This document shows, piece by piece, positions 1 to 64,000 of a DNA stretch of 64,000 bases. Position 1 is the first letter of the stretch, and each line of letters starts with the position of its first letter. The translations under genes and the position numbers were made by a program. This DNA comes from Amia ocellicauda. Lineage: Eukaryota; Chordata; Actinopteri; Amiiformes; Amiidae. The notes under the pieces were generated by a model that saw only the letters and a list, made by a program, of their open reading frames with translations, was not told where the DNA came from and searched no databases. The DNA lies in contig NC_089863.1 in assembly GCF_036373705.1 (NCBI RefSeq), forward strand, positions 6,485,357 through 6,549,356. The letters are read 5' to 3'.

Positions 1-600
1 GCTACGCTACATTAAACTAACAATATCTAGTGGTTATAGTAAATTCAAGGATACACGGTCAAAGAAGCAACAAATAAATATTTAACTTGGACATCTTCTC
101 TCACATGAAGTGAAGAAAAGAAATAGAGATGTGAACTGGAAAAAGCCCCTTTGAATATTTTGATAGATAATAGGATACAGTCTTCTCAATCAAATCCAGT
201 TGGAGGAGTTTGAGTTTCCCCATGCATACTAATACCGTTGTTGATTAAGTAGTCAAAAGACAATAGCTGTATACAATTCAAGAAACAATTAACCTTAAGG
301 AGGAGGCAGGGTAACATGACTTTGGTACAGTTCTGTAGCGTCCTAGATTTGGTAAGAAGCTAAACATCAAAATGTTTTAGTAAAATAATAATTAAAGTAG
401 TTAAGGGGTTAAATACAAACAAATGATTGCTTCATAGACAAAACTGAAACAATGAATACTATAACAACATGAAACAATGAATAATATAAAATAATATACA
501 GAAAATAATACAAGTACATTTTTACCACTACAAATATTACGTTTGAATGTCACTATTGTGCACTGGACGCAGTAGAACCCATTGGTTGCCACTCCTAGAG
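1..600. other. AT-rich non-coding DNA, nothing recognised
   Basis: I see no splice-flanked open frame, no RNA gene and no clear repeat family in this stretch. Short open frames here are AT-rich chance frames. Confidence 0.5.
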
Positions 601-615
601 TCCGCCGGACAATCC

Positions 616-792
616 CTAGAGCTCTCTCTGTAGCTCTTCACCGCTGGTCTGTGGTCCCTGGAGTCCAGTCTCTGGCTCTTCATCTTCCTTCAGCTGGGGC
701 TCTTCGCTGGCACCCTGTTTGAACTGCGCCTGGACCAATCGTGCGGTCTGCTCTGTGCTCGCTGTGAAAGCTGAATGAGCAGCTCTCCAGAT
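616..792 (-). other. Coding-like fragment of unknown identity
   Basis: On the minus strand a 58-residue frame runs from just after a possible AG acceptor to a TAG stop and ends in SGEELQREL. It is rich in Glu, Gln and Pro, unlike the random AT-rich frames around it, and the local DNA is GC-richer. I do not recognise the family. The possible acceptor has a poor polypyrimidine tract. It could be a terminal exon, a decayed gene piece or chance. Confidence 0.2.
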
Positions 793-999
793 CTACCCTA
801 TGAACTCATCAGATTGATCAGGCCACTAGAACAGCCTGCTGAACCACAGCCAGCATAAACCACCCAACCATCCTTAGGGCAACCGCAATAGTCAGGTCTC
901 CGCTGTCCCACTCTCTTCGTTGCACATGGCGAATGCATTTTTTGTTTTCGAAAGGATAGAGGGGTCGTGGATTCTATCGCTCATTTCTTGACCGGCTTT

Positions 1000-1380
1000 T
1001 TTGGCCTTCATCGTGATACCGCCACACCATGGAGCAATAACAGAGGAGGCACAGGGTGCAATCAAACAGGAACTTTATTTCAGTACAGGAACAGGATTTG
1101 ACTGGAGCAACACTCTATGCTGACTGACACTGACTCGAATCTTAAATCATCCTCTCAACTAAATCTCAGAACTCACTCGAAGGAACTGGGGCACCCCTAT
1201 TTATTAGCTCTTGCCCCAAGACTGGATCCCCCAATCACTGCCTCCCCCCCATGTTCCCAGAAGTTACTAAACACTAAAAAGTTACACAAGCATAACATGC
1301 ACAGAATACATGCCCCACATGACCCCCCAAGTCCCAGATCGCTACGGTACTTTTACTCTGTACTTCACTAACATAAAGCT
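1000..1380. other. Possible unclassified interspersed repeat
   Basis: Around 1,067-1,083 the minus strand carries AATAAAG in a GC-richer context, as in the end of a retroelement LTR or a 3' UTR. No terminal repeats or target duplications could be paired, so the class is unknown. Confidence 0.2.
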
Positions 1381-2253
1381 GTGTCTGCATCTAACCTGCC
1401 CAACTACATAAAAATGTCCTTGTAAAAAAGGCTGTGATTAAATACAGAAAGTGTGACTTTAATCTGTTTTACAGGCTGTTAAAAACTAAAACTTAAAAAC
1501 ACACATTGATTAGACTAAAGATCAACGCTATCTGATCAGGTGATAAACTCAAAACATTGGTCAATAACACAATAAAACATGAATATCCTGTATAAAAAGG
1601 TTAATTATCACCACCAATATTTAGTTCCCCCTAACTTCAAATTCAGAGTGTAATACAATCCAGCAGTAAATATTTTTCTGCCACACGGAAAAACCAACAT
1701 TATTCAGAAACTGTGTATCTAATCCTGGATTTAAAAAAAAAACACACACACTCACACACTTTAGGGAATAGTAAAGTGAAAATTTGTTACAATGACGGTC
1801 AGGAAATGTATGGGAGGTGATGTGGTTTTTCATTACCCCTCACTACCACTATTTAAGCAGCCTAATACAATTGAGCGCCAAGTCATTCTGTACAATTTAT
1901 AAAACACTCTTCTCTCAGCAGAAAAGGTATTGTACGAATAATGGTCTTTGCTTTTCTCACTCTTTTACTGCATTATTTTGTGTAATGCTTTGAAATAGAA
2001 ATAGAAATAATACATGTTTCTGTCTTTAATAGGTCCACAAAGGACAAAATAAGTTTGTATTTTTCTAATGTGGCCTATTTATTTATGTACATTGTGTAGT
2101 GTAGGAAATTATGTTTGTTAATAATCATAGTGGATCTTGCCATTATAATATAAATTAAAGCTGGACTGTACAGTGTGGAGGTTAATTGGTGCTAAAATAT
2201 AATTAATCATAATCAATTAACCCACAAAAGTAATACATGTATACAAAAGTAAG

Positions 2254-2254
<1 letters not shown>

Positions 2255-2301
<47 letters not shown>

Positions 2302-2338
2302 TTCAGCATACCATATCCATTTCACCATATACCAATAT

Positions 2339-2388
<50 letters not shown>
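2255..2388. repeat. (TA)n microsatellites
   Basis: Two long TA runs (about 2,255-2,298 and 2,343-2,388) are separated by about 45 bases containing CATATACCATA-like sequence. TA tracts are favoured Tc1/mariner targets, but no element sits here. Confidence 0.95.
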
Positions 2389-2391
<3 letters not shown>

Positions 2392-2625
2392 TGAGCTGAT
2401 GTCTTTGATAACTGCGTTTGTCATTCTCTTAAAATGTAATTCCATTCGCCTCTAATCCGTTTGATATTGCTGTATATCGATGTATTTGTAATTGTATTCT
2501 CTTAACCATTGTCATAAGTGGTAATTGCATGTGAATTTGTCACTTTTATATAAACAAATATATAAAAACGAAATAAACCAAATTAAAAATAAACAGAAAA
2601 AATAGATTAATATATTTTTCGATTT

Positions 2626-2716
2626 ATGCCCAGCGATGGACTGGCGTTTCGTCCTGGGTGAGCCTCACCAGGATAACCGGTTTCGAAGATGGATGGATGG
2701 ATGGATGGATGGATGG
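2626..2716 (+). repeat. Interspersed repeat tail ending in (GGAT)n
   Basis: The block begins GCCCAGCGATGGACTGGCG and ends with CGGTTTCGAAGATGGATGG followed by GGAT repeats, a tail common in fish genomes. The same tail occurs on the opposite strand at 56,042-56,080, which supports an interspersed repeat. I cannot assign the LINE/SINE family with certainty. Confidence 0.6.
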
Positions 2717-4063
2717 CTATTTCGATGTATTTAGTTTTTTATTCATCTATGTATTTATTTATTTATTTATTTATTTACATATTTATTAATTTATTTCATA
2801 TTTTATTCAATTATTTCGCCTTTTAATAATTTATGTATTTATTTATGCACAAATTAACCTCAATATATTTCAGCATATACCATAGCCATTTCTGCATATC
2901 ATATCCATTTTACCATATAAAAAACATGTAATTTTGACTCATACGTAATCACATAACATATGGACCGGACTGAAAAATGACTGGAAAGCCAGGGCTGTGG
3001 TGTAGCTATACAGCGTCCCACGTTTAGGTATAGAACCCATTTCCACAGAAGACATGAAATAAATGTTTCTTTCTGTATACCTTCTGTTTAAAAGTAGGCT
3101 AGTTATTTTACATGTTTTTTCAAAAGAATTCACATTCGCCAAAGAATGTTCATGACAGTTTATATGTATGTTTTAAACTCAAAGTGATTACTGAATGTAT
3201 CGAAAATCGTACAATATGCAAAAAACCTGGTATAGAATATGCAATCTTAGAACAAACGTGTTAAAAACAACACATGATGTGTTGTATTTTTTAACACATT
3301 ACTGAGTGTGATTAGGGACAAATCATTTTGTGCAGGTTTTGTGTAGGAATATTAGCACTAATGTGTTATTTCATTAACACAGTTATAAGTTAGGTTTACC
3401 CAGAAGATGTGTTGGTTTTGTGTAGGAATATTAGCACAAATCTTTTTTTTTTTTTTCCATGGGCACTGTAATGTCTGTAACGTTAGCCTATAACTCAGCT
3501 AAACAAAATATTAATTTAACAAAGAAAACTATTTGGTAGTTGTTTAATGTAAATCGATAAACATTAATACACATTGAATGTAAATCATTATTTATATTAT
3601 TTATCAAATCATGGATAATACTATTGTTTTAAGTTATATACAGCATATTATGCATTAAACATCTGTGAAATAATCCACTGTTTAGATTAAGTTAAATACC
3701 GTTAAACCGTTAACACAGGGATATATATTTGAACAATGTAATAAACAATGTAACAATGTAATGAAACAATCTGGACATAAGAAGTAACATCCACACATCG
3801 GACCCGCAGCCCTGAGCTCCAGCTGCTCATCCCCGCCGCGCAGAGGAGGATCATCCGACACTGGGGCCCCGCAGACGGGTGTCCTGATTAGCTGGATATG
3901 ATTGAATTATTGGAATCTCCAATTAATGTATTAATTCAGAAAAAGGCAACAAAATGTGTGTGTACATATTTATATAGCCTACCTATATGTATGTGTACTC
4001 TACACAGCTATAGCCACTATAGTTACTTCAATCTACCCTATAGCTGTGTATACAGTTAACTAC
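2717..4063. other. AT-rich intergenic DNA with a short direct repeat
   Basis: No gene is visible. A TGTGTT/AACACA-rich stretch at 3,258-3,440 contains an exact 24-bp direct repeat (3,335-3,358 and 3,414-3,437), consistent with a decayed small non-autonomous element. The rest is unassigned. Confidence 0.45.
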
Positions 4064-4137
4064 ATTATATTAACTGTATCACCCAGCAGAAAAACATCTT
4101 TGGGTGATCCACTGCTGGGTGATATAGTTAATATAAT
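4064..4137. repeat. Near-perfect inverted repeat (hairpin)
   Basis: Arms 4,064-4,089 and 4,112-4,137 are 26 bp each with one mismatch and a 22-base loop. The arms contain CACCCAGCAG and CTGCTGGGTG. It could be a miniature inverted-repeat element or a hairpin RNA. There is no evidence of transcription. Confidence 0.7.
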
Positions 4138-5639
4138 TCAAAAACGAAAAATAACATGAACACACTGTATATGCACAAATGGTGTGGAGACACTTCATTG
4201 ACAGTTTGATCAAACACAGTGCTGAGTCATGAGTCTAGATCGGTTTCACTTCTTTATTAGCCGATTTGTTCTGTCAAAGTGATGCCGCCTGCGTTTGTTA
4301 TAAACTTGAACAGCATCACATTGGTCACCACCAAATTACATTACAAAATCAAAGTTATTAATACAGAACAAACAACAAATACAGTAATGATCCTCTCCTG
4401 CTCGTAGCCTGTGACCTGTGAAGGAATATATATTTTTTCTGCTATATGATATATCCATTTTGGTGTATGATTTCTTTTTCTGTTAATTTTGAATTGAGCG
4501 GCCCCTCATACATACAGACTCAGTGCAGTGTATCTTGTCGTCGCTGGCGCTGCAGGGCTGCGCAGCTCAGATGCGGCTCAATGCGCTTCAGCGTCTCTGC
4601 AGTCCCGTGTGCAGGAGACACTCTAGTGCACAGCAGGTCTAGGACAGGTCGACAGTGAAGTAACATGATAATATATCCGTTTCTATTTCCTGTTTAAACC
4701 ACACTACTGTGCCTCTTTATAAATTACATTTCCCCTAAAGACACAATGTCTACCAAAATACATTGTAACGTACTGGGGGGTTGCGGGCCACTGCGGGGCC
4801 GGGACTCAAACCCCGTTAGTATGTATGTATGTTTGTATGTTTGTATGTTTCTTAGCAGACGCCCTTGTCTCGTTCTCCTTCACCACCCTGCACCCACTGA
4901 AACGTCTAGGCTTCGGAATCACTACAATATCATACATATTGAGGCTACTTTCATATTATTGTGTAACAGTGGGTATGCAACGATTACTACTACTAAGCTG
5001 TCCTTCAAAACAATGTCCAATCGTCCTCTTTACACAATAATCATTCAAAAACTACACGTTATATCTAATAAACGGAAGAGCCCTGGGATCATGTCAAAGA
5101 AAAAATAATATATATAATTTTAAACAAGAACTTCAAAGATTACATGTTTAAATGTCGAGTTTTTAAGTGGAATTTCGGAGTTTTTTCTTTCATATGCCCC
5201 TAGGGGTCTTCCGCACTAAATACATTAATTTATTTTTTACTGTTACAATTCTACAATTCACTAAAACAGAACAACAAATGAATGATTCAACTAAATTAAA
5301 AAATGATGCTAAGCTCTAGTCATTTGGTGGCCACACACACAGAACACGTTGTGTAGACAGCGCTGTCCTGAGTGAAGGGCGTGGAAGCGATCGGTTAGAA
5401 GAAAGACGGTACTCTGCACATATTGTCTAGAAAAGAACATACAATGTGTCATAGTACTATTAACACATTTATTGTGTAGAATTTCAACACACTACTTCTG
5501 TGTGTATATGTGTATTCAATTAAATAGACATTATTTGTACTCTTCCATAACATATAGGACATGTATCCCAATACCTACCGCCCCTGTTTTAGGAGAACCT
5601 GCTAAATACAATATTAGTAATAAACAGGATCGTTATGCA

Positions 5640-5640
<1 letters not shown>
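4138..5640. other. Intergenic DNA, nothing recognised
   Basis: Mixed sequence with a GC-richer patch near 4,530-4,640 and 4,770-4,810. Open frames are present but none has recognisable domains or splice context. Confidence 0.4.
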
Positions 5641-5691
<51 letters not shown>

Positions 5692-5692
5692 T
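5641..5692 (+). repeat. (TTA)n microsatellite
   Basis: About sixteen ATT/TTA units. A poly-tyrosine frame through it is an artefact of the repeat. Confidence 0.95.
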
Positions 5693-6106
5693 TGTAGTGC
5701 AGAGCATTATTAAAGAAGTTAACATATTAAAAACACTAAAAACAAAAACATAATTATGGTGAGTAGTTGTGCACATTCAATACATATATGTATACACACA
5801 CAATTTAATGTATTGACTTATAAAACGTAAAGTTTGTGATAATTGCGTGATGTTTCAGTTAGTGATTGTAAGATAATCCTATATTGCCCTCTAGGGGCTG
5901 GAATACATGTTAGCGAATCTAGTTGTTAAAAGTTGGACAACTCCTTACTTAATTTAATTGAACTGAAAATAAACCAGTGTATATTAAACTTAGCTGCACT
6001 GTCTTCACAATGATTTCTCTGAAATGCATGACTCTAACCCTCCCCTCTGTTTCTCAGTTAGTGCTGCATTGCCACACCGTGTGTCCAGTAGAGCAACATC
6101 AGCGCC

Positions 6107-6113
6107 ATGGCAG
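6107..6113 (+). CDS. Predicted first coding exon of the SPRY-SPRY-PYD gene (Met-Ala plus one base)
   Basis: ATGGCAG is followed at once by a strong donor, GTGAGTG, and preceded by GCGCC, a good initiation context. Joined to the acceptor at 9,287/9,288 it reads Met-Ala-Glu-Ser-Lys-Lys in phase with SPRY1. A pyrimidine-rich acceptor (ending TTTCTCAG at 6,057) suggests this exon begins at 6,058 with 5' UTR and that a further non-coding exon lies upstream. A seven-base coding part cannot be proven without a transcript. The alternative start is the Met nine residues into the next segment, inside exon 2. Confidence 0.6.
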
Positions 6114-6679
6114 GTGAGTGCTGTGTCCCAGGTGTAATGACTTTCTGGTACCATTGGTTCTGTCAAAGGGTTGAGAGTACCTTACATCAGTATTTATTTA
6201 ACCGCTGTATATAGGTCTAATTTTACAATGTATATGGAGTAGCGCACCTTTGGTGCCAAGTTCAAATGGTTATCTTTCAGTTTAAACAGCCACTAGTGTG
6301 AGTTATGTCCTAAAATCTCACTGAGCTGTATGACAGAGCTGCCAACAGGTCAGTGTGGAAACCCCTCTGCTTCTCAGGTTTATCTGTGCAGCTGAATGTC
6401 CTCTTTGCCTTATAACATGAGAATGATTGAAGAACAATTGAGGCTATTTTCTTCTTCGAGAACAGCCATTAGTATAGGATAGTGATGTGTACCCAGGCAT
6501 GTGGAAATGTGGAGAATAGTATCAGAAATGTTTTAAGAGAGGTGTCAAAATATGTTTTACTCTCCATCATTAAACTAGATTAACAAGGAAACAACAATAA
6601 GATCACAAACTACATTATAAAATAATATTTTACTATTTACCATTTGTGAAATATCACACTAACTCATTTTAAACAATTA

Positions 6680-6717
<38 letters not shown>

Positions 6718-7937
6718 TCACCTAAAGGATTATTAGGAACACCTGTTCAATTTCTCATTAATGCAATTATCTAACCAACCAATCACATGGCAGTTGCTTC
6801 AATGCATTTAGGGGTGTGGTCCTGGTCAAGACAATCTCCTGAACTCCAAACTGAATGTCTGAATGGGAAAGAAAGGTGATTTAAGCAATTTTGAGCGTGG
6901 CATGGTTGTTGGTGCCAGACGGGCCGGTCTGAGTATTTCACAATCTGCTCAGTTACTGGGATTTTCACACACAACCATTTCTAGGGTTTACAAAGAATGG
7001 TGTGAAAAGGGAAAAACATCCAGTATGCGGCAGTCCTGTGGGCGGAAATGCCTTGTTGATGCTAGAGGTCAGAGGAGAATGGGCCGACTGATTCAAGCTG
7101 ATAGAAGAGCAACTTTGACTGAAATAACCACTCGTTACAACCGAGGTATGCAGCAAAGCATTTGTGAATCCACAACACGTACAACCTTGAGGCGGATGGG
7201 CTACAACAGCAGACGACCCCACCGGGTACCACTCATCTCCACTACAAATAGGAAAAAGAGGCTACAATTTGCACAAGCTCACCAAAATTGGACAGTTGAA
7301 GACTGGAAAAATGTTGCCTGGTCTGATGAGTCTCGATTTCTGTTGAGACATTCAGATGGTAGAGTCAGAATTTGGCGTAAACAGAATGAGAACATGGATC
7401 CATCATGTCTTGTTACCGCTGTGCAGGCTGGTGGTGGTGGTGTAATGGTGTGGGGGATGTTTTCTTGGCACACTTTAGGCCCCTTATAGTGCCAATTGGG
7501 CATCGTTTAAATGCCACGGCCTACCTGAGCATTGTTTCTGACAATGTCCATCCCTTTATGACCACCATGTACCCATCCTCTGATGGCTACTTCCAGCAGG
7601 ATAATGCACCATGTCACAAAGGTCGAATCATTTCAAATTGGTTTCTTGAACATGACAATGAGTTCAATGTACTAAACTGGCCCCCACAGTCACCAGATCT
7701 CAACCCAATAGAGCATCTTTGGGATGTGGTGGAACGGGAGCTTCGTGCCCTGGATGTGCATCCCACAAATCTCCATCAACTGCAAGATGCTATCCTATCA
7801 ATATGGGCCAACATTTCTAAAGAATGCTTTCAGCACCTTGTTGAATCAATGCCACATAGAATTAAGGCAGTTCTGAAGGCGAAAGGGGGTCAAACACAGT
7901 ATTAGTATGGTGTTCCTAATAATCCTTTAGGTGAGTG

Positions 7938-7975
<38 letters not shown>

Positions 7976-10900
7976 GGCTCTCAAAAGTATTACTCCCTCA
8001 TGGACTTTATACACTCACCTAAAGGATTATTAGGAACACCATACTAATACTGTGTTTGACCCCCTTTCGCCTTCAGAACTGCCTTAATTCTACGTGGCAT
8101 TGATTCAACAAGGTGCTGAAAGCATTCTTTAGAAATGTTGGCCCATATTGATAGGATAGCATCTTGCAGTTGATGGAGATTTGTGGGATGCACATCTAGG
8201 GCACGAAGCTCCCGTTCCACCACATCCCAAAGATGCTCTATTGGGTTGAGATCTGGTGACTGTGGGGGCCAGTTTAGTACAGTGAACTCATTGTCATGTT
8301 CAAGAAACCAATTTGAAATGATTCAACCTTTGTGACATGGTGCATTATCCTGCTGGAAGTAGCCATCAGAGGATGGGTACATGGTGGTCATAAAGGGATG
8401 GACATGGTCAGAAACAATGCTCAGGTAGGCCGTGGCATTTAAACGATGCCCAATTGGCACTAAGGGGCCTAAAGTGTGCCAAGAAAACATCCCCCACACC
8501 ATTACACCACCACCACCAGCCTGCACAGTGGTAACAAGGCATGATGGATCCATGTTCTCATTCTGTTTACGCCAAATTCTGACTCTACCATCTGAATGTC
8601 TCAACAGAAATCGAGACTCATCAGACCAGGCAACATTTTTCCAGTCTTCAACTGTCCAATTTTGGTGAGCTTGTGCAAATTGTAGCCTCCTTTTCCTATT
8701 TGTAGTGGAGATGAGTGGTACCCGGTGGGGTCTTCTGCTTTTGTAGCCCATCCGCCTCAAGGTTGTACGTGTTGTGGCTTCACAAATGCTTTGCTGCATA
8801 CCTCGGTTGTAACGAGTGGTTATTTCAGTCAAAGTTGCTCTTCTATCAGCTTGAATCAGTCGGCCCATTCTCCTCTGACCTCTAGCATCAACAAGGCATT
8901 TTCGCCCACAGGACTGCCGCATACTGGATGTTTTTCCCTTTTCACACCATTCTTTGTAAACCCTAGAACTGGTTGTGCGTGAAAATCCCAGTAACTGAGC
9001 AGATTGTGAAATACTCAGACCGGCCCGTCTGGCACCAACAACCATGCCACGCTCAAAATTGCTTAAATCACCTTTCTTTCCCATTCAGACATTCAGTTTG
9101 GAGTTCAGGAGATTGTCTTGACCAGGACCACACCCCTAAATGCATTGAAGCAACTGCCATGTGATTGGTTGGTTAGATAATTGCATTAATGAGAAATTGA
9201 ACAGGTGTTCCTAATAATCCTTTAGGTGAGTGTATATACACACACCCACACACACACACAATAACTTTGTTTCCACCCCCCTTATAGAAAGTAAAAAGTA
9301 TTTGGATATGAAGGAGCTTGCGGAACAGATAGTGAAGCTGCAGGATCCTGACTTTCAGAAACCTGCCCAGCTTCACAAGTTGCTGGACATGCCACCTGCC
9401 GGCTTGGAAGTCCAGCTGCAACATGCCTGGGACAGAAAAGACCACTCTGGCAACATCTACATCAAGGATGACAAACTGACCTTCTACAGGAAACCTGTGA
9501 TGAACAGTACCGACTGCATCAGGGGCAAGGTGGGCTACACCAGAGGGCTGCACATGTGGGAGATCTACTGGCCCAGGGATCAGAGGGGGACACATGCAGT
9601 TGTGGGGGTGGCCACTGAGTACGCCCCCCTTTTCTCATTTGAGATTGAATCCCTGGTGGGCAGCAGCCGAGAGTCATGGGGCTGGGACCTGGGACGCAAC
9701 AAACTGTACCACGACAGCAAGAACCGACCAGGAGAAACTTACCCTAACATTCTGAAATCAAAAAAATTATTAGCAGTGCCCGACTCTTTGAAAGTGGTGC
9801 TGGACATGGATGAGGGGACCCTGAGCTTTATAGTGGATGAGCAGTATCTGGGAGTGGCCTTCAGGGGCCTCAAAGGGAAAAAACTGTATCCCATAGTCAG
9901 TGCAGTTTTTGGGAACTGTCAGGTCACAATGAGATACATTAATGGACTTAATGGTGAGTTCATGTTTCATTTATGGGTTATAGTTCTTACATGCAAAGGT
10001 TATACAAGTGTTGGAATTTGTAGACTGAGAGCAAGTCACATGTTGAAACACAGAATGTCTGGTCTTTGGGATAACAAAGAAATTAAGCTTTTATTGGCAA
10101 CCAGAGACACACAAACATGGCAATTGCAGGGCAATACAGTATACCGAATATTCAGAAGACAAAAGGGTCATGAATGCCTTGTAGCATAATTGACACAGAG
10201 CCGTACCAGTCACAGTGGTGAAGGAAATACAGGCTGTAATGTGTAAGCTAACATAGCAAGGGGTCCATAGTACGTATATAGTGCCATGTCATGTGTCATG
10301 TCCCACAGTGCACATTCATAAAAATTGCTGTAATTCCAAACTTAGTCATCGGACTGGTTTTCATGCATCTGGACTCAAAGGCAGTACAGAGTCTAAAACC
10401 AAGGCTCTCGTGGACGGAGCAACCTTCCAGAAGGTTGAGTCAGTGGCACCTCAGGCCCAACTTCCCACACGTCCGATGTCTGACAGAATGGCTCAGGCTG
10501 TTAAGTGTGCCATGACACTGCCAGGTGGAGATAGACTAATAGATTCATAGGCCAGTGTGACACCTTCAACATTCCAGTGGGATAGGTGCTGTTTAGACAG
10601 GGCATGACTCAGTATTCACTAATGATTCACTAATTAGAAAGACATCATATTTTACACACATTTACTAGTACTATTCTGTAGCTCATGATTATTAAAATAA
10701 CTTACAATAGATTCCAGTTACAATTTGTATGCTAACTCCCTTTGATATCCTAACCAGCAGAGTTATTTTTATCACTTTTAGAAAGTTATAGTATGATATT
10801 TAGTATATTTCCACACTCAGACTTTTTGCAGTTCTAAACAATGAAATACATACATTTTAAAAATCAAGATCTTTGGTAAATGCATTATCAAATTTAACTT

Positions 10901-13900
10901 ACTTAATGTTGCCCATGGTAAACAGGTGTATAATATATGGTTGCATCCAAGTACGAGCGTCTCTGATTTATTAAGGCCCTACCAAACGTGAGATTTGCTA
11001 ATTTGGGCAGAATCCCAGGCTGGGAGACGCACCTCTCTCTGTGATGGGCTGCTCTGTAGGGTTGCCACCTGACCCCGCAATCACAGGACATTTTGAGACA
11101 AAACGGGGTTTAAAATGAGAGGCTAAATTGAAATAAATGAACGTGTTAATTATCCCTATAGCTTTACTAAAATGAATCTGGTTGCTGAATGACTGAGCAA
11201 CAAACATGTCATTGTGATGATAAGTTCAAATCCTGCCTCTGAAACGCTGAGCAAAGTTACTGAATACAAGAGTAATGAGGTAAATTAAATTTTCGATAGA
11301 GCCCTGTGTTCTAAAGACTAATTTAATATATAAATATAATTAAGTTTGGTCAGACGTGCTAACGTGCAGTGTTTTAAAGCCAGGTGGCAGACATGCATCA
11401 GGGGAGCAGATAAGAGACCCATCCCTACTTCCCTTACAAATAAAATAGTTAAAAATAACACTAAATGGCTTCTTACTTTAACTGAGCATAAAAAACAATG
11501 TATTTTAATTTAAAATGCTTCGGCTGCGAAAAGTAACTTTACAAAAGTTTACAAAAAATAATGAAGTTTGGACCCTGTGGTGGCTGAGCGTTGATCCTGA
11601 TCAAATGGAAGTGTAAACGCAACACCACTGATCCTGATCAAGTGTTCTGATGCATTTGATCCGGGTCAGAAATGGCAAATGTGCCTATTGTCATTTTGTG
11701 ACATCACACACTCTCGCTCTTCCGAGTAGTGAAAAAGTTTTAAATTGAGTAAAAAATGTGTCGAACAACACATTTGCTTTTTTCCATCTTGTAAGCAACG
11801 GATATGAATGAAACTTTCAGCCACCTTCTAATGAATGAAACTATATATGACACTCCAGCTGTAAAGCACTGTAAGGCACACTTTCTCATTGTTGTGAAAA
11901 TAGGTATGAATTGTAGTAGGCTAGTTTTAGACTTTAGTTTATCCTCATGCTATTTTTTGTCAGGGTCACTTGGGTCATAGGATGAAGGAAATCCATCTTT
12001 TAAAGTATGTAGGCAGCGGCAGCGTTTTGTGGGCTACTGCAATAGTGTCAGTGGGCTTTTTCCTGTCCATCCTCTCATAGTCTAAAACCCAGTCACAGGT
12101 GACTCGCCACTTGCTTGAATTGCTTTAGTTTTCACGTCATTATTCAAATAACCATTTCAAAAGTGGGCGTGGTTAGCAATTCAGGGACTGGAGCTGCCAC
12201 TGGTTACAAATGCTCATGTGGAGAACATATGATGGGGGGCTGGGGGCAAATTGACAGGGATGGATTGGCGTGCTCCCAATGTTCTGGCCAAGTTTACCCC
12301 AATAGTTTCTTATAATTTGGCCTATTGTTTTGATATCCTCTTTAGATAACTGGGCCCTCTGAAACTACCTTTACAATGGAAGGACATTTTCTCAGTTCAC
12401 TGTGATTGGTTGTTTATTTACTACAGTATTCGTGATTCACTTCACTTCTGAATATATTAGTTGCAAATACTATTTATAAACAATTACGTGTGTAATAAGG
12501 TCCTTGTAAAGCTTTATTCTGTGCCAGTAAATGTCTTATTTTGTGATTGTTATTGAGTGTCATGCCGGGGAACACCAGAGGTATTGGACCCAAGTGCAGA
12601 GCTCAGGAGACTGGTCAGGTCAAGTGAGATGTCAAGACACAAAACAAGACTTAGCAGTGAACTCTGGAGACAAAGGGACTTATATGCTAGTGTTGATGAG
12701 CTGGGGAGATTGGAAACCAGTCTGTTAATTAACAGGGAACAGGATCCATTGACCTTAATTAGTTTCAATTTAGCTGAATAACTATGGGAAACAGAGTTGA
12801 GGCTTGGGAAAAAGGTTACATCTAGTGGTGATTTGGGGAATTGTCAGACAGGGAATGTCACAGTGAGCACTTAAAAACATACATAATAGTTTAACTCTAA
12901 TATAAAGTGTTTCCCAATTTTATATATAGCTACCAAATGTATATTGCTGATTCGTTTTGAAAGGAATAAAGAAGGGAAAAATTTCAATAAGAATATAGAA
13001 TTTTAAGTTTGAGTTCATAATAAATACAGAAACTACAAGATTGCAAGTTCTGCACCTATCCATTGTATCCTTGTGTGGTAGTTCTACTAACTACTTATAA
13101 AGTAGTATTACTCTTATAAAGGAAGGTCTCTTTTAGATCATCATCTTGGTCTTCAGTTGTTCTATGTATTATGTGTTCTCATTTAGTTTTGTTTGTTTGA
13201 TTATGTCTTCCCTTTTATAAGATGCACTCTTTTCTCATTCATTTATTCAAACAGTCCAATCCCATAAGACTCAGGATGATGACTTGGACTCGGACACAGA
13301 CACTGATGACTCGGACTCAACTGACATTCAAGGTTTGAGTACTGAACTCATCTCAACAAGTCTGATATATTCAGGCTGGTTTTCTATTCATCCAACTATT
13401 TGAATTACTCCTTAAATTAAAACAGACTTCATTATTAATTTACCAGAAGTTTCCATAGATGTACGAAATACCATCCTCAATGCCAACAATGTTCAGTAAG
13501 TCTTTCTCTTAGTGAAATGACATGTTGGTGCAGTATAATTAAGTTTCATAGCAGAAACTCTTATCCAGGGCCACTTACATCACATTTTTTTTCTTGCATA
13601 CAACAATGTATACAGCTGGGTTTTTACTAGAGCAATCCTGGTACAGTGCCTTACTTAAGGGTACAACACCAGTGTCCCCCAAACTTGGATTGAACCCATG
13701 AGACCAGTTAAGTCCAGAGCCCTAACCACTACTCCACACTGCTGCCCAGATACGAATAACAGGGTCAACACTTAATAATCGTTGCAGTCTCTCTCTAAAG
13801 ACATGTCTTTGTTTTTAGCAACACAATCCCTCCTCCACCTTCCCATAACAAATGTTATTATGCTCCAGAAATGCATAAATCCTTAGGTTCCCAGGACTGG

Positions 13901-15493
13901 AAATTGGTGGAGACAATGTATATAAAAAAAGAAAACATTTTGCTAAAATATATGTATTTTGTGTACCAAAAGCTGGTACATTGAAGCTATAGAGCAAATA
14001 TTCATTATGAATGAATTTTGGCAACAAGCTTTTCTGAAATATGAAGAGGGTACCACTGAGATCGGTCCTGGGAGCTAAACAGGGCAAATTGTAGACATTT
14101 GCAGGGACAGCTCCACATATAATCATTAGGGCTATATAAATAAATAAATTCCATGACTTTAAATAAATAAATAACAAAACAATGCTCTCTCTTTTCCCCC
14201 TGCCATCGCTTTCACAGAGACTAAAAAGACTGTGCGTGTTAAGAAGCTTAGGCACCGGCTGCAAGGTCCCAACTTTTGCAAGCCACCCCGCCTTGACCAA
14301 CTACTTAAAGAAATGCCTGCCAAACTAGAGGTCCAGCTGAAACACGCCTGGAACAACGAAGACCGCTCGAGCAACATTGTCATCAAGGAGGACAAACTGA
14401 CCTTCCAAAGGAACACCATGTCTGAGAGTACCGACTGCGTCAGGGGCCGGAAGGGCTACACCAGAGGGCTGCACGTGTGGCAGATCTACTGGCCCCTGGA
14501 TGAGAGGGGGACACACGCAGTGGTGGGGGTGGCAACTGAGGACGCACCCCTCTACTCATTTGAGTATACCTCCCTGGTGGGGAACAACCCAGAGTCATGG
14601 GGGTGGAATCTGAGAGACAACAAACTGTACCATGACAGTGAGAGTAAACCAGGAGAGACTTACCCTGCAATTCTCAAACCAAATGAGCATTTAATGGTGC
14701 AGAATCCCTTGCTGGTGGTGCTGGACATGGACGAGGGTACGCTGAGCTACATGGTGATGGGGATGTATCTGGGCGTGGCCTTCGAGGGCCTCAAAGGGAA
14801 GAAACTGTATCCCATAGTCAGCGCAACAAAGGGGAACTGTCATGTCATGCTAAGATACACCCACGGACTTGATAGTAAGTGAATTATTTGTTTGTTAATG
14901 GGTCACAAATCACACTTCAGAAACCTGTGCACTTCATACACTTCTTAGGTTTGTTCTGGAAGTGTTCTGCTTGTAACCGAGTGCCAATACACAAGCTTAG
15001 AGCATTGGTTGAATGGAAAAACCATCAGCGGGTCTTATAAACACAAAAGTATTTAGTAAGTAGAACATCAGAAATTCTTGTGTAGGGCTTTAGCTACTTG
15101 TACTAAATAATCACTGTAAAGCAGAAATTACAGTTAAACTGGTGTTTCTCAACACACTGCTCTGGTTAAACCAACCTCCTTTTCTTTGCAGCAGGGGAAG
15201 ACCCGATCACAGAGGGGTACTGGAAGAGGGCTCTGACTGAAATCCTGGAGGATCTACAAGAAAGAGAGCTGAAGAAACTGAAGTCACTGCTGAACAACCA
15301 AACAGCACGCAAGTCTATCCCCAAGGGGAGGCTGGAGGGGACCGATCACCAGGACCTGGCAGAGCTGGTGGTGGAGAAATGGGGTGTGCAGGACTCCATT
15401 GTTGCCATGAAGGAGATGCTGGAGAGAATCCCACGCAATGACGAGAATGTGCTGCGGCTGCTGAGGCCTTTCCTTGACCCGCACGCTCAATAG
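6107..15493 (+). CDS. SPRY-SPRY-PYD protein (two SPSB-type SPRY domains plus C-terminal pyrin domain), multi-exon
   Basis: Predicted join: 6107-6113, 9288-9953, 13255-13332, 14218-14874, 15192-15493, giving 1,710 nt and 569 residues. Every junction is GT/AG and every intron is phase 1, so the joined frame stays open. Exon 1 is only ATGGCAG, and a possible 5'-UTR acceptor ends at 6057. Domains: SPRY1 about residues 45-222; an acidic Asp/Ser linker at 225-250; SPRY2 about 288-467; PYD about 482-564. The SPRY domains carry SPSB hallmarks ([44 protein letters not shown]). Known SPSB proteins use SPRY to bind short Asn-rich peptides and a SOCS box to recruit Elongin-Cullin5. No SOCS box is seen. 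PYDs self-associate in inflammasome signalling. Inferred role: a cytosolic adaptor in innate immunity. The domain calls are firm; exon 1 and the linker exon are predictions. Confidence 0.8.
6685..6714. repeat. (TA)n at the Tc1/mariner insertion site
   Basis: A TA run directly abuts the DD36E element starting at 6,715 and supplies its TA target site. Confidence 0.9.
6715..7937 (+). mobile_element. Tc1/mariner element, DD36E type, copy A
   Basis: The 1,223-bp element has terminal inverted repeats of about 29 bp starting CACTCACCTAAAGGATTATT and is flanked by TA on both sides (6,713-6,714 and 7,938-7,939). It lies in intron 1 of the SPRY-SPRY-PYD gene, in the same orientation as the gene. The same family occurs as copies B (8,012), C (24,399) and D (32,118). 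Confidence 0.95.
6863..7905 (+). pseudogene. Tc1/mariner DD36E transposase, frameshifted (copy A)
   Basis: The frame starts at the family Met ([13 protein letters not shown]), with a helix-turn-helix DNA-binding region at about residues 20-60 and the first catalytic Asp in WSDESRF. After LGPL a 2-base TA insertion near 7,486 (CCTTATAGTG against CCTTAGTG in intact copies) creates a TAG stop and shifts the frame. The remainder continues in another frame with QQDNAPCHK and [11 protein letters not shown] to a stop at 7,905. A full-length protein cannot be made. It is otherwise very close to the intact copies, so inactivation is recent relative to divergence. Confidence 0.9.
7938..8011. repeat. 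(TA)/(CA)n spacer plus Tc1-type terminal scrap
   Basis: Between the two DD36E elements lie TA/CA repeats and about 40 bases (CAGTGGCTCTCAAAAGTATT and on) that look like the end of a different Tc1-like element, so several elements have landed at the same spot. Confidence 0.6.
8012..9232 (-). mobile_element. Tc1/mariner element, DD36E type, copy B, inverted relative to copy A
   Basis: Same terminal inverted repeats and TA flanks (8,010-8,011 and 9,233-9,234) as copy A but in the opposite orientation, only 74 bp away. Its end is 55 bp upstream of the exon-2 acceptor of the SPRY-SPRY-PYD gene (9,287/9,288), so the branch point and polypyrimidine tract must lie in the remaining short gap. Confidence 0.95.
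8044..9084 (-). pseudogene. Tc1/mariner DD36E transposase with nonsense mutation (copy B)
   Basis: The frame is intact from [13 protein letters not shown] through WSDESRF and [10 protein letters not shown], then stops at residue 254 where the intact copies have Arg. CGA has become TGA, a CpG-type transition, near 8,323. The downstream part, including the catalytic Glu region SPDLNPIE, is still readable in frame. The protein would lack its third catalytic residue. Confidence 0.9.
9288..9953 (+). CDS. Exon 2 of the SPRY-SPRY-PYD gene: SPSB-type SPRY domain 1
   Basis: The 666-bp phase 1-1 exon sits between acceptor CCCCCCTTATAG and donor AATG|GTGAGT. It encodes residues 3-224: a short helical leader ([11 protein letters not shown]), the SPSB-like lead-in [17 protein letters not shown], then the whole SPRY fold. 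Features shared with SPSB1/4-type SPRY include [56 protein letters not shown] and [15 protein letters not shown]. The Trp that SPSB proteins usually have in the loop after SAV is Phe here (SAVFGN), and the Tyr of the Y-x-x-L segment before VGS is Ile. The canonical DINNN-type ligand may therefore be bound differently; that is inference. Confidence 0.9.
9954..13254 (+). other. Intron 2 of the SPRY-SPRY-PYD gene
   Basis: Bounded by a strong GTGAGT donor and an ACAG acceptor. I find no exon-like frame with domain similarity inside. A TGTCA-bounded segment (12,558-12,862, starting TGTCATGCCGGGGAACACC and ending GGGAATGTCAC) may be an unclassified interspersed repeat, but no convincing target duplication was found. 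Confidence 0.6.
13255..13332 (+). CDS. Predicted exon 3 of the SPRY-SPRY-PYD gene: acidic linker
   Basis: A 78-bp phase 1-1 exon between TTATTCAAACAG and AAG|GTTTGAGT encodes 26 residues dominated by Asp, Ser and Thr ([15 protein letters not shown]). Such acidic, serine-rich tracts act as flexible spacers and often as casein kinase 2 targets. The length is a multiple of three, so it could be skipped without frame loss. The donor is weaker than the others, so this exon is a good but unproven call. Confidence 0.65.
13447..13495 (+). other. Possible alternative exon or decoy, 49 bp
   Basis: This segment lies between TTTACCAG and a strong GTAAGTC donor. It reads open from phase 1 but ends in phase 2, and the next certain exon (14,218) requires phase 1. 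Including it would shift SPRY2 out of frame unless another exon follows; a possible acceptor TTTTTAG ends at 13,818. It may be a poison exon, part of an alternative isoform or chance. Confidence 0.3.
13551..13747 (-). mobile_element. tRNA-derived SINE with L2-like tail
   Basis: On the minus strand the head reads GGGCAGCAGTGTGGAGTAGT then GGTTAGGGC (box A-like), with GGGTTCAATCC as box B. The tail (AAGTGGCCCTGGATAAGAG) matches the 3' end of the L2 LINEs elsewhere in this window (for example 43,008-43,040). SINEs are copied by a LINE that shares their tail, so L2 is the likely partner. It lies in an intron of the SPRY-SPRY-PYD gene. Confidence 0.8.
14218..14874 (+). CDS. Exon 5' to PYD exon of the SPRY-SPRY-PYD gene: SPSB-type SPRY domain 2
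   Basis: A 657-bp phase 1-1 exon between CGCTTTCACAG and GATA|GTAAGT encodes about residues 251-469. It starts with a basic stretch ([13 protein letters not shown]) and repeats the layout of SPRY1: [88 protein letters not shown]. By eye roughly two thirds of positions match SPRY1, so it is a tandem exon duplicate. It keeps the Tyr of the YTSL segment that SPRY1 lost, but has SATKGN where SPSB proteins have SAVWG. The two domains may therefore recognise different ligands. Confidence 0.9.
15192..15493 (+). CDS. Last exon of the SPRY-SPRY-PYD gene: pyrin (PYD/DAPIN) domain
   Basis: The exon begins after TTCTTTGCAG and runs to a TAG at 15,491-15,493, encoding 99 residues. After a short [10 protein letters not shown] linker comes a six-helix death-fold pattern typical of [23 protein letters not shown] (helices 1-2), [20 protein letters not shown] (helix 3 and 4 region), then [21 protein letters not shown] (helices 5-6) shown here only as landmarks. 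The acidic/basic surfaces used in PYD-PYD filaments (Glu/Asp in helices 1 and 4, Lys/Arg in helices 2-3) are present. A tandem acceptor CAGCAG allows splicing three bases later without frame change. PYDs sit at the N-terminus in NLRP and ASC proteins; here it is C-terminal. Confidence 0.85.
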
Positions 15494-16097
15494 CACAACA
15501 GCTCAGACCAGAGCACGTCAGAACCGGACCGCTGGGGTCAGATTAATAATCCCTAAGGCAGTGTTCCGCAATGTATTTATTACATGGGCACGAATCTGGC
15601 GGTCCGGGGGGAGGGGCGGGTGGATGTTGCGGTTAACTGTGGTCCGCAGAGGATGACGGGGTGCAGGTAGTGCGGTTGGGACCAATAAGGCACTTCAACA
15701 AAAAAAAAGGGAAGCGTCGCTACATAGATATGTGCTTATGAACATGCAGAGGATCTCTGAAGCTGCGGACACCAAAAGCTGTATTTTTATTTTGGTAACT
15801 GCAACTAAAAGTCTGTAATTTTGCTGGACTTGAGCACCTGTTCCACAGACACATCATTCAGAAACTGCTCTGCTCAATCTGTCACTATGCTGCATGTTTG
15901 TGTGTGAGAGTGCCTGACAAATATTGTTTGTTTAGCTTTTGCAGTGCATTATTGGAATAAAAACGTGGTGCTTTTTCCCCTCAAGAAACTTTGTTTATTA
16001 AAAATGTACAACAAGCATTGCAGGCACAGCAGACACCTCTTAAGGGCACGAAAATGCCAGTGGGCACGACTTTGCGGACCACTGCCCTAAAGCATTC
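15494..16097 (+). promoter_or_regulatory. 3' UTR of the SPRY-SPRY-PYD gene with poly(A) signal supplied by a hAT copy
   Basis: The first AATAAA downstream of the stop is at 15,956-15,961, inside the inserted hAT element. I see no AATAAA between the stop and the element, so the present transcript may end within transposon sequence. Confidence 0.5.
15559..16084. mobile_element. Non-autonomous hAT element in the 3' UTR
   Basis: 526 bp with terminal inverted repeats CAGTGTTCCGCAA and, inverted at the right end, CAGTGGTCCGCAA. The flanking 8-bp target duplications are CCCTAAGG (15,551-15,558) and CCCTAAAG (16,085-16,092), differing at one base. No transposase frame is present. CAGTG ends plus an 8-bp duplication are diagnostic of hAT. 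Confidence 0.85.
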
Positions 16098-18216
16098 ATT
16101 AGCATAAGGAAAAAATATAACCTTTCACCTCAATAGTGTATTGGCTAGTTGAACCAAACACACCAGCAGGGTTTAATTAATGAGTTACATTTACATAACA
16201 TTACAATAATAATAGCTCCCTTCTTGTGAAAGGGCTTCCCTGGTATGCTGGAATTTTCATCCTGTGGTAGATGTATGTTACAGCTCTCCTGGATCAGGGA
16301 TTGTCTTTCACATGTATAACACACTGTTGGTCTACAATATTGAGACCCTCCCAATTAGGTCCACCTGGCTGTGTTCACTACTACTCCGCTGCAGCCTGGG
16401 GAGGATAGTAGACCCTGACTTCACAAATGCGCACACACGCACACACATTGCTCTGAAAATTGTTGACTGATGCACATTTTCTCCCATCTGGGTTGGCCTC
16501 ACGGTGGCGTCGCTCACCAGTTTCCTTCTTGCCCGGCTGTTTAGTTTCAAGGGACGGCCTGTTCTAGGCAGTGAGTGGAACAAAACAACTTCCATTTATT
16601 GATGATTAAGTAAGCTGTGCCCACAGGGATATTCACAGACTTTGATATTCTTGTAGTCTTCTCCAGACTGTTCAGTGACTATCCAGGACTTGCTTTGAAA
16701 TCTCCCTGGTCTTCTTGGTTGAGTCTTTGCTTGAAACTCAATACCTGACCCAGGAATCCCAGAGACTGGTGTTTTTATTCTTAAAAAAAAAAAAAAAAAA
16801 AAACCCGCTATTATTACACACAGACAGAGGCCATTCAATGAATTGTGTGGCTCGTTAAGGTCATTTTGTGAACATTAATGTAGGTTTGCCATAGAAAAGA
16901 ATTTGGATATTTTGACACTTTTTTGACTGATTTATTTGTATGTGTATATAACATATACTAATTCCTACTCAAAATGTCCTGAATGCAAACTTTAAAGCAA
17001 CACAATGTAAAAACTGTGGGAGGGTCACGCTGAATACTTTTGAAGGACACTGTATAACAAAATAAAATAAATCTACTATTACCACAAGACAAAGAATTTT
17101 AACATCATGCTTTATGCTTACACTTGTGATTGGGCAGAATAGCTGGAAACCAGTTATTGTACGTTTTTAATTTTCCTCCTCCACCCTGGCAATGGCAAAA
17201 AAAATATGGAACTGTGCGAGACACAAATCAGCACAATAACTATACCTGTTACTCGATTCTGGTCATGGCTTCATACATACCAAAATTTATAATAAAAATA
17301 TTACTGATATTAAGAAAATACAAAATGTATTTATATTTGTAAACAACATAGGGTGATATAAAGAAAACATTACTGAATCTAGTCTGTGGCTCTATTGTAA
17401 GTCCAAAAGTAGACCCTTTAATTATAGTTCCATCTGATTGACTGCAAACCAATTAACCATTCCTTAAACTTAATCAAAACTTATTACACATAAATTAAAT
17501 AATACACAGATGCATTTCGTTACAATCTTTCCTGTCATCTGGATCCTCAGATATTTATCTCAACTGCATGAACTTTATTTCTTCAGATCAGCTCATTACA
17601 TTTTATATAAATGAAAGTAATGTACAAGTGTATCTTTGTTTGTATAAAATCAGGACACCTGGTGGCAGGAATAATTATCCAAACTTATCAATTAGGATGT
17701 ATATAAACATCACCTTCCTTAGTAAGGCTAGAATTGTAAACCTAAATGAAGCCTGGGAATTGAATTACACAGCAAATCTAAAGTCACTGAGTGCGAGTTC
17801 ATTTCAGCTTCTTGCATCGTCTCATCATGGCTATTTTGCAGTTGATTTCAGAGAGATAGAAAAGGTGTAGTGTTGTCTTGTCAAATTGAAAGAGAACAAT
17901 TCCTGGTTGTGATTTCAAAACCATGCTGTTTTTCTTCACATATTTGATGATTGCCAAACTCACAAACAAGCAAAAACGTTGATTTACAACAGCTTATTCA
18001 CACCCAACAGAAAGAACTTTTACACCACGTTGACTCAGAATTGTATTTTCCCAGTGTTTTTTCTGGACAGTAAAGGAGCTGGCTGACGGTTACAATACAA
18101 TGATACATATAACTACTTACATAAAATTAAAATTACACAAACAGTTAATTTACAAATCTAATCCAATGCAGATTATCTCTAGTATGAATACACTGCTGAC
18201 ACTTAAGGTTGCATGC
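16098..18216 (-). other. 3' flank of ZNF-1 with a Tc1 relic
   Basis: At 16,332-16,595 the minus strand keeps a decayed Tc1 transposase piece (GRPLKLNSRARRKL then QMGENVHQSTIFRAM). A poly-A stretch lies at 16,782-16,802. The stretch 17,100-18,200 is similar to 46,290-47,170 (for example CTGTTTTTCTTCACATATTT), so it belongs to an old duplicated block shared with ZNF-2. Parts recur again near 59,080. Confidence 0.6.
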
Positions 18217-20462
18217 TTAACTGAAGCTCTTTCCACTTTGGGAGCTGCTGTGCAATTTCTTTCGTATGTGACTGAACTGGTGACGTTTAAGGTTTGATGC
18301 ACCAGTGAAGCACTTCCCACACTGGGTGCAGCTGAACGGTTTCTCTCCTGTGTGAATGCGCTGGTGATATTTAAGGGTTTCTGCCTGAGTGAAGCACTTC
18401 CCACACTGGGTGCAGCTGTACGGTTTCTCTCCTGTATGAATGTGCTGGTGACATTTAAGCTGTACTGCCTGAGTGAAGCACATCCCACACTGGGTGCAAC
18501 TGTAAGGTTTCTCTCCCGTGTGAATGCGCTGGTGAGATTTAAGCTGGGTTGCCCGACTGAAGTTCTTCCCACACTGGGAGCAGCTATATGGTTTCTCCCC
18601 TGTGTGAACGTGCTGGTGAGATTTAAGGCTTCCTGATGTAGTAAAGTTCTTCCCACACTGGGTACAGCTGAACGGTTTCTCGCCTGTGTGAATGCGCTGG
18701 TGAAATTTAAGGGTTATTGCCTGAGTGAAGCTCTTCCCACAATGGGTGCAGCTGTACGGTTTCTCCCCTGTGTGGATGCGCTGGTGAGATTTAAGGCTTC
18801 CTGATGTAGTAAAGTTCTTCCCACACTGGGTGCAGCTGTACGGTTTCTCTCCTGTGTGAATGCCCTGGTGATATTTAAGGGTTCTTGCATTACGGAAGTT
18901 CTTCCCACACTGGGAACAGTTGTACGGTTTCTCCATGGTGTGGATGCGCTGGTGAGATTTAAGTCTTCCTGATGCATTGAAGCACTTCCCACACTGGGTG
19001 CAGCTGTACGGTTTCTCTCCTGTGTGAATGCGCTGGTGAATTGTCAGATTTCTTGCACAACTGAAACTCGTCCCACACTGGGAACAGTTGTACGGTTTCT
19101 CCCCTGTGTGGATGCGCTGGTGAGATTTAAGGCTTGATGCCTGAGTGAAGCACTTCCCACACTGGGTGCAGCTGTACGGTTTCTCTCCTGTGTGAATGCG
19201 CTGGTGATATTTAAGGGTTCTTGCATTACAGAAGTTCTTCCCACACTGGGAACAGTTGTATGGTTTCTCTCCTGTGTGAATGCGCTGGTGAGATTTAAGG
19301 CTTGATGAATGAGTGAAGCACTTCCCACACTGGGTGCAGCTGTACGGTTTCTCTCCTGTGTGAATGCGCTGGTGATATTTAAGGGTTCTTGCATTACGGA
19401 AGTTCTTCCCACACTGGGAACAGTTGTACGGTTTCTCCCCGGTGTGAATGCGCTGGTGATATTTAAGGCTTCCTGATGCAGTGAAGTTCTTCCCACACTG
19501 GGTGCAGCTGTACGGTTTCTCTCCTGTGTGAATGCGCTGGTGAGATTTAAGGCTTGATGAATGAGTGAAGCACTTATCACACTGGGTGCAGCTGTACGGT
19601 TTCTCTCCTGTGTGAATGCGCTGGTGAGATTTAAGGGTTCTTGCATTACAGAAGTTCTTCCCACACTGGGTGCAGCTGTGCGGTTTCTCTTCTGTGTGAA
19701 TGCACTGGTGAATTGTCAATTTTGCTGCCTGACTGAAGCTCTTCCCACACTGGGTGCAGCTGTGCACTCTTTTCCTTGTAAGAATGCATTGGTGTTTTTT
19801 TAAGCTTCCATAATTCCTATACATTTTCTCACACTGGGGGCAGCGATGGTAGCCCAGAGTTTTCCTACTTGTGTTTGAGGGAGGGGGGTCAGAGCTGGAG
19901 GGTCCAGGATGCTGTCTGGACTGTGAAGATGGGCTCTCACCCCTCACTGCACTGTCACTGCCTCCACTGAGCCCCGTCCTCAAGGCAACAGAATCAGTGT
20001 CACACAGTCCATCTACTGGGAGCTGTGGTTCTAGTTTACAGAGGCCTCCTGTAATATTCTCTATTCTAAGATTACAGGGTTCATCTTTCAAAACTGTATG
20101 CATTTCCCACTCCAGCTCATTGTCCTCTGTCTTAATGTGAACAGACGCAACACTGGGCTCACACTGTGTACTGGTAGAGTCTGGCTCAACACCAGCTGCA
20201 CTGGGTCCACACTCAGATCCCAGTGCCCTGAGTCCCTGTGTTAAACCCACAGTCTGTGGCTCCACCATGTGGCCAGACTCCAGTCCACTGAGCTCCATTT
20301 CACTGTGTCTGCTCCCGTGCTGCTCAGACAGACTCTTGTTGTCTTCAGTAGCTGTGGGCTCTGTGTCCTGCCTCAGACTGGAGCCCCACTCCTGCTCACA
20401 GGGCTGCTGCTCAGTGGGAGACCTTTTCCCAGAGTCAGGGAAGGTGGTGTCTTCTACAGCTC
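18217..20462 (-). CDS. Finger exon of ZNF-1 (18 intact C2H2 fingers)
   Basis: The frame stays open upstream of the internal Met at 20,298 to an acceptor (CTTGTCCTCCTCCAG) at 20,463, so that Met is not the true start. The linker holds a SUMO-type motif (IKTE) around VHIKTED. A first degenerate finger ([21 protein letters not shown]) has lost its last His. Then come 18 canonical C2H2 fingers joined by TGEKPY/F linkers, then a degenerate [10 protein letters not shown] before TAA. Fingers repeat in near-identical modules ([36 protein letters not shown]), showing tandem finger duplication. DNA contact positions vary mildly between fingers. Confidence 0.9.
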
Positions 20463-23400
20463 CTGGAGGAGGACAAGACAGGAGAGCAGATCAGAATTAG
20501 GGCATCCCGGCAATTAATCACGCAAAATAAGTCACATGTCATTGCCTTACAAATGACATGAATAAAACTCCTTAGAGCCCTTCAGAGCTCTTAATAAATC
20601 ATACATAACAGATACAGCATGTACAGTGAGGGAAAAAAGTATTTGATCCCCTGCTGATTTTGTATGTTTGCCCACTGACAAATAAATGATCAGTCTGTAA
20701 TTTTAATGGTAGGTGTATTTTAACAGTGGAAGACAGAATAACAACAAAAAAATTATAAATTGATTTGCATGTTAATGAGGGAAATAAGTATTTGATCCCC
20801 TATCAATCAGCAAGATTTCTGGCTCCCAGGTGTCTTTTATACAGGTAACGAGCTGAGATTAGGAGCACTCTCTTAAAGGGAGTGCTCCTAATCTCAGCTC
20901 GTTACCTGTATAAAAGACACCTCTCCACAGAAGCAATCAATCAATCAGATTCCAAACTCTCCACCATGGCCAACACCAAAGAGCTGTCCAAGGATGTCAG
21001 GGACAAGGTTGTAGACCTACACAAGGCTGGAATGGGCTACAAGACCATCGCCAAGCAGCTTGGTGAGAAGGTGACAACAGTTGGTGCGATTATTCGCAAA
21101 TGGAAGAAACACAAAATAACTGTCAGTCTCCCTCGGTCTGGGGCTCCATGCAAGATCTCACCTCGTGGAGTTTCAATGATCATGAGAACGGTGAGGAATC
21201 AGCCCAGAACTACACGGGAGGATCTTGTTAATGATCTCAAGGCAGCTGGGACCATAGTCACCAAGAAAACAATTGGTAACACACTACGCCGTGAAGGACT
21301 GAAATCCTGCAGCGCCCGCAAGGTCCCCCTGCTCAAGAAAGCACATGTACAGGCCCGTCTGAAGTTTGCCAATGAACATCTGAATGATTCAGAGGGGAAC
21401 TGGGTGAAAGTGTTGTGGTCAGATGAGACCAAAATCGAGCTCTTTGGCATCAACTCAACTCGCCGTGTTTGGAGGAGGAGGAATGACCCCAAGAACACCA
21501 TCCCCACCGTCAAACATGGAGGTGGAAACATCATGAAAATGGGTTGTGGATGGGGATCCAGCATGACAATGACCCAAAACACACAGCCAAGGCAACAAAG
21601 GAGTGGCTCAAGAAGAAGCACATTAAGGTCCTGGAGTGGCCTAGCCAGTCTCCAGACCTTAATCCCATAGAAAATCTGTGGAGGGAGCTGAAGGTTCGAG
21701 TTGCCAAACGTCAGCCTCGAAACCTTAATGACTTGGAGAGGATCTGCAAAGAGGAGTGGGACAAAATCCCTCCTGAGATGTGTGCAAACCTGGTGGCCAA
21801 CTACAAGAAACGTCTGACCTCTGTGATTGCCAACAAGGGTTTTGCCACCAAGTACTAAGTCGAAGGGGTCAAATACTTATTTCCCTCATTAACATGCAAA
21901 TCAATATATAACTTTTTTGAAATGCGTTTTTCTGGATTTTGTTGTTATTCTGTCTCTCACTGTTAAAATTACCATTAAAATTATAGACTGATCATTTCTT
22001 TGTCAGTGGGCAAACGTACAAAATTCCCTCACTGTATGCAATTAAGAAAATAAAACCCAGTCACTTACTATCCATTTTGATTTAGATTAAATACTTAATG
22101 TCCTACATAAATAAAACCCCAATACAGCTATTAATAAATTATACATAACAGATACAGTATGTATGCAATTAAAAAAATAAAACCCGGGTATCCTGTGACC
22201 ATCCCATATCCATGTAGATGGAAGATCAGCAAAAAGCTGATCTTCATCAATGCAATGCTCGTATTGACACAATGCAAAACAAGTTGGCGGATATTGAGGA
22301 CAGAAACCGTTGCTGCAACTAACGGAGGGAGTGGAGGGCAATGAACCAGTTCATTTTCTTCAACAACTAATCCCTCGTTGGTTCCCAGATCTGCAACCAA
22401 AAGGCTCCCGTATTGAGCAGAGCACACAGAACCTATTCCGATGCTCCAAAGAGTCCAGCCGTCCTTGCACTTTGATTTTCCAGTGCCTCTGTTACACTGA
22501 CCAACAGCGCAGCCTTCAAGCTGGTCGCACATCAGATGCAGTTATTGTCCAAGTCGGAAATTAGCCGTCTGTGTGGATTACTCTGCTGTCACTGCTGTGA
22601 AGAGAAAGGCGTTTGGACCGGTCAGGGCAAGGCTCTGCCCCCACAGAGCAGAACATTTCCTGGTGTCTCCTGTTGCTCTGAAAGTCAACCACGGCGGGAC
22701 CCGGCTCTGACAAATATCCCTATTATATTGGCTGGGGATTTCAATTGGCTATTTGATCCAGTGTTGGATACATCATACTCTTCACCCACACAATCTCCCA
22801 AATTACCCAATTTCTACAGGAAAGCTCAGCAAGCTCAGCACCCCTCTGACAGAGATTATACTTATTTTCAGGTAGACATAAAACATATAGCAGAATTGAC
22901 ATTATATTAGGATCTTACAACATGTTGCACTACCGACAGTCAACATACATTTTAAAACAGGCTGAACAATTTGCTTCTATAGATGCAATCATAGACAAAA
23001 CCGAAAGGGTGGTTTCTCAACCAGAGCAAGTTAACCAAATCAAATCATTCTACTCTCAGCTGTATTCATCAGAGCAGATATCAGAATGGCTTAAAAACTC
23101 TAGATTCAGTATTGTATATCAGTACCAGTATATCAGTATTTTTAAATCCTCTAGAATTACCCTCACTGTCTCCTGAACAAGCTTCAATGCTAGATATGCC
23201 TCTTACACTACAGGAGCTTGAAGATGTGGTTTGCTCTATGAATAGAGGCCGTGCCCCAGGTTTAGATTACTTGTCTCCAGAAGTTTTATAGAAACAGGTT
23301 GGCCCCATTCTTCTAAATTCCCTTAATGTTTCAATAGAAATTGTCTCGTTACACAGAGACCACAAACCAGCGCTGCTCTTTCTTCTTTTAAAGAAGAGGG

Positions 23401-24354
23401 AGGAACCCTAAAAAAGTTCTTAAATGCAGATATAAATGTATATGGCAAATGTTTAGTCCGAAGGTTGGAATCATGCATTCACTGTCTGATCCAGCATGAT
23501 CAGACTCTGATGAACAAGATGTTCTAAATGTCTAAATTAGTATTTCACAAAGGTTTTTACAAAAGAAAAAACAGACAACAAGCCACAGGTTAAGAATCAG
23601 TCCAGGTCAAACCCTAAGAGAGATCAGGATAAATGAGGAGGAGGTACTAAAGGGACTAGCAGAATTAAAAACAAACAAATCACCTGGGCCAGATGGGATA
23701 CTTCCAACAGTACTTAAAGAAAGGAGGGAAAATATTTATAGGCCGCTAACTAAAATATTCCAAATGACACTTAGAACAGGGGATGTGCCAACTGACTGGA
23801 AGACAGCAAATGTCATACCAATCCACAAGAAAGAGGACAAAACTGAGCCAGGAAATTACAGACCAATCAGTCTCACCTGCATCACCTGTAAAATGTTGGA
23901 GAAAATGCTTAGACTTGATCACTTTTATGATATTATTTTAGAAAGATCCAAAGCTCGACTAAACTCAGCCTCTGCTAGGAGTTTGGTTGCATGGGACTCT
24001 GCTGTTGAGTTACACAACTTTTAAGTTTCTTTTACTGCTTTAAATACAACTGAGGGGGAGGGTGAATATGGTTAATGTCCGTTTCTATTAACAATAAAAA
24101 AAAACAGTTGTTAAAACAAAAATAAAACCCAGTCACTTACTGTTTCTTTTGATTTAGATGGAAAACGTATTGATGTCCTACAACATAAATAAAACCCCAA
24201 TAGAAAACAAACCAAAAAACAAGCAAACATGGGAATGTTTCCATAGCACTGGATTTTTGGACAACAATATATTTGAATGGTTATGCGTTACTTATGGTAT
24301 CACACTTATCAATCAAGCTATAAAAAAATACATAAAAGTGTGATGAATACATAT

Positions 24355-24396
<42 letters not shown>

Positions 24397-25616
24397 CACA
24401 CTCACCTAAAGGATTATTAGGAACACCATACTAATACTGTGTTTGACCCCCTTTCGCCTTCAGAACTGCCTTAATTCTACGTGGCATTGATTCAACAAGG
24501 TGCTGAAAGCATTCTTTAGAAATGTTGGCCCATATTGATAGGATAGCATCTTGCAGTTGATGGAGATTTGTGGGATGCACATCCAGGGCACGAAGCTCCC
24601 GTTCCACCACATCCCAAAGACGCTCTATTGGGTTGAGATCTGGTGACTGTGGGGGCCAGTTTAGTACAGTGAACTCATTGTCATGTTCAAGAAACCAATT
24701 TGAAATGATTCGACCTTTGTGACATGGTGCATTATCCTGCTGGAAGTAGCCATCAGAGGATGGGTACATGGTGGTCATAAAGGGATGGACATGGTCAGAA
24801 ACAATGCTCAGGTAGGCCGTGGCATTTAAACGATGCCCAATTGGCACTAAGGGGCCTAAAGTGTGCCAAGAAAACATCCCCCACACCATTACACCACCAC
24901 CACCAGCCTGCACAGTGGTAACAAGGCATGATGGATCCATGTTCTCATTCTGTTTACGCCAAATTCTGACTCTACCATCTGAATGTCTCAACAGAAATCG
25001 AGACTCATCAGACCAGGCAACATTTTTCCAGTCTTCAACTGTCCAATTTTGGTGAGCTTGTGCAAATTGTAGCCTCTTTTTCCTATTTGTAGTGGAGATG
25101 AGTGGTACCCAGTGGGGTCTTCTGCTGTTGTAGCCCATCCGCCTCAAGGTTGTACGTGTTGTGGCTTCACAAATGCTTTGCTGCATACCTCGGTTGTAAC
25201 GAGTGGTTATTTCAGTCAAAGTTGCTCTTCTATCAGCTTGAATCAGTCGGCCCATTCTCCTCTGACCTCTAGCATCAACAAGGCATTTTCGCCCACAGGA
25301 CTGCCGCATACTGGATGTTTTTCCCTTTTCACACCATTCTTTGTAAACCCTAGAAATGGTTGTGCGTGAAAATCCCAGTAACTGAGCAGATTGTGAAATA
25401 CTCAGACCGGCCCGTCTGGCACCAACAACCATGCCACGCTCAAAATTGCTTAAATCACCTTTCTTTCCCATTCAGACATTCAGTTTGGAGTTCAGGAGAT
25501 TGTCTTGACCAGGACCACACCCCTAAATGCATTGAAGCAACTGCCATGTGATTGGTTGGTTAGATAATTGCATTAATGAGAAATTGAACAGGTGTTCCTA
25601 ATAATCCTTTAGGTGA

Positions 25617-25661
<45 letters not shown>

Positions 25662-28600
25662 TAGTTTAAATTCACAAAAAAACAAAAATACCAAATTAGA
25701 TAATTATTTGTGACAGAACTTTTTCACTTCTGAAACCATATCTGTCATCTGCTCTAATGTAGGGATGAGTTTAAGGAAAACATCAAGTTCTTTCAAAACT
25801 TACTTTTCTCAAAGCACATTTCTTATGACTTGGTCAGATGTTCATATACAGGGGGAGTCCTAGAAGTGCTCTTGGAAGGATTGAAAACAATGATACTGTT
25901 TTTAACAAAACAACAAGACTGTCTTGCAGCACAAGAGGCACATTTCAATTTCTCACAGTGAAAATATGTATATAGGATTGTGACTCAGAACCATCCAGAC
26001 TAGGAACGCAGCCAATCTGGCGCACAAAAGAGTAAAAATAAACTGAAGAAAAACAAGCACAAGGGAAAGGTATTCTAATATTAGTTGATTATGCTTAGTT
26101 TGTATTGCTGAACAGTAGGTTGCTTGCATGACAACTGTTGTAATGATGACTGCAGTCAATGAGTAGCTGGCTGTATGGTTTTATTAAACTGGGTAGTCCA
26201 AGTTCACCTTACCTACCACCAAATAGCGTTTTATTGTAACATGGTGGCTGTGTATTTGCATCTTTAGCTAATTTTACTTTGAATAGGATCTGCAAGAGTT
26301 TGTTCATTTGTTTATTTTTGCTGTAAAAATATGTGCTAGACTGCTACATAGTTCTGCAACATCAATGATCAAGTTATCTAATTAGTAAGTTAATATCGGC
26401 AAATGGGATTTGGCAATTGTACTTGCTAGGTCGAACTGTGGGTCGCGCTGCAAGGGGGGTGCGTCAAGGAAGGCTCGAGCTAGTTAGAGTTAAAAAAATT
26501 AGATAATTGAAATATACATTAAACATATAAAATAACTCCAATAATAATAACAAAGCAACAGTGACGTTTTTGTACAGTGTCTTGGGTGAAAAAAGCAGCT
26601 GTTGAGCAGAGCACAGGCGAAAAGCTGCCACCCGACTGCAGATGTCCACCAGCCCCTGCCCCCACTCTTCTATGGGAAGATACAAGACAGCCGGCCACAG
26701 CCAATGATGACCGTCCCTAAAGAAATTCAATAACTCAGTTTGAATGACCTGAAGCAGCCCCGGGGGAGGATCCAAACAGGCCAGCCTGTGCCAAAGCATT
26801 GAGGCAACCAAATTGTTTATGACAAGAACCCCCTTTGGCAAAAGCCATGTCCAGCTACACAGCCTCTTCTTAACATTGTCCCCAACCCCTCCCAGTTCTT
26901 CTGTTCACACTGTTGCCCCCCAAGAAACACCCCTAACACCATCATGCCAGTTTTCTCCCAATGCAGCTGTTCTGGCAAAACTGGGGCACCTACACCACTC
27001 CACCGACCCAGCAGCAAAGTTGTGCACTTCCCCCAGTTCACTTTAGCAGAAGAAGCCTTTCCAAATATATTCAAACTGTCCTTCACTGCTGCCACATCAG
27101 CCTGATTAGTATTAAAAATAGTCACATCATCAGCATAAGCTGAAAGTTTGAGAGGAGAAGCAGTGGGCACAGAGGGCAGGGCCAGGCCGGTTAGACGGGT
27201 CCGCAACAGACACAGCAGGGGTTCAATTGCCAAGGAATACAACATTCCAGAAAGAGGGCAACCCTGACGAATCCCCCGCTGATCAATGGAAAGAATCCCC
27301 ATATCCAGGTTAAAAAGCTGACCAATAGTTAAAATGTCTCTAACAAAAAATATATTATCAGCTATCCGCTAAAAATCTAGGAGTCACTCTCGATCCTCCT
27401 ACCCCCAGCACATCACCACGCTGACATGCACCTGTAGATTCTTCCTGAGCAACATACGCCGGATCCATCCCTTCCTCACCGACTACTCGACTCAGCTGCT
27501 CGTCCAGTCACTGGTCCTCTCCCGCCTGGACTACTGCAACTCCCTCCTGCCAGCCTGCCTGCATCCACTACCCGCCGCTCCAGCTCATCCAGAACTCTGC
27601 GGCTCGTCTGGTTTTCTCTCTGCCCCGATTCACACGCTACTCCACTGCTCCGCTCCCTCCACTGGCTCCCGATACCGGCACGCATTCAGTTCAGGACTTT
27701 CACCCTCACCTACCGCTGTCTCACCACACTGCACCAAACTACCTTCAGACCCTCGTCTCTCCATACATCCCCTCCAGACCACTGCGTTCCTCCAGTGCCA
27801 GAAGACTAACTCTGCCTCCTCTCCACTCTCCTTCCTCCAGAGCCGCTCCTTCTCATCCCTGAACCCTAAATGGTGGAACGACCTGCCCACCGAAGTCAAA
27901 ACAGCAGAGTCCCTGACCTCATTCCGGCGCTACTTGTACTTGTAATATTACTGAACTGTATTTTTGCACTTTGTTTTGCACTTATGTTGTAAGTCGTCCT
28001 GGATAAGGGCATCTGCCTAGAAATATTATTATTATTATTATTATTAATAATGTGAGCTTGTGCATTAAAGTATCTCTTGGTTATTTTGGTTATTCTTATT
28101 ATTTGGTTAGGTCGAGTTCACTCTCCTCCGTGTCCGTTTGTGTTTCTGATGCACATTTCATGCCGCATCCGTAGTGTAGTGTAATGACGAAAAATATTGC
28201 CGTAAAGAATACGATTTGCGGCATCACGATATAAACGATAGAGCATAATATGAAACGGTAAACGTTTTTCTATCGTCATACGATATATACAATGAGGGAA
28301 AAAAGTATTTGATCCCCTGCTGATTTTGTATGTTTGCCCACTGACAAAGAAATGATCAGTCTATAATTTTAATGGTAGGTGTATTTTAACAGTGAGAGAC
28401 AGAATAACAACAACAAAATCCAGAAAAACGCATTTCAAAAAAGTTATAAATTGATTTGCATGTTAATGAGGGAAATAAGTATTTGATCCCCTATCAATCA
28501 GCAAGATTTCTGGCTCCCAGGTGTCTTTTATACAGGTAACGAGCTGAGATTAGGAGCACTCTCTTAAAGGGAGTGCTCCTAATCTCAGCTCGTTACCTGT

Positions 28601-31600
28601 ATAAAAGACACCTGTCCACAGAAGCAATCAATCAATCAGATTCCAAACTCTCCACCATGGCCAACACCAAAGAGCTGTCCAAGGATGTCAGGGACAAGAT
28701 TGTAGACCTACACAAGGCTGGAATGGGCTACAAGACCATCGCCAAGCAGCTTGGTGAGAAGGTGACAACAGTTGGTGCAATTATTCGCAAATGGAAGAAA
28801 CACAAAATAACTGTCAGTCTCCCTCGGTCTGGGGCTCCATGCAAGATCTCACCTCGTGGAGTTTCAATGATCATGAGAACGGTGAGGAATCAGCCCAGAA
28901 CTACACGGGAGGATCTTGTTAATGATCTCAAGGCAGCTGGGACCATAGTCACCAAGAAAACAATTGGTAACACACTACGCCGTGAAGGACTGAAATCCTG
29001 CAGCGCCCGCAAGGTCCCCCTGCTCAAGAAAGCACATGTACAGGCCCGTCTGAAGTCTGCCAATGAACATCTGAATGATTCAGAGGAGAACTGGGTGAAA
29101 GTGTTGTGGTCAGATGAGACCAAAATCGAGCTCTTTGGCATCAACTCAACTCGCCGTGTTTGGAGGAGGAGGAATGACCCCAAGAACACCATCCCCACCG
29201 TCAAACATGGAGGTGGAAACATCATGAAAATGGGTTGTGGATGGGGATCCAGCATGACAATGACCCAAAACACACAGCCAAGGCAACAAAGGAGTGGCTC
29301 AAGAAGAAGCACATTAAGGTCCTGGAGTGGCCTAGCCAGTCTCCAGACCTTAATCCCATAGAAAATCTGTGGAGGGAGCTGAAGGTTCGAGTTGCCAAAC
29401 GTCAGCCTCGAAACCTTAATGACTTGGAGAGGATCTGCAAAGAGGAGTGGGACAAAATCCCTCCTGAGATGTGTGCAAACCTGGTGGCCAACTACAAGAA
29501 ACGTCTGACCTCTGTGATTGCCAACAAGGGTTTTGCCACCAAGTACTAAGTCGAAGGGGTCAAATACTTATTTCCCTCATTAACATGCAAATCAATATAT
29601 AACTTTTTTGAAATGCGTTTTTCTGGATTTTGTTGTTATTCTGTCTCTCACTGTTAAAATTACCATTAAAATTATAGACTGATCATTTCTTTGTCAGTGG
29701 GCAAACGTACAAAATTAACAGGGGATCAAATACTTTTTTCCCTCACTGTATGCAATTAAGAAAATAAAACCCAGTCACTTACTATCCATTTTGATTTAGA
29801 TTAAATACTTATTAATGTCCTACATAAATAAAACCCCAATACAGCTATTAATAAATTATACATAACAGATACAGTATGTATGCAATTAAAAAAATAAAAC
29901 CCGGGTATCCTGTGACCATCCCATATCCATGTAGATGGAAGATCAGCAAAAAGCTGATCTTCATCAATGCAATGCTCGTATTGACACAATGCAAAACAAG
30001 TTGGCGGATATTGAGGACAGAAACCGTTGCTGCAACTAACGGAGGGAGTGGAGGGCAATGAACCAGTTCATTTTCTTCAACAACTAATCCCTCGTTGGTT
30101 CCCAGATCTGCAACCAAAAGGCTCCCGTATTGAGCAGAGCACACAGAACCTATTCCGATGCTCCAAAGAGTCCAGCCGTCCTTGCACTTTGATTTTCCAG
30201 TGCCTCTGTTACACTGACCAACAGCGCAGCCTTCAAGCTGGTCGCACATCAGATGCAGTTATTGTCCAAGTCGGAAATTAGCCGTCTGTGTGGATTACTC
30301 TGCTGTCACTGCTGTGAAGAGAAAGGCGTTTGGACCGGTCAGGGCAAGGCTCTGCCCCCACAGAGCAGAACATTTCCTGGTGTCTCCTGTTGTTCTGAAA
30401 GTCAACCACGGCGGGACCCGGCTCTGACAAATATCCCTATTATATTGGCTGGGGATTTCAATCGGCTATTTGATCCAGTGTTGGATACATCATACTCTTC
30501 ACCCACACAATCTCCCAAATTACCCAATTTCTACAGGAAAGCTCAGCAAGCTCAGCACCCCTCTGACAGAGATTATACTTATTTTCAGGTAGACATAAAA
30601 CATATAGCAGAATTGACATTATATTAGGATCTTACAACATGTTGCACTACCGACAGTCAACATACATTTTAAAACAGGCTGAACAATTTGCTTCTATAGA
30701 TGCAATCATAGACAAAACCGAAAGGGTGGTTTCTCAACCAGAGCAAGTTAACCAAATCAAATCATTCTACTCTCAGCTGTATTCATCAGAGCAGATATCA
30801 GAATGGCTTAAAAACTCTAGATTCAGTATTGTATATCAGTACCAGTATATCAGTATTTTTAAATCCTCTAGAATTACCCTCACTGTCTCCTGAACAAGCT
30901 TCAATGCTAGATATGCCTCTTACACTACAGGAGCTTGAAGATGTGGTTTGCTCTATGAATAGAGGCCGTGCCCCAGGTTTAGATTACTTGTCTCCAGAAG
31001 TTTTATAGAAACAGGTTGGCCCCATTCTTCTAAATTCCCTTAATGTTTCAATAGAAATTGTCTCGTTACACAGAGACCACAAACCAGCGCTGCTCTTTCT
31101 TCTTTTAAAGAAGAGGGAGGAACCCTAAAAAAGTTCTTAAATGCAGATATAAATGTATATGGCAAATGTTTAGTCCGAAGGTTGGAATCATGCATTCACT
31201 GTCTGATCCAGCATGATCAGACTCTGATGAACAAGATGTTCTAAATGTCTAAATTAGTATTTCACAAAGGTTTTTACAAAAGAAAAAACAGACAACAAGC
31301 CACAGGTTAAGAATCAGTCCAGGTCAAACCCTAAGAGAGATCAGGATAAATGAGGAGGAGGTACTAAAGGGACTAGCAGAATTAAAAACAAACAAATCAC
31401 CTGGGCCAGATGGGATACTTCCAACAGTACTTAAAGAAAGGAGGGAAAATATTTATAGGCCGCTAACTAAAATATTCCAAATGACACTTAGAACAGGGGA
31501 TGTGCCAACTGACTGGAAGACAGCAAATGTCATACCAATCCACAAGAAAGAGGACAAAACTGAGCCAGGAAATTACAGACCAATCAGTCTCACCTGCATC

Positions 31601-32071
31601 ACCTGTAAAATGTTGGAGAAAATGCTTAGACTTGATCACTTTTATGATATTATTTTAGAAAGATCCAAAGCTCGACTAAACTCAGCCTCTGCTAGGAGTT
31701 TGGTTGCATGGGACTCTGCTGTTGAGTTACACAACTTTTAAGTTTCTTTTACTGCTTTAAATACAACTGAGGGGGAGGGTGAATATGGTTAATGTCCGTT
31801 TCTATTAACAATAAAAAAAAACAGTTGTTAAAACAAAAATAAAACCCAGTCACTTACTGTTTCTTTTGATTTAGATGGAAAACGTATTGATGTCCTACAA
31901 CATAAATAAAACCCCAATAGAAAACAAACCAAAAAACAAGCAAACATGGGAATGTTTCCATAGCACTGGATTTTTGGACAACAATATATTTGAATGGTTA
32001 TGCGTTACTTATGGTATCACACTTATCAATCAAGCTATAAAAAAATACATAAAAGTGTGATGAATACATAT

Positions 32072-32115
<44 letters not shown>

Positions 32116-33335
32116 CACACTCACCTAAAGGATTATTAGGAACACCATACTAATACTGTGTTTGACCCCCTTTCGCCTTCAGAACTGCCTTAATTCTACG
32201 TGGCATTGATTCAACAAGGTGCTGAAAGCATTCTTTAGAAATGTTGGCCCATATTGATAGGATAGCATCTTGCAGTTGATGGAGATTTGTGGGATGCACA
32301 TCCAGGGCACGAAGCTCCCGTTCCACCACATCCCAAAGATGCTCTATTGGGTTGAGATCTGGTGACTGTGGGGGCCAGTTTAGTACAGTGAACTCATTGT
32401 CATGTTCAAGAAACCAATTTGAAATGATTCGACCTTTGTGACATGGTGCATTATCCTGCTGGAAGTAGCCATCAGAGGATGGGTACATGGTGGTCATAAA
32501 GGGATGGACATGGTCAGAAACAATGCTCAGGTAGGCCGTGGCATTTAAACGATGCCCAATTGGCACTAAGGGGCCTAAAGTGTGCCAAGAAAACATCCCC
32601 CACACCATTACACCACCACCACCAGCCTGCACAGTGGTAACAAGGCATGATGGATCCATGTTCTCATTCTGTTTACGCCAAATTCTGACTCTACCATCTG
32701 AATGTCTCAACAGAAATCGAGACTCATCAGACCAGGCAACATTTTTCCAGTCTTCAACTGTCCAATTTTGGTGAGCTTGTGCAAATTGTAGCCTCTTTTT
32801 CCTATTTGTAGTGGAGATGAGTGGTACCCAGTGGGGTCTTCTGCTGTTGTAGCCCATCCGCCTCAAGGTTGTACGTGTTGTGGCTTCACAAATGCTTTGC
32901 TGCATACCTCGGTTGTAACGAGTGGTTATTTCAGTCAAAGTTGCTCTTCTATCAGCTTGAATCAGTCGGCCCATTCTCCTCTGACCTCTAGCATCAACAA
33001 GGCATTTTCGCCCACAGGACTGCCGCATACTGGATGTTTTTCCCTTTTCACACCATTCTTTGTAAACCCTAGAAATGGTTGTGCGTGAAAATCCCAGTAA
33101 CTGAGCAGATTGTGAAATACTCAGACCGGCCCGTCTGGCACCAACAACCATGCCACGCTCAAAATTGCTTAAATCACCTTTCTTTCCCATTCAGACATTC
33201 AGTTTGGAGTTCAGGAGATTGTCTTGACCAGGACCACACCCCTAAATGCATTGAAGCAACTGCCATGTGATTGGTTGGTTAGATAATTGCATTAATGAGA
33301 AATTGAACAGGTGTTCCTAATAATCCTTTAGGTGA

Positions 33336-33392
<57 letters not shown>

Positions 33393-36300
33393 TAGTTTAA
33401 ATTCACAAAAAAACAAAAATACCAAATTAGATAATTATTTGTGACAGAACTTTTTCACTTCTGAAACCATATCTGTCATCTGCTCTAATGTAGGGATGAG
33501 TTTAAGGAAAACATCAAGTTCTTTCAAAACTTACTTTTCTCAAAGCACATTTCTTATGACTTGGTCAGATGTTCATATACAGGGGGAGTCCTAGAAGTGC
33601 TCTTGGAAGGATTGAAAACAATGATACTGTTTTTAACAAAACAACAAGACTGTCTTGCAGCACAAGAGGCACATTTCAATTTCTCACAGTGAAAATATGT
33701 ATATAGGATTGTGACTCAGAACCATCCAGACTAGGAACGCAGCCAATCTGGCGCACAAAAGAGTAAAAATAAACTGAAGAAAAACAAGCACAAGGGAAAG
33801 GTATTCTAATATTAGTTGATTATGCTTAGTTTGTATTGCTGAACAGTAGGTTGCTTGCATGACAACTGTTGTAATGATGACTGCAGTCAATGAGTAGCTG
33901 GCTGTATGGTTTTATTAAACTGGGTAGTCCAAGTTCACCTTACCTACCACCAAATAGCGTTTTATTGTAACATGGTGGCTGTGTATTTGCATCTTTAGCT
34001 AATTTTACTTTGAATAGGATCTGCAAGAGTTTGTTCATTTGTTTATTTTTGCTGTAAAAATATGTGCTAGACTGCTACATAGTTCTGCAACATCAATGAT
34101 CAAGTTATCTAATTAGTAAGTTAATATCGGCAAATGGGATTTGGCAATTGTACTTGCTAGGTCGAACTGTGGGTCGCGCTGCAAGGGGGGTGCGTCAAGG
34201 AAGGCTCGAGCTAGTTAGAGTTAAAAAAATTAGATAATTGAAATATACATTAAACATATAAAATAACTCCAATAATAATAACAAAGCAACAGTGACGTTT
34301 TTGTACAGTGTCTTGGGTGAAAAAAGCAGCTGTTGAGCAGAGCACAGGCGAAAAGCTGCCACCCGACTGCAGATGTCCACCAGCCCCTGCCCCCACTCTT
34401 CTATGGGAAGATACAAGACAGCCGGCCACAGCCAATGATGACCGTCCCTAAAGAAATTCAATAACTCAGTTTGAATGACCTGAAGCAGCCCCGGGGGAGG
34501 ATCCAAACAGGCCAGCCTGTGCCAAAGCATTGAGGCAACCAAATTGTTTATGACAAGAACCCCCTTTGGCAAAAGCCATGTCCAGCTACACAGCCTCTTC
34601 TTAACATTGTCCCCAACCCCTCCCAGTTCTTCTGTTCACACTGTTGCCCCCCAAGAAACACCCCTAACACCATCATGCCAGTTTTCTCCCAATGCAGCTG
34701 TTCTGGCAAAACTGGGGCACCTACACCACTCCACCGACCCAGCAGCAAAGTTGTGCACTTCCCCCAGTTCACTTTAGCAGAAGAAGCCTTTCCAAATATA
34801 TTCAAACTGTCCTTCACTGCTGCCACATCAGCCTGATTAGTATTAAAAATAGTCACATCATCAGCATAAGCTGAAAGTTTGAGAGGAGAAGCAGTGGGCA
34901 CAGAGGGCAGGGCCAGGCCGGTTAGACGGGTCCGCAACAGACACAGCAGGGGTTCAATTGCCAAGGAATACAACATTCCAGAAAGAGGGCAACCCTGACG
35001 AATCCCCCGCTGATCAATGGAAAGAATCCCCATATCCAGGTTAAAAAGCTGACCAATAGTTAAAATGTCTCTAACAAAAAATATATTATCAGCTATCCGC
35101 TAAAAATCTAGGAGTCACTCTCGATCCTCCTACCCCCAGCACATCACCACGCTGACATGCACCTGTAGATTCTTCCTGAGCAACATACGCCGGATCCATC
35201 CCTTCCTCACCGACTACTCGACTCAGCTGCTCGTCCAGTCACTGGTCCTCTCCCGCCTGGACTACTGCAACTCCCTCCTGCCAGCCTGCCTGCATCCACT
35301 ACCCGCCGCTCCAGCTCATCCAGAACTCTGCGGCTCGTCTGGTTTTCTCTCTGCCCCGATTCACACGCTACTCCACTGCTCCGCTCCCTCCACTGGCTCC
35401 CGATACCGGCACGCATTCAGTTCAGGACTTTCACCCTCACCTACCGCTGTCTCACCACACTGCACCAAACTACCTTCAGACCCTCGTCTCTCCATACATC
35501 CCCTCCAGACCACTGCGTTCCTCCAGTGCCAGAAGACTAACTCTGCCTCCTCTCCACTCTCCTTCCTCCAGAGCCGCTCCTTCTCATCCCTGAACCCTAA
35601 ATGGTGGAACGACCTGCCCACCGAAGTCAAAACAGCAGAGTCCCTGACCTCATTCCGGCGCTACTTGTACTTGTAATATTACTGAACTGTATTTTTGCAC
35701 TTTGTTTTGCACTTATGTTGTAAGTCGTCCTGGATAAGGGCATCTGCCTAGAAATATTATTATTATTATTATTATTAATAATGTGAGCTTGTGCATTAAA
35801 GTATCTCTTGGTTATTTTGGTTATTCTTATTATTTGGTTAGGTCGAGTTCACTCTCCTCCGTGTCCGTTTGTGTTTCTGATGCACATTTCATGCCGCATC
35901 CGTAGTGTAGTGTAATGACGAAAAATATTGCCGTAAAGAATACGATTTGCGGCATCACGATATAAACGATAGAGCATAATATGAAACGGTAAACGTTTTT
36001 CTATCGTCATACGATATATACAATGAGGGAAAAAAGTATTTGATCCCCTGCTGATTTTGTATGTTTGCCCACTGACAAAGAAATGATCAGTCTATAATTT
36101 TAATGGTAGGTGTATTTTAACAGTGAGAGACAGAATAACAACAACAAAATCCAGAAAAACGCATTTCAAAAAAGTTATAAATTGATTTGCATGTTAATGA
36201 GGGAAATAAGTATTTGATCCCCTATCAATCAGCAAGATTTCTGGCTCCCAGGTGTCTTTTATACAGGTAACGAGCTGAGATTAGGAGCACTCTCTTAAAG

Positions 36301-38518
36301 GGAGTGCTCCTAATCTCAGCTCGTTACCTGTATAAAAGACACCTGTCCACAGAAGCAATCAATCAATCAGATTCCAAACTCTCCACCATGGCCAACACCA
36401 AAGAGCTGTCCAAGGATGTCAGGGACAAGATTGTAGACCTACACAAGGCTGGAATGGGCTACAAGACCATCGCCAAGCAGCTTGGTGAGAAGGTGACAAC
36501 AGTTGGTGCAATTATTCGCAAATGGAAGAAACACAAAATAACTGTCAGTCTCCCTCGGTCTGGGGCTCCATGCAAGATCTCACCTCGTGGAGTTTCAATG
36601 ATCATGAGAACGGTGAGGAATCAGCCCAGAACTACACGGGAGGATCTTGTTAATGATCTCAAGGCAGCTGGGACCATAGTCACCAAGAAAACAATTGGTA
36701 ACACACTACGCCGTGAAGGACTGAAATCCTGCAGCGCCCGCAAGGTCCCCCTGCTCAAGAAAGCACATGTACAGGCCCGTCTGAAGTCTGCCAATGAACA
36801 TCTGAATGATTCAGAGGAGAACTGGGTGAAAGTGTTGTGGTCAGATGAGACCAAAATCGAGCTCTTTGGCATCAACTCAACTCGCCGTGTTTGGAGGAGG
36901 AGGAATGACCCCAAGAACACCATCCCCACCGTCAGACATGGAGGTGGAAACATTATGCTTTGGGGGTGTTTTTCTGCTAAGGGGACAGGACAACTGCACC
37001 GCATCAAAGGGACGATGGACGGGGCCATGTACCGTCAAATCTTGGGTGAGAACCTCCTTCCCTCAGCCAGGGCATTGAAAATGGGTCGTGGATGGGTATT
37101 CCAGCATGACAATGACCCAAAACACACAGCCAAGGCAACAAAGGAGTGGCTCAAGAAGAAGCACATTAAGGTCCTGGAGTGGCCTAGCCAGTCTCCAGAC
37201 CTTAATCCCATAGAAAATCTGTGGAGGGAGCTGAAGGTTCGAGTTGCCAAACGTCAGCCTCGAAACCTTAATGACTTGGAGAGGATCTGCAAAGAGGAGT
37301 GGGACAAAATCCCTCCTGAGATGTGTGCAAACCTGGTGGCCAACTACAAGAAACATCTGACCTCTGTGATTGCCAACAAGGGTTTTACCACCAAGTACTA
37401 AGTCGAAGGGGTCAAATACTTATTTCCCCCATTAACATGCAAATCAATTTATAACCTTTTTGAAATGCGTTTTTCTGGATTTTTTTGTTGTTATTCTGTC
37501 TCTCACTGTTAAAATACACCTACCATTAAAATTATAGACTGATCATTTCTTTGTCAGTGGGCAAACATACAAAATCAGCAGGGGATCAAATACTTTTTTC
37601 CCTCACTGTATCGTCATATCGTACGGCCCTAATACAGAGTACTTTTTTATTTTTTTTAACACACACCGCCGTCCGAAACTGTACAACCATATGCGTAGGA
37701 GAGAGATTGTTGAATTGCCCCCCAATAATGTATGCCGGCTCCACAGGCGTAGGGGACACGTCCCCCCCAAACTGAAACCAAACCTGCGCCACTGTGTACA
37801 ACTAATTGTTGCTCCATTGTCTACTAGATTGTATTGATATATAAAAATATAAATGTAATATATAAATATATAGGCTATGGTTTATATTATGATTACAATA
37901 CTAATAGTCTCCATGGCACGTCAGTATCAAATTTCGCATGTAAATGAACTCATATCGCTGCGGTGCTCAGATCTAATACTAGATCGATGTCCATTATAGA
38001 TGAGGTCGGAAGCTGCGCAATGTCGTCTGCAATGAACGGGTTCAACAGAGTCTGTGTCGCTGAGCGGACTGTCTGTCTGAGGAAATGCGCAGCAGCGCAC
38101 CTCACTGCGCAGGCGCGCCGAGATCCTCTCACAGCGCTTTTAATATGAAACGAGCGGATGCGCATTTTCAGCCCTGATGAGAAGCCGCACAGATGCGTCA
38201 CAGAATAAGATCCAGCCCATCGCGTCTGCGCATCGCGTCTCTTTAACCAGCGGACATGAACACAATGAACAAGTTACCTAGGGCAGCTCCCGGGGTCTCT
38301 CCTCCTCCGTGTCCGCCGCTTCTCAAACTCCGCTTCGCCGCCCGCAGCTCCCGCAGCCTCCAGCGCAGCCTCTCGGTCTCTCGCCGCCTTCGGCTCATCT
38401 CCTCTCGGTGCTCCGCCAGCGTCTCTGCCAGCGCCTTCCGCGCCGCACACTGAGCGGCTCTCATCAGCTCGGCCAGAGCCGAGGACAGGCGCTGTGTGAA
38501 GCGCTGGGACAGAGACAT
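18217..38518 (-). CDS. C2H2 zinc-finger gene ZNF-1, two exons across a ~17.8-kb intron
   Basis: Predicted join on the minus strand: 38518-38278 (coiled-coil exon, 241 nt) and 20462-18217 (finger exon, 2,246 nt). Together they give 829 codons including the stop. Exon 1 ends CCCTAG|GTAACT in phase 1, and exon 2 follows CTCCTCCAG with two bases completing the codon, so the join is in frame. Residues 1-80 form a charged helical segment, about 81-284 an acidic linker, and 285-828 the fingers. The family binds DNA through the fingers, usually as transcriptional repressors. No KRAB box is seen. The intron contains the 7.7-kb tandem duplication. The exon pairing is inference from phase and from the usual fish ZNF layout. 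Confidence 0.65.
20827..20923. repeat. 44-bp-arm palindrome in the Tc1 leader, copy 1
   Basis: Almost perfect inverted repeat with a 9-base loop just upstream of the transposase. Each arm contains a TATAAAAG/CTTTTATA box. The last bases of the right arm are mutated (CTC for CTG) relative to copies 2 and 3. Confidence 0.9.
20966..21858 (+). pseudogene. Tc1 DD34E transposase, internal deletion plus frameshift (copy 1)
   Basis: The start is the Met of [14 protein letters not shown]. The helix-turn-helix and first catalytic Asp ([11 protein letters not shown]) are intact. Between HGGGNIM and HDNDPKH the copy is 121 nt shorter than copy 3: a block of about 120 nt is gone and one further base is lost near 21,557, so the second Asp and the Glu ([12 protein letters not shown]) are in another frame ending at 21,858. 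Copy 2 carries the same lesion. Confidence 0.9.
22046..22200 (+). repeat. ~115-bp intronic repeat unit
   Basis: The motif AAAATAAAACCCAGTCACTTA through AATAAAACCCCAATA and TACATAACAGATACAGTATG recurs at 20,590, 22,046, 24,118 and, next to ZNF-2, at 51,130-51,300. It marks homologous introns of the two ZNF paralogues and flanks the Tx1 LINE remnant. Confidence 0.6.
22200..24115 (+). mobile_element. Tx1/L1-like LINE remnant (unit 1)
   Basis: ORF1-like text ([29 protein letters not shown]) is followed by an endonuclease fragment ([12 protein letters not shown]) and reverse-transcriptase lead-in ([20 protein letters not shown]), all with stops and frameshifts. It ends near 24,100 with AATAAAAAAAA. 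A CR1-like piece is nested at 23,560-23,909. Non-functional. Confidence 0.75.
23560..23909 (+). mobile_element. CR1-like LINE fragment nested in the Tx1 LINE (unit 1)
   Basis: Encodes [14 protein letters not shown] and [20 protein letters not shown] then [15 protein letters not shown], the start of a CR1-type reverse-transcriptase domain. The same segment occurs in the longer CR1-like copy at 41,040-41,160. Confidence 0.8.
24399..25619 (-). mobile_element. Tc1/mariner element, DD36E type, copy C
   Basis: Complete element with both CACTCACCTAAAGG terminal repeats, set in (TA)n on both sides (24,358-24,394 and 25,620-25,660). It is duplicated as copy D by the 7.7-kb tandem duplication rather than by transposition. 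Confidence 0.95.
24431..25471 (-). CDS. Intact Tc1/mariner DD36E transposase (copy C)
   Basis: 346 residues starting [13 protein letters not shown]. Residues about 10-60 form a helix-turn-helix ([20 protein letters not shown]), then a second DNA-binding part. The DDE catalytic core has Asp in WSDESRF, Asp in FQQDNAPCH and Glu in LNPIERLW. I count 36 residues between the second Asp and the Glu, which places it in the DD36E group rather than classic DD34E Tc1. It cuts and pastes its element at TA sites. No stop or frameshift is present, so it may encode active enzyme. The residue after the Glu is Arg here and His in copy D. Confidence 0.92.
   Translation of the reverse strand: MGKKGDLSNFERGMVVGARRAGLSISQSAQLLGFSRTTISRVYKEWCEKGKTSSMRQSCGRKCLVDARGQRRMGRLIQADRRATLTEITTRYNRGMQQSICEATTRTTLRRMGYNSRRPHWVPLISTTNRKKRLQFAQAHQNWTVEDWKNVAWSDESRFLLRHSDGRVRIWRKQNENMDPSCLVTTVQAGGGGVMVWGMFSWHTLGPLVPIGHRLNATAYLSIVSDHVHPFMTTMYPSSDGYFQQDNAPCHKGRIISNWFLEHDNEFTVLNWPPQSPDLNPIERLWDVVERELRALDVHPTNLHQLQDAILSIWANISKECFQHLVESMPRRIKAVLKAKGGQTQY
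25661..26463. other. Non-coding part of the duplicated unit
   Basis: I see nothing recognisable here beyond the flanking TA repeat. The same sequence is at 33,392-34,194. Confidence 0.5.
26464..27310 (-). mobile_element. Tx1/L1-like LINE reverse-transcriptase fragment (unit 1)
   Basis: The minus strand reads [20 protein letters not shown] and the catalytic [11 protein letters not shown] (YADD box), then after a frameshift [20 protein letters not shown] and [16 protein letters not shown], a C-terminal motif of fish Tx1 LINEs. Frameshifted and truncated at both ends. Confidence 0.85.
27366..28049 (+). mobile_element. L2 LINE 3' end (unit 1)
   Basis: The broken C-terminal reverse-transcriptase region ([29 protein letters not shown]) leads into the L2 tail GTAAGTCGTCCTGGATAAGG and an (ATT)n end. 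Several stops are present. Confidence 0.85.
28050..28289. other. Unique left flank of the Tc1 copies 2 and 3
   Basis: This stretch ends CTATCGTCATACGATATATA just before Tc1 copy 2. The identical sequence precedes copy 3 at 36,020. Its natural continuation (TCGTCATATCG) follows copy 3 at 37,609, so it is the original target of copy 3. Confidence 0.7.
28518..28614. repeat. Perfect 44-bp-arm palindrome in the Tc1 leader, copy 2
   Basis: Arms of 44 bp with a 9-base loop TCTTAAAGG; both arms include a TATAAAAG-type box in opposite orientations, immediately upstream of the transposase leader. Confidence 0.92.
28657..29549 (+). pseudogene. Tc1 DD34E transposase, same lesion as copy 1 (copy 2)
   Basis: Open from [17 protein letters not shown] through [11 protein letters not shown], then carries the shared 121-nt shortening after HGGGNIM. 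The C-terminal half with HDNDPKH and [12 protein letters not shown] is in another frame. The shared lesion, with an N-terminal half like copy 3, is the clearest sign of recombination. Confidence 0.9.
29917..31832 (+). mobile_element. Tx1/L1-like LINE remnant (unit 2) with nested CR1-like piece at 31,277-31,626
   Basis: Duplicate of the element at 22,200-24,115 with the same stops and nested CR1-like fragment; one visible change turns DFNWLFDP into DFNRLFDP. Confidence 0.75.
32118..33338 (-). mobile_element. Tc1/mariner element, DD36E type, copy D
   Basis: Copy of element C within unit 2, with the same flanks. The right-hand TA tract (33,339-33,391) is longer than in unit 1, a length change after duplication. 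Confidence 0.95.
32150..33190 (-). CDS. Intact Tc1/mariner DD36E transposase (copy D)
   Basis: 346 residues, one residue different from copy C by eye (IEHLW against IERLW). His is also found in copies A and B, so it is the ancestral state and Arg in copy C is derived. All three catalytic acidic residues ([20 protein letters not shown]) and the N-terminal helix-turn-helix are present. Copies C and D are the only intact DD36E frames in the window and share one insertion event. Confidence 0.92.
   Translation of the reverse strand: MGKKGDLSNFERGMVVGARRAGLSISQSAQLLGFSRTTISRVYKEWCEKGKTSSMRQSCGRKCLVDARGQRRMGRLIQADRRATLTEITTRYNRGMQQSICEATTRTTLRRMGYNSRRPHWVPLISTTNRKKRLQFAQAHQNWTVEDWKNVAWSDESRFLLRHSDGRVRIWRKQNENMDPSCLVTTVQAGGGGVMVWGMFSWHTLGPLVPIGHRLNATAYLSIVSDHVHPFMTTMYPSSDGYFQQDNAPCHKGRIISNWFLEHDNEFTVLNWPPQSPDLNPIEHLWDVVERELRALDVHPTNLHQLQDAILSIWANISKECFQHLVESMPRRIKAVLKAKGGQTQY
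33392..34194. other. Non-coding part of the duplicated unit (unit 2)
   Basis: Matches 25,661-26,463. No gene or repeat family recognised. Confidence 0.5.
34195..35041 (-). mobile_element. Tx1/L1-like LINE reverse-transcriptase fragment (unit 2)
   Basis: Duplicate of 26,464-27,310 with the same YADD box and frameshift. Confidence 0.85.
35097..35780 (+). mobile_element. L2 LINE 3' end (unit 2)
   Basis: Duplicate of 27,366-28,049 with the same stops and (ATT)n tail. Confidence 0.85.
36249..36345. repeat. Perfect 44-bp-arm palindrome in the Tc1 leader, copy 3
   Basis: Arms 36,249-36,292 and 36,302-36,345 are exact inverse complements around a 9-base loop. Each arm includes a TATAAAAG-type box, so a promoter could face either way. 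It lies between the left terminal repeat and the transposase start. Confidence 0.93.
36388..37401 (+). CDS. Intact Tc1 DD34E transposase (copy 3)
   Basis: 337 residues from ATG in context CCACCATGG ([14 protein letters not shown]). An open frame reaches upstream to 36,304, but that part is the palindrome leader, so I take the Kozak Met. Domains: paired-like helix-turn-helix DNA binding (about 1-110), then the DDE core with [20 protein letters not shown] and LNPIENLW; 34 residues separate the last Asp and the Glu, the classic Tc1 spacing. The glycine-rich box [16 protein letters not shown] is intact, unlike copies 1 and 2. No stop or frameshift. Potentially active cut-and-paste transposase using TA targets. 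Confidence 0.93.
37611..37930. other. Intronic flank of ZNF-1, nothing recognised
   Basis: Continues the target sequence of Tc1 copy 3 (TCGTCATATCGTACGGCCC). No gene seen. Confidence 0.45.
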
Positions 38519-39220
38519 GCTGCTCGGGCTGCTGGGCGGCTCAGTGCGCAGCGGCGCCAGCGTGTGCTTTGGGTCGCAGCCTTGATCCCTCGTCCCTTCC
38601 CCTGCGGGGCGGAAGTGCTACGGTGGCCGTTAAGGGCTGTCCCGTAGCGCTTTTCCACCGACAAGGACTCGGTGCCAGTTCGGAGTCGGTGCCTAATTTG
38701 CAACCATTTTCTGCTTTTCCGCCGCAGAAGACCCGTCTCTCGGCCGCACGGAGCCGCTTTTTCTGGCACCAAAAACTTGCTGGTCTGGAACCTAAGAACA
38801 GTGACGTCAGGGCCGGGGCGGGTGAAGTCGTCTCCACAGAAAGTGATTGGCTGGAGTTCAGCCGCCATGTTTAAAATGCCCGCAGAGACGAGCAGCGAGG
38901 AGAGATTTGATTAAAAATGAGCGAACAGCAGCAAACAGCGGCCTGTCAGACACACTACAGTAACAATATGGGCTCACAGGTCAATAACTAGTTAGTTATT
39001 GGCAAATGGCAGCAATGAAAGACGACTGAGCGCAGCTTCCGTGACAGGAAAGCCGTGTTACAGCGAGATTATGATGATGAGAGTTAATGCGACGATACAG
39101 ATTGAACAGAAATGTTGTTTGTTAATGATCTGGTCACTAACTGATCCGGTGTGACGCCGAATCCGGCGCCTCTACGAGTCACGTGTCCCGGGTTGGTTTG
39201 CGCATGATTCATAATGTGAA
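37930..39220. promoter_or_regulatory. CpG island over ZNF-1 exon 1
   Basis: This stretch is markedly GC- and CpG-rich compared with the AT-rich surroundings, with most CpGs between about 38,020 and 38,900. It covers the coiled-coil exon and its upstream side, where a promoter of the minus-strand gene would lie. No TATA box is obvious. The start site cannot be fixed from sequence alone. It could also drive a divergent plus-strand transcript, but no plus-strand gene is evident. Confidence 0.6.
38278..38518 (-). CDS. First exon of ZNF-1: charged coiled-coil N-terminus
   Basis: Starts [20 protein letters not shown] and continues with a Glu/Arg-rich helix ([20 protein letters not shown]). It ends at CCCTAG|GTAACT in phase 1. 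Fish C2H2 zinc-finger genes often begin with such a short Leu/Glu/Arg-rich coiled-coil exon, followed by one large finger exon on a phase-1 join, which is what the exon at 20,462 offers. A relic of the same start codon region lies next to ZNF-2 at 52,771-52,797. GC content is high (Arg and Ala codons), fitting its CpG island. Confidence 0.65.
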
Positions 39221-40320
39221 TAAATTCATTTTCTTAGCACAGGGCGAATTACACAAAATATACAAAAGCATTGCTGCGTGTCTGGCAACAGGGACAATGT
39301 AACAGTGATTTGGGACCATCATCCCAGACTTCATCAATAAGCACAGTTTCCCATCAAACCATTAACATCAACTGAGATCTCCGACAGGTTATTGATCTGC
39401 CACGACTGCGCCGTAAACACCCCCAAAACAGCCGCATCCATAATCAATAGGCTGGCCTATAGTCATTGTTTAAAAAAAAAAGAATAAAAGTAAAAATGAA
39501 TGAAAATATATCCACTCATAATTAACTGTGCGCGGTGACGAATGCATGTTAACTATCTTGTATTTTATTCAATACAGTAAAAGTGTCTGAAATAGCGAAT
39601 CGGTGTAAATCCCTTAATGCATCAATACAAATAAAAGGCTGAGTTATCTTAGCATATTCGTATAGTTGTATTTTCGTTTCTGCTTCTCTGTGTAACGGGG
39701 CTCATCCGTGCGTAGCGTAGAGGCGCTGGGCGGGGAGCTCCAATCCGCATGGCCTACATCTACATGTGATCTCGCGTTTTGTGTTTTGTGTTTTCAGTGT
39801 ATCTGTGCTGTGTAGACGCTGAATGAGTTTAATTGTGATGGTTAAATAGGGTTTCAGAGACGCAGTCGCCTCGGTGCTGATTATCATTGCGTGTGTTTCT
39901 CACTTCTACTCAAAAAGTACAGGAGAGAGGCAGCCATCTTGTTGTTTGACTAGTTTCAGACCAGTCTTAGCATTGCTCATTTTGTTTTAAGTTTGCCTTA
40001 ATTGAAGTTAGCATTGTCTGTAGTTTGCCTACATTGAAGTCAATTCAGTTCAGCTGCTGAGTTGGTGAAATGAAACAAGTTGTAGAAGGGAGTTTTTGTC
40101 TAGGACTTGCAGGAATTGTGTTGCAGGAGGAGCCAGGTGGGGCCAGTTAGGTGTGAATTGGTGGCAGGTAGACAAAATCTACGTCAAGCAGCTGTTGAGA
40201 GAGCTGTGCTGTTTCACAAAAGTTAAACAGTTGACTAGGCAACAGGAACCAAGGGACTTAAAAAGAAACAACAACTAATATTTAGAAGAATGTGGCCACT
40301 CCAGTGTCAGGTTTGCAGAA
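39221..40320. other. Intergenic DNA, nothing recognised
   Basis: The CpG island fades at the left edge. No frame with domain similarity or splice context is seen before the CR1-like LINE. Confidence 0.5.
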
Positions 40321-40323
40321 TGA

Positions 40324-42180
40324 TTGCCTTCCTGGATGAACTCATTGACAGAAACATGGTTTACAGAAAACGATGGGGATGAATACAAGTTGGAAGGATA
40401 CACACAGTTTAGGAGAGACAGGCAAAATCGAAGAGGTGGTGGGGTAGCATTATATGTAAAAAATGACATTGAAGCAGAAGAACTAACATTAAATCCCAGT
40501 AACGGAATAGAATCTTTGTGGGTGAAACTTCTGGACAAGAGATTTGGAGGATTAGTGTTACAGGCCACCCAACTCAGATATTCAGCAAGATGTTGCATTG
40601 TATAGAGTAATCAGGACTGCATGTAGCAACGATGTGGCTGTTATAATGGGGGATTACAATTTCCCAAACATATACTGGGAAAGCCCAGTTGGGACTACAG
40701 AAGCAGAAATAGAAATGGTTGAGATGGTAAATGACTGCTTTCTAACTCAATTTGTCAGGGAACCAACCAGAGAGAGAGCATGTATTGACTTGATCTTTTC
40801 AAATGACCAAGACAGAGTCAGAGGGACACTAGTTAGAGAACCATTGGTAAACTGTGATCACAACATGGTTAGCTTTGAGGCATTCTTTACAAAAACAAGA
40901 ACCAAGTCTAAAACAATGGTCTACAATTTCAGAAAAGAAACCTTGAAGTTATGAGGCGGCACTTAGAAGAGGTAGACTGGAGCACACTGGATACAGAGTC
41001 AGATGAAAATGGATGGGTATATTTTAAGAATATACTACTTGGACTGGAAGACAGCAAATGTCAAACCAATCCAAAAGAAAGGGGACAAAACTGAGCCAGG
41101 AAATTACAGACCAATCAGTCTCACCTGCATCACCTGTAAAATGTTGGGAAAAATGATTAGACAGAAAATAGAGGAACATCTTAATGAAAACCATATTCTT
41201 GGAGATAGTCAACATAGGTTTAGACGAGGCAGATCATGTCTTTACTATTTTTTTAGATTTTTTTGAACATGCAACTGCAGCTGTAGATCATGTGAAAGCA
41301 TATGATATACTGTTGATTAGAGGAGTTGCTTCTAACTGGAGTGAGGTTGTTAGTGGAGGTCCACAGGGATCAGTATTAGGGCCTTTGCTTTTTCTAATCT
41401 ATATTAATGATCTGGACTCTGGGATAGTTAGCAAACTTGTCAAATTTACAGATGATACTAAAATAGGTGGCTCAGCAGATACAATCTCGGCAGCACAGGC
41501 TATTCAGAGGGACTTAGATAATATTCAGTTGTGGGCCGACACCTGGCAGATGAAATTTAATGTGGACAAGTGCAAGGTATTACATGCAGGTAACAAAAAT
41601 GTCCACTATAATTACACTATGGGAGGAATAGAACTGGATGAAGTATCGCATGAGAAAGACCTAGGAGTCTATGTGGACTCCTCACTTTCTCCATCCAAAC
41701 AATGTGGGGAAGCAATAAAAAAGGCACACAGGATGTTAGGGTATATTGTCAAAAGTGTAGAATTGAGAACAAGGGCAGTGATGTTCAGACTGTACAATGC
41801 ACTAGTTAGAGCTCATCTGGATACTGTGGACAGTTCTGGGCTCCACACTTCAAGAAAGATATCGCTGCTCTAGAGGCAGTTCAGAGGAGAGCAACCAGAC
41901 TTATTCCAGGTCTGAAGGGAATGTCCTACTGAGAGACTGAGGAACTGAACCTCTTCACCCTGGAACAGAGGAGACAAATGGACAGAAAGCAGGAGACACT
42001 TCTTCACACAGAGAGGCGTCACAATCTGAACGAACTCCCCAGCGATGTGGTAGATGCTGAAAATATGGGAACATTTAAAATTAGACTGGATAGGATCCTT
42101 GGATCACTTAGTTATTAATGGACACCAAACAAGCATGATGGGTCGAATGGCCTCCTCTCGTTTGTAAACTTTATGTTCTT
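40324..42180 (+). mobile_element. CR1-like LINE, 5'-truncated and broken
   Basis: Endonuclease pieces (LTETWFTENDGDEYKLEGYT, RGGGVALYVKNDI, VIMGDYNFPNIYW, ACIDLIFSND) precede the reverse transcriptase ([40 protein letters not shown], and FTDDTKI in place of the usual F/YADD box). Frames shift at about 40,600, 40,950 and 41,270, and part of the region between endonuclease and reverse transcriptase is missing. The 3' end reads GGCCTCCTCTCGTTTGTAAA then TTCTTA, a common CR1-type end. Non-functional. Confidence 0.85.
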
Positions 42181-42464
42181 ATATGTTATAGTACTATATT
42201 AAATACTCTAGCACCTTATAGTACATCACATTTTAGTTGTGTAACAGAGCACTATCTGTACATCACATCACAAATTACCACAGTATAATATTGTATTATG
42301 GCATAAAACGGTGTATATTGTATACAGTGTGAAGTATAGTATCTGTTGTACTACTGTAGGAAGTATAATACATTGTGCAATGTATTATAGTATAATGCTG
42401 ACCATCTGACATAAACCTAAAAGGGGATGAAAACCCTTTAAAAAAAGCTTAACATTCCAGTCAA

Positions 42465-43060
42465 GTGACAAGATCAATTCCAAGCTCATCACTGCTCCGC
42501 TCCCTCCACTGGCTCCCGATACCGGCACGCATCCAGTTCACCTACTGCTGTCTTGACCACACTGCACCAAGCTACCTTCAGACAGTCGTCTCTCCATACA
42601 TCCCCTCCATACCACTGCGCTCCTCCAGTGCCAGAAGACTAACTCTACCTCCTCTCCACTCTCCTTCCTCCAGAGCCGCTCCTTCTCATCTCTGGCCCCT
42701 AAGTGGTGGAACGACCTGCCCACCGAAGTCAAAACCGCAGAGTCCTTGACCTCCTTCCAGCGCTTACTCAAGACACATCTTTTCAGACAGTACTTATAAT
42801 ATTAGTCCTTTTAATCCCTGTTAGATAGCACTTAGCTTTTACCATCCAGGATGTAGGACCTCACTTACTGTACTTGCCTGTGTACATTGTAAATTGGAAG
42901 TTGTAAATGTATTATATTTTGAATTGCTATGTTTATGTAAATTGAATTTGTAATGATTGATGCCTTACCGAACTGTATTTTTGCACTTTGTTTTGCACTT
43001 ATGTTGTAAGTCACCCTGGATAAGGGCGTCTGCCAAGAAATAAAAATAATAATAGTAATA
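42465..43060 (+). mobile_element. L2 LINE 3' end
   Basis: Keeps [16 protein letters not shown], the C-terminal reverse-transcriptase remnant, and the full 3' tail with CACCCTGGATAAGGGCGTCT followed by (AAT)n. It is more complete than the copies in the tandem duplication. Confidence 0.85.
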
Positions 43061-44300
43061 ATAATAACTAAAGCAGAGGGCCCTTATAAAGTATTGAACC
43101 ACTGGTCATCTATTAGGCATTTATTTAGTGATCATCATTGTCTAATGTGTGTGTTTATTCAATCACAACCAGGATGCTGCTGGGCCCAGCACAGGGAGTG
43201 TGGTCCTCTGGTCTTCTGGTCCCTGTTACAACCCCACGCATGTGCGGTCTGTGTGGTGTCGTTGTTTTCTCGTTTGCGCTCCATTTCTCTCTCAGGTCTG
43301 GGTTCCTCCCTCGACGAGCTGTTGCTTGTCATCCGATCAGAGGAGGCTCCATAACTACTTCAACCCTCCCATTTTCCCCAGCAGGAGGCTCGTCATTCTT
43401 AGTGTGTTGTCTGTGCTGTTCAGAGATTTGTGCGTTTCCTGTTGTTATACCTGCGGGTTTCGTTTGTATTGTCTTGTATGTTATCTGTTTCAATCCCACT
43501 GTCACCCATCCCTGTAATAAGCCTGGGGAGGGCAAGGTAGGTAGGTAAGACACCCCAGGGCTTCCATTTACATCACGTAGGGTTTGGTTTCTGTTTCAAA
43601 ACACTAGGCTAGTCCTTTACAGGGTGCCACAATGTGTATTTTTGGGCTATGGTAGGAGGGTGTTGCCTTAGTGGCTTAAATAGGTTGGGGTTTTCTTTAT
43701 TTCTTTGATTTGGCACCCATGGGTTGGGCTGTATCAGTTGTCCTAATAATAAATATTTATTATTTTACTGCATTGTCTGTGGCCCCATTCTGTCTCTACA
43801 TAATGTTGCACATTCCCACCCCTAGCGCCTAGGCCAAGGGGGGATTTTATAACAGTCCCAATGATGCTCGACTCGGCAGAGACAGAGAGGTGAGTGCAGT
43901 GGAGGTACACCGAAGACAGAGGTGCACAGATGTGCTGCCAGGTCCTTGTTATGTTGGCTCTATATGTAATATTAATTAACACTTGGGGTCGGGGGAACTA
44001 ATATACAGGGACAGGCAGCACAACAGAGAGGTACACCTATAGTGGGGAGTTGTGTCTCCAATTGTGTTTGTAATATTTGTCTTAAACATGTTCTAAAAGT
44101 GCTGGTCAAACCAAATTACTATTTATCAACGGTCAAATTAAACGCTGAGGAACTGTGTTGTACACTCGCAGGTTTGTGACAATCCCTCCTGTGTGCAATT
44201 AGTGGTGAGGGTGTGCAGGGCAGGAGGAGGCCAGTGGGGGAGGGGTTGGGGGGGGAACTGATGGTTGTTTATGGTTTGGGTATGGGGGGGGCTGGTGTGG
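43061..44300. other. Unassigned DNA
   Basis: GC-richer than average near 43,170-43,550 with several overlapping open frames but no recognisable domain. An AATAAA lies at about 43,748. It could be part of an unknown retroelement or a non-coding transcript; I cannot decide. Confidence 0.3.
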
Positions 44301-44573
44301 CTAAAATGCCAGGGCTGAATTTTGGACCCAGTCCACCGAGGCAGAACACAGGGAGAGGGATGGTGGTGCAATCGCAGTACAGCACTGCAGCCTGATGTGT
44401 AAGAGAGCCACTGTGGGCAAGTAGTCGGGAACGATGGTGGGCAGAGAGAAAATCTCATCCCCCAGGCTGCCGGGTCTTGGGGTCACTGAGGCAGGGGCTG
44501 CCATCCTGCGGAGGTGGTCCTCCAGCACGGCAGGGAGAGGAGTGAGGCAGGCCAGCACTCCTGATAGCACTTA
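44301..44573 (-). other. Exon-like frame of unknown identity
   Basis: On the minus strand, after a possible acceptor GTGCTATCAG, a frame reads VLACLTPLPAVLEDHLRRMA and continues through GDEIFSLPTIVPDYLPTVAL to about 44,301. It looks protein-like (amphipathic, mixed composition) and is GC-rich. A second GC-rich minus-strand block lies at 44,850-45,012. No family was recognised and no complete gene can be built. Confidence 0.3.
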
Positions 44574-44584
44574 AAACACTCTGA

Positions 44585-44665
44585 AATGCAGAGAGAGAAA
44601 AAGAGAGATAGAGATGGGGGTGAGAGAGTGAGAAGAGAGAGAGACAGACACACACACACACACAC
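44585..44665. repeat. (GA)n and (CA)n microsatellites
   Basis: Purine-rich GAGA tract followed by ACACAC repeats. Confidence 0.85.
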
Positions 44666-45573
44666 AGACTGGACTGCCAAAGATGAATACAGGCACATAA
44701 ACTGACTGCTTATTGAAATAAAGGTAAGGACAGTGTTCACTAACACTACACTAAGAGAGTGATAATACAGTATAGACACACACTATCCGACACTGCAGAA
44801 CTAAGCCTATATACACAGGGAAAGGGGGGGCAGACAGTGAGGATCATCCCAGGCACTGTCTCAGGCAGGCAGACAGAGGTGTCTCTGGCAGAGAGAGGCA
44901 AGGGGGAGCAGGGCCTCCACAAGAGTCAGGGCGAGGCGATGTCTCCAGCGCACTCTCCTGAGCACTGGCACAGCAGCTCCGGGACGGTGGCCCTGAGGGA
45001 ACTGGTCTGAGACCAACATCTTGTGCAGTGCGGTTGATACAGAGAGAGAGAGGGGTTAATACAGAACAGACACACTGACTGCCTGACTTGACACTGAGAC
45101 TGGACACACACACATTATACAGTTTCCAGATAAAAACTGCAGTCTCCCAATACACCACGCCCCTCCTCTCTAACCCCCCCTCTCACTTTCTGTGAATCAG
45201 CGCACCTCTCAAGAGCATTTAGGGAGCCTGGACTTGTCCAGACCTGTGGAATATTGCCAGAGTGGAATTTACCAGGTTTTAGTTTTATTCAAAGGGGATA
45301 ATTTGGAAGAACCAATGAATATTGATTAAATCCTGATTAATATGCAAGGCTAACCAAGTATTTTGACTACTGAATAATCCACAATATAGCTAATGAATAG
45401 ATTTGCCAAACCCTGTGGTATATTTCTCCCTCACCACTTCTGTAACCTTGCAGCAAGGTTGTTGTTTTTTAACAATGTATCCATGTCTACTTCATCAACA
45501 TAAAGTGTCAAGGCAAGGGAGATCAGATGTTTTGAGAACTGAGTGTCTCTGTCTGCTACAGACTTCAAGACAT
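44666..45573. other. Unassigned DNA
   Basis: GC-rich to about 45,180, then ordinary AT-rich DNA. No recognised gene. Confidence 0.35.
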
Positions 45574-46400
45574 TTATAAAATCAGATGCACACAGGCCCT
45601 GTATGAGCCAAAACTAATTAATTTTGTTACATTCAATATGGATGCTGAACAATTCTTGTAATTCTTATACCACTGGAAGTCTTTGGGGTTAGTCTTTACC
45701 AACCTTACACACCGACTTGGTGCAATGTTTGCTTCTTGGTAGATTTGCTCAAGCTTTTTCAAGTTGCCTGGGGATTGCTTATGAACGGCAATTTTCAAGT
45801 CTTTCCACAGATTTTCAATAGGATTCAAATCAGGACTTTGACATTCACTTTCATATTCTGAAGCCACTCCAGTGTGGCTTTGGGCTTCAGATTACTATTC
45901 AGCTGAAAGGTGAATTTTCATCCCAGTTTTAAGTCTTTAGCTGCCTCCAATACGTTCTTTTGTTTTAAATTGTTATAAGTGTTAACATGGAGATGCCAGT
46001 TTGAGTTGCACTGGTGATAAAAAAAAAACTGTCCAGCTGATTCTTGAACCATTGTTTGTTTTATCTACTGTTGTATCTACTGGTTTTAATGGGGCTTCTG
46101 TCTTGCCCCCCTATTATACAGGCTTGTTTTGTGAAGTGCTCTGGATATTATTGACTGATGCACATTTTCTCCCATCTCAGCCATTGAACTCTGAAGCTCT
46201 TTCAAAGAAATGTACTCAGCAGGACTTGCTTCGAGGAACAGAAAAAGCCAGAGTTTTCTTAAGTTATCCTGAAAGTTATCCTGGCTAACTCTGTTATTGT
46301 AAGATTTGTTTTTCTTCCTCCACCCCAGCAATAGCAAAAATGTAATATTAGTTTTGAGGCTATTAAAATAACCAGAACTGCTGCAGGGATTGCACTCAAA
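45574..46400 (-). pseudogene. Old Tc1 transposase relic
   Basis: The minus strand keeps the N-terminal helix-turn-helix part (QSSMAEMGENVHQSIISRAL) at 46,086-46,300 and the catalytic Glu part ([20 protein letters not shown]) at 45,700-45,850. The middle is lost or unreadable. Part of the same relic occurs near ZNF-1 at 16,332-16,595, so the insertion predates duplication of the ZNF block. Confidence 0.8.
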
Positions 46401-47526
46401 CTTCAAACACTATGACAGAGGGCAGAACTCAAGAATCTGGCCAAGTGTGACGTCACGCCCTTATATGAAACTGTGTGCGACACGAACCAGCACAATAATT
46501 GTACCTGTTACAGGGATTCTGGTAATGGCTCCATACATACCAACATTGATAATAATGGTAAGAAGAATATCATTAATATTAATAATAAAAAAAGAGTAAT
46601 ATATAAAGAAAATTATATAATTAATCTGTTCTGGGGCTATATTGTAAGTACACCATTTGATTATTGTTGAAGTATTTGATTGACTGCAAACAAATTAACC
46701 ATTCCTTCAATTTAAACAAAACTTTGATTATTACACACATATAAATAAAAGTTTTTCTATATAAATAAAAGTTTTTCTATGTAAATCAGGAGACCTGATG
46801 GAATGTTTAATTATAAAAACTTATCAATTAGTTAAATACAAACTAAATCACCTTGCTTAGTAAGTCAAGAATTGTAAACCTAAATTAAATCTGGGAGTTG
46901 ATCTTAAATTACACACCAATCACAAGTCTAAAGTAGCGCAGTGTGAGTTGAGTAAATTTCAGCTTCTTGCTTCGTCTCATCACAGCTACTTGCAGTTGAT
47001 TTCAGAGATAGAATTTTGCAATGTTTTCATGTCAAATGTAAAAAGATCGATCCCTGGTTGTGATTTTAAAAGCATGCTGTTTTTCTTCACATATTTGATG
47101 CATGCCATACACACAGACAAGCAAAAACGTTGACTTACAAGAACTTATTCACACACCCAACAGAAAGAACTGCAACAGAGTTAAGGTTATTTTAAATTTT
47201 AGAAAAAGAAGTGATTAATGTCATAGATGTGAAATCTACAAAACATGGTAAGACTTCAGATTGGAATACAAATGTCTCAAATATAAACACTATAAGAGTT
47301 ATCAGTCACATTTTAACAACACTTAAAAACTGAAACTTACAGTTAATAATCATTTAAAAAAACAACAACATAGTTGACAAACACTGATGTCTAACTGCTG
47401 TGTCTGACAAAGATCTGCTCTGATCAGCTGCTTCACACTCCTGTCACTCAGCAGACTGAATGGACAGCTGATCAGTGTTTCTGATCAAAATTAAAGCATC
47501 TCTTGTAATCTGCACATGAAAAACTG
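46401..47526 (-). other. 3' flank of ZNF-2, duplicated block
   Basis: 46,290-47,170 resembles 17,100-18,010 beside ZNF-1. 47,160-47,520 resembles 59,090-59,620 beside the third ZNF relic (shared text GATGTCTAACTGCTGTGTCT). The three blocks therefore descend from one ancestral zinc-finger locus. Confidence 0.7.
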
Positions 47527-49653
47527 TGTAGTGTAAGGTACACTTATAAATTTCAATTAAAGAAGTGAATTTATAGTATCACCTTATCACGAATCCTGGA
47601 ATCTTGTAGAACTCAATTTCTGTAATAATTGGACGCAGACACCAATTCCAAAGATATAAATTGTCAAATTTATTCAAAACAAAGACTAAATGTAGCACTA
47701 CACTAATTATACAAAAGGGAAAAACTAATTAAAATTCAACTCTAGATCAACAAATCAAAGACAAATCACTTCCGTGACCAAATCAAAGACCATGGGATCG
47801 CATATGATAACACAAATCGTTAAACAAAAATGGTTACAAACACATTGACTACAATACCTACAATACAAGAGCATTTGGGCTCTGAGCTGAAGCACTGATC
47901 TAAAGAAGACCTCTCCCCCCCCAAAGTTATCCGATTTCCTTAGCTCATCAGCTTGGAACTGGTTTGCATCAAAGTGACAGTTTTGGGGAGGATGGCACCG
48001 AGAAGAGGCCAAATAGTTTGGAATTCTGCTATGAGATGTCTGGAGAAAGGGGCCTGTAGGTGATAAAAACTCTTTGAAGTGGACGAGAGCCGAAATCCCG
48101 ACATAGAGCTACGAACCCAGGCCAACCGGCATTTCCAAAAGATGGCATGGATTGACATCAGTCATAAATCAAGCCCCCTCTCCAATAGGCTGAAACCGAA
48201 ATCCAATCTCAAGAACTCAGGGACCAATCACCTATTGATCTGACAGACTATAAGGAACAGCGGACAGTCTCTCTCTCTCTCTCTCTCTCACCTGAACCAG
48301 TAACTCGCTGCCACAGCTCAACCTGTAGCTCTGTTGCCAGAACCGGAACCAGAAACCAACCAAGTCTTTGCCGGCAACAGAAGAGTTAAACTGGGAGAAG
48401 GAGATTGAGCCGTACGAAGAATTCTTTTAAAGGACTTTATTAAATAAAGAACTTTACAGACTGCGCTGCCCGCCTGTGCCCACCTGATCAGTGGAGTTTT
48501 ACAGCTGGACAATTGTCGACTGAATACGAAAGTGTCAGTCATTTAAATAGCTATTGAGTCTTAAGAAACTTGACCCTTGGAACGAACAGGGCCCTGCTTT
48601 CCTCAAAGACTTTGTCTTCAAATAAGTACGGTGAGAGACCCTGCTTGCCAAGAAGATTTTGTGCACAACCTTGGAGCCTTCAAACCAGTGGAAAATCTGT
48701 TTGGAAACGACTCTACTTTCGCGAAACCCCAACTTCCAGGTGCATCGACTGAGTGGAAGTTCTTGGACAAAGCTGAACCGGACTGCCTTTGTTCCAACCA
48801 CACGGACCTCGTGCCGTGTGCTGTTATCTGAGCCCGAAGCCAGAGAGGCCTCTCTGCGACGAAGTTCAGATAAGTTTAACAGTTTGGAGTTCATGATTCA
48901 TGACATTTGAGAAATCAATTAGAAATGTTAATCTGTGATTCATAACTCTAGAATGTGTAATATCATTTAGTTTTCTTAAATATAAATGTGTGTTGCATTA
49001 AACTGTTTTGTTGATAATTTTAGAAATAAAATCTGTCAACGCTGAGAAATATCTTCTCATTCCTGTTTAACTGTTTAGTCTGAAATTGACACAAGTTAAT
49101 AGACATTAGATTGGTGGCCCTGCCTATCCTTAATCATTGAATAATAATCAGTTAAGGGAAATTGTGGTAACAAGTAATGATAGGATCTTTCTCGGCACCT
49201 AAACGTAAATGAGACTGATATATATATAACGAGAAGTTACCTGACATAAATACTAACCTACGTAGTTATTTAATGTCTGACTAATAATACTAACGAGAGA
49301 CTCACCTTCGTCTTACTAACCGGTATTGTAGTCAATGTGTTTATAACCTTTTTTGTTTAACGATTTGTGTTATCATACGCGATCCCATGGTCTTTGATTT
49401 GGTCACGGAAGTGATTTGTCTTTGATTTGTTGATCTAGAGTTGAATTTTAATTAGTTTTTCCCTTTTGTATAATTAGTGTAGTGCTACATTTAGTCTTTG
49501 TTTTGAATAAATTTGACAATGTATATCTTTGGAATTGGTGTCTGCGTCCAATTATTACAGAAATTGAGTTCTACAAGATTCCAGGATTCGTGATAAGGTG
49601 ATACTATAAATTCACTTCTTTAATTGAATTTTATAAGTGTACCTTACGCTACA
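47527..49653. mobile_element. 2.1-kb foldback-type element with 331-bp terminal inverted repeats
   Basis: Left arm 47,527-47,857 and right arm 49,323-49,653 are inverse complements of 331 bp with only a handful of differences. Ends read TGTAGTGTAAGGTACACTTA and, inverted, TGTAGCGTAAGGTACACTTA. CTG flanks both sides but may be chance, since the two flanks do not rejoin to an intact finger. The 1,465-bp interior has a (CT)n run at 48,270 and no transposase or reverse-transcriptase frame. It ends inside the last finger of ZNF-2. Superfamily unknown. Confidence 0.85.
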
Positions 49654-51001
49654 CTGGTGAGATTTAAGGCATGATGCATTAGTGAAACACTTCCCACACT
49701 GGGTGCAGCTGTACGGTTTCTCTCCTGTGTGAATGCGCTGGTGATATTTAAGGGTTCTTGCATTACGGAAGTTCTTCCCACACTGGGAACAGTTGTACGG
49801 TTTCTCTCCGGTGTGGATGTGCTGGTGATATTTAAGGTGTGCTACCTGAGTGAAGCACTTATCGCACTGGGTGCAGCTGTACGGTTTCTCTCCTGTGTGA
49901 ATGCACTGGTGAATTGTCAGTTTTGCTGCACAATGGAAGTTCTTCCCACACTGGGAACAGTTGTACGGTTTCTCCCCCGTGTGGATGCGCTGGTGAGATT
50001 TAAGGTGTGTTGACTTAGAAAAGCACTTCCCGCACTGGGTGCAGCTGTACGGTTTCTCTCCTGTGTGAATGCGCTGGTGATATTTAAGGGTTCTTGCATT
50101 ACGGAAGTTCTTCCCACACTGGGTGCAGCTGTACGGTTTCTCTCCGGTGTGGATGTGCTGGTGATATTTAAGGTGTGCTACCTGAGTGAAGCACTTATCA
50201 CACTGGGTGCAGCTGTGCGGTTTCTCTTCTGTGTGAATGCACTGGTGAATTGTCAATTTTGCTGCCTGACTGAAGCTCTTCCCACACTGGGTGCAGCTGT
50301 GCACTCTTTTCCTTGTAAGAATGCACTGGTGTTTTTTTAAGCTTTCATAATTCCTATACATTTTCTCACACTGGGGGCAGCGATGGTACCCCCGAGTTTT
50401 CCTAGTTGTGTTTGAGTGAGGAGAGTCAGAGCTGGAAGGTCCAGGACTCAGCTGTCTGCCCTGTGAAGGCGGCTCTCGTCCCTCACTGCACTGTCACTGC
50501 CTCCACTGAGCCCCGTCCTCAAGACAACAGAATCAGTGTCACACAGTCCATCTACTGGGAGCTGCGGTTCTAGTTTACAGAGGCCTCCTGTAATATTCTC
50601 TGTTCTAAGATTACAGGGTTCATCTTTCAAATTCGTAAGCATTTCCAACTTCAGCTCACTGTCCTCTGTCTTAATGTGAACAGACGCAACACTGGGCTCA
50701 CACTGTGTACTGGTAGAGTCTGGCTCAACACCAGCTGCACTGGGTCCACACTCAGATCCCAGTGCCCTGAGTCCCTGTGTTAAACCCACAGTCTGTGGCT
50801 CCGCCATGTGGCCAGACTCCAGTCCACTGAGCTCCATTTCACTGTGTCTGCTCCTGTGCTGCTCAGACAGACTCTTGTTGTCTTCAGTAGCTGTGGGCTC
50901 TGTGTCCTGCCTCAGACTGGAGCCCCACTCCTGCTCACAGGGCTGCTGCTCAGTGGGAGACCTTTTCCCAGAGTCAGGGAGGCCGGTGTCTTCTCCAGCT
51001 C
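49654..51001 (-). pseudogene. ZNF-2: decayed C2H2 zinc-finger paralogue of ZNF-1
   Basis: The exon starts after an acceptor CTTGTCCTCCTTCAG at 51,002, as in ZNF-1, and the linker ([23 protein letters not shown]) is almost identical. A 1-base deletion at about 50,466-50,474 (AGCCGCCTTCA against AGCCCATCTTCA) shifts the frame to a TGA at 50,448. The fingers resume in another frame: one degenerate, seven canonical C2H2 and a ninth cut off at KSHQC by the foldback element. Fewer fingers than ZNF-1 (18). With exon 1 also lost, it should not make a full protein, though the finger frame alone (from 50,361) is open. Confidence 0.88.
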
Positions 51002-51728
51002 CTGAAGGAGGACAAGACAGGAGAGCAGATCAGAATAGGGGCATCCCGGCAATTAATCACAGACAATAAGTCACCGACATTTTACACATTCCCTTTGCAA
51101 ATTACAGAAATAAAATAAATTCAGAGATCAAAATAAATCATACATAACTGATACAGTATGTATTCAATTAAGAAAATAAACCCCAGTGACTTACTGTCTG
51201 TTTTGATTTAGATCAAATACTTGTCCTACAACATGAATAAAACCCCAATAGAGCTATTAATAAATCATACATAACAGATACAGTATATATGCAATTAAGA
51301 AAATAAAATCCGGAGATCCTGTGACCATCCCATGTCCATGTCGAAGGAAGATCAGCAAAAAGCTGATCATCAACGCAATGCTCGCATTGACACAATGCAA
51401 GACAAGTTGGCAGATATTGAGGACAGAAACCGTTGCTGCAACGTGAGGTTAGTTGGGTTAACAGAGGGAGTGGAGGGAAATCAACCCATTTGTTTTCTTC
51501 AACAACTAATCCCTCATTGGTTCCAAGATCTGCAACCAAAAGGCTCCCGTATTGGAGTTGAACAGAGCACACAGACCCTATTCCGATGCTCCATAGAGAC
51601 CAGCCATCGTTGCACTTTGATTTTCCAGTGCCTCAGTTACACTGACTAAAAAACAGCGCAGACTTCAAGCTGGTCGCAAATCAGATGCAGTTATTGTCCA
51701 AGTCGGAAATTAGCCCTTAGGATAACTG
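51002..51728 (-). other. Former ZNF-2 intron with Tx1/L1-like ORF1 fragment
   Basis: Plus-strand text [20 protein letters not shown] then TEGVEGNQPICFLQQ at 51,392-51,520 is the same Tx1 ORF1 piece found in the ZNF-1 intron at 22,250-22,400, here less damaged. The ~115-bp intronic repeat precedes it. Shared position shows that the LINE entered before the ZNF locus duplicated. Confidence 0.7.
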
Positions 51729-52480
51729 ATGATTCTGCAGATATTTATACAAATAGTGCTTATGTTGTTACTGCATGTACCTTGCTACCTCTCTATGCCA
51801 ATTTTTTTTTCCAATCAATCATCAGATGATTGTCCCTTGAAACATGCTACCTTACTACAACATATCTGGTCTTCTATTCAGTCTAGACCAGGCAAAATTG
51901 CTGTTTTGAAAGTTAAGGCCCATGTGAGAAAGGATCAGAGAAGTGAACATCATATCAGAAATGATGAAGCTGATCAGTGTGCTAAATTTGCTGCTAGACA
52001 CTGTGGTCCGTGGCATTTGCCAGACCCATTGCCTACCAATGAAAATGTCTCTGCCTTGGTGAACTCCCAGATGAAAGCTGACATGACCACTGCATGTAAC
52101 CACTGTCTTGTCTGCTTACAGGTGAATCCTGCACCTTTCACACACAAATCCAAACTCAGACTATCAACTCCGCCGGAAGGTCCCTGGACTCATATTCAAA
52201 TTGATTTAATTGGTCCTTTAGCTAAAACCGCATGGAAACCGCATTCTAAAGACACTTTGGAAAAAAAATGTGTCAAGACGATCCAAAAAGGTGGGCTGGG
52301 GCATTACCTCTGTGCCTAATGGCAACACCACACTCCACTAGCAGAATTACACCACATCAAACGATGACTGGACGTCTTATGCATGTCCCAGGACATCGTT
52401 TGCTTCCTTTGGAAGAGCAACCTGCTCTTTTGCAAGCTGCTAATGTGACTTGGTTACAAAAGCGTCTGTAGATCAAATGC
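51729..52480 (+). mobile_element. Retrovirus-like pol fragment (RNase H end to integrase)
   Basis: Broken endogenous retrovirus-like sequence. An RNase H C-terminal piece (KAHVRKDQRSEHHIRNDEAD) leads into an integrase zinc-binding part (CNHCLVCLQ) and the start of the core (IQIDLIGPL). Most of the integrase core is then missing and the text resumes, in a shifted frame, at ALPLCLMATPHSTSRITPH. No LTRs could be paired. Old, non-functional copy. Confidence 0.75.
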
Positions 52481-52770
52481 AAAACAGAGACAAATTAAGG
52501 ATTATGTTGTATTATGTGAACAGGAGGTCATTTCACAGCATCAGTGTTCAGCTATATGATCATATCATATTTGGTCTGACATATAGGCTAGTCTACATTA
52601 TTTTGTCCTTTAAACTTCTACTTATATTCAAGACAATTAAAGACACATTAGGTGGTGAGCCACGACCAAGAGTGGATTCCCGAAATATGCGTGAATCATG
52701 CCCTCCTCCAGTTTTCACTATCTCTACCTTTTTCTGTTTGTTGTGAACACATGAATAGACTATTGTAAGT

Positions 52771-52797
52771 GTAGGACAGAGACATGCTGCTCAGGCT
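52771..52797 (-). pseudogene. Relic of ZNF-2 exon 1 start
   Basis: About 26 bases (GGACAGAGACATGCTGCTCA and on) match the start region of ZNF-1 exon 1 at 38,510-38,535 with one mismatch. They include the ATG and the codons for Met-Ser-Leu-Ser; homology stops immediately after. It lies at the expected side of ZNF-2 on the same strand, so it marks the truncated first exon. Confidence 0.5.
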
Positions 52798-52837
52798 GCG
52801 GACGCAGTGAAGCCCCAGTGAGGCGAGAAATGGAGGA

Positions 52838-53567
52838 CAGTGGCGGGTCGTGCGGCTCTTGTAGGTGAACGTTGGCAGCCGGCTCACATATCAGAAGAGC
52901 CGAATCTATTTATAAATGTATAAAAAAATTAAGATATGAACAATCAAAAGATTTAAATGAATAGAATTAACTCATTCAAATCACAAAAAAAGAAATACAA
53001 TAATACAGGCCTAAATGCTCGAGCACACACATGCATTCAGACTGACAGCCTTCCCTGTTCCTGTCAATCAAACGCAGCATCGACCAATGAAAAGATGCGA
53101 GAGGGCGGGCCGGGCCAACCCACTCACAGCCACACACTCAGCAGCCCAGCAGAGAGATGGGACATTTATATGCCCTTTGTTTATATACATTAAAAAAAGT
53201 TATACTTTAAATGCACATGTGTAATAGCATCCTTCTTTTTACATTTATTTAATGCTGCAGTTTTGCAAATTGTTATTTATTTTTGTTTCATATGGTGCAA
53301 TATTCTATTATGCTGTTCAGATTGTATTCGTTTTGAATGGTTAGATTTATATGCAGTTTGTTTATATACATTAAAAAGTTCAACTTTAAATGCAACTTAT
53401 TTTCATAACAAACCAATGCATTTTTAAATACATTGTGGTTAAGGTAGAGTATGATTTAATGTAATAATTTAATTAGAATTGTTTTAACAAAAATCATAGT
53501 CAGACAGACAGACAGACAGTCAGTCAGAGCCGTTTGGGAGCCAAAAGAGCCGGAATGCCCATCACTA
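52838..53567. mobile_element. Possible non-autonomous hAT-like element
   Basis: Ends resemble each other in inverse orientation (CAGTGGCGGGTCGTGCGGCT at left; TAGTGATGGGCATTCCGGCT read inward from the right), with repeated AGAGCCG motifs near both ends. No 8-bp target duplication was found, so the class and limits are uncertain. Confidence 0.35.
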
Positions 53568-53884
53568 TAAACCACGCCATTGGCCCGTCGTCCAGCTGCA
53601 GACACTGGGATGCGAGAGCAGTAACTCAATTGTGTGCAGCCAATCACTTTGCAGGAAATGCTTGTCAATCACTTTTCTTGCGGCCAATCACCTTCTTCAT
53701 TTCATTGTAAGCGCTTCAAGGAGGAGGGAGATCAGATCTTCCTTCATGTCAGAGCACATTACCTGTTTACACTGTGGAGCTGAATGTCACCTGCCAGTAA
53801 TGTATGTAATTTGACAATGTTTGTTTAATATATGATGTAATATAATTAAATACGATATACAATTATGACAGAGAGGCAAATGGC

Positions 53885-55117
53885 ATGACACTCGCTTTTT
53901 TTATTTATTTAAAAGGAGGCATTAGCTTTGCAAAGCTATGCAAAGCCCTGCAGGTTAAACATTTTCCTTGCCCCTATCACTCACAGTCAGCTGGAGCAGT
54001 AGAGAGACAAAATGGGATGCTAAAGAATAAACATCCCTTTGTCTGCATCAGATTATTATGGGATGACTTACGAGACTCCCCGTCACTCCTCCATTGTCTG
54101 TAAGGGAGATGGACACCCACTCGAATGATGCTATGTTGTATTGTTGTATGGGACTAACTCTTGCGATCGAAGCTGTACATTCACAGGTTAAAGCTGCCCA
54201 GACTGAACCAGCCCAGCAGGACTGTCACCCATTTCAACCAGGTGACTACGTGTACAACAAAGCACACAAGAGAAGGTCCTCCCTGTAGCCCAGGTGGACA
54301 GGGCCTGACCAGGTGCTCCTGACCACCCACACAGCTGTGAAGTGCCAAAAGAAAAGACATGGATCCACTCCTCCCACTGCAAACTCACCCATCCAAGCGA
54401 TCAAAACGACACTGGTGGAGACCAGAGGGATGCTCTCCCCTTCACCTGGATCCTCTTCCTCACTGCCTGCAGGACCATCATCTGCACCATAACAGCCTGG
54501 GAAGAGGGTGCCTTCAATGCCAAGCCAATGGGATCATCGCTGACTGAGAAAATCAGTCCAGAAGCAGCTGACATCATCATCAGCCTCCAGCTAACGAGGC
54601 CAGCGCAGGGCCGGAGCAGTGGTCCAAAAGGAGCAACAGCACACACAAGTCCACAAATACTATGTCATGTGCTAGTAACCTCCCACCTTACGCATATCAA
54701 CAAGACAGACATTAACACTTACACTGATCAAATACGACTGAGGATTCGACAGTAGCCACCTGACAAGAGTGAACAACTGTCTTACCAGTTTACTAAAGAC
54801 TGGAATACTGAGCTGAGTGTGCTCACGTGCCCCACAATGCTCTGGGAGGAATTCCCATGATGTTTGTGCTGACCAGAACAGATATAATATAAACATGTAA
54901 TAAAACTGTTTAAGGTAACAGTTGAAATGGTTGAATGTTGTACCTATATACCTGACAACTCTGAACAGATTCATGATCTTACACATCACATTCGTAAAGA
55001 AGTAACTCAAATTCACCAGACCCTGGATTGGTCTCTGGGGAGCTGGATAAGTGGCTCCCTGGGAAGCCTTGGTGCTCTTATAGCTAAAGCTACCTGCTTG
55101 TTACTCTTGGAATATTC
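53885..55117 (+). mobile_element. Retrovirus-like integrase C-terminus and env fragments
   Basis: A second broken stretch starts in the integrase core (KLCKALQVKHF, HSQSAGAVERQNGMLKN). It continues after frame shifts with the C-terminal part (FQPGDYVYNKAHKR, then VLLTTHTAVKC), followed by a degraded env region. At 54,939-55,060 a transmembrane-subunit piece with a CC pair (VECCTYIPDN) and heptad helix (IHDLTHHIRKEVTQIHQ) suggests the gamma/epsilon-type env. Several stops and shifts. Whether it belongs to the same insertion as 51,729-52,480 is unclear. Confidence 0.7.
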
Positions 55118-55213
55118 TGCTTTGCAAACTCCACACAGACAGACTCCCGACCCGAAACTCGAACCCGGGACCCCGGAGCTGTGATGCCGCAGCGCTAACC
55201 ACCGCGCCACCAT
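55118..55213 (-). mobile_element. tRNA-derived SINE head inserted in the env relic
   Basis: The minus strand begins ATGGTGGCGCGGTGGTTAGC (box A) and has GGGTTCGAGTTTC (box B), then GTCTGTGTGGAGTTTGC, the body of a common fish SINE, and breaks off. Different head from the SINE at 13,551-13,747. Confidence 0.75.
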
Positions 55214-55382
55214 AAAACAAATTAAAGGAAAAACCTGAATAAATGAGTGGAGGAACATAACGAATGCAGATGCCTCCAAACAGGTGTACTGCATGATACA
55301 ATTAAGCAATTAACATCCTATCATGCTCTGTGGCGTGTATACAATGCTGAGCAGGCCCAGCTGACCTCGATATTGGATCAAG

Positions 55383-55601
55383 ATGGCAAGAGGAAAGGAT
55401 CTAAGTGACTTTGAAAGAGGGGTTATTATTGGGGCACAAATGGCAGGAGCTTCAGTCACAAAGACACTCAACTGGCTAGTGTTCTCGACAAGTGGACGAG
55501 TGCATGTGTGGCAACACCAAGAGAACATTACAGGCCTGACTGCTGGACCCTACAGTGAGGGGGTCCGGAGGCTCTGTTATGCTTCTCTGAAATCTGATTG
55601 A
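55383..55601 (+). pseudogene. Internally deleted Tc1-like transposase relic
   Basis: The N-terminal part MARGKDLSDFERGVIIGAQM then AGASVTKT is a Tc1-like DNA-binding start. The frame jumps at once to GRVHVWQHQEN, normally found about 150 residues later, so the middle is deleted. It lacks the DDE core and represents a different family from the other Tc1 copies here. Confidence 0.7.
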
Positions 55602-55613
55602 AACTGAGTGATC

Positions 55614-56353
55614 TGTGACCGTCTGTGTAACCTCTGGCAGTTTACCACTTACCTTTGTACCATTTCAGGTTATTCACTGGACTTGAACTGCTTACATTAA
55701 AAAAAAAATATCACCAAACCAAGAACTAAAAAGCTTTTACTCTTGCTCTCATTACTGCTGGTGTTGAAAAACTATTAGCTCCACCTGGCACTCTTTCCAG
55801 TCAAGCTTTCAAACATTGTCATACCAACCACCAGGTGGCCATGAAGAGTTCCTGACCATAATATAATAAGTATCATGCATGGATAATATTATTGTAACGA
55901 CTATTAAAAAGATTAATACTAATAATTACAATATCAACAATATTATCTCTAATGTGATACATAATTAATCATACAAATTGGATTTCTAAAGACAATAGTA
56001 ATAAAAAATACATTGGCACCCTTAGGACACGCTAATGTGAACATCCATCCATCTTCGAAACCGCTTATCCTGGCGAGGGTACAATGTGAACATGTTTATT
56101 ATCATTATGATTGCAATTTGGATACATTTAGCAAGTCGACAACATATTTTACAAAAAACAGGTTTTAGGAGCTGTGTCCAAAAAAAAAAAAAAAAAAAAA
56201 AAAAAAAACAATTTCAATTTGAAACAGACACATTTAATTGTGTCGAAAGACCAGCTGGCAAAATAAATATATAAGAGAGGATCCCATTCTAGCAGAGAAG
56301 GAAAAAAAAAAATGTTGCATCTTCTGTAATACTACTAACTAGGCCAACAGCTA
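55614..56353. other. Intergenic DNA with a repeat tail and poly-A runs
   Basis: 56,042-56,080 is the reverse of the (GGAT)-type repeat tail at 2,626-2,716. A run of about 30 A lies at 56,179-56,209. Nothing else recognised. Confidence 0.5.
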
Positions 56354-56679
56354 CAGTTGCCTCCAGAATTATTCACATCCTTCATAGACTACAGTGGGTT
56401 TTAGCGACAAAAAGTGTACATTCAGTATTTGTCTATATTAAAGCATATTCAATATATTTTTAAACCCTGAGACTGAAGTCTCCTCTGAAGCAGCTGTAGT
56501 ATCAGTAGTATCAGCACCAGTGAGGGTCAGACAGGCATGCACTTGAGATACTTGAATCACTGTGCTTTAATCATCACTGCATATTAAAATGGTCTTATAT
56601 ACTTTAATGTAGCCGGTTTCCAACAGTATTAGAATGTCTGCAGCATTGAAGGTCCCAATGAGCACAGTGACCTCCATCA

Positions 56680-57575
56680 TCTGTAAATGGAAGAAGTTTG
56701 GAACACCAGGACTCTTCCTAGAGCTGGCCGCCCGGCCAAACTGAGCGATCGGGGGAGAAGGGCCTTAGTCAGGGAGGTGACCAAGAACCCGATGGTCACT
56801 CTGACAGAGCTCCAGCGTGTCTCTGTGGAGAGAGGAGAACCTTCCAGAAGAACAACCATCTCTGCAGCACTCCACCAATCAGGCCTGTATGGTAGAGTGG
56901 CCAGACGGAAGCCACTCCACAGTAAAAGGTACATGACAGCCCGCCTGGAGTTTGCCAAAAGGCACCTGAAGGACTCGGACCATTAGAAACAAAATTCTCT
57001 GGTCTGATGAAACAAAGATTGAACTCTTTGGCCTGAATGGCAAGCGTCATGTCTGGAGGAAACCAGGCACCGCTCATCACCTGGCCAATACCATCCCTAC
57101 AGTGAAGCATGGTGGTGGCAGCATCATGCTGTGGGGATGATTTTCAGCGGCAGGAACTGGGAGACTAGTCCGGATCGAGGGAAAGATGAATGCAGCAATG
57201 TACAGAGACATCCTTGATGAAAACCTGCTCCAGAGCGCTCTGGACCTCAGACTGCAGCGATGGTTCATCTTCCAACAGGACAACGACCCTAAGCACACAG
57301 CCAAGATAACAAAGGAGTGGCTACAGGACAACTCTGTGAATGTCCTTGAGTGGCCCAGCCAGAGCCCAGACTTGAACCCAATTGAACATCTCTGGAGAGA
57401 TCTGAAAATGGCTGTGCACCGACGCTCCCCATCCAACCTGATGGAGCTTGAGAGGTCCTTCAAAGAAGAATGGGAGAAACTGCCCAAAAATAGGTGTGCC
57501 AAGCTTGTAGCATCATACTCAAAAAGACTTGAGGCTGTAATTGGTGGCAAAGTATTGAGCAAACGCTGTGAATAA
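56680..57575 (+). pseudogene. Tc1-like transposase, frameshifted
   Basis: N-terminal part GRPAKLSDRGRRALVREVTK and RTTISAALHQSGLYGRVARR (helix-turn-helix) ends with a stop after LKDSDH at 56,986. The middle (around [11 protein letters not shown] and [10 protein letters not shown]) is only readable with frame changes. The C-terminal frame from 57,186 keeps [12 protein letters not shown] and [12 protein letters not shown]. Spacing of the last Asp and Glu is the Tc1 34. Non-functional. Confidence 0.88.
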
Positions 57576-57708
57576 TTATGTACATGTGCTTTTTTATTTT
57601 TTTATTTTTAATAAATTTGAAAAGATTTCAAATAAATTTCTTTCACATTGTCATTAGAATTTTGAGGAGAATAATGAATTTTAATCCATTTGGAATAAAG
57701 CTGTAACA

Positions 57709-58024
57709 CAGGGGTCTCCAACCCTGGTCCTGGAGAGCCCCAATCCAGTTTCTTATAAGTCACCCTAAATCACCAATTTCTAAATTCTAGGAACACATGT
57801 GAGTTATTAATCAATTAAGCAAATCAACCAAGACAGCTCTTGCTCAGAGAGGCTGCAGGTTTTCTGTTAATTGCTTAAATGGTTTCTAAATTACTGAATT
57901 TACCAAACCAAAGCTTCACTGATCTGACTGAAATACTTCTAGGTGTTTATAAATTGGCAATAGAAGGGTGACCTCTAAAACCTGCTGCATAGGGGCTCTC
58001 CAGGACCAGGGTTGGAGACCCCTG
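57709..58024. mobile_element. hAT-type MITE with perfect 8-bp target duplication
   Basis: 316 bp with inverted ends CAGGGGTCTCCAACCCTGGT and the same motif at the right end. Both sides carry CTGTAACA (57,701-57,708 and 58,025-58,032). No coding capacity. It inserted into the Tc1-like element after that element was in place. Confidence 0.93.
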
Positions 58025-58083
58025 CTGTAACATAACAAAATGTGGAAAAAGTAAAGTGCTGTGAATACTTTCCAGATGCACTG

Positions 58084-59050
58084 TATACAAACTCAATGTC
58101 AAAATAAAAGGTCATGCGTTACAACCAGACAAGTTTGTTTTATCATTTGTTGAAATATTTACATACGTGCAGTTAGCACTGACCATTCTAAATTGCAAAT
58201 AATATTAAAAAAATAATATATATATAAAAAAAATACCCTGGTACTATGTTGTGGTATATATCTATATCAAGATGTAAAGTGGAACTACATAAAAAAAAAT
58301 GATTCCTCAAAATATAGTCTCTCACCCGCCTATAGTGGCACACCTATACCCTCTATGATACTAATTTCTGCAGTTCTCAGAACAATGGTGTGTGTATGTC
58401 CACACCAAGGGGAGAAGGGGGTTATTGTCCCGATATCCATTAGTCTGATTAGAAAAATAACTTCTGTAATCATTAAAATACAGTATGTTACATTAACATT
58501 AAACAAACTTGCAACCCCTATATCGATACAAAGAACAAGTTTATAAGGGGGGAAATTATATATGATTAAGCTATAGGAACCAAAAAAGGCATTATCCTGT
58601 TCTGAAATGCATACCTTGTGAGATTTTATCACATGTTCGACAGCATCACGGACACTTATTTTAACAGATTTCTTTTTCCCTTCTTGTAATGGTGGCAAAA
58701 GGTGAACAAGCAGTAGAAGGGAGGACATGTCACTATCCCAGCCTACATAGATAATAATGAAGCAAACAAACAGGGTCAGGGCCCTCAATTTACACAATTA
58801 CTTTTTGTTTCACTGAAGCCATTATGTCAGTATGTAATTTAGCAGGAATTTCTTCCGATTCACTTTTAAAACTGAATTGAGACATAACACTATGACTTTA
58901 GTTCCATAGTCTTCTCATAAGGTTATTCTTAGTGACATTTTTCTTTAAACCTACCAATCCCTTTGTATCCAACAGCCTTGGAAAAACAGAGAGTATTGTG
59001 GTTGACTTTTGTGGATCGTGAATTCATTTTTGTTGATACTCAAAGGTTTC
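58084..59050. other. AT-rich DNA, nothing recognised
   Basis: Open frames here lack domain similarity or splice context. Confidence 0.45.
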
Positions 59051-60006
59051 TCTCATCTTCTGAAAAACAACATCCTTGACACACCCAACAGAAAGAACTG
59101 CAGCAGAGTTAAGGTACATTTTTATTTAAGAAAAATAAGTGATTAATGCCATAGATGTGAAATCTACAAATTCAGTAACAATTCAGATTAGAATACAAAT
59201 ATGACTCAAATATAAACACTATAAGAGTGATTAGTCACATTTTAACAACACTGTTAAAAACTGAAACTAACAGTGAATAATCATTCAAAAAACATCAGAA
59301 CACACTAAACTGGAAAATCTGTCAACCAAGTCATCCTTGGTAAGGATTCTGCAAATAATAATAAAGTATTATGAACTGCTTCAGTTCCACAATAGTGTAC
59401 TTAATGTGTGGTACAGATTAGTGCCGTTCACTGCTGGAGAATGGAGTCAGACACAGAACTGTGTGAATTTCCAGACAAACACTGATGTCTAACTGCTGTG
59501 TCTGACAAAGATCTGCTCTGATCAGCTGCTTCACACTCCTGTCACTCAGCAGACTGAATGGACAGCTGACCAGTGTTTCTGATCAAAATGAAAGCATCTC
59601 TTATAATCTGCACACGATTATGTGCTGTGCTGCACTGACTCATTATTGAACTTTCTAGCAGTCGCAGGTGTGTCAAAGGCAGCAGCTGTCTTCTGGTCAT
59701 TCCTAAAAATGCTGACAATCAGAGCTAATGAAAATGACTGTGGTAGTGACTACGTTGTGGTTTGACTTGGACTGCCTTTTTTGGGGTGTCAAATGGAGAT
59801 GTAGTTGTCCAAAAATTACTCCCCCACCATGTTGACTCGAATTGTATTTTTCTGGTGACTCTGGCTGACTGCTACAATACAATGATACACATAGCACTGA
59901 TACATACAACTATTAACATAACTGTTTGTGTAATTTTAATATACAAATCTAATCCAGTACAGATTCTCTCTAGTATGAATAAACTACTGATATTTAAGGT
60001 TGCTTG
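59050..60006 (-). pseudogene. Third ZNF relic: 3' flank only
   Basis: 59,080-59,640 matches the ZNF-2 3' flank and 59,820-60,006 matches the sequence just after the ZNF-1 fingers (TCTAGTATGAATA, TTTAAGGTTGC), but the finger array itself is absent. The homology stops at a TTAA where the piggyBac-like end begins, so the fingers were displaced or deleted. It shows a third copy of the ZNF locus. Confidence 0.65.
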
Positions 60007-60620
60007 CTTAACACTAGCAGCACCAAGCCGGTCAATTTGACCGATTTGGTTATTAAAATTTGAATTACTCTGTGTTCCTAAAGACACTGCACATACCCGT
60101 TCGTGACTTTTCCTAAATATATGTATTAAACATGCCTACCGCGTTTTAGCTGGATAAACGCGAAAATAAATACGTTATAAACACATTTACCTAGAATAGC
60201 CAAAATCTGGTTATTTTGACCGGTCATTTAAATACATAATAACTCAAATATTACGCATAATCCTGCCTTCCCTTTACAATACAGTCAGTCTGGCGCTCCA
60301 GTAGCGATCTCTACCCGTCTACAGTCTTTCATGTGCTTGAAAAACACGCATTGTACAGCATTACAGGTGTTTTCTTACAGCTGTATTCAGATTGAGCTGA
60401 TACAGTGATTACCCACAAATAAACATGGACTGGAAACGGAGATTGAAGAGAGCTCGTTTTGGAAATGCTGTGTATATGAACATGACTGATTCAGTGGCAT
60501 CAGTGATACTGGGAATGACAGATCATTCGTGGGTTTGTGCCAGTGCTGTGAAAACACTGCGAGTGAAACGCCAGGTCCAAATGTCACCGAGTACTTTTAC
60601 TCTACTGATCAATATGCGAT
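60003..60620 (+). mobile_element. piggyBac-like element, one end
   Basis: TTAA followed by CACTAGCAGCACC and palindromic GGTCAATTTGACC motifs (repeated as GGTTATTTTGACCGGTCA at 60,213) fit a TTAA-targeting element of the piggyBac type. A short frame starting MDWKRRLKRARFGN at 60,425 may be its 5' coding end but has no clear domain. The other end is not seen; hAT sequence follows. Confidence 0.5.
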
Positions 60621-60621
60621 G

Positions 60622-62440
60622 CTACTGCAGTACAGAGAGCAATAGCGCAGCACATCCACCAAAATAATGATTCATGGACATTATCAACAGAGTGAGATGA
60701 TTTAATTCATCCTGTACTATTGTGGATCTCAGTCTATGGTTTACCAGTCCCACGTTGGAGAAAGTGCGCTCCCCACTTGCATTCGTGACTGTAATGTCAG
60801 GTAAAGTCTGATAGCAACATCCACATTTGGTCTGTAGTTTTCTTTTTCTAATGGACAATAAAAGTTCCCTTGTAGATGATGGCTCATCATAGCAGGTGAA
60901 GTCTTTGAACTGTATGATTTCTTCACAAAATTCATTTTCCAGGTCAGTGTGGTAGCTCCTCTGTAGATCTGCTGTTTTTTTCCACAGATGTTCTGCAGAG
61001 AGGGTAGATGATATGTTGTTCAGGGTACCAGAAGTGCTGTTGAGGTCATTATAGGACTGAAAACAGCGATCAAGTTCAGCCTGCAGACTATCCATCACAA
61101 CCAGAAACACACCAGATGAGAATTTGTCTCTTCCTGACAAGTGAATCTCCGGTGTTGCAGACTCACCCACATGTGTCTTGTTTGTATGTTGCTGAAACCG
61201 TGGGTGACATTGCTTTTGCTTGGGCCTCAAACATATCAAATTCCTCTCTCAACCCAACAATATATTCCTGCAGTGACCTCACCAAATCAACAGCATTGCA
61301 CAGGTCCATCTCCACAGCTTGTAGTGCAACACTTGTCCCCTGAAAGCGATGGAGGACATGATTCCACATAGTGCAAATAAAAGCAGTCTCAAGCTTGTTC
61401 ATTTTTTTATGCAGTGACCTTGCATCATGTTGTGTTGTCAGGTTCTGTTTGCCGTCTTCTGCAATGTTCATCATTGACTCTTGAATATTGGCATAATTTC
61501 TGCACAGTGCCTTGGTGGCCTGTGCATGTGCAGCCCACCTGGTGTCAGAGAGAGATTTCAGTGTCTCAATGCGGTGGTTTTCATTAGTCTGCAATCCTGC
61601 AGTTACCACCTTCCATCTAGCTGTGGATTTGGAGCAGAAGTTGAACAAAGCTTGCATGAAGTTAAAGATATCTGCGGTCTCTGCACAGCAATTTACGCTA
61701 TTAATTTACGCTATACGCTATTTACGGCACCCACTCTACCATTGGATTAATATCTTTGATGTGAGCTTGCAGCCCGTTGTACACTCCTGACATGTTTGCG
61801 GCGTTATCATAGCACTGTCCTCAGCAGTTACTGATGTTTATGCCCATCTCATGTAAAACTGTGAGCACTGCATCACACAGTGCCTTCCCCGTGTGGCTAG
61901 CTATAGGGAGGAATTTTAAGAATCGCTCTTCAACGAGGCCCTCGGATGAAATGTACCTTATGATGAATGTAAGCTGGTCGATGTGCGTCATGTCGGGAGT
62001 TGAATCAATAATAATAGAAAAGTACTTGGCCACTTTTACTTCAGCAATGATTTCAGAAAGCATGCCTATCTGGTTCAGTAGCTGAAAAAGTTGAAATTTC
62101 TTCCACCAAGCCAATGGCTTCTGACTGAAGAGATGATGATCCACTGATGGGCTGCCCTGCTCGTGAAGTCAGATTGACTCCAGCGGTTTCCTCCAGCAGG
62201 TTGTCCTCTAGATTCTCTGCTTGCACATCAGGCTGTGGTGTCGCAGGTGTGAAAAATCCAGTGATCGTTTTCATTTTGCTGAGTGCTTCCTTTCGCGTTG
62301 CGGTCTCTCATTTTTGAGTTTTCTTTCAAGCACGCCATCCAATACCGCTTGTCCGCCATGTTAACAGCATCTAATGCAGACGGGTGTGTAACACGATGTG
62401 TAAACGCGACACATTGTAACCACCAATAACCAATCGGCAA
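60622..62440 (-). pseudogene. hAT transposase (ZMYM/DUF4371-like), broken
   Basis: From the N-terminus: FTPATPQPDVQAENLEDNLL (62,250); a frame with the catalytic-region text KYFSIIIDSTPDMTHIDQL (about 62,000), a DUF4371 hallmark; RIETLKSLSDTRWAAHAQAT (about 61,560); and the C-terminal hAT dimerisation motif SGERTFSNVGLVNHRLRST (about 60,740). Frames change at about 62,100, 61,780 and 61,200, and the N-terminal zinc finger between the first two parts is largely missing. hAT transposases cut and paste with 8-bp target duplications. Non-functional. Confidence 0.85.
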
Positions 62441-62622
62441 ACATAAAGATCACTGACATGTCATTTAGTCAATCAAATGAAATAATTCAGCAAACTTCAA
62501 ATGAAAAATAAAATGACCGGCAAATAACTGAACAAAACAAACTAAAGTAAGCAGGTGGGGCCCCGTACTGGCGGGGCCCATGGGCTGGAGCCCAGTCAAG
62601 CCCAATGGTAAGTCCGGTCCTG
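60622..62622 (-). mobile_element. hAT element, one terminal end plus broken transposase
   Basis: The minus-strand 5' end at 62,622 reads CAGGACCGGACTTACCATTG, a hAT-type terminus (CAGxxxCGGACTTACCAT). The opposite end was not found, and the sequence runs into the piggyBac-like piece at about 60,620. Confidence 0.75.
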
Positions 62623-63122
62623 CTCCTGTGGAGGAAACAGATGCACCGTCTGGAGAAACAGATTAGTTTGCTTGACCATTAACATGTCAGTATTATTTTT
62701 AATGCTAACGTTATTATAAATCATTACACTGGTTTATTCAGTAGTTTAATACAAAAAAGTGCAGTACAGTATTGTGCTGTGGAGTATAGTACAGTACAAT
62801 ATGGAGTTACAGTGCTCTATACCCCTGCTGTACTGTAATCTGCTTCAGCTTTCCTAGACACATTGTGTCTTTAACTTGATATGCAATCTTGTCGTCTCCC
62901 TGTTTGGGGCAGAGAGCTGTGCCTATCCCACCTGGCCTTCATCTCTGTGTTGTGTGTGTGCTCCACTGGCTGCCTCTTCTTCATCAGGAGGACGGTGTGG
63001 GGCCTGTCATTAATCTCTTATGTTTGATTCCCCCTCCTGCTCCGCACTGTGGAAATGCCAGGCTAATACATTTATTTCTGGAAGCGTCGTGTGAGGTTGT
63101 AATTTGAATATATTTTCATTAT
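62623..63122. other. Intergenic DNA, nothing recognised
   Basis: No gene or repeat family recognised between the hAT terminus and the L2 LINE. Confidence 0.4.
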
Positions 63123-64000
63123 AGTAACTCAGACCACCACTTCATCTCCTTCTCCCTTTCCCTCCCAACTCCACCCACTCCCTCTGTCACCTTCTATTGT
63201 AACCTCCGCTCTGTCTCCCCCTCCACCCTTGCTTCCACTGCCCTCACTCTCTTACCTTCCATTGACTGTTTTTCCCATCTATCTGTCAACTGTGCTACCT
63301 CCTCTTTGTTCTCCTCCCTCACCTCTTCCCTTGACTCTCTGTCCTCTCACGTCTCGTCCTGCCCATCCCTCCCCTCCTCAGAACAGAAGTGGAAAAGGAC
63401 CAAACTCCCAGCTGCCCTCGAAGTCTACCGCTCTCTATTGTCTACATTCTCCTCCTCACTCACCTCAGCCAAGAAATCTTACTTCCAATCGCCCTTTGAA
63501 TCCACCGTCAACAACCCCCACAAACTCTACTCCACCTTCTCCTCCCTAGTTGCCCCCCTCCCCTCCTCCTCCCTCATCTCTCACTGCTGATGATTTCACC
63601 TCCTTCTTCTCCTCCAAGATTGCAGACATCCGCAAGCTCTTCAACCGTCCCCCCTCCTACCCATCACACCCAAACCTCCCACGATCAAGCTTCCTTTTCT
63701 TCATTCTCACCTCTCTCAGATGCTGAAGTTTCTGCTCTCCACCTGCGCTCCTGATCTACTCCCCTTCATCTCCTTCCTCCTCAACTCCTCACTCCTCTCT
63801 GGCGGTTTCCCCACTGCATTTAAACAAGCTGCTGTCATCCCTCTCCTCAAGAAACCAACCCTTGACGCCACCTCTCCTCAGAACTACCGCCCTGTCTCCT
63901 TACTCCCCTTCCTCGAGCTGGCGGTCCACCATTAGCTCTCTGACTTTCTGTCCCAACACTCACTCCTTGATCCTCTGCAATCCGGCTTCCCCACAGCTCA
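63123..64000 (+). mobile_element. L2 LINE, endonuclease end to reverse-transcriptase start, cut by the window edge
   Basis: Begins at the endonuclease C-terminus (SDHHFISFSLSLP), continues through a serine-rich connector (KWKRTKLPAALEVYRSLLST) and reaches the reverse-transcriptase motif LLKKPTLDATSPQNYRPVSL. Stops and shifts near 63,590 and 63,725 break the frame. Its 3' part lies beyond the window. It is the same family as the L2 tails at 27,366, 35,097 and 42,465. Confidence 0.8.

Follow-up and report, generated by a model that had tools for sequence, protein, structure and literature searches.

The question raised by this locus is whether five exons lying within a 64,000-nucleotide stretch of the genome of Amia ocellicauda (the window) belong to one gene, and what a protein that joins two SPRY domains to a pyrin domain (PYD) might do.

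Gene model and splice sites

Five exons on the + strand, bounded by GT/AG sites, join to one open frame of 569 residues and a TAG stop codon, and encode a SPRY domain, an acidic linker, a second SPRY domain and a PYD, in that order. All four introns are in phase 1, and the joined frame proposed in the first-pass annotation is confirmed. The first coding exon (6058..6113) comprises 49 bases of 5' untranslated sequence and the coding positions 6107-6113; its acceptor, a cag ending at 6057, ranks at 99.7 per cent, and an additional exon likely lies 5' of 6058. The ATG at 6107 stands in a GCCATGG context, with two in-frame stops closely upstream, TAG among them, and a scan of positions 301-63700 of the window, + strand, gave no other phase-1 ATG exon with a donor score of at least 8.8. 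Three inner exons of phase 1-1 follow: that of SPRY1 (9288..9953, 666 bases), that of the Ser/Asp-rich linker (13255..13332, 78 bases) and that of SPRY2 (14218..14874, 657 bases). The last exon (15192..15493) encodes the PYD and the stop codon, and begins at a NAGNAG acceptor, use of whose second AG (15195) would give 568 residues, or 569 codons with the stop. A candidate polyadenylation signal, AATAAA, was identified 463 bases past the stop (15956..15961, + strand).

Ranked with consensus frequencies against the 646 GT and 694 AG sites of the + strand between 5 and 16 kb, the splice sites of the model fall at 86.8-99.9 per cent. Those of the linker exon are the weakest (donor GTTTGA 86.8, acceptor 92.4 per cent), and skipping of this exon would preserve the frame because each inner exon has a length divisible by three. 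Intron 1 contains two Tc1-like elements in opposite orientation (6714..9235; ends approximate, read by eye), with transposase-like ORFs at 6863-7489 and 7390-7905 on the + strand, in different frames, and at 8323-9084 and 8044-8322 on the - strand, in one frame interrupted by a stop. These elements are outside the gene product. The surroundings of the gene are repeat-rich. No further copies of the gene were found in the window by tblastn (next match E 1.3).

A single host gene encoding a SPRY-SPRY-PYD protein is considered probable. It is rather improbable that exons 2 and 4 serve as cassettes used alternatively or independently, the start exon being joined to the PYD through SPRY1, SPRY2 or both and the main product having a single SPRY, or that SPRY1 and SPRY2-PYD represent two adjacent genes. 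The inner exons, all of phase 1-1, are indeed interchangeable in frame, the linker exon has weak splice sites, an in-frame ATG stands ahead of the SPRY within exon 2, and 12 candidate start exons with a donor score of at least 0 lie between the SPRY exons. However, none of the SPRY2, linker and PYD exons offers an in-frame start codon before the domains, and in the 4.26 kb that separate the two SPRY exons there is just one candidate ATG exon with a donor score of at least 2 (score 2.2), where the whole-window rate predicts 4.4.

SPRY domains, exon border and ligand site

In a Pfam scan, the product matched SPRY in two stretches (E 6.7e-40) and PYRIN, both far above cut-off. The only other match was to DED, below threshold; NACHT was not found, and SOCS_box, PRY and B-box gave no match up to E 1. 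Both SPRY domains are of the SPSB1/2/4 type, in agreement with the SPSB type assigned to them in the first-pass annotation, with SPSB1, SPSB4 and gustavus as top solved relatives (E 1.1e-79 to 6e-95). SPRY2 shares 57-66 per cent identity with 15 SPSB-type matches, and its fold is likewise SPSB-type. The motif KEDDKLTF lacks one residue in SPRY1 and one in SPRY2. The two domains cluster together with support of 99/98 in a tree of 24 rows, 22 of them hand-picked from the 120 listed matches for having organism names. The same analysis indicates fast evolution. Between them, dN/dS is 0.53-0.65 (four methods) and third codon positions are least alike.

Both SPRY exons stop after GLD in phase 1, which matches, in residue and in phase, the point where listed SPSB-type matches pass into the SOCS box or into an apparent phase-1 intron. 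Among the 120 listed SPSB-type matches, 69 continue straight into the SOCS box after GLD, 37 read on into R (32 RK, 2 RE, 3 others), nine continue otherwise and five lack the motif. Reading on into R is the pattern that a phase-1 GTAAG or GTGAG intron would give, and a SOCS-like stretch occurs further downstream in two of the 37 records concerned (P0034 and P0071). A search of the window with three fish SOCS boxes (tblastn) gave no significant hidden SOCS exon (best E 0.074 at 54.4 kb). Judged from these sequences, the SOCS-box exon looks to have been exchanged for the PYD exon at the conserved phase-1 intron that follows the SPRY domain, which suggests a concrete route for the replacement of ubiquitin-ligase recruitment by PYD signalling that had first been proposed. 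Lacking a detected SOCS box, the product is not expected to recruit Elongin/Cullin5.

Seven SPSB1 positions (77, 79, 111, 129, 216, 217 and 218) read R P T Y V W G in all 120 listed matches. SPRY1 has R P T I V F G here, with two of seven changed (Tyr129 and Trp217), and SPRY2 has R T T Y T K G, with three changed (Pro79, Val216 and Trp217); Arg77, Thr111 and Gly218 are retained in both. The roles of residues in the site for (D/E)(I/L)NNN peptides are taken from an excerpt of PMC2923778. By alignment, the conserved residues of this site are not fully present, and some binding may remain.

Changes at 120 near-invariant columns were concentrated in the loops around the site, both in SPRY1 (13/32 in loops versus 9/88 elsewhere, p 0.0004) and in SPRY2 (14/32 versus 20/88, p 0.023), the two tests not being independent owing to common ancestry. 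Departures within the 120 matches, which are mutually related, were not crowded in the ligand loops (19/104). The loop set, defined after the list of changes was known, consisted of residues 63, 64, 77, 79, 80, 111, 125-129 and 216-218, drawn from the contact and loop residues given in the excerpt of PMC2923778, with 1 to 4 residues added per side. Over all widths, the 22 sequences gave p values of 0.00016-0.0016 (SPRY1) and 0.0033-0.032 (SPRY2), and the 120 sequences gave 0.00037-0.0015 and 0.0065-0.026, respectively. The enrichment is one of the surrounding loops: the seven ligand-site residues by themselves showed none.

Pyrin domain and related architectures

The C-terminal PYD named in the first-pass annotation was borne out by both profile and predicted structure. 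The PYRIN profile matched with E 1.3e-12 and 48.1 bits in the scan of the product, and with 52.4 bits in a further scan, against a cut-off of 22.9. The predicted model (pLDDT 82) points to a pyrin fold: in Foldseek, PYDs occupied the top of the 50 best rows (probability 1.00, best E 3.6e-3), the first death-effector row appeared at rank 35 with a few PYD rows beneath it, and the pyrin-only structures cPOP1 and ASC2 were among the matches. In an alignment to NLRP3, for which we assume the pairing of ASC with NLRP3 residue numbers, the counterparts of E15, K23, K24 and D50 are retained and R43 is replaced by Lys. Roles for these type-I interface residues are given in the excerpt of PMC7830601. 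The charged type-I interface thus appears to be kept, as PYD-PYD contact would require, although this does not prove such contact.

A search with the whole product, in which 7991 word-sharing candidates were scored, revealed no relative with both SPRY and PYD among the 120 listed of 604 matches. With the PYD part, none of the 202 candidates in one length range reached E 1e-3, and a second range gave three matches at E 10 or below among 36 candidates, none with SPRY and PYD and one, P0123, without significance (E 6). These searches need shared exact words of five residues and covered limited length ranges, so that a diverged ortholog could be missed. Literature searches, judged by the titles listed, did not yield the SPRY-SPRY-PYD architecture either.

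The first-pass annotation had compared the protein with fish NLRs carrying B30.2 but had omitted pyrin/MEFV and the fish proteins with C-terminal death-fold domains. Pyrin (TRIM20) likewise combines a PYD and a B30.2/SPRY domain within one protein (PMC4852459, in excerpt). According to the excerpted sources, however, its order is the reverse, with an N-terminal PYD and a C-terminal B30.2, it has a Zn finger, and in its B30.2 it is similar to fish TRIM proteins and not to SPSB. Fish NLR-B30.2 proteins are also innate-immune, groups 1 and 2a carrying death-fold domains together with B30.2 (same excerpt), whereas the present product has no NACHT match, a PYD at the opposite end and SPRY domains of SPSB type. 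A C-terminal PYD behind another domain, with the motif IPRND, is found in an Astyanax AIG1 (GIMAP-like) protein (P0122), a partial prediction with an AIG1 GTPase in place of the SPRY domains. Zebrafish Gbp4 likewise ends in a death-fold domain and is described in the excerpt of PMC4932187 as acting through an inflammasome, although with a GTPase and a CARD. Given these two proteins, the C-terminal position of the PYD is less unusual than had been supposed. SPSB1, SPSB4 and gustavus share with the product the SPRY type, the fold of SPRY2 and the phase-1 exon end after GLD, and differ from it in that the product has two SPRY domains, an added PYD, no detected SOCS box and changed ligand-site residues.

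Proposed origin and function

The gene may have originated from an SPSB1/4-like gene. A SPRY exon would have been placed behind a separate start exon, giving a phase 1-1 cassette; the cassette would then have been duplicated within the gene, and a PYD exon would have replaced the SOCS-box exon at the conserved intron. Both SPRY domains would bind a ligand different from the classical (D/E)(I/L)NNN motif, namely a pathogen protein or an altered self protein. Multivalent binding would crowd the C-terminal PYD, which could then nucleate ASC PYD filaments and lead to caspase-1-type signalling. The protein had at first been called an adaptor, a reading with less support: the alterations in the ligand loops are at least equally consistent with a sensor of a new ligand. 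Granted the protein, an ASC-seeding sensor function is slightly favoured. The whole explanation, from an SPSB1/4-like ancestor to a single-gene sensor with a new SPRY ligand and a PYD that seeds ASC, has a little less than an even chance. We propose more tentatively that a ubiquitin-ligase substrate receptor of the SPSB family became an inflammasome sensor through SOCS/PYD exon exchange at a phase-1 intron of ancient origin. The loops that bind peptide, otherwise invariant between insects and mammals, would then have been freed for a new, probably pathogen-driven, ligand.

The same protein could have the opposite effect, as a decoy or dampener resembling pyrin-only proteins that blocks filament growth via ASC or another PYD protein at a place set by its SPRY domains. 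The type-I charges of the PYD, the solved pyrin-only cPOP1 and ASC2 among its structural matches and a paper reporting in its title that the adaptor SPSB1 controls NF-kappaB activation (PMC6985365) would suit such a role, but we judge that two SPRY domains and 569 residues are more in keeping with a sensor gated by ligand than with a short decoy, and no sequence feature was found in favour of a decoy, which is considered unlikely. Use of the PYD outside the inflammasome, for example for binding microbial lipid or as a mere self-assembly tag for a SPRY scaffold, seems more doubtful still. Fish PYDs can do more than bind ASC, since the PYD of zebrafish caspy2 binds LPS (PMC6076302, in excerpt), yet the type-I charges kept here are compatible with PYD-PYD contact, though they do not prove it. 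A dying gene, or an artefact joining unrelated exons, is very improbable: the repeat-rich surroundings, the fast evolution and the lack of a same-architecture relative among the matches listed are outweighed by 569 codons without a stop, consistent phases, well-ranked splice sites (linker exon excepted) and a dN/dS below 1.

If the ASC-seeding sensor is the correct reading, a degradation receptor would have been turned into a danger sensor by exon exchange, and inflammasome inputs would be recruitable from the ubiquitin system. Since the ancestral ligand motif and its site are structurally known, the change of ligand is directly testable. The protein would also join those fish proteins that end in a death-fold domain, where PYD geometry is unlike that of NLRPs, and may represent an undescribed kind of inflammasome sensor.

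Gene model and probable single-gene structure

Joining positions 6107-6113, 9288-9953 (SPRY1), 13255-13332 (acidic linker), 14218-14874 (SPRY2) and 15192-15493 (pyrin domain, PYD) gives a single open frame of 569 residues followed by TAG, with introns that are all GT-AG and all phase 1. This reproduces the 569-codon SPRY-linker-SPRY-PYD frame of phase-1 GT/AG exons claimed in the first-pass annotation, and the SPRY-SPRY-PYD architecture is real at the DNA level. A NAGNAG acceptor is present, and the product has 568 residues if its second AG is used. The ATG lies in the context GCCATGG with two in-frame TAGs upstream; a well-ranked acceptor, ending at 6057, lies upstream of the first coding exon, and an AATAAA (15956, + strand) is located 463 bases 3' of the stop codon. 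Scored with consensus frequencies, the splice sites in use rank at 86.8-99.9 per cent among the 646 GT and 694 AG sites of the 5-16 kb region, the weakest being those of the 78-base linker exon. Exons 2, 3 and 4 have lengths divisible by three and are phase 1 at both ends, so the domain order would be unchanged if the linker were skipped.

The alternative of two genes was weighed using possible start codons. Exon 2 has an in-frame ATG before its SPRY, while none precedes the domain in the SPRY2, linker and PYD exons. A scan for single coding start exons (ATG with a phase-1 donor, at most 300 bases) between the SPRY exons found twelve with a donor score of at least 0, one of at least 2 (12562-12613, score 2.2; 4.4 were expected from the window rate) and none of at least 6. 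On the + strand of the window, only the start exon at 6107 scored at least 8.8. The scan favours one gene rather than two, and SPRY-SPRY-PYD is probably one protein. No printed account of this architecture was found among the papers listed in searches of a library holding few subscription journals.

Repeats and neighbouring reading frames

Two adjacent Tc1-like elements in opposite orientation lie in intron 1 (6714-9235); in one, the transposase-like ORF falls into two frames, and in the other it is broken by an in-frame stop. Tc1-like copies with an open frame of 346 codons lie at 24431-25471 and 32150-33190. A direct repeat (21310-29226 and 29001-36957, spacing approximately 7.7 kb) aligns over 7957 columns in one alignment at 99.4 per cent identity, with seven mismatches and four gap openings. 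It carries transposase-like and reverse-transcriptase-like ORFs; the duplication either happened very recently or was introduced by the assembly. On the - strand at 60622-62168, adjoining ORFs resemble by eye a transposon-derived protein, presumably of the hAT kind from its look. Two C2H2 zinc-finger arrays, also recognised by eye, are on the - strand: one of 757 residues in one frame (18217-20490) and one in two overlapping ORFs of 293 and 193 residues (49612-51029), with related leader sequences. Multi-zinc-finger genes are interspersed among the NLR-B30.2 genes of zebrafish (PMC4852459).

Origin and ligand site of the SPRY domains

Among the 120 listed SPSB-type matches (of 604 found), the SPRY end runs straight into the SOCS box in 69, while in 37 the closing GLD is followed by R (32 RK, two RE, one each of RS, RR and RT); of the other 14, nine continue differently and five have no GLD motif. 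C and then GT AAG or GT GAG translates as R K or R E, so these R-containing records mark a phase-1 intron immediately behind GLD. Both SPRY exons of the SPRY-PYD gene end at this same residue and phase. On the simplest reading, other exons would have taken the place of the SOCS-box exon at this intron.

SPRY1 and SPRY2 share 64 per cent identity, group together in the tree (support 99/98; both are long branches, flagged as unsure by the tool) and each lack one residue of KEDDKLTF, which together make duplication of one already altered SPRY the most likely origin. Their end branches are long (0.44 and 0.52 versus a median of 0.067), and the tree did not resolve their placement relative to SPSB1 versus SPSB4. 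A dN/dS of 0.53-0.65 between them points to constraint that is not strong.

In SPSB1, PMC2923778 describes Arg77, Thr111, Tyr129, Val216 (via its carbonyl) and Gly218 as binding the NNN motif, Trp217 as packing on it and Pro79 as lying in loop B, with most hydrogen bonds of the site coming from the main chain. Positions 77, 79, 111, 129, 216, 217 and 218 read R P T Y V W G in all 120 listed matches, R P T I V F G in SPRY1 and R T T Y T K G in SPRY2. The product falls outside the SPSB family on conserved residues of the ligand site as well as on the SOCS box. Over 120 near-invariant columns, changes crowd in the ligand-site loops (widened by two residues, 0.27 of columns, fixed after the changes had been seen) in both SPRY1 (13/32 versus 9/88 elsewhere, p 0.0004) and SPRY2 (14/32 versus 20/88, p 0.023). 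Departures of the listed matches themselves show no such crowding (19/104 in loops), and 22 hand-picked sequences gave a similar outcome for the SPRYs. Thirteen invariant positions are changed in SPRY1 and SPRY2 alike. The seven ligand-site residues alone are not enriched for change (p 0.61 and 0.39). Where SPRY1 and SPRY2 differ from each other, the loops are not favoured (14/35 versus 63/181 elsewhere), so much of the remodelling probably predates the duplication. We infer a new ligand for these SPRYs, which may retain some binding of the old motif because both retain Arg77 and Gly218 and the hydrogen bonding of the site is mostly main-chain.

The C-terminal pyrin domain

The PYD matched a PYD of Embiotoca (P0121; 40 per cent, E 4.6e-9), a partial Astyanax AIG1/GIMAP-like prediction (P0122; E 1.5e-4) and, not significantly, a PYD of Synaphobranchus (P0123; E 6), all of which we take to be fish. 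The origin of these nearest PYDs, along with the Tc1-like elements, suggests that the DNA comes from a ray-finned fish. In P0122 the PYD is also C-terminal (residues 325-393), making it a second fish architecture of this kind. With Gbp4, a fish protein bearing a C-terminal death-fold domain (PMC4932187), it provides a parallel for this position in fish.

Aligned with NLRP3, the PYD keeps counterparts of E15, K23, K24 and D50 and has Lys in place of R43; we assume that these numbers pair with those of the ASC residues. The type-I contact of ASC includes E13, K21, R41 and D48, and Ala at any one of them disrupts filaments and specks (PMC7830601). With the type-I charges kept, the domain looks able to join PYD filaments. 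Judged from its sequence, the product most likely works like a SPRY-gated PYD sensor.
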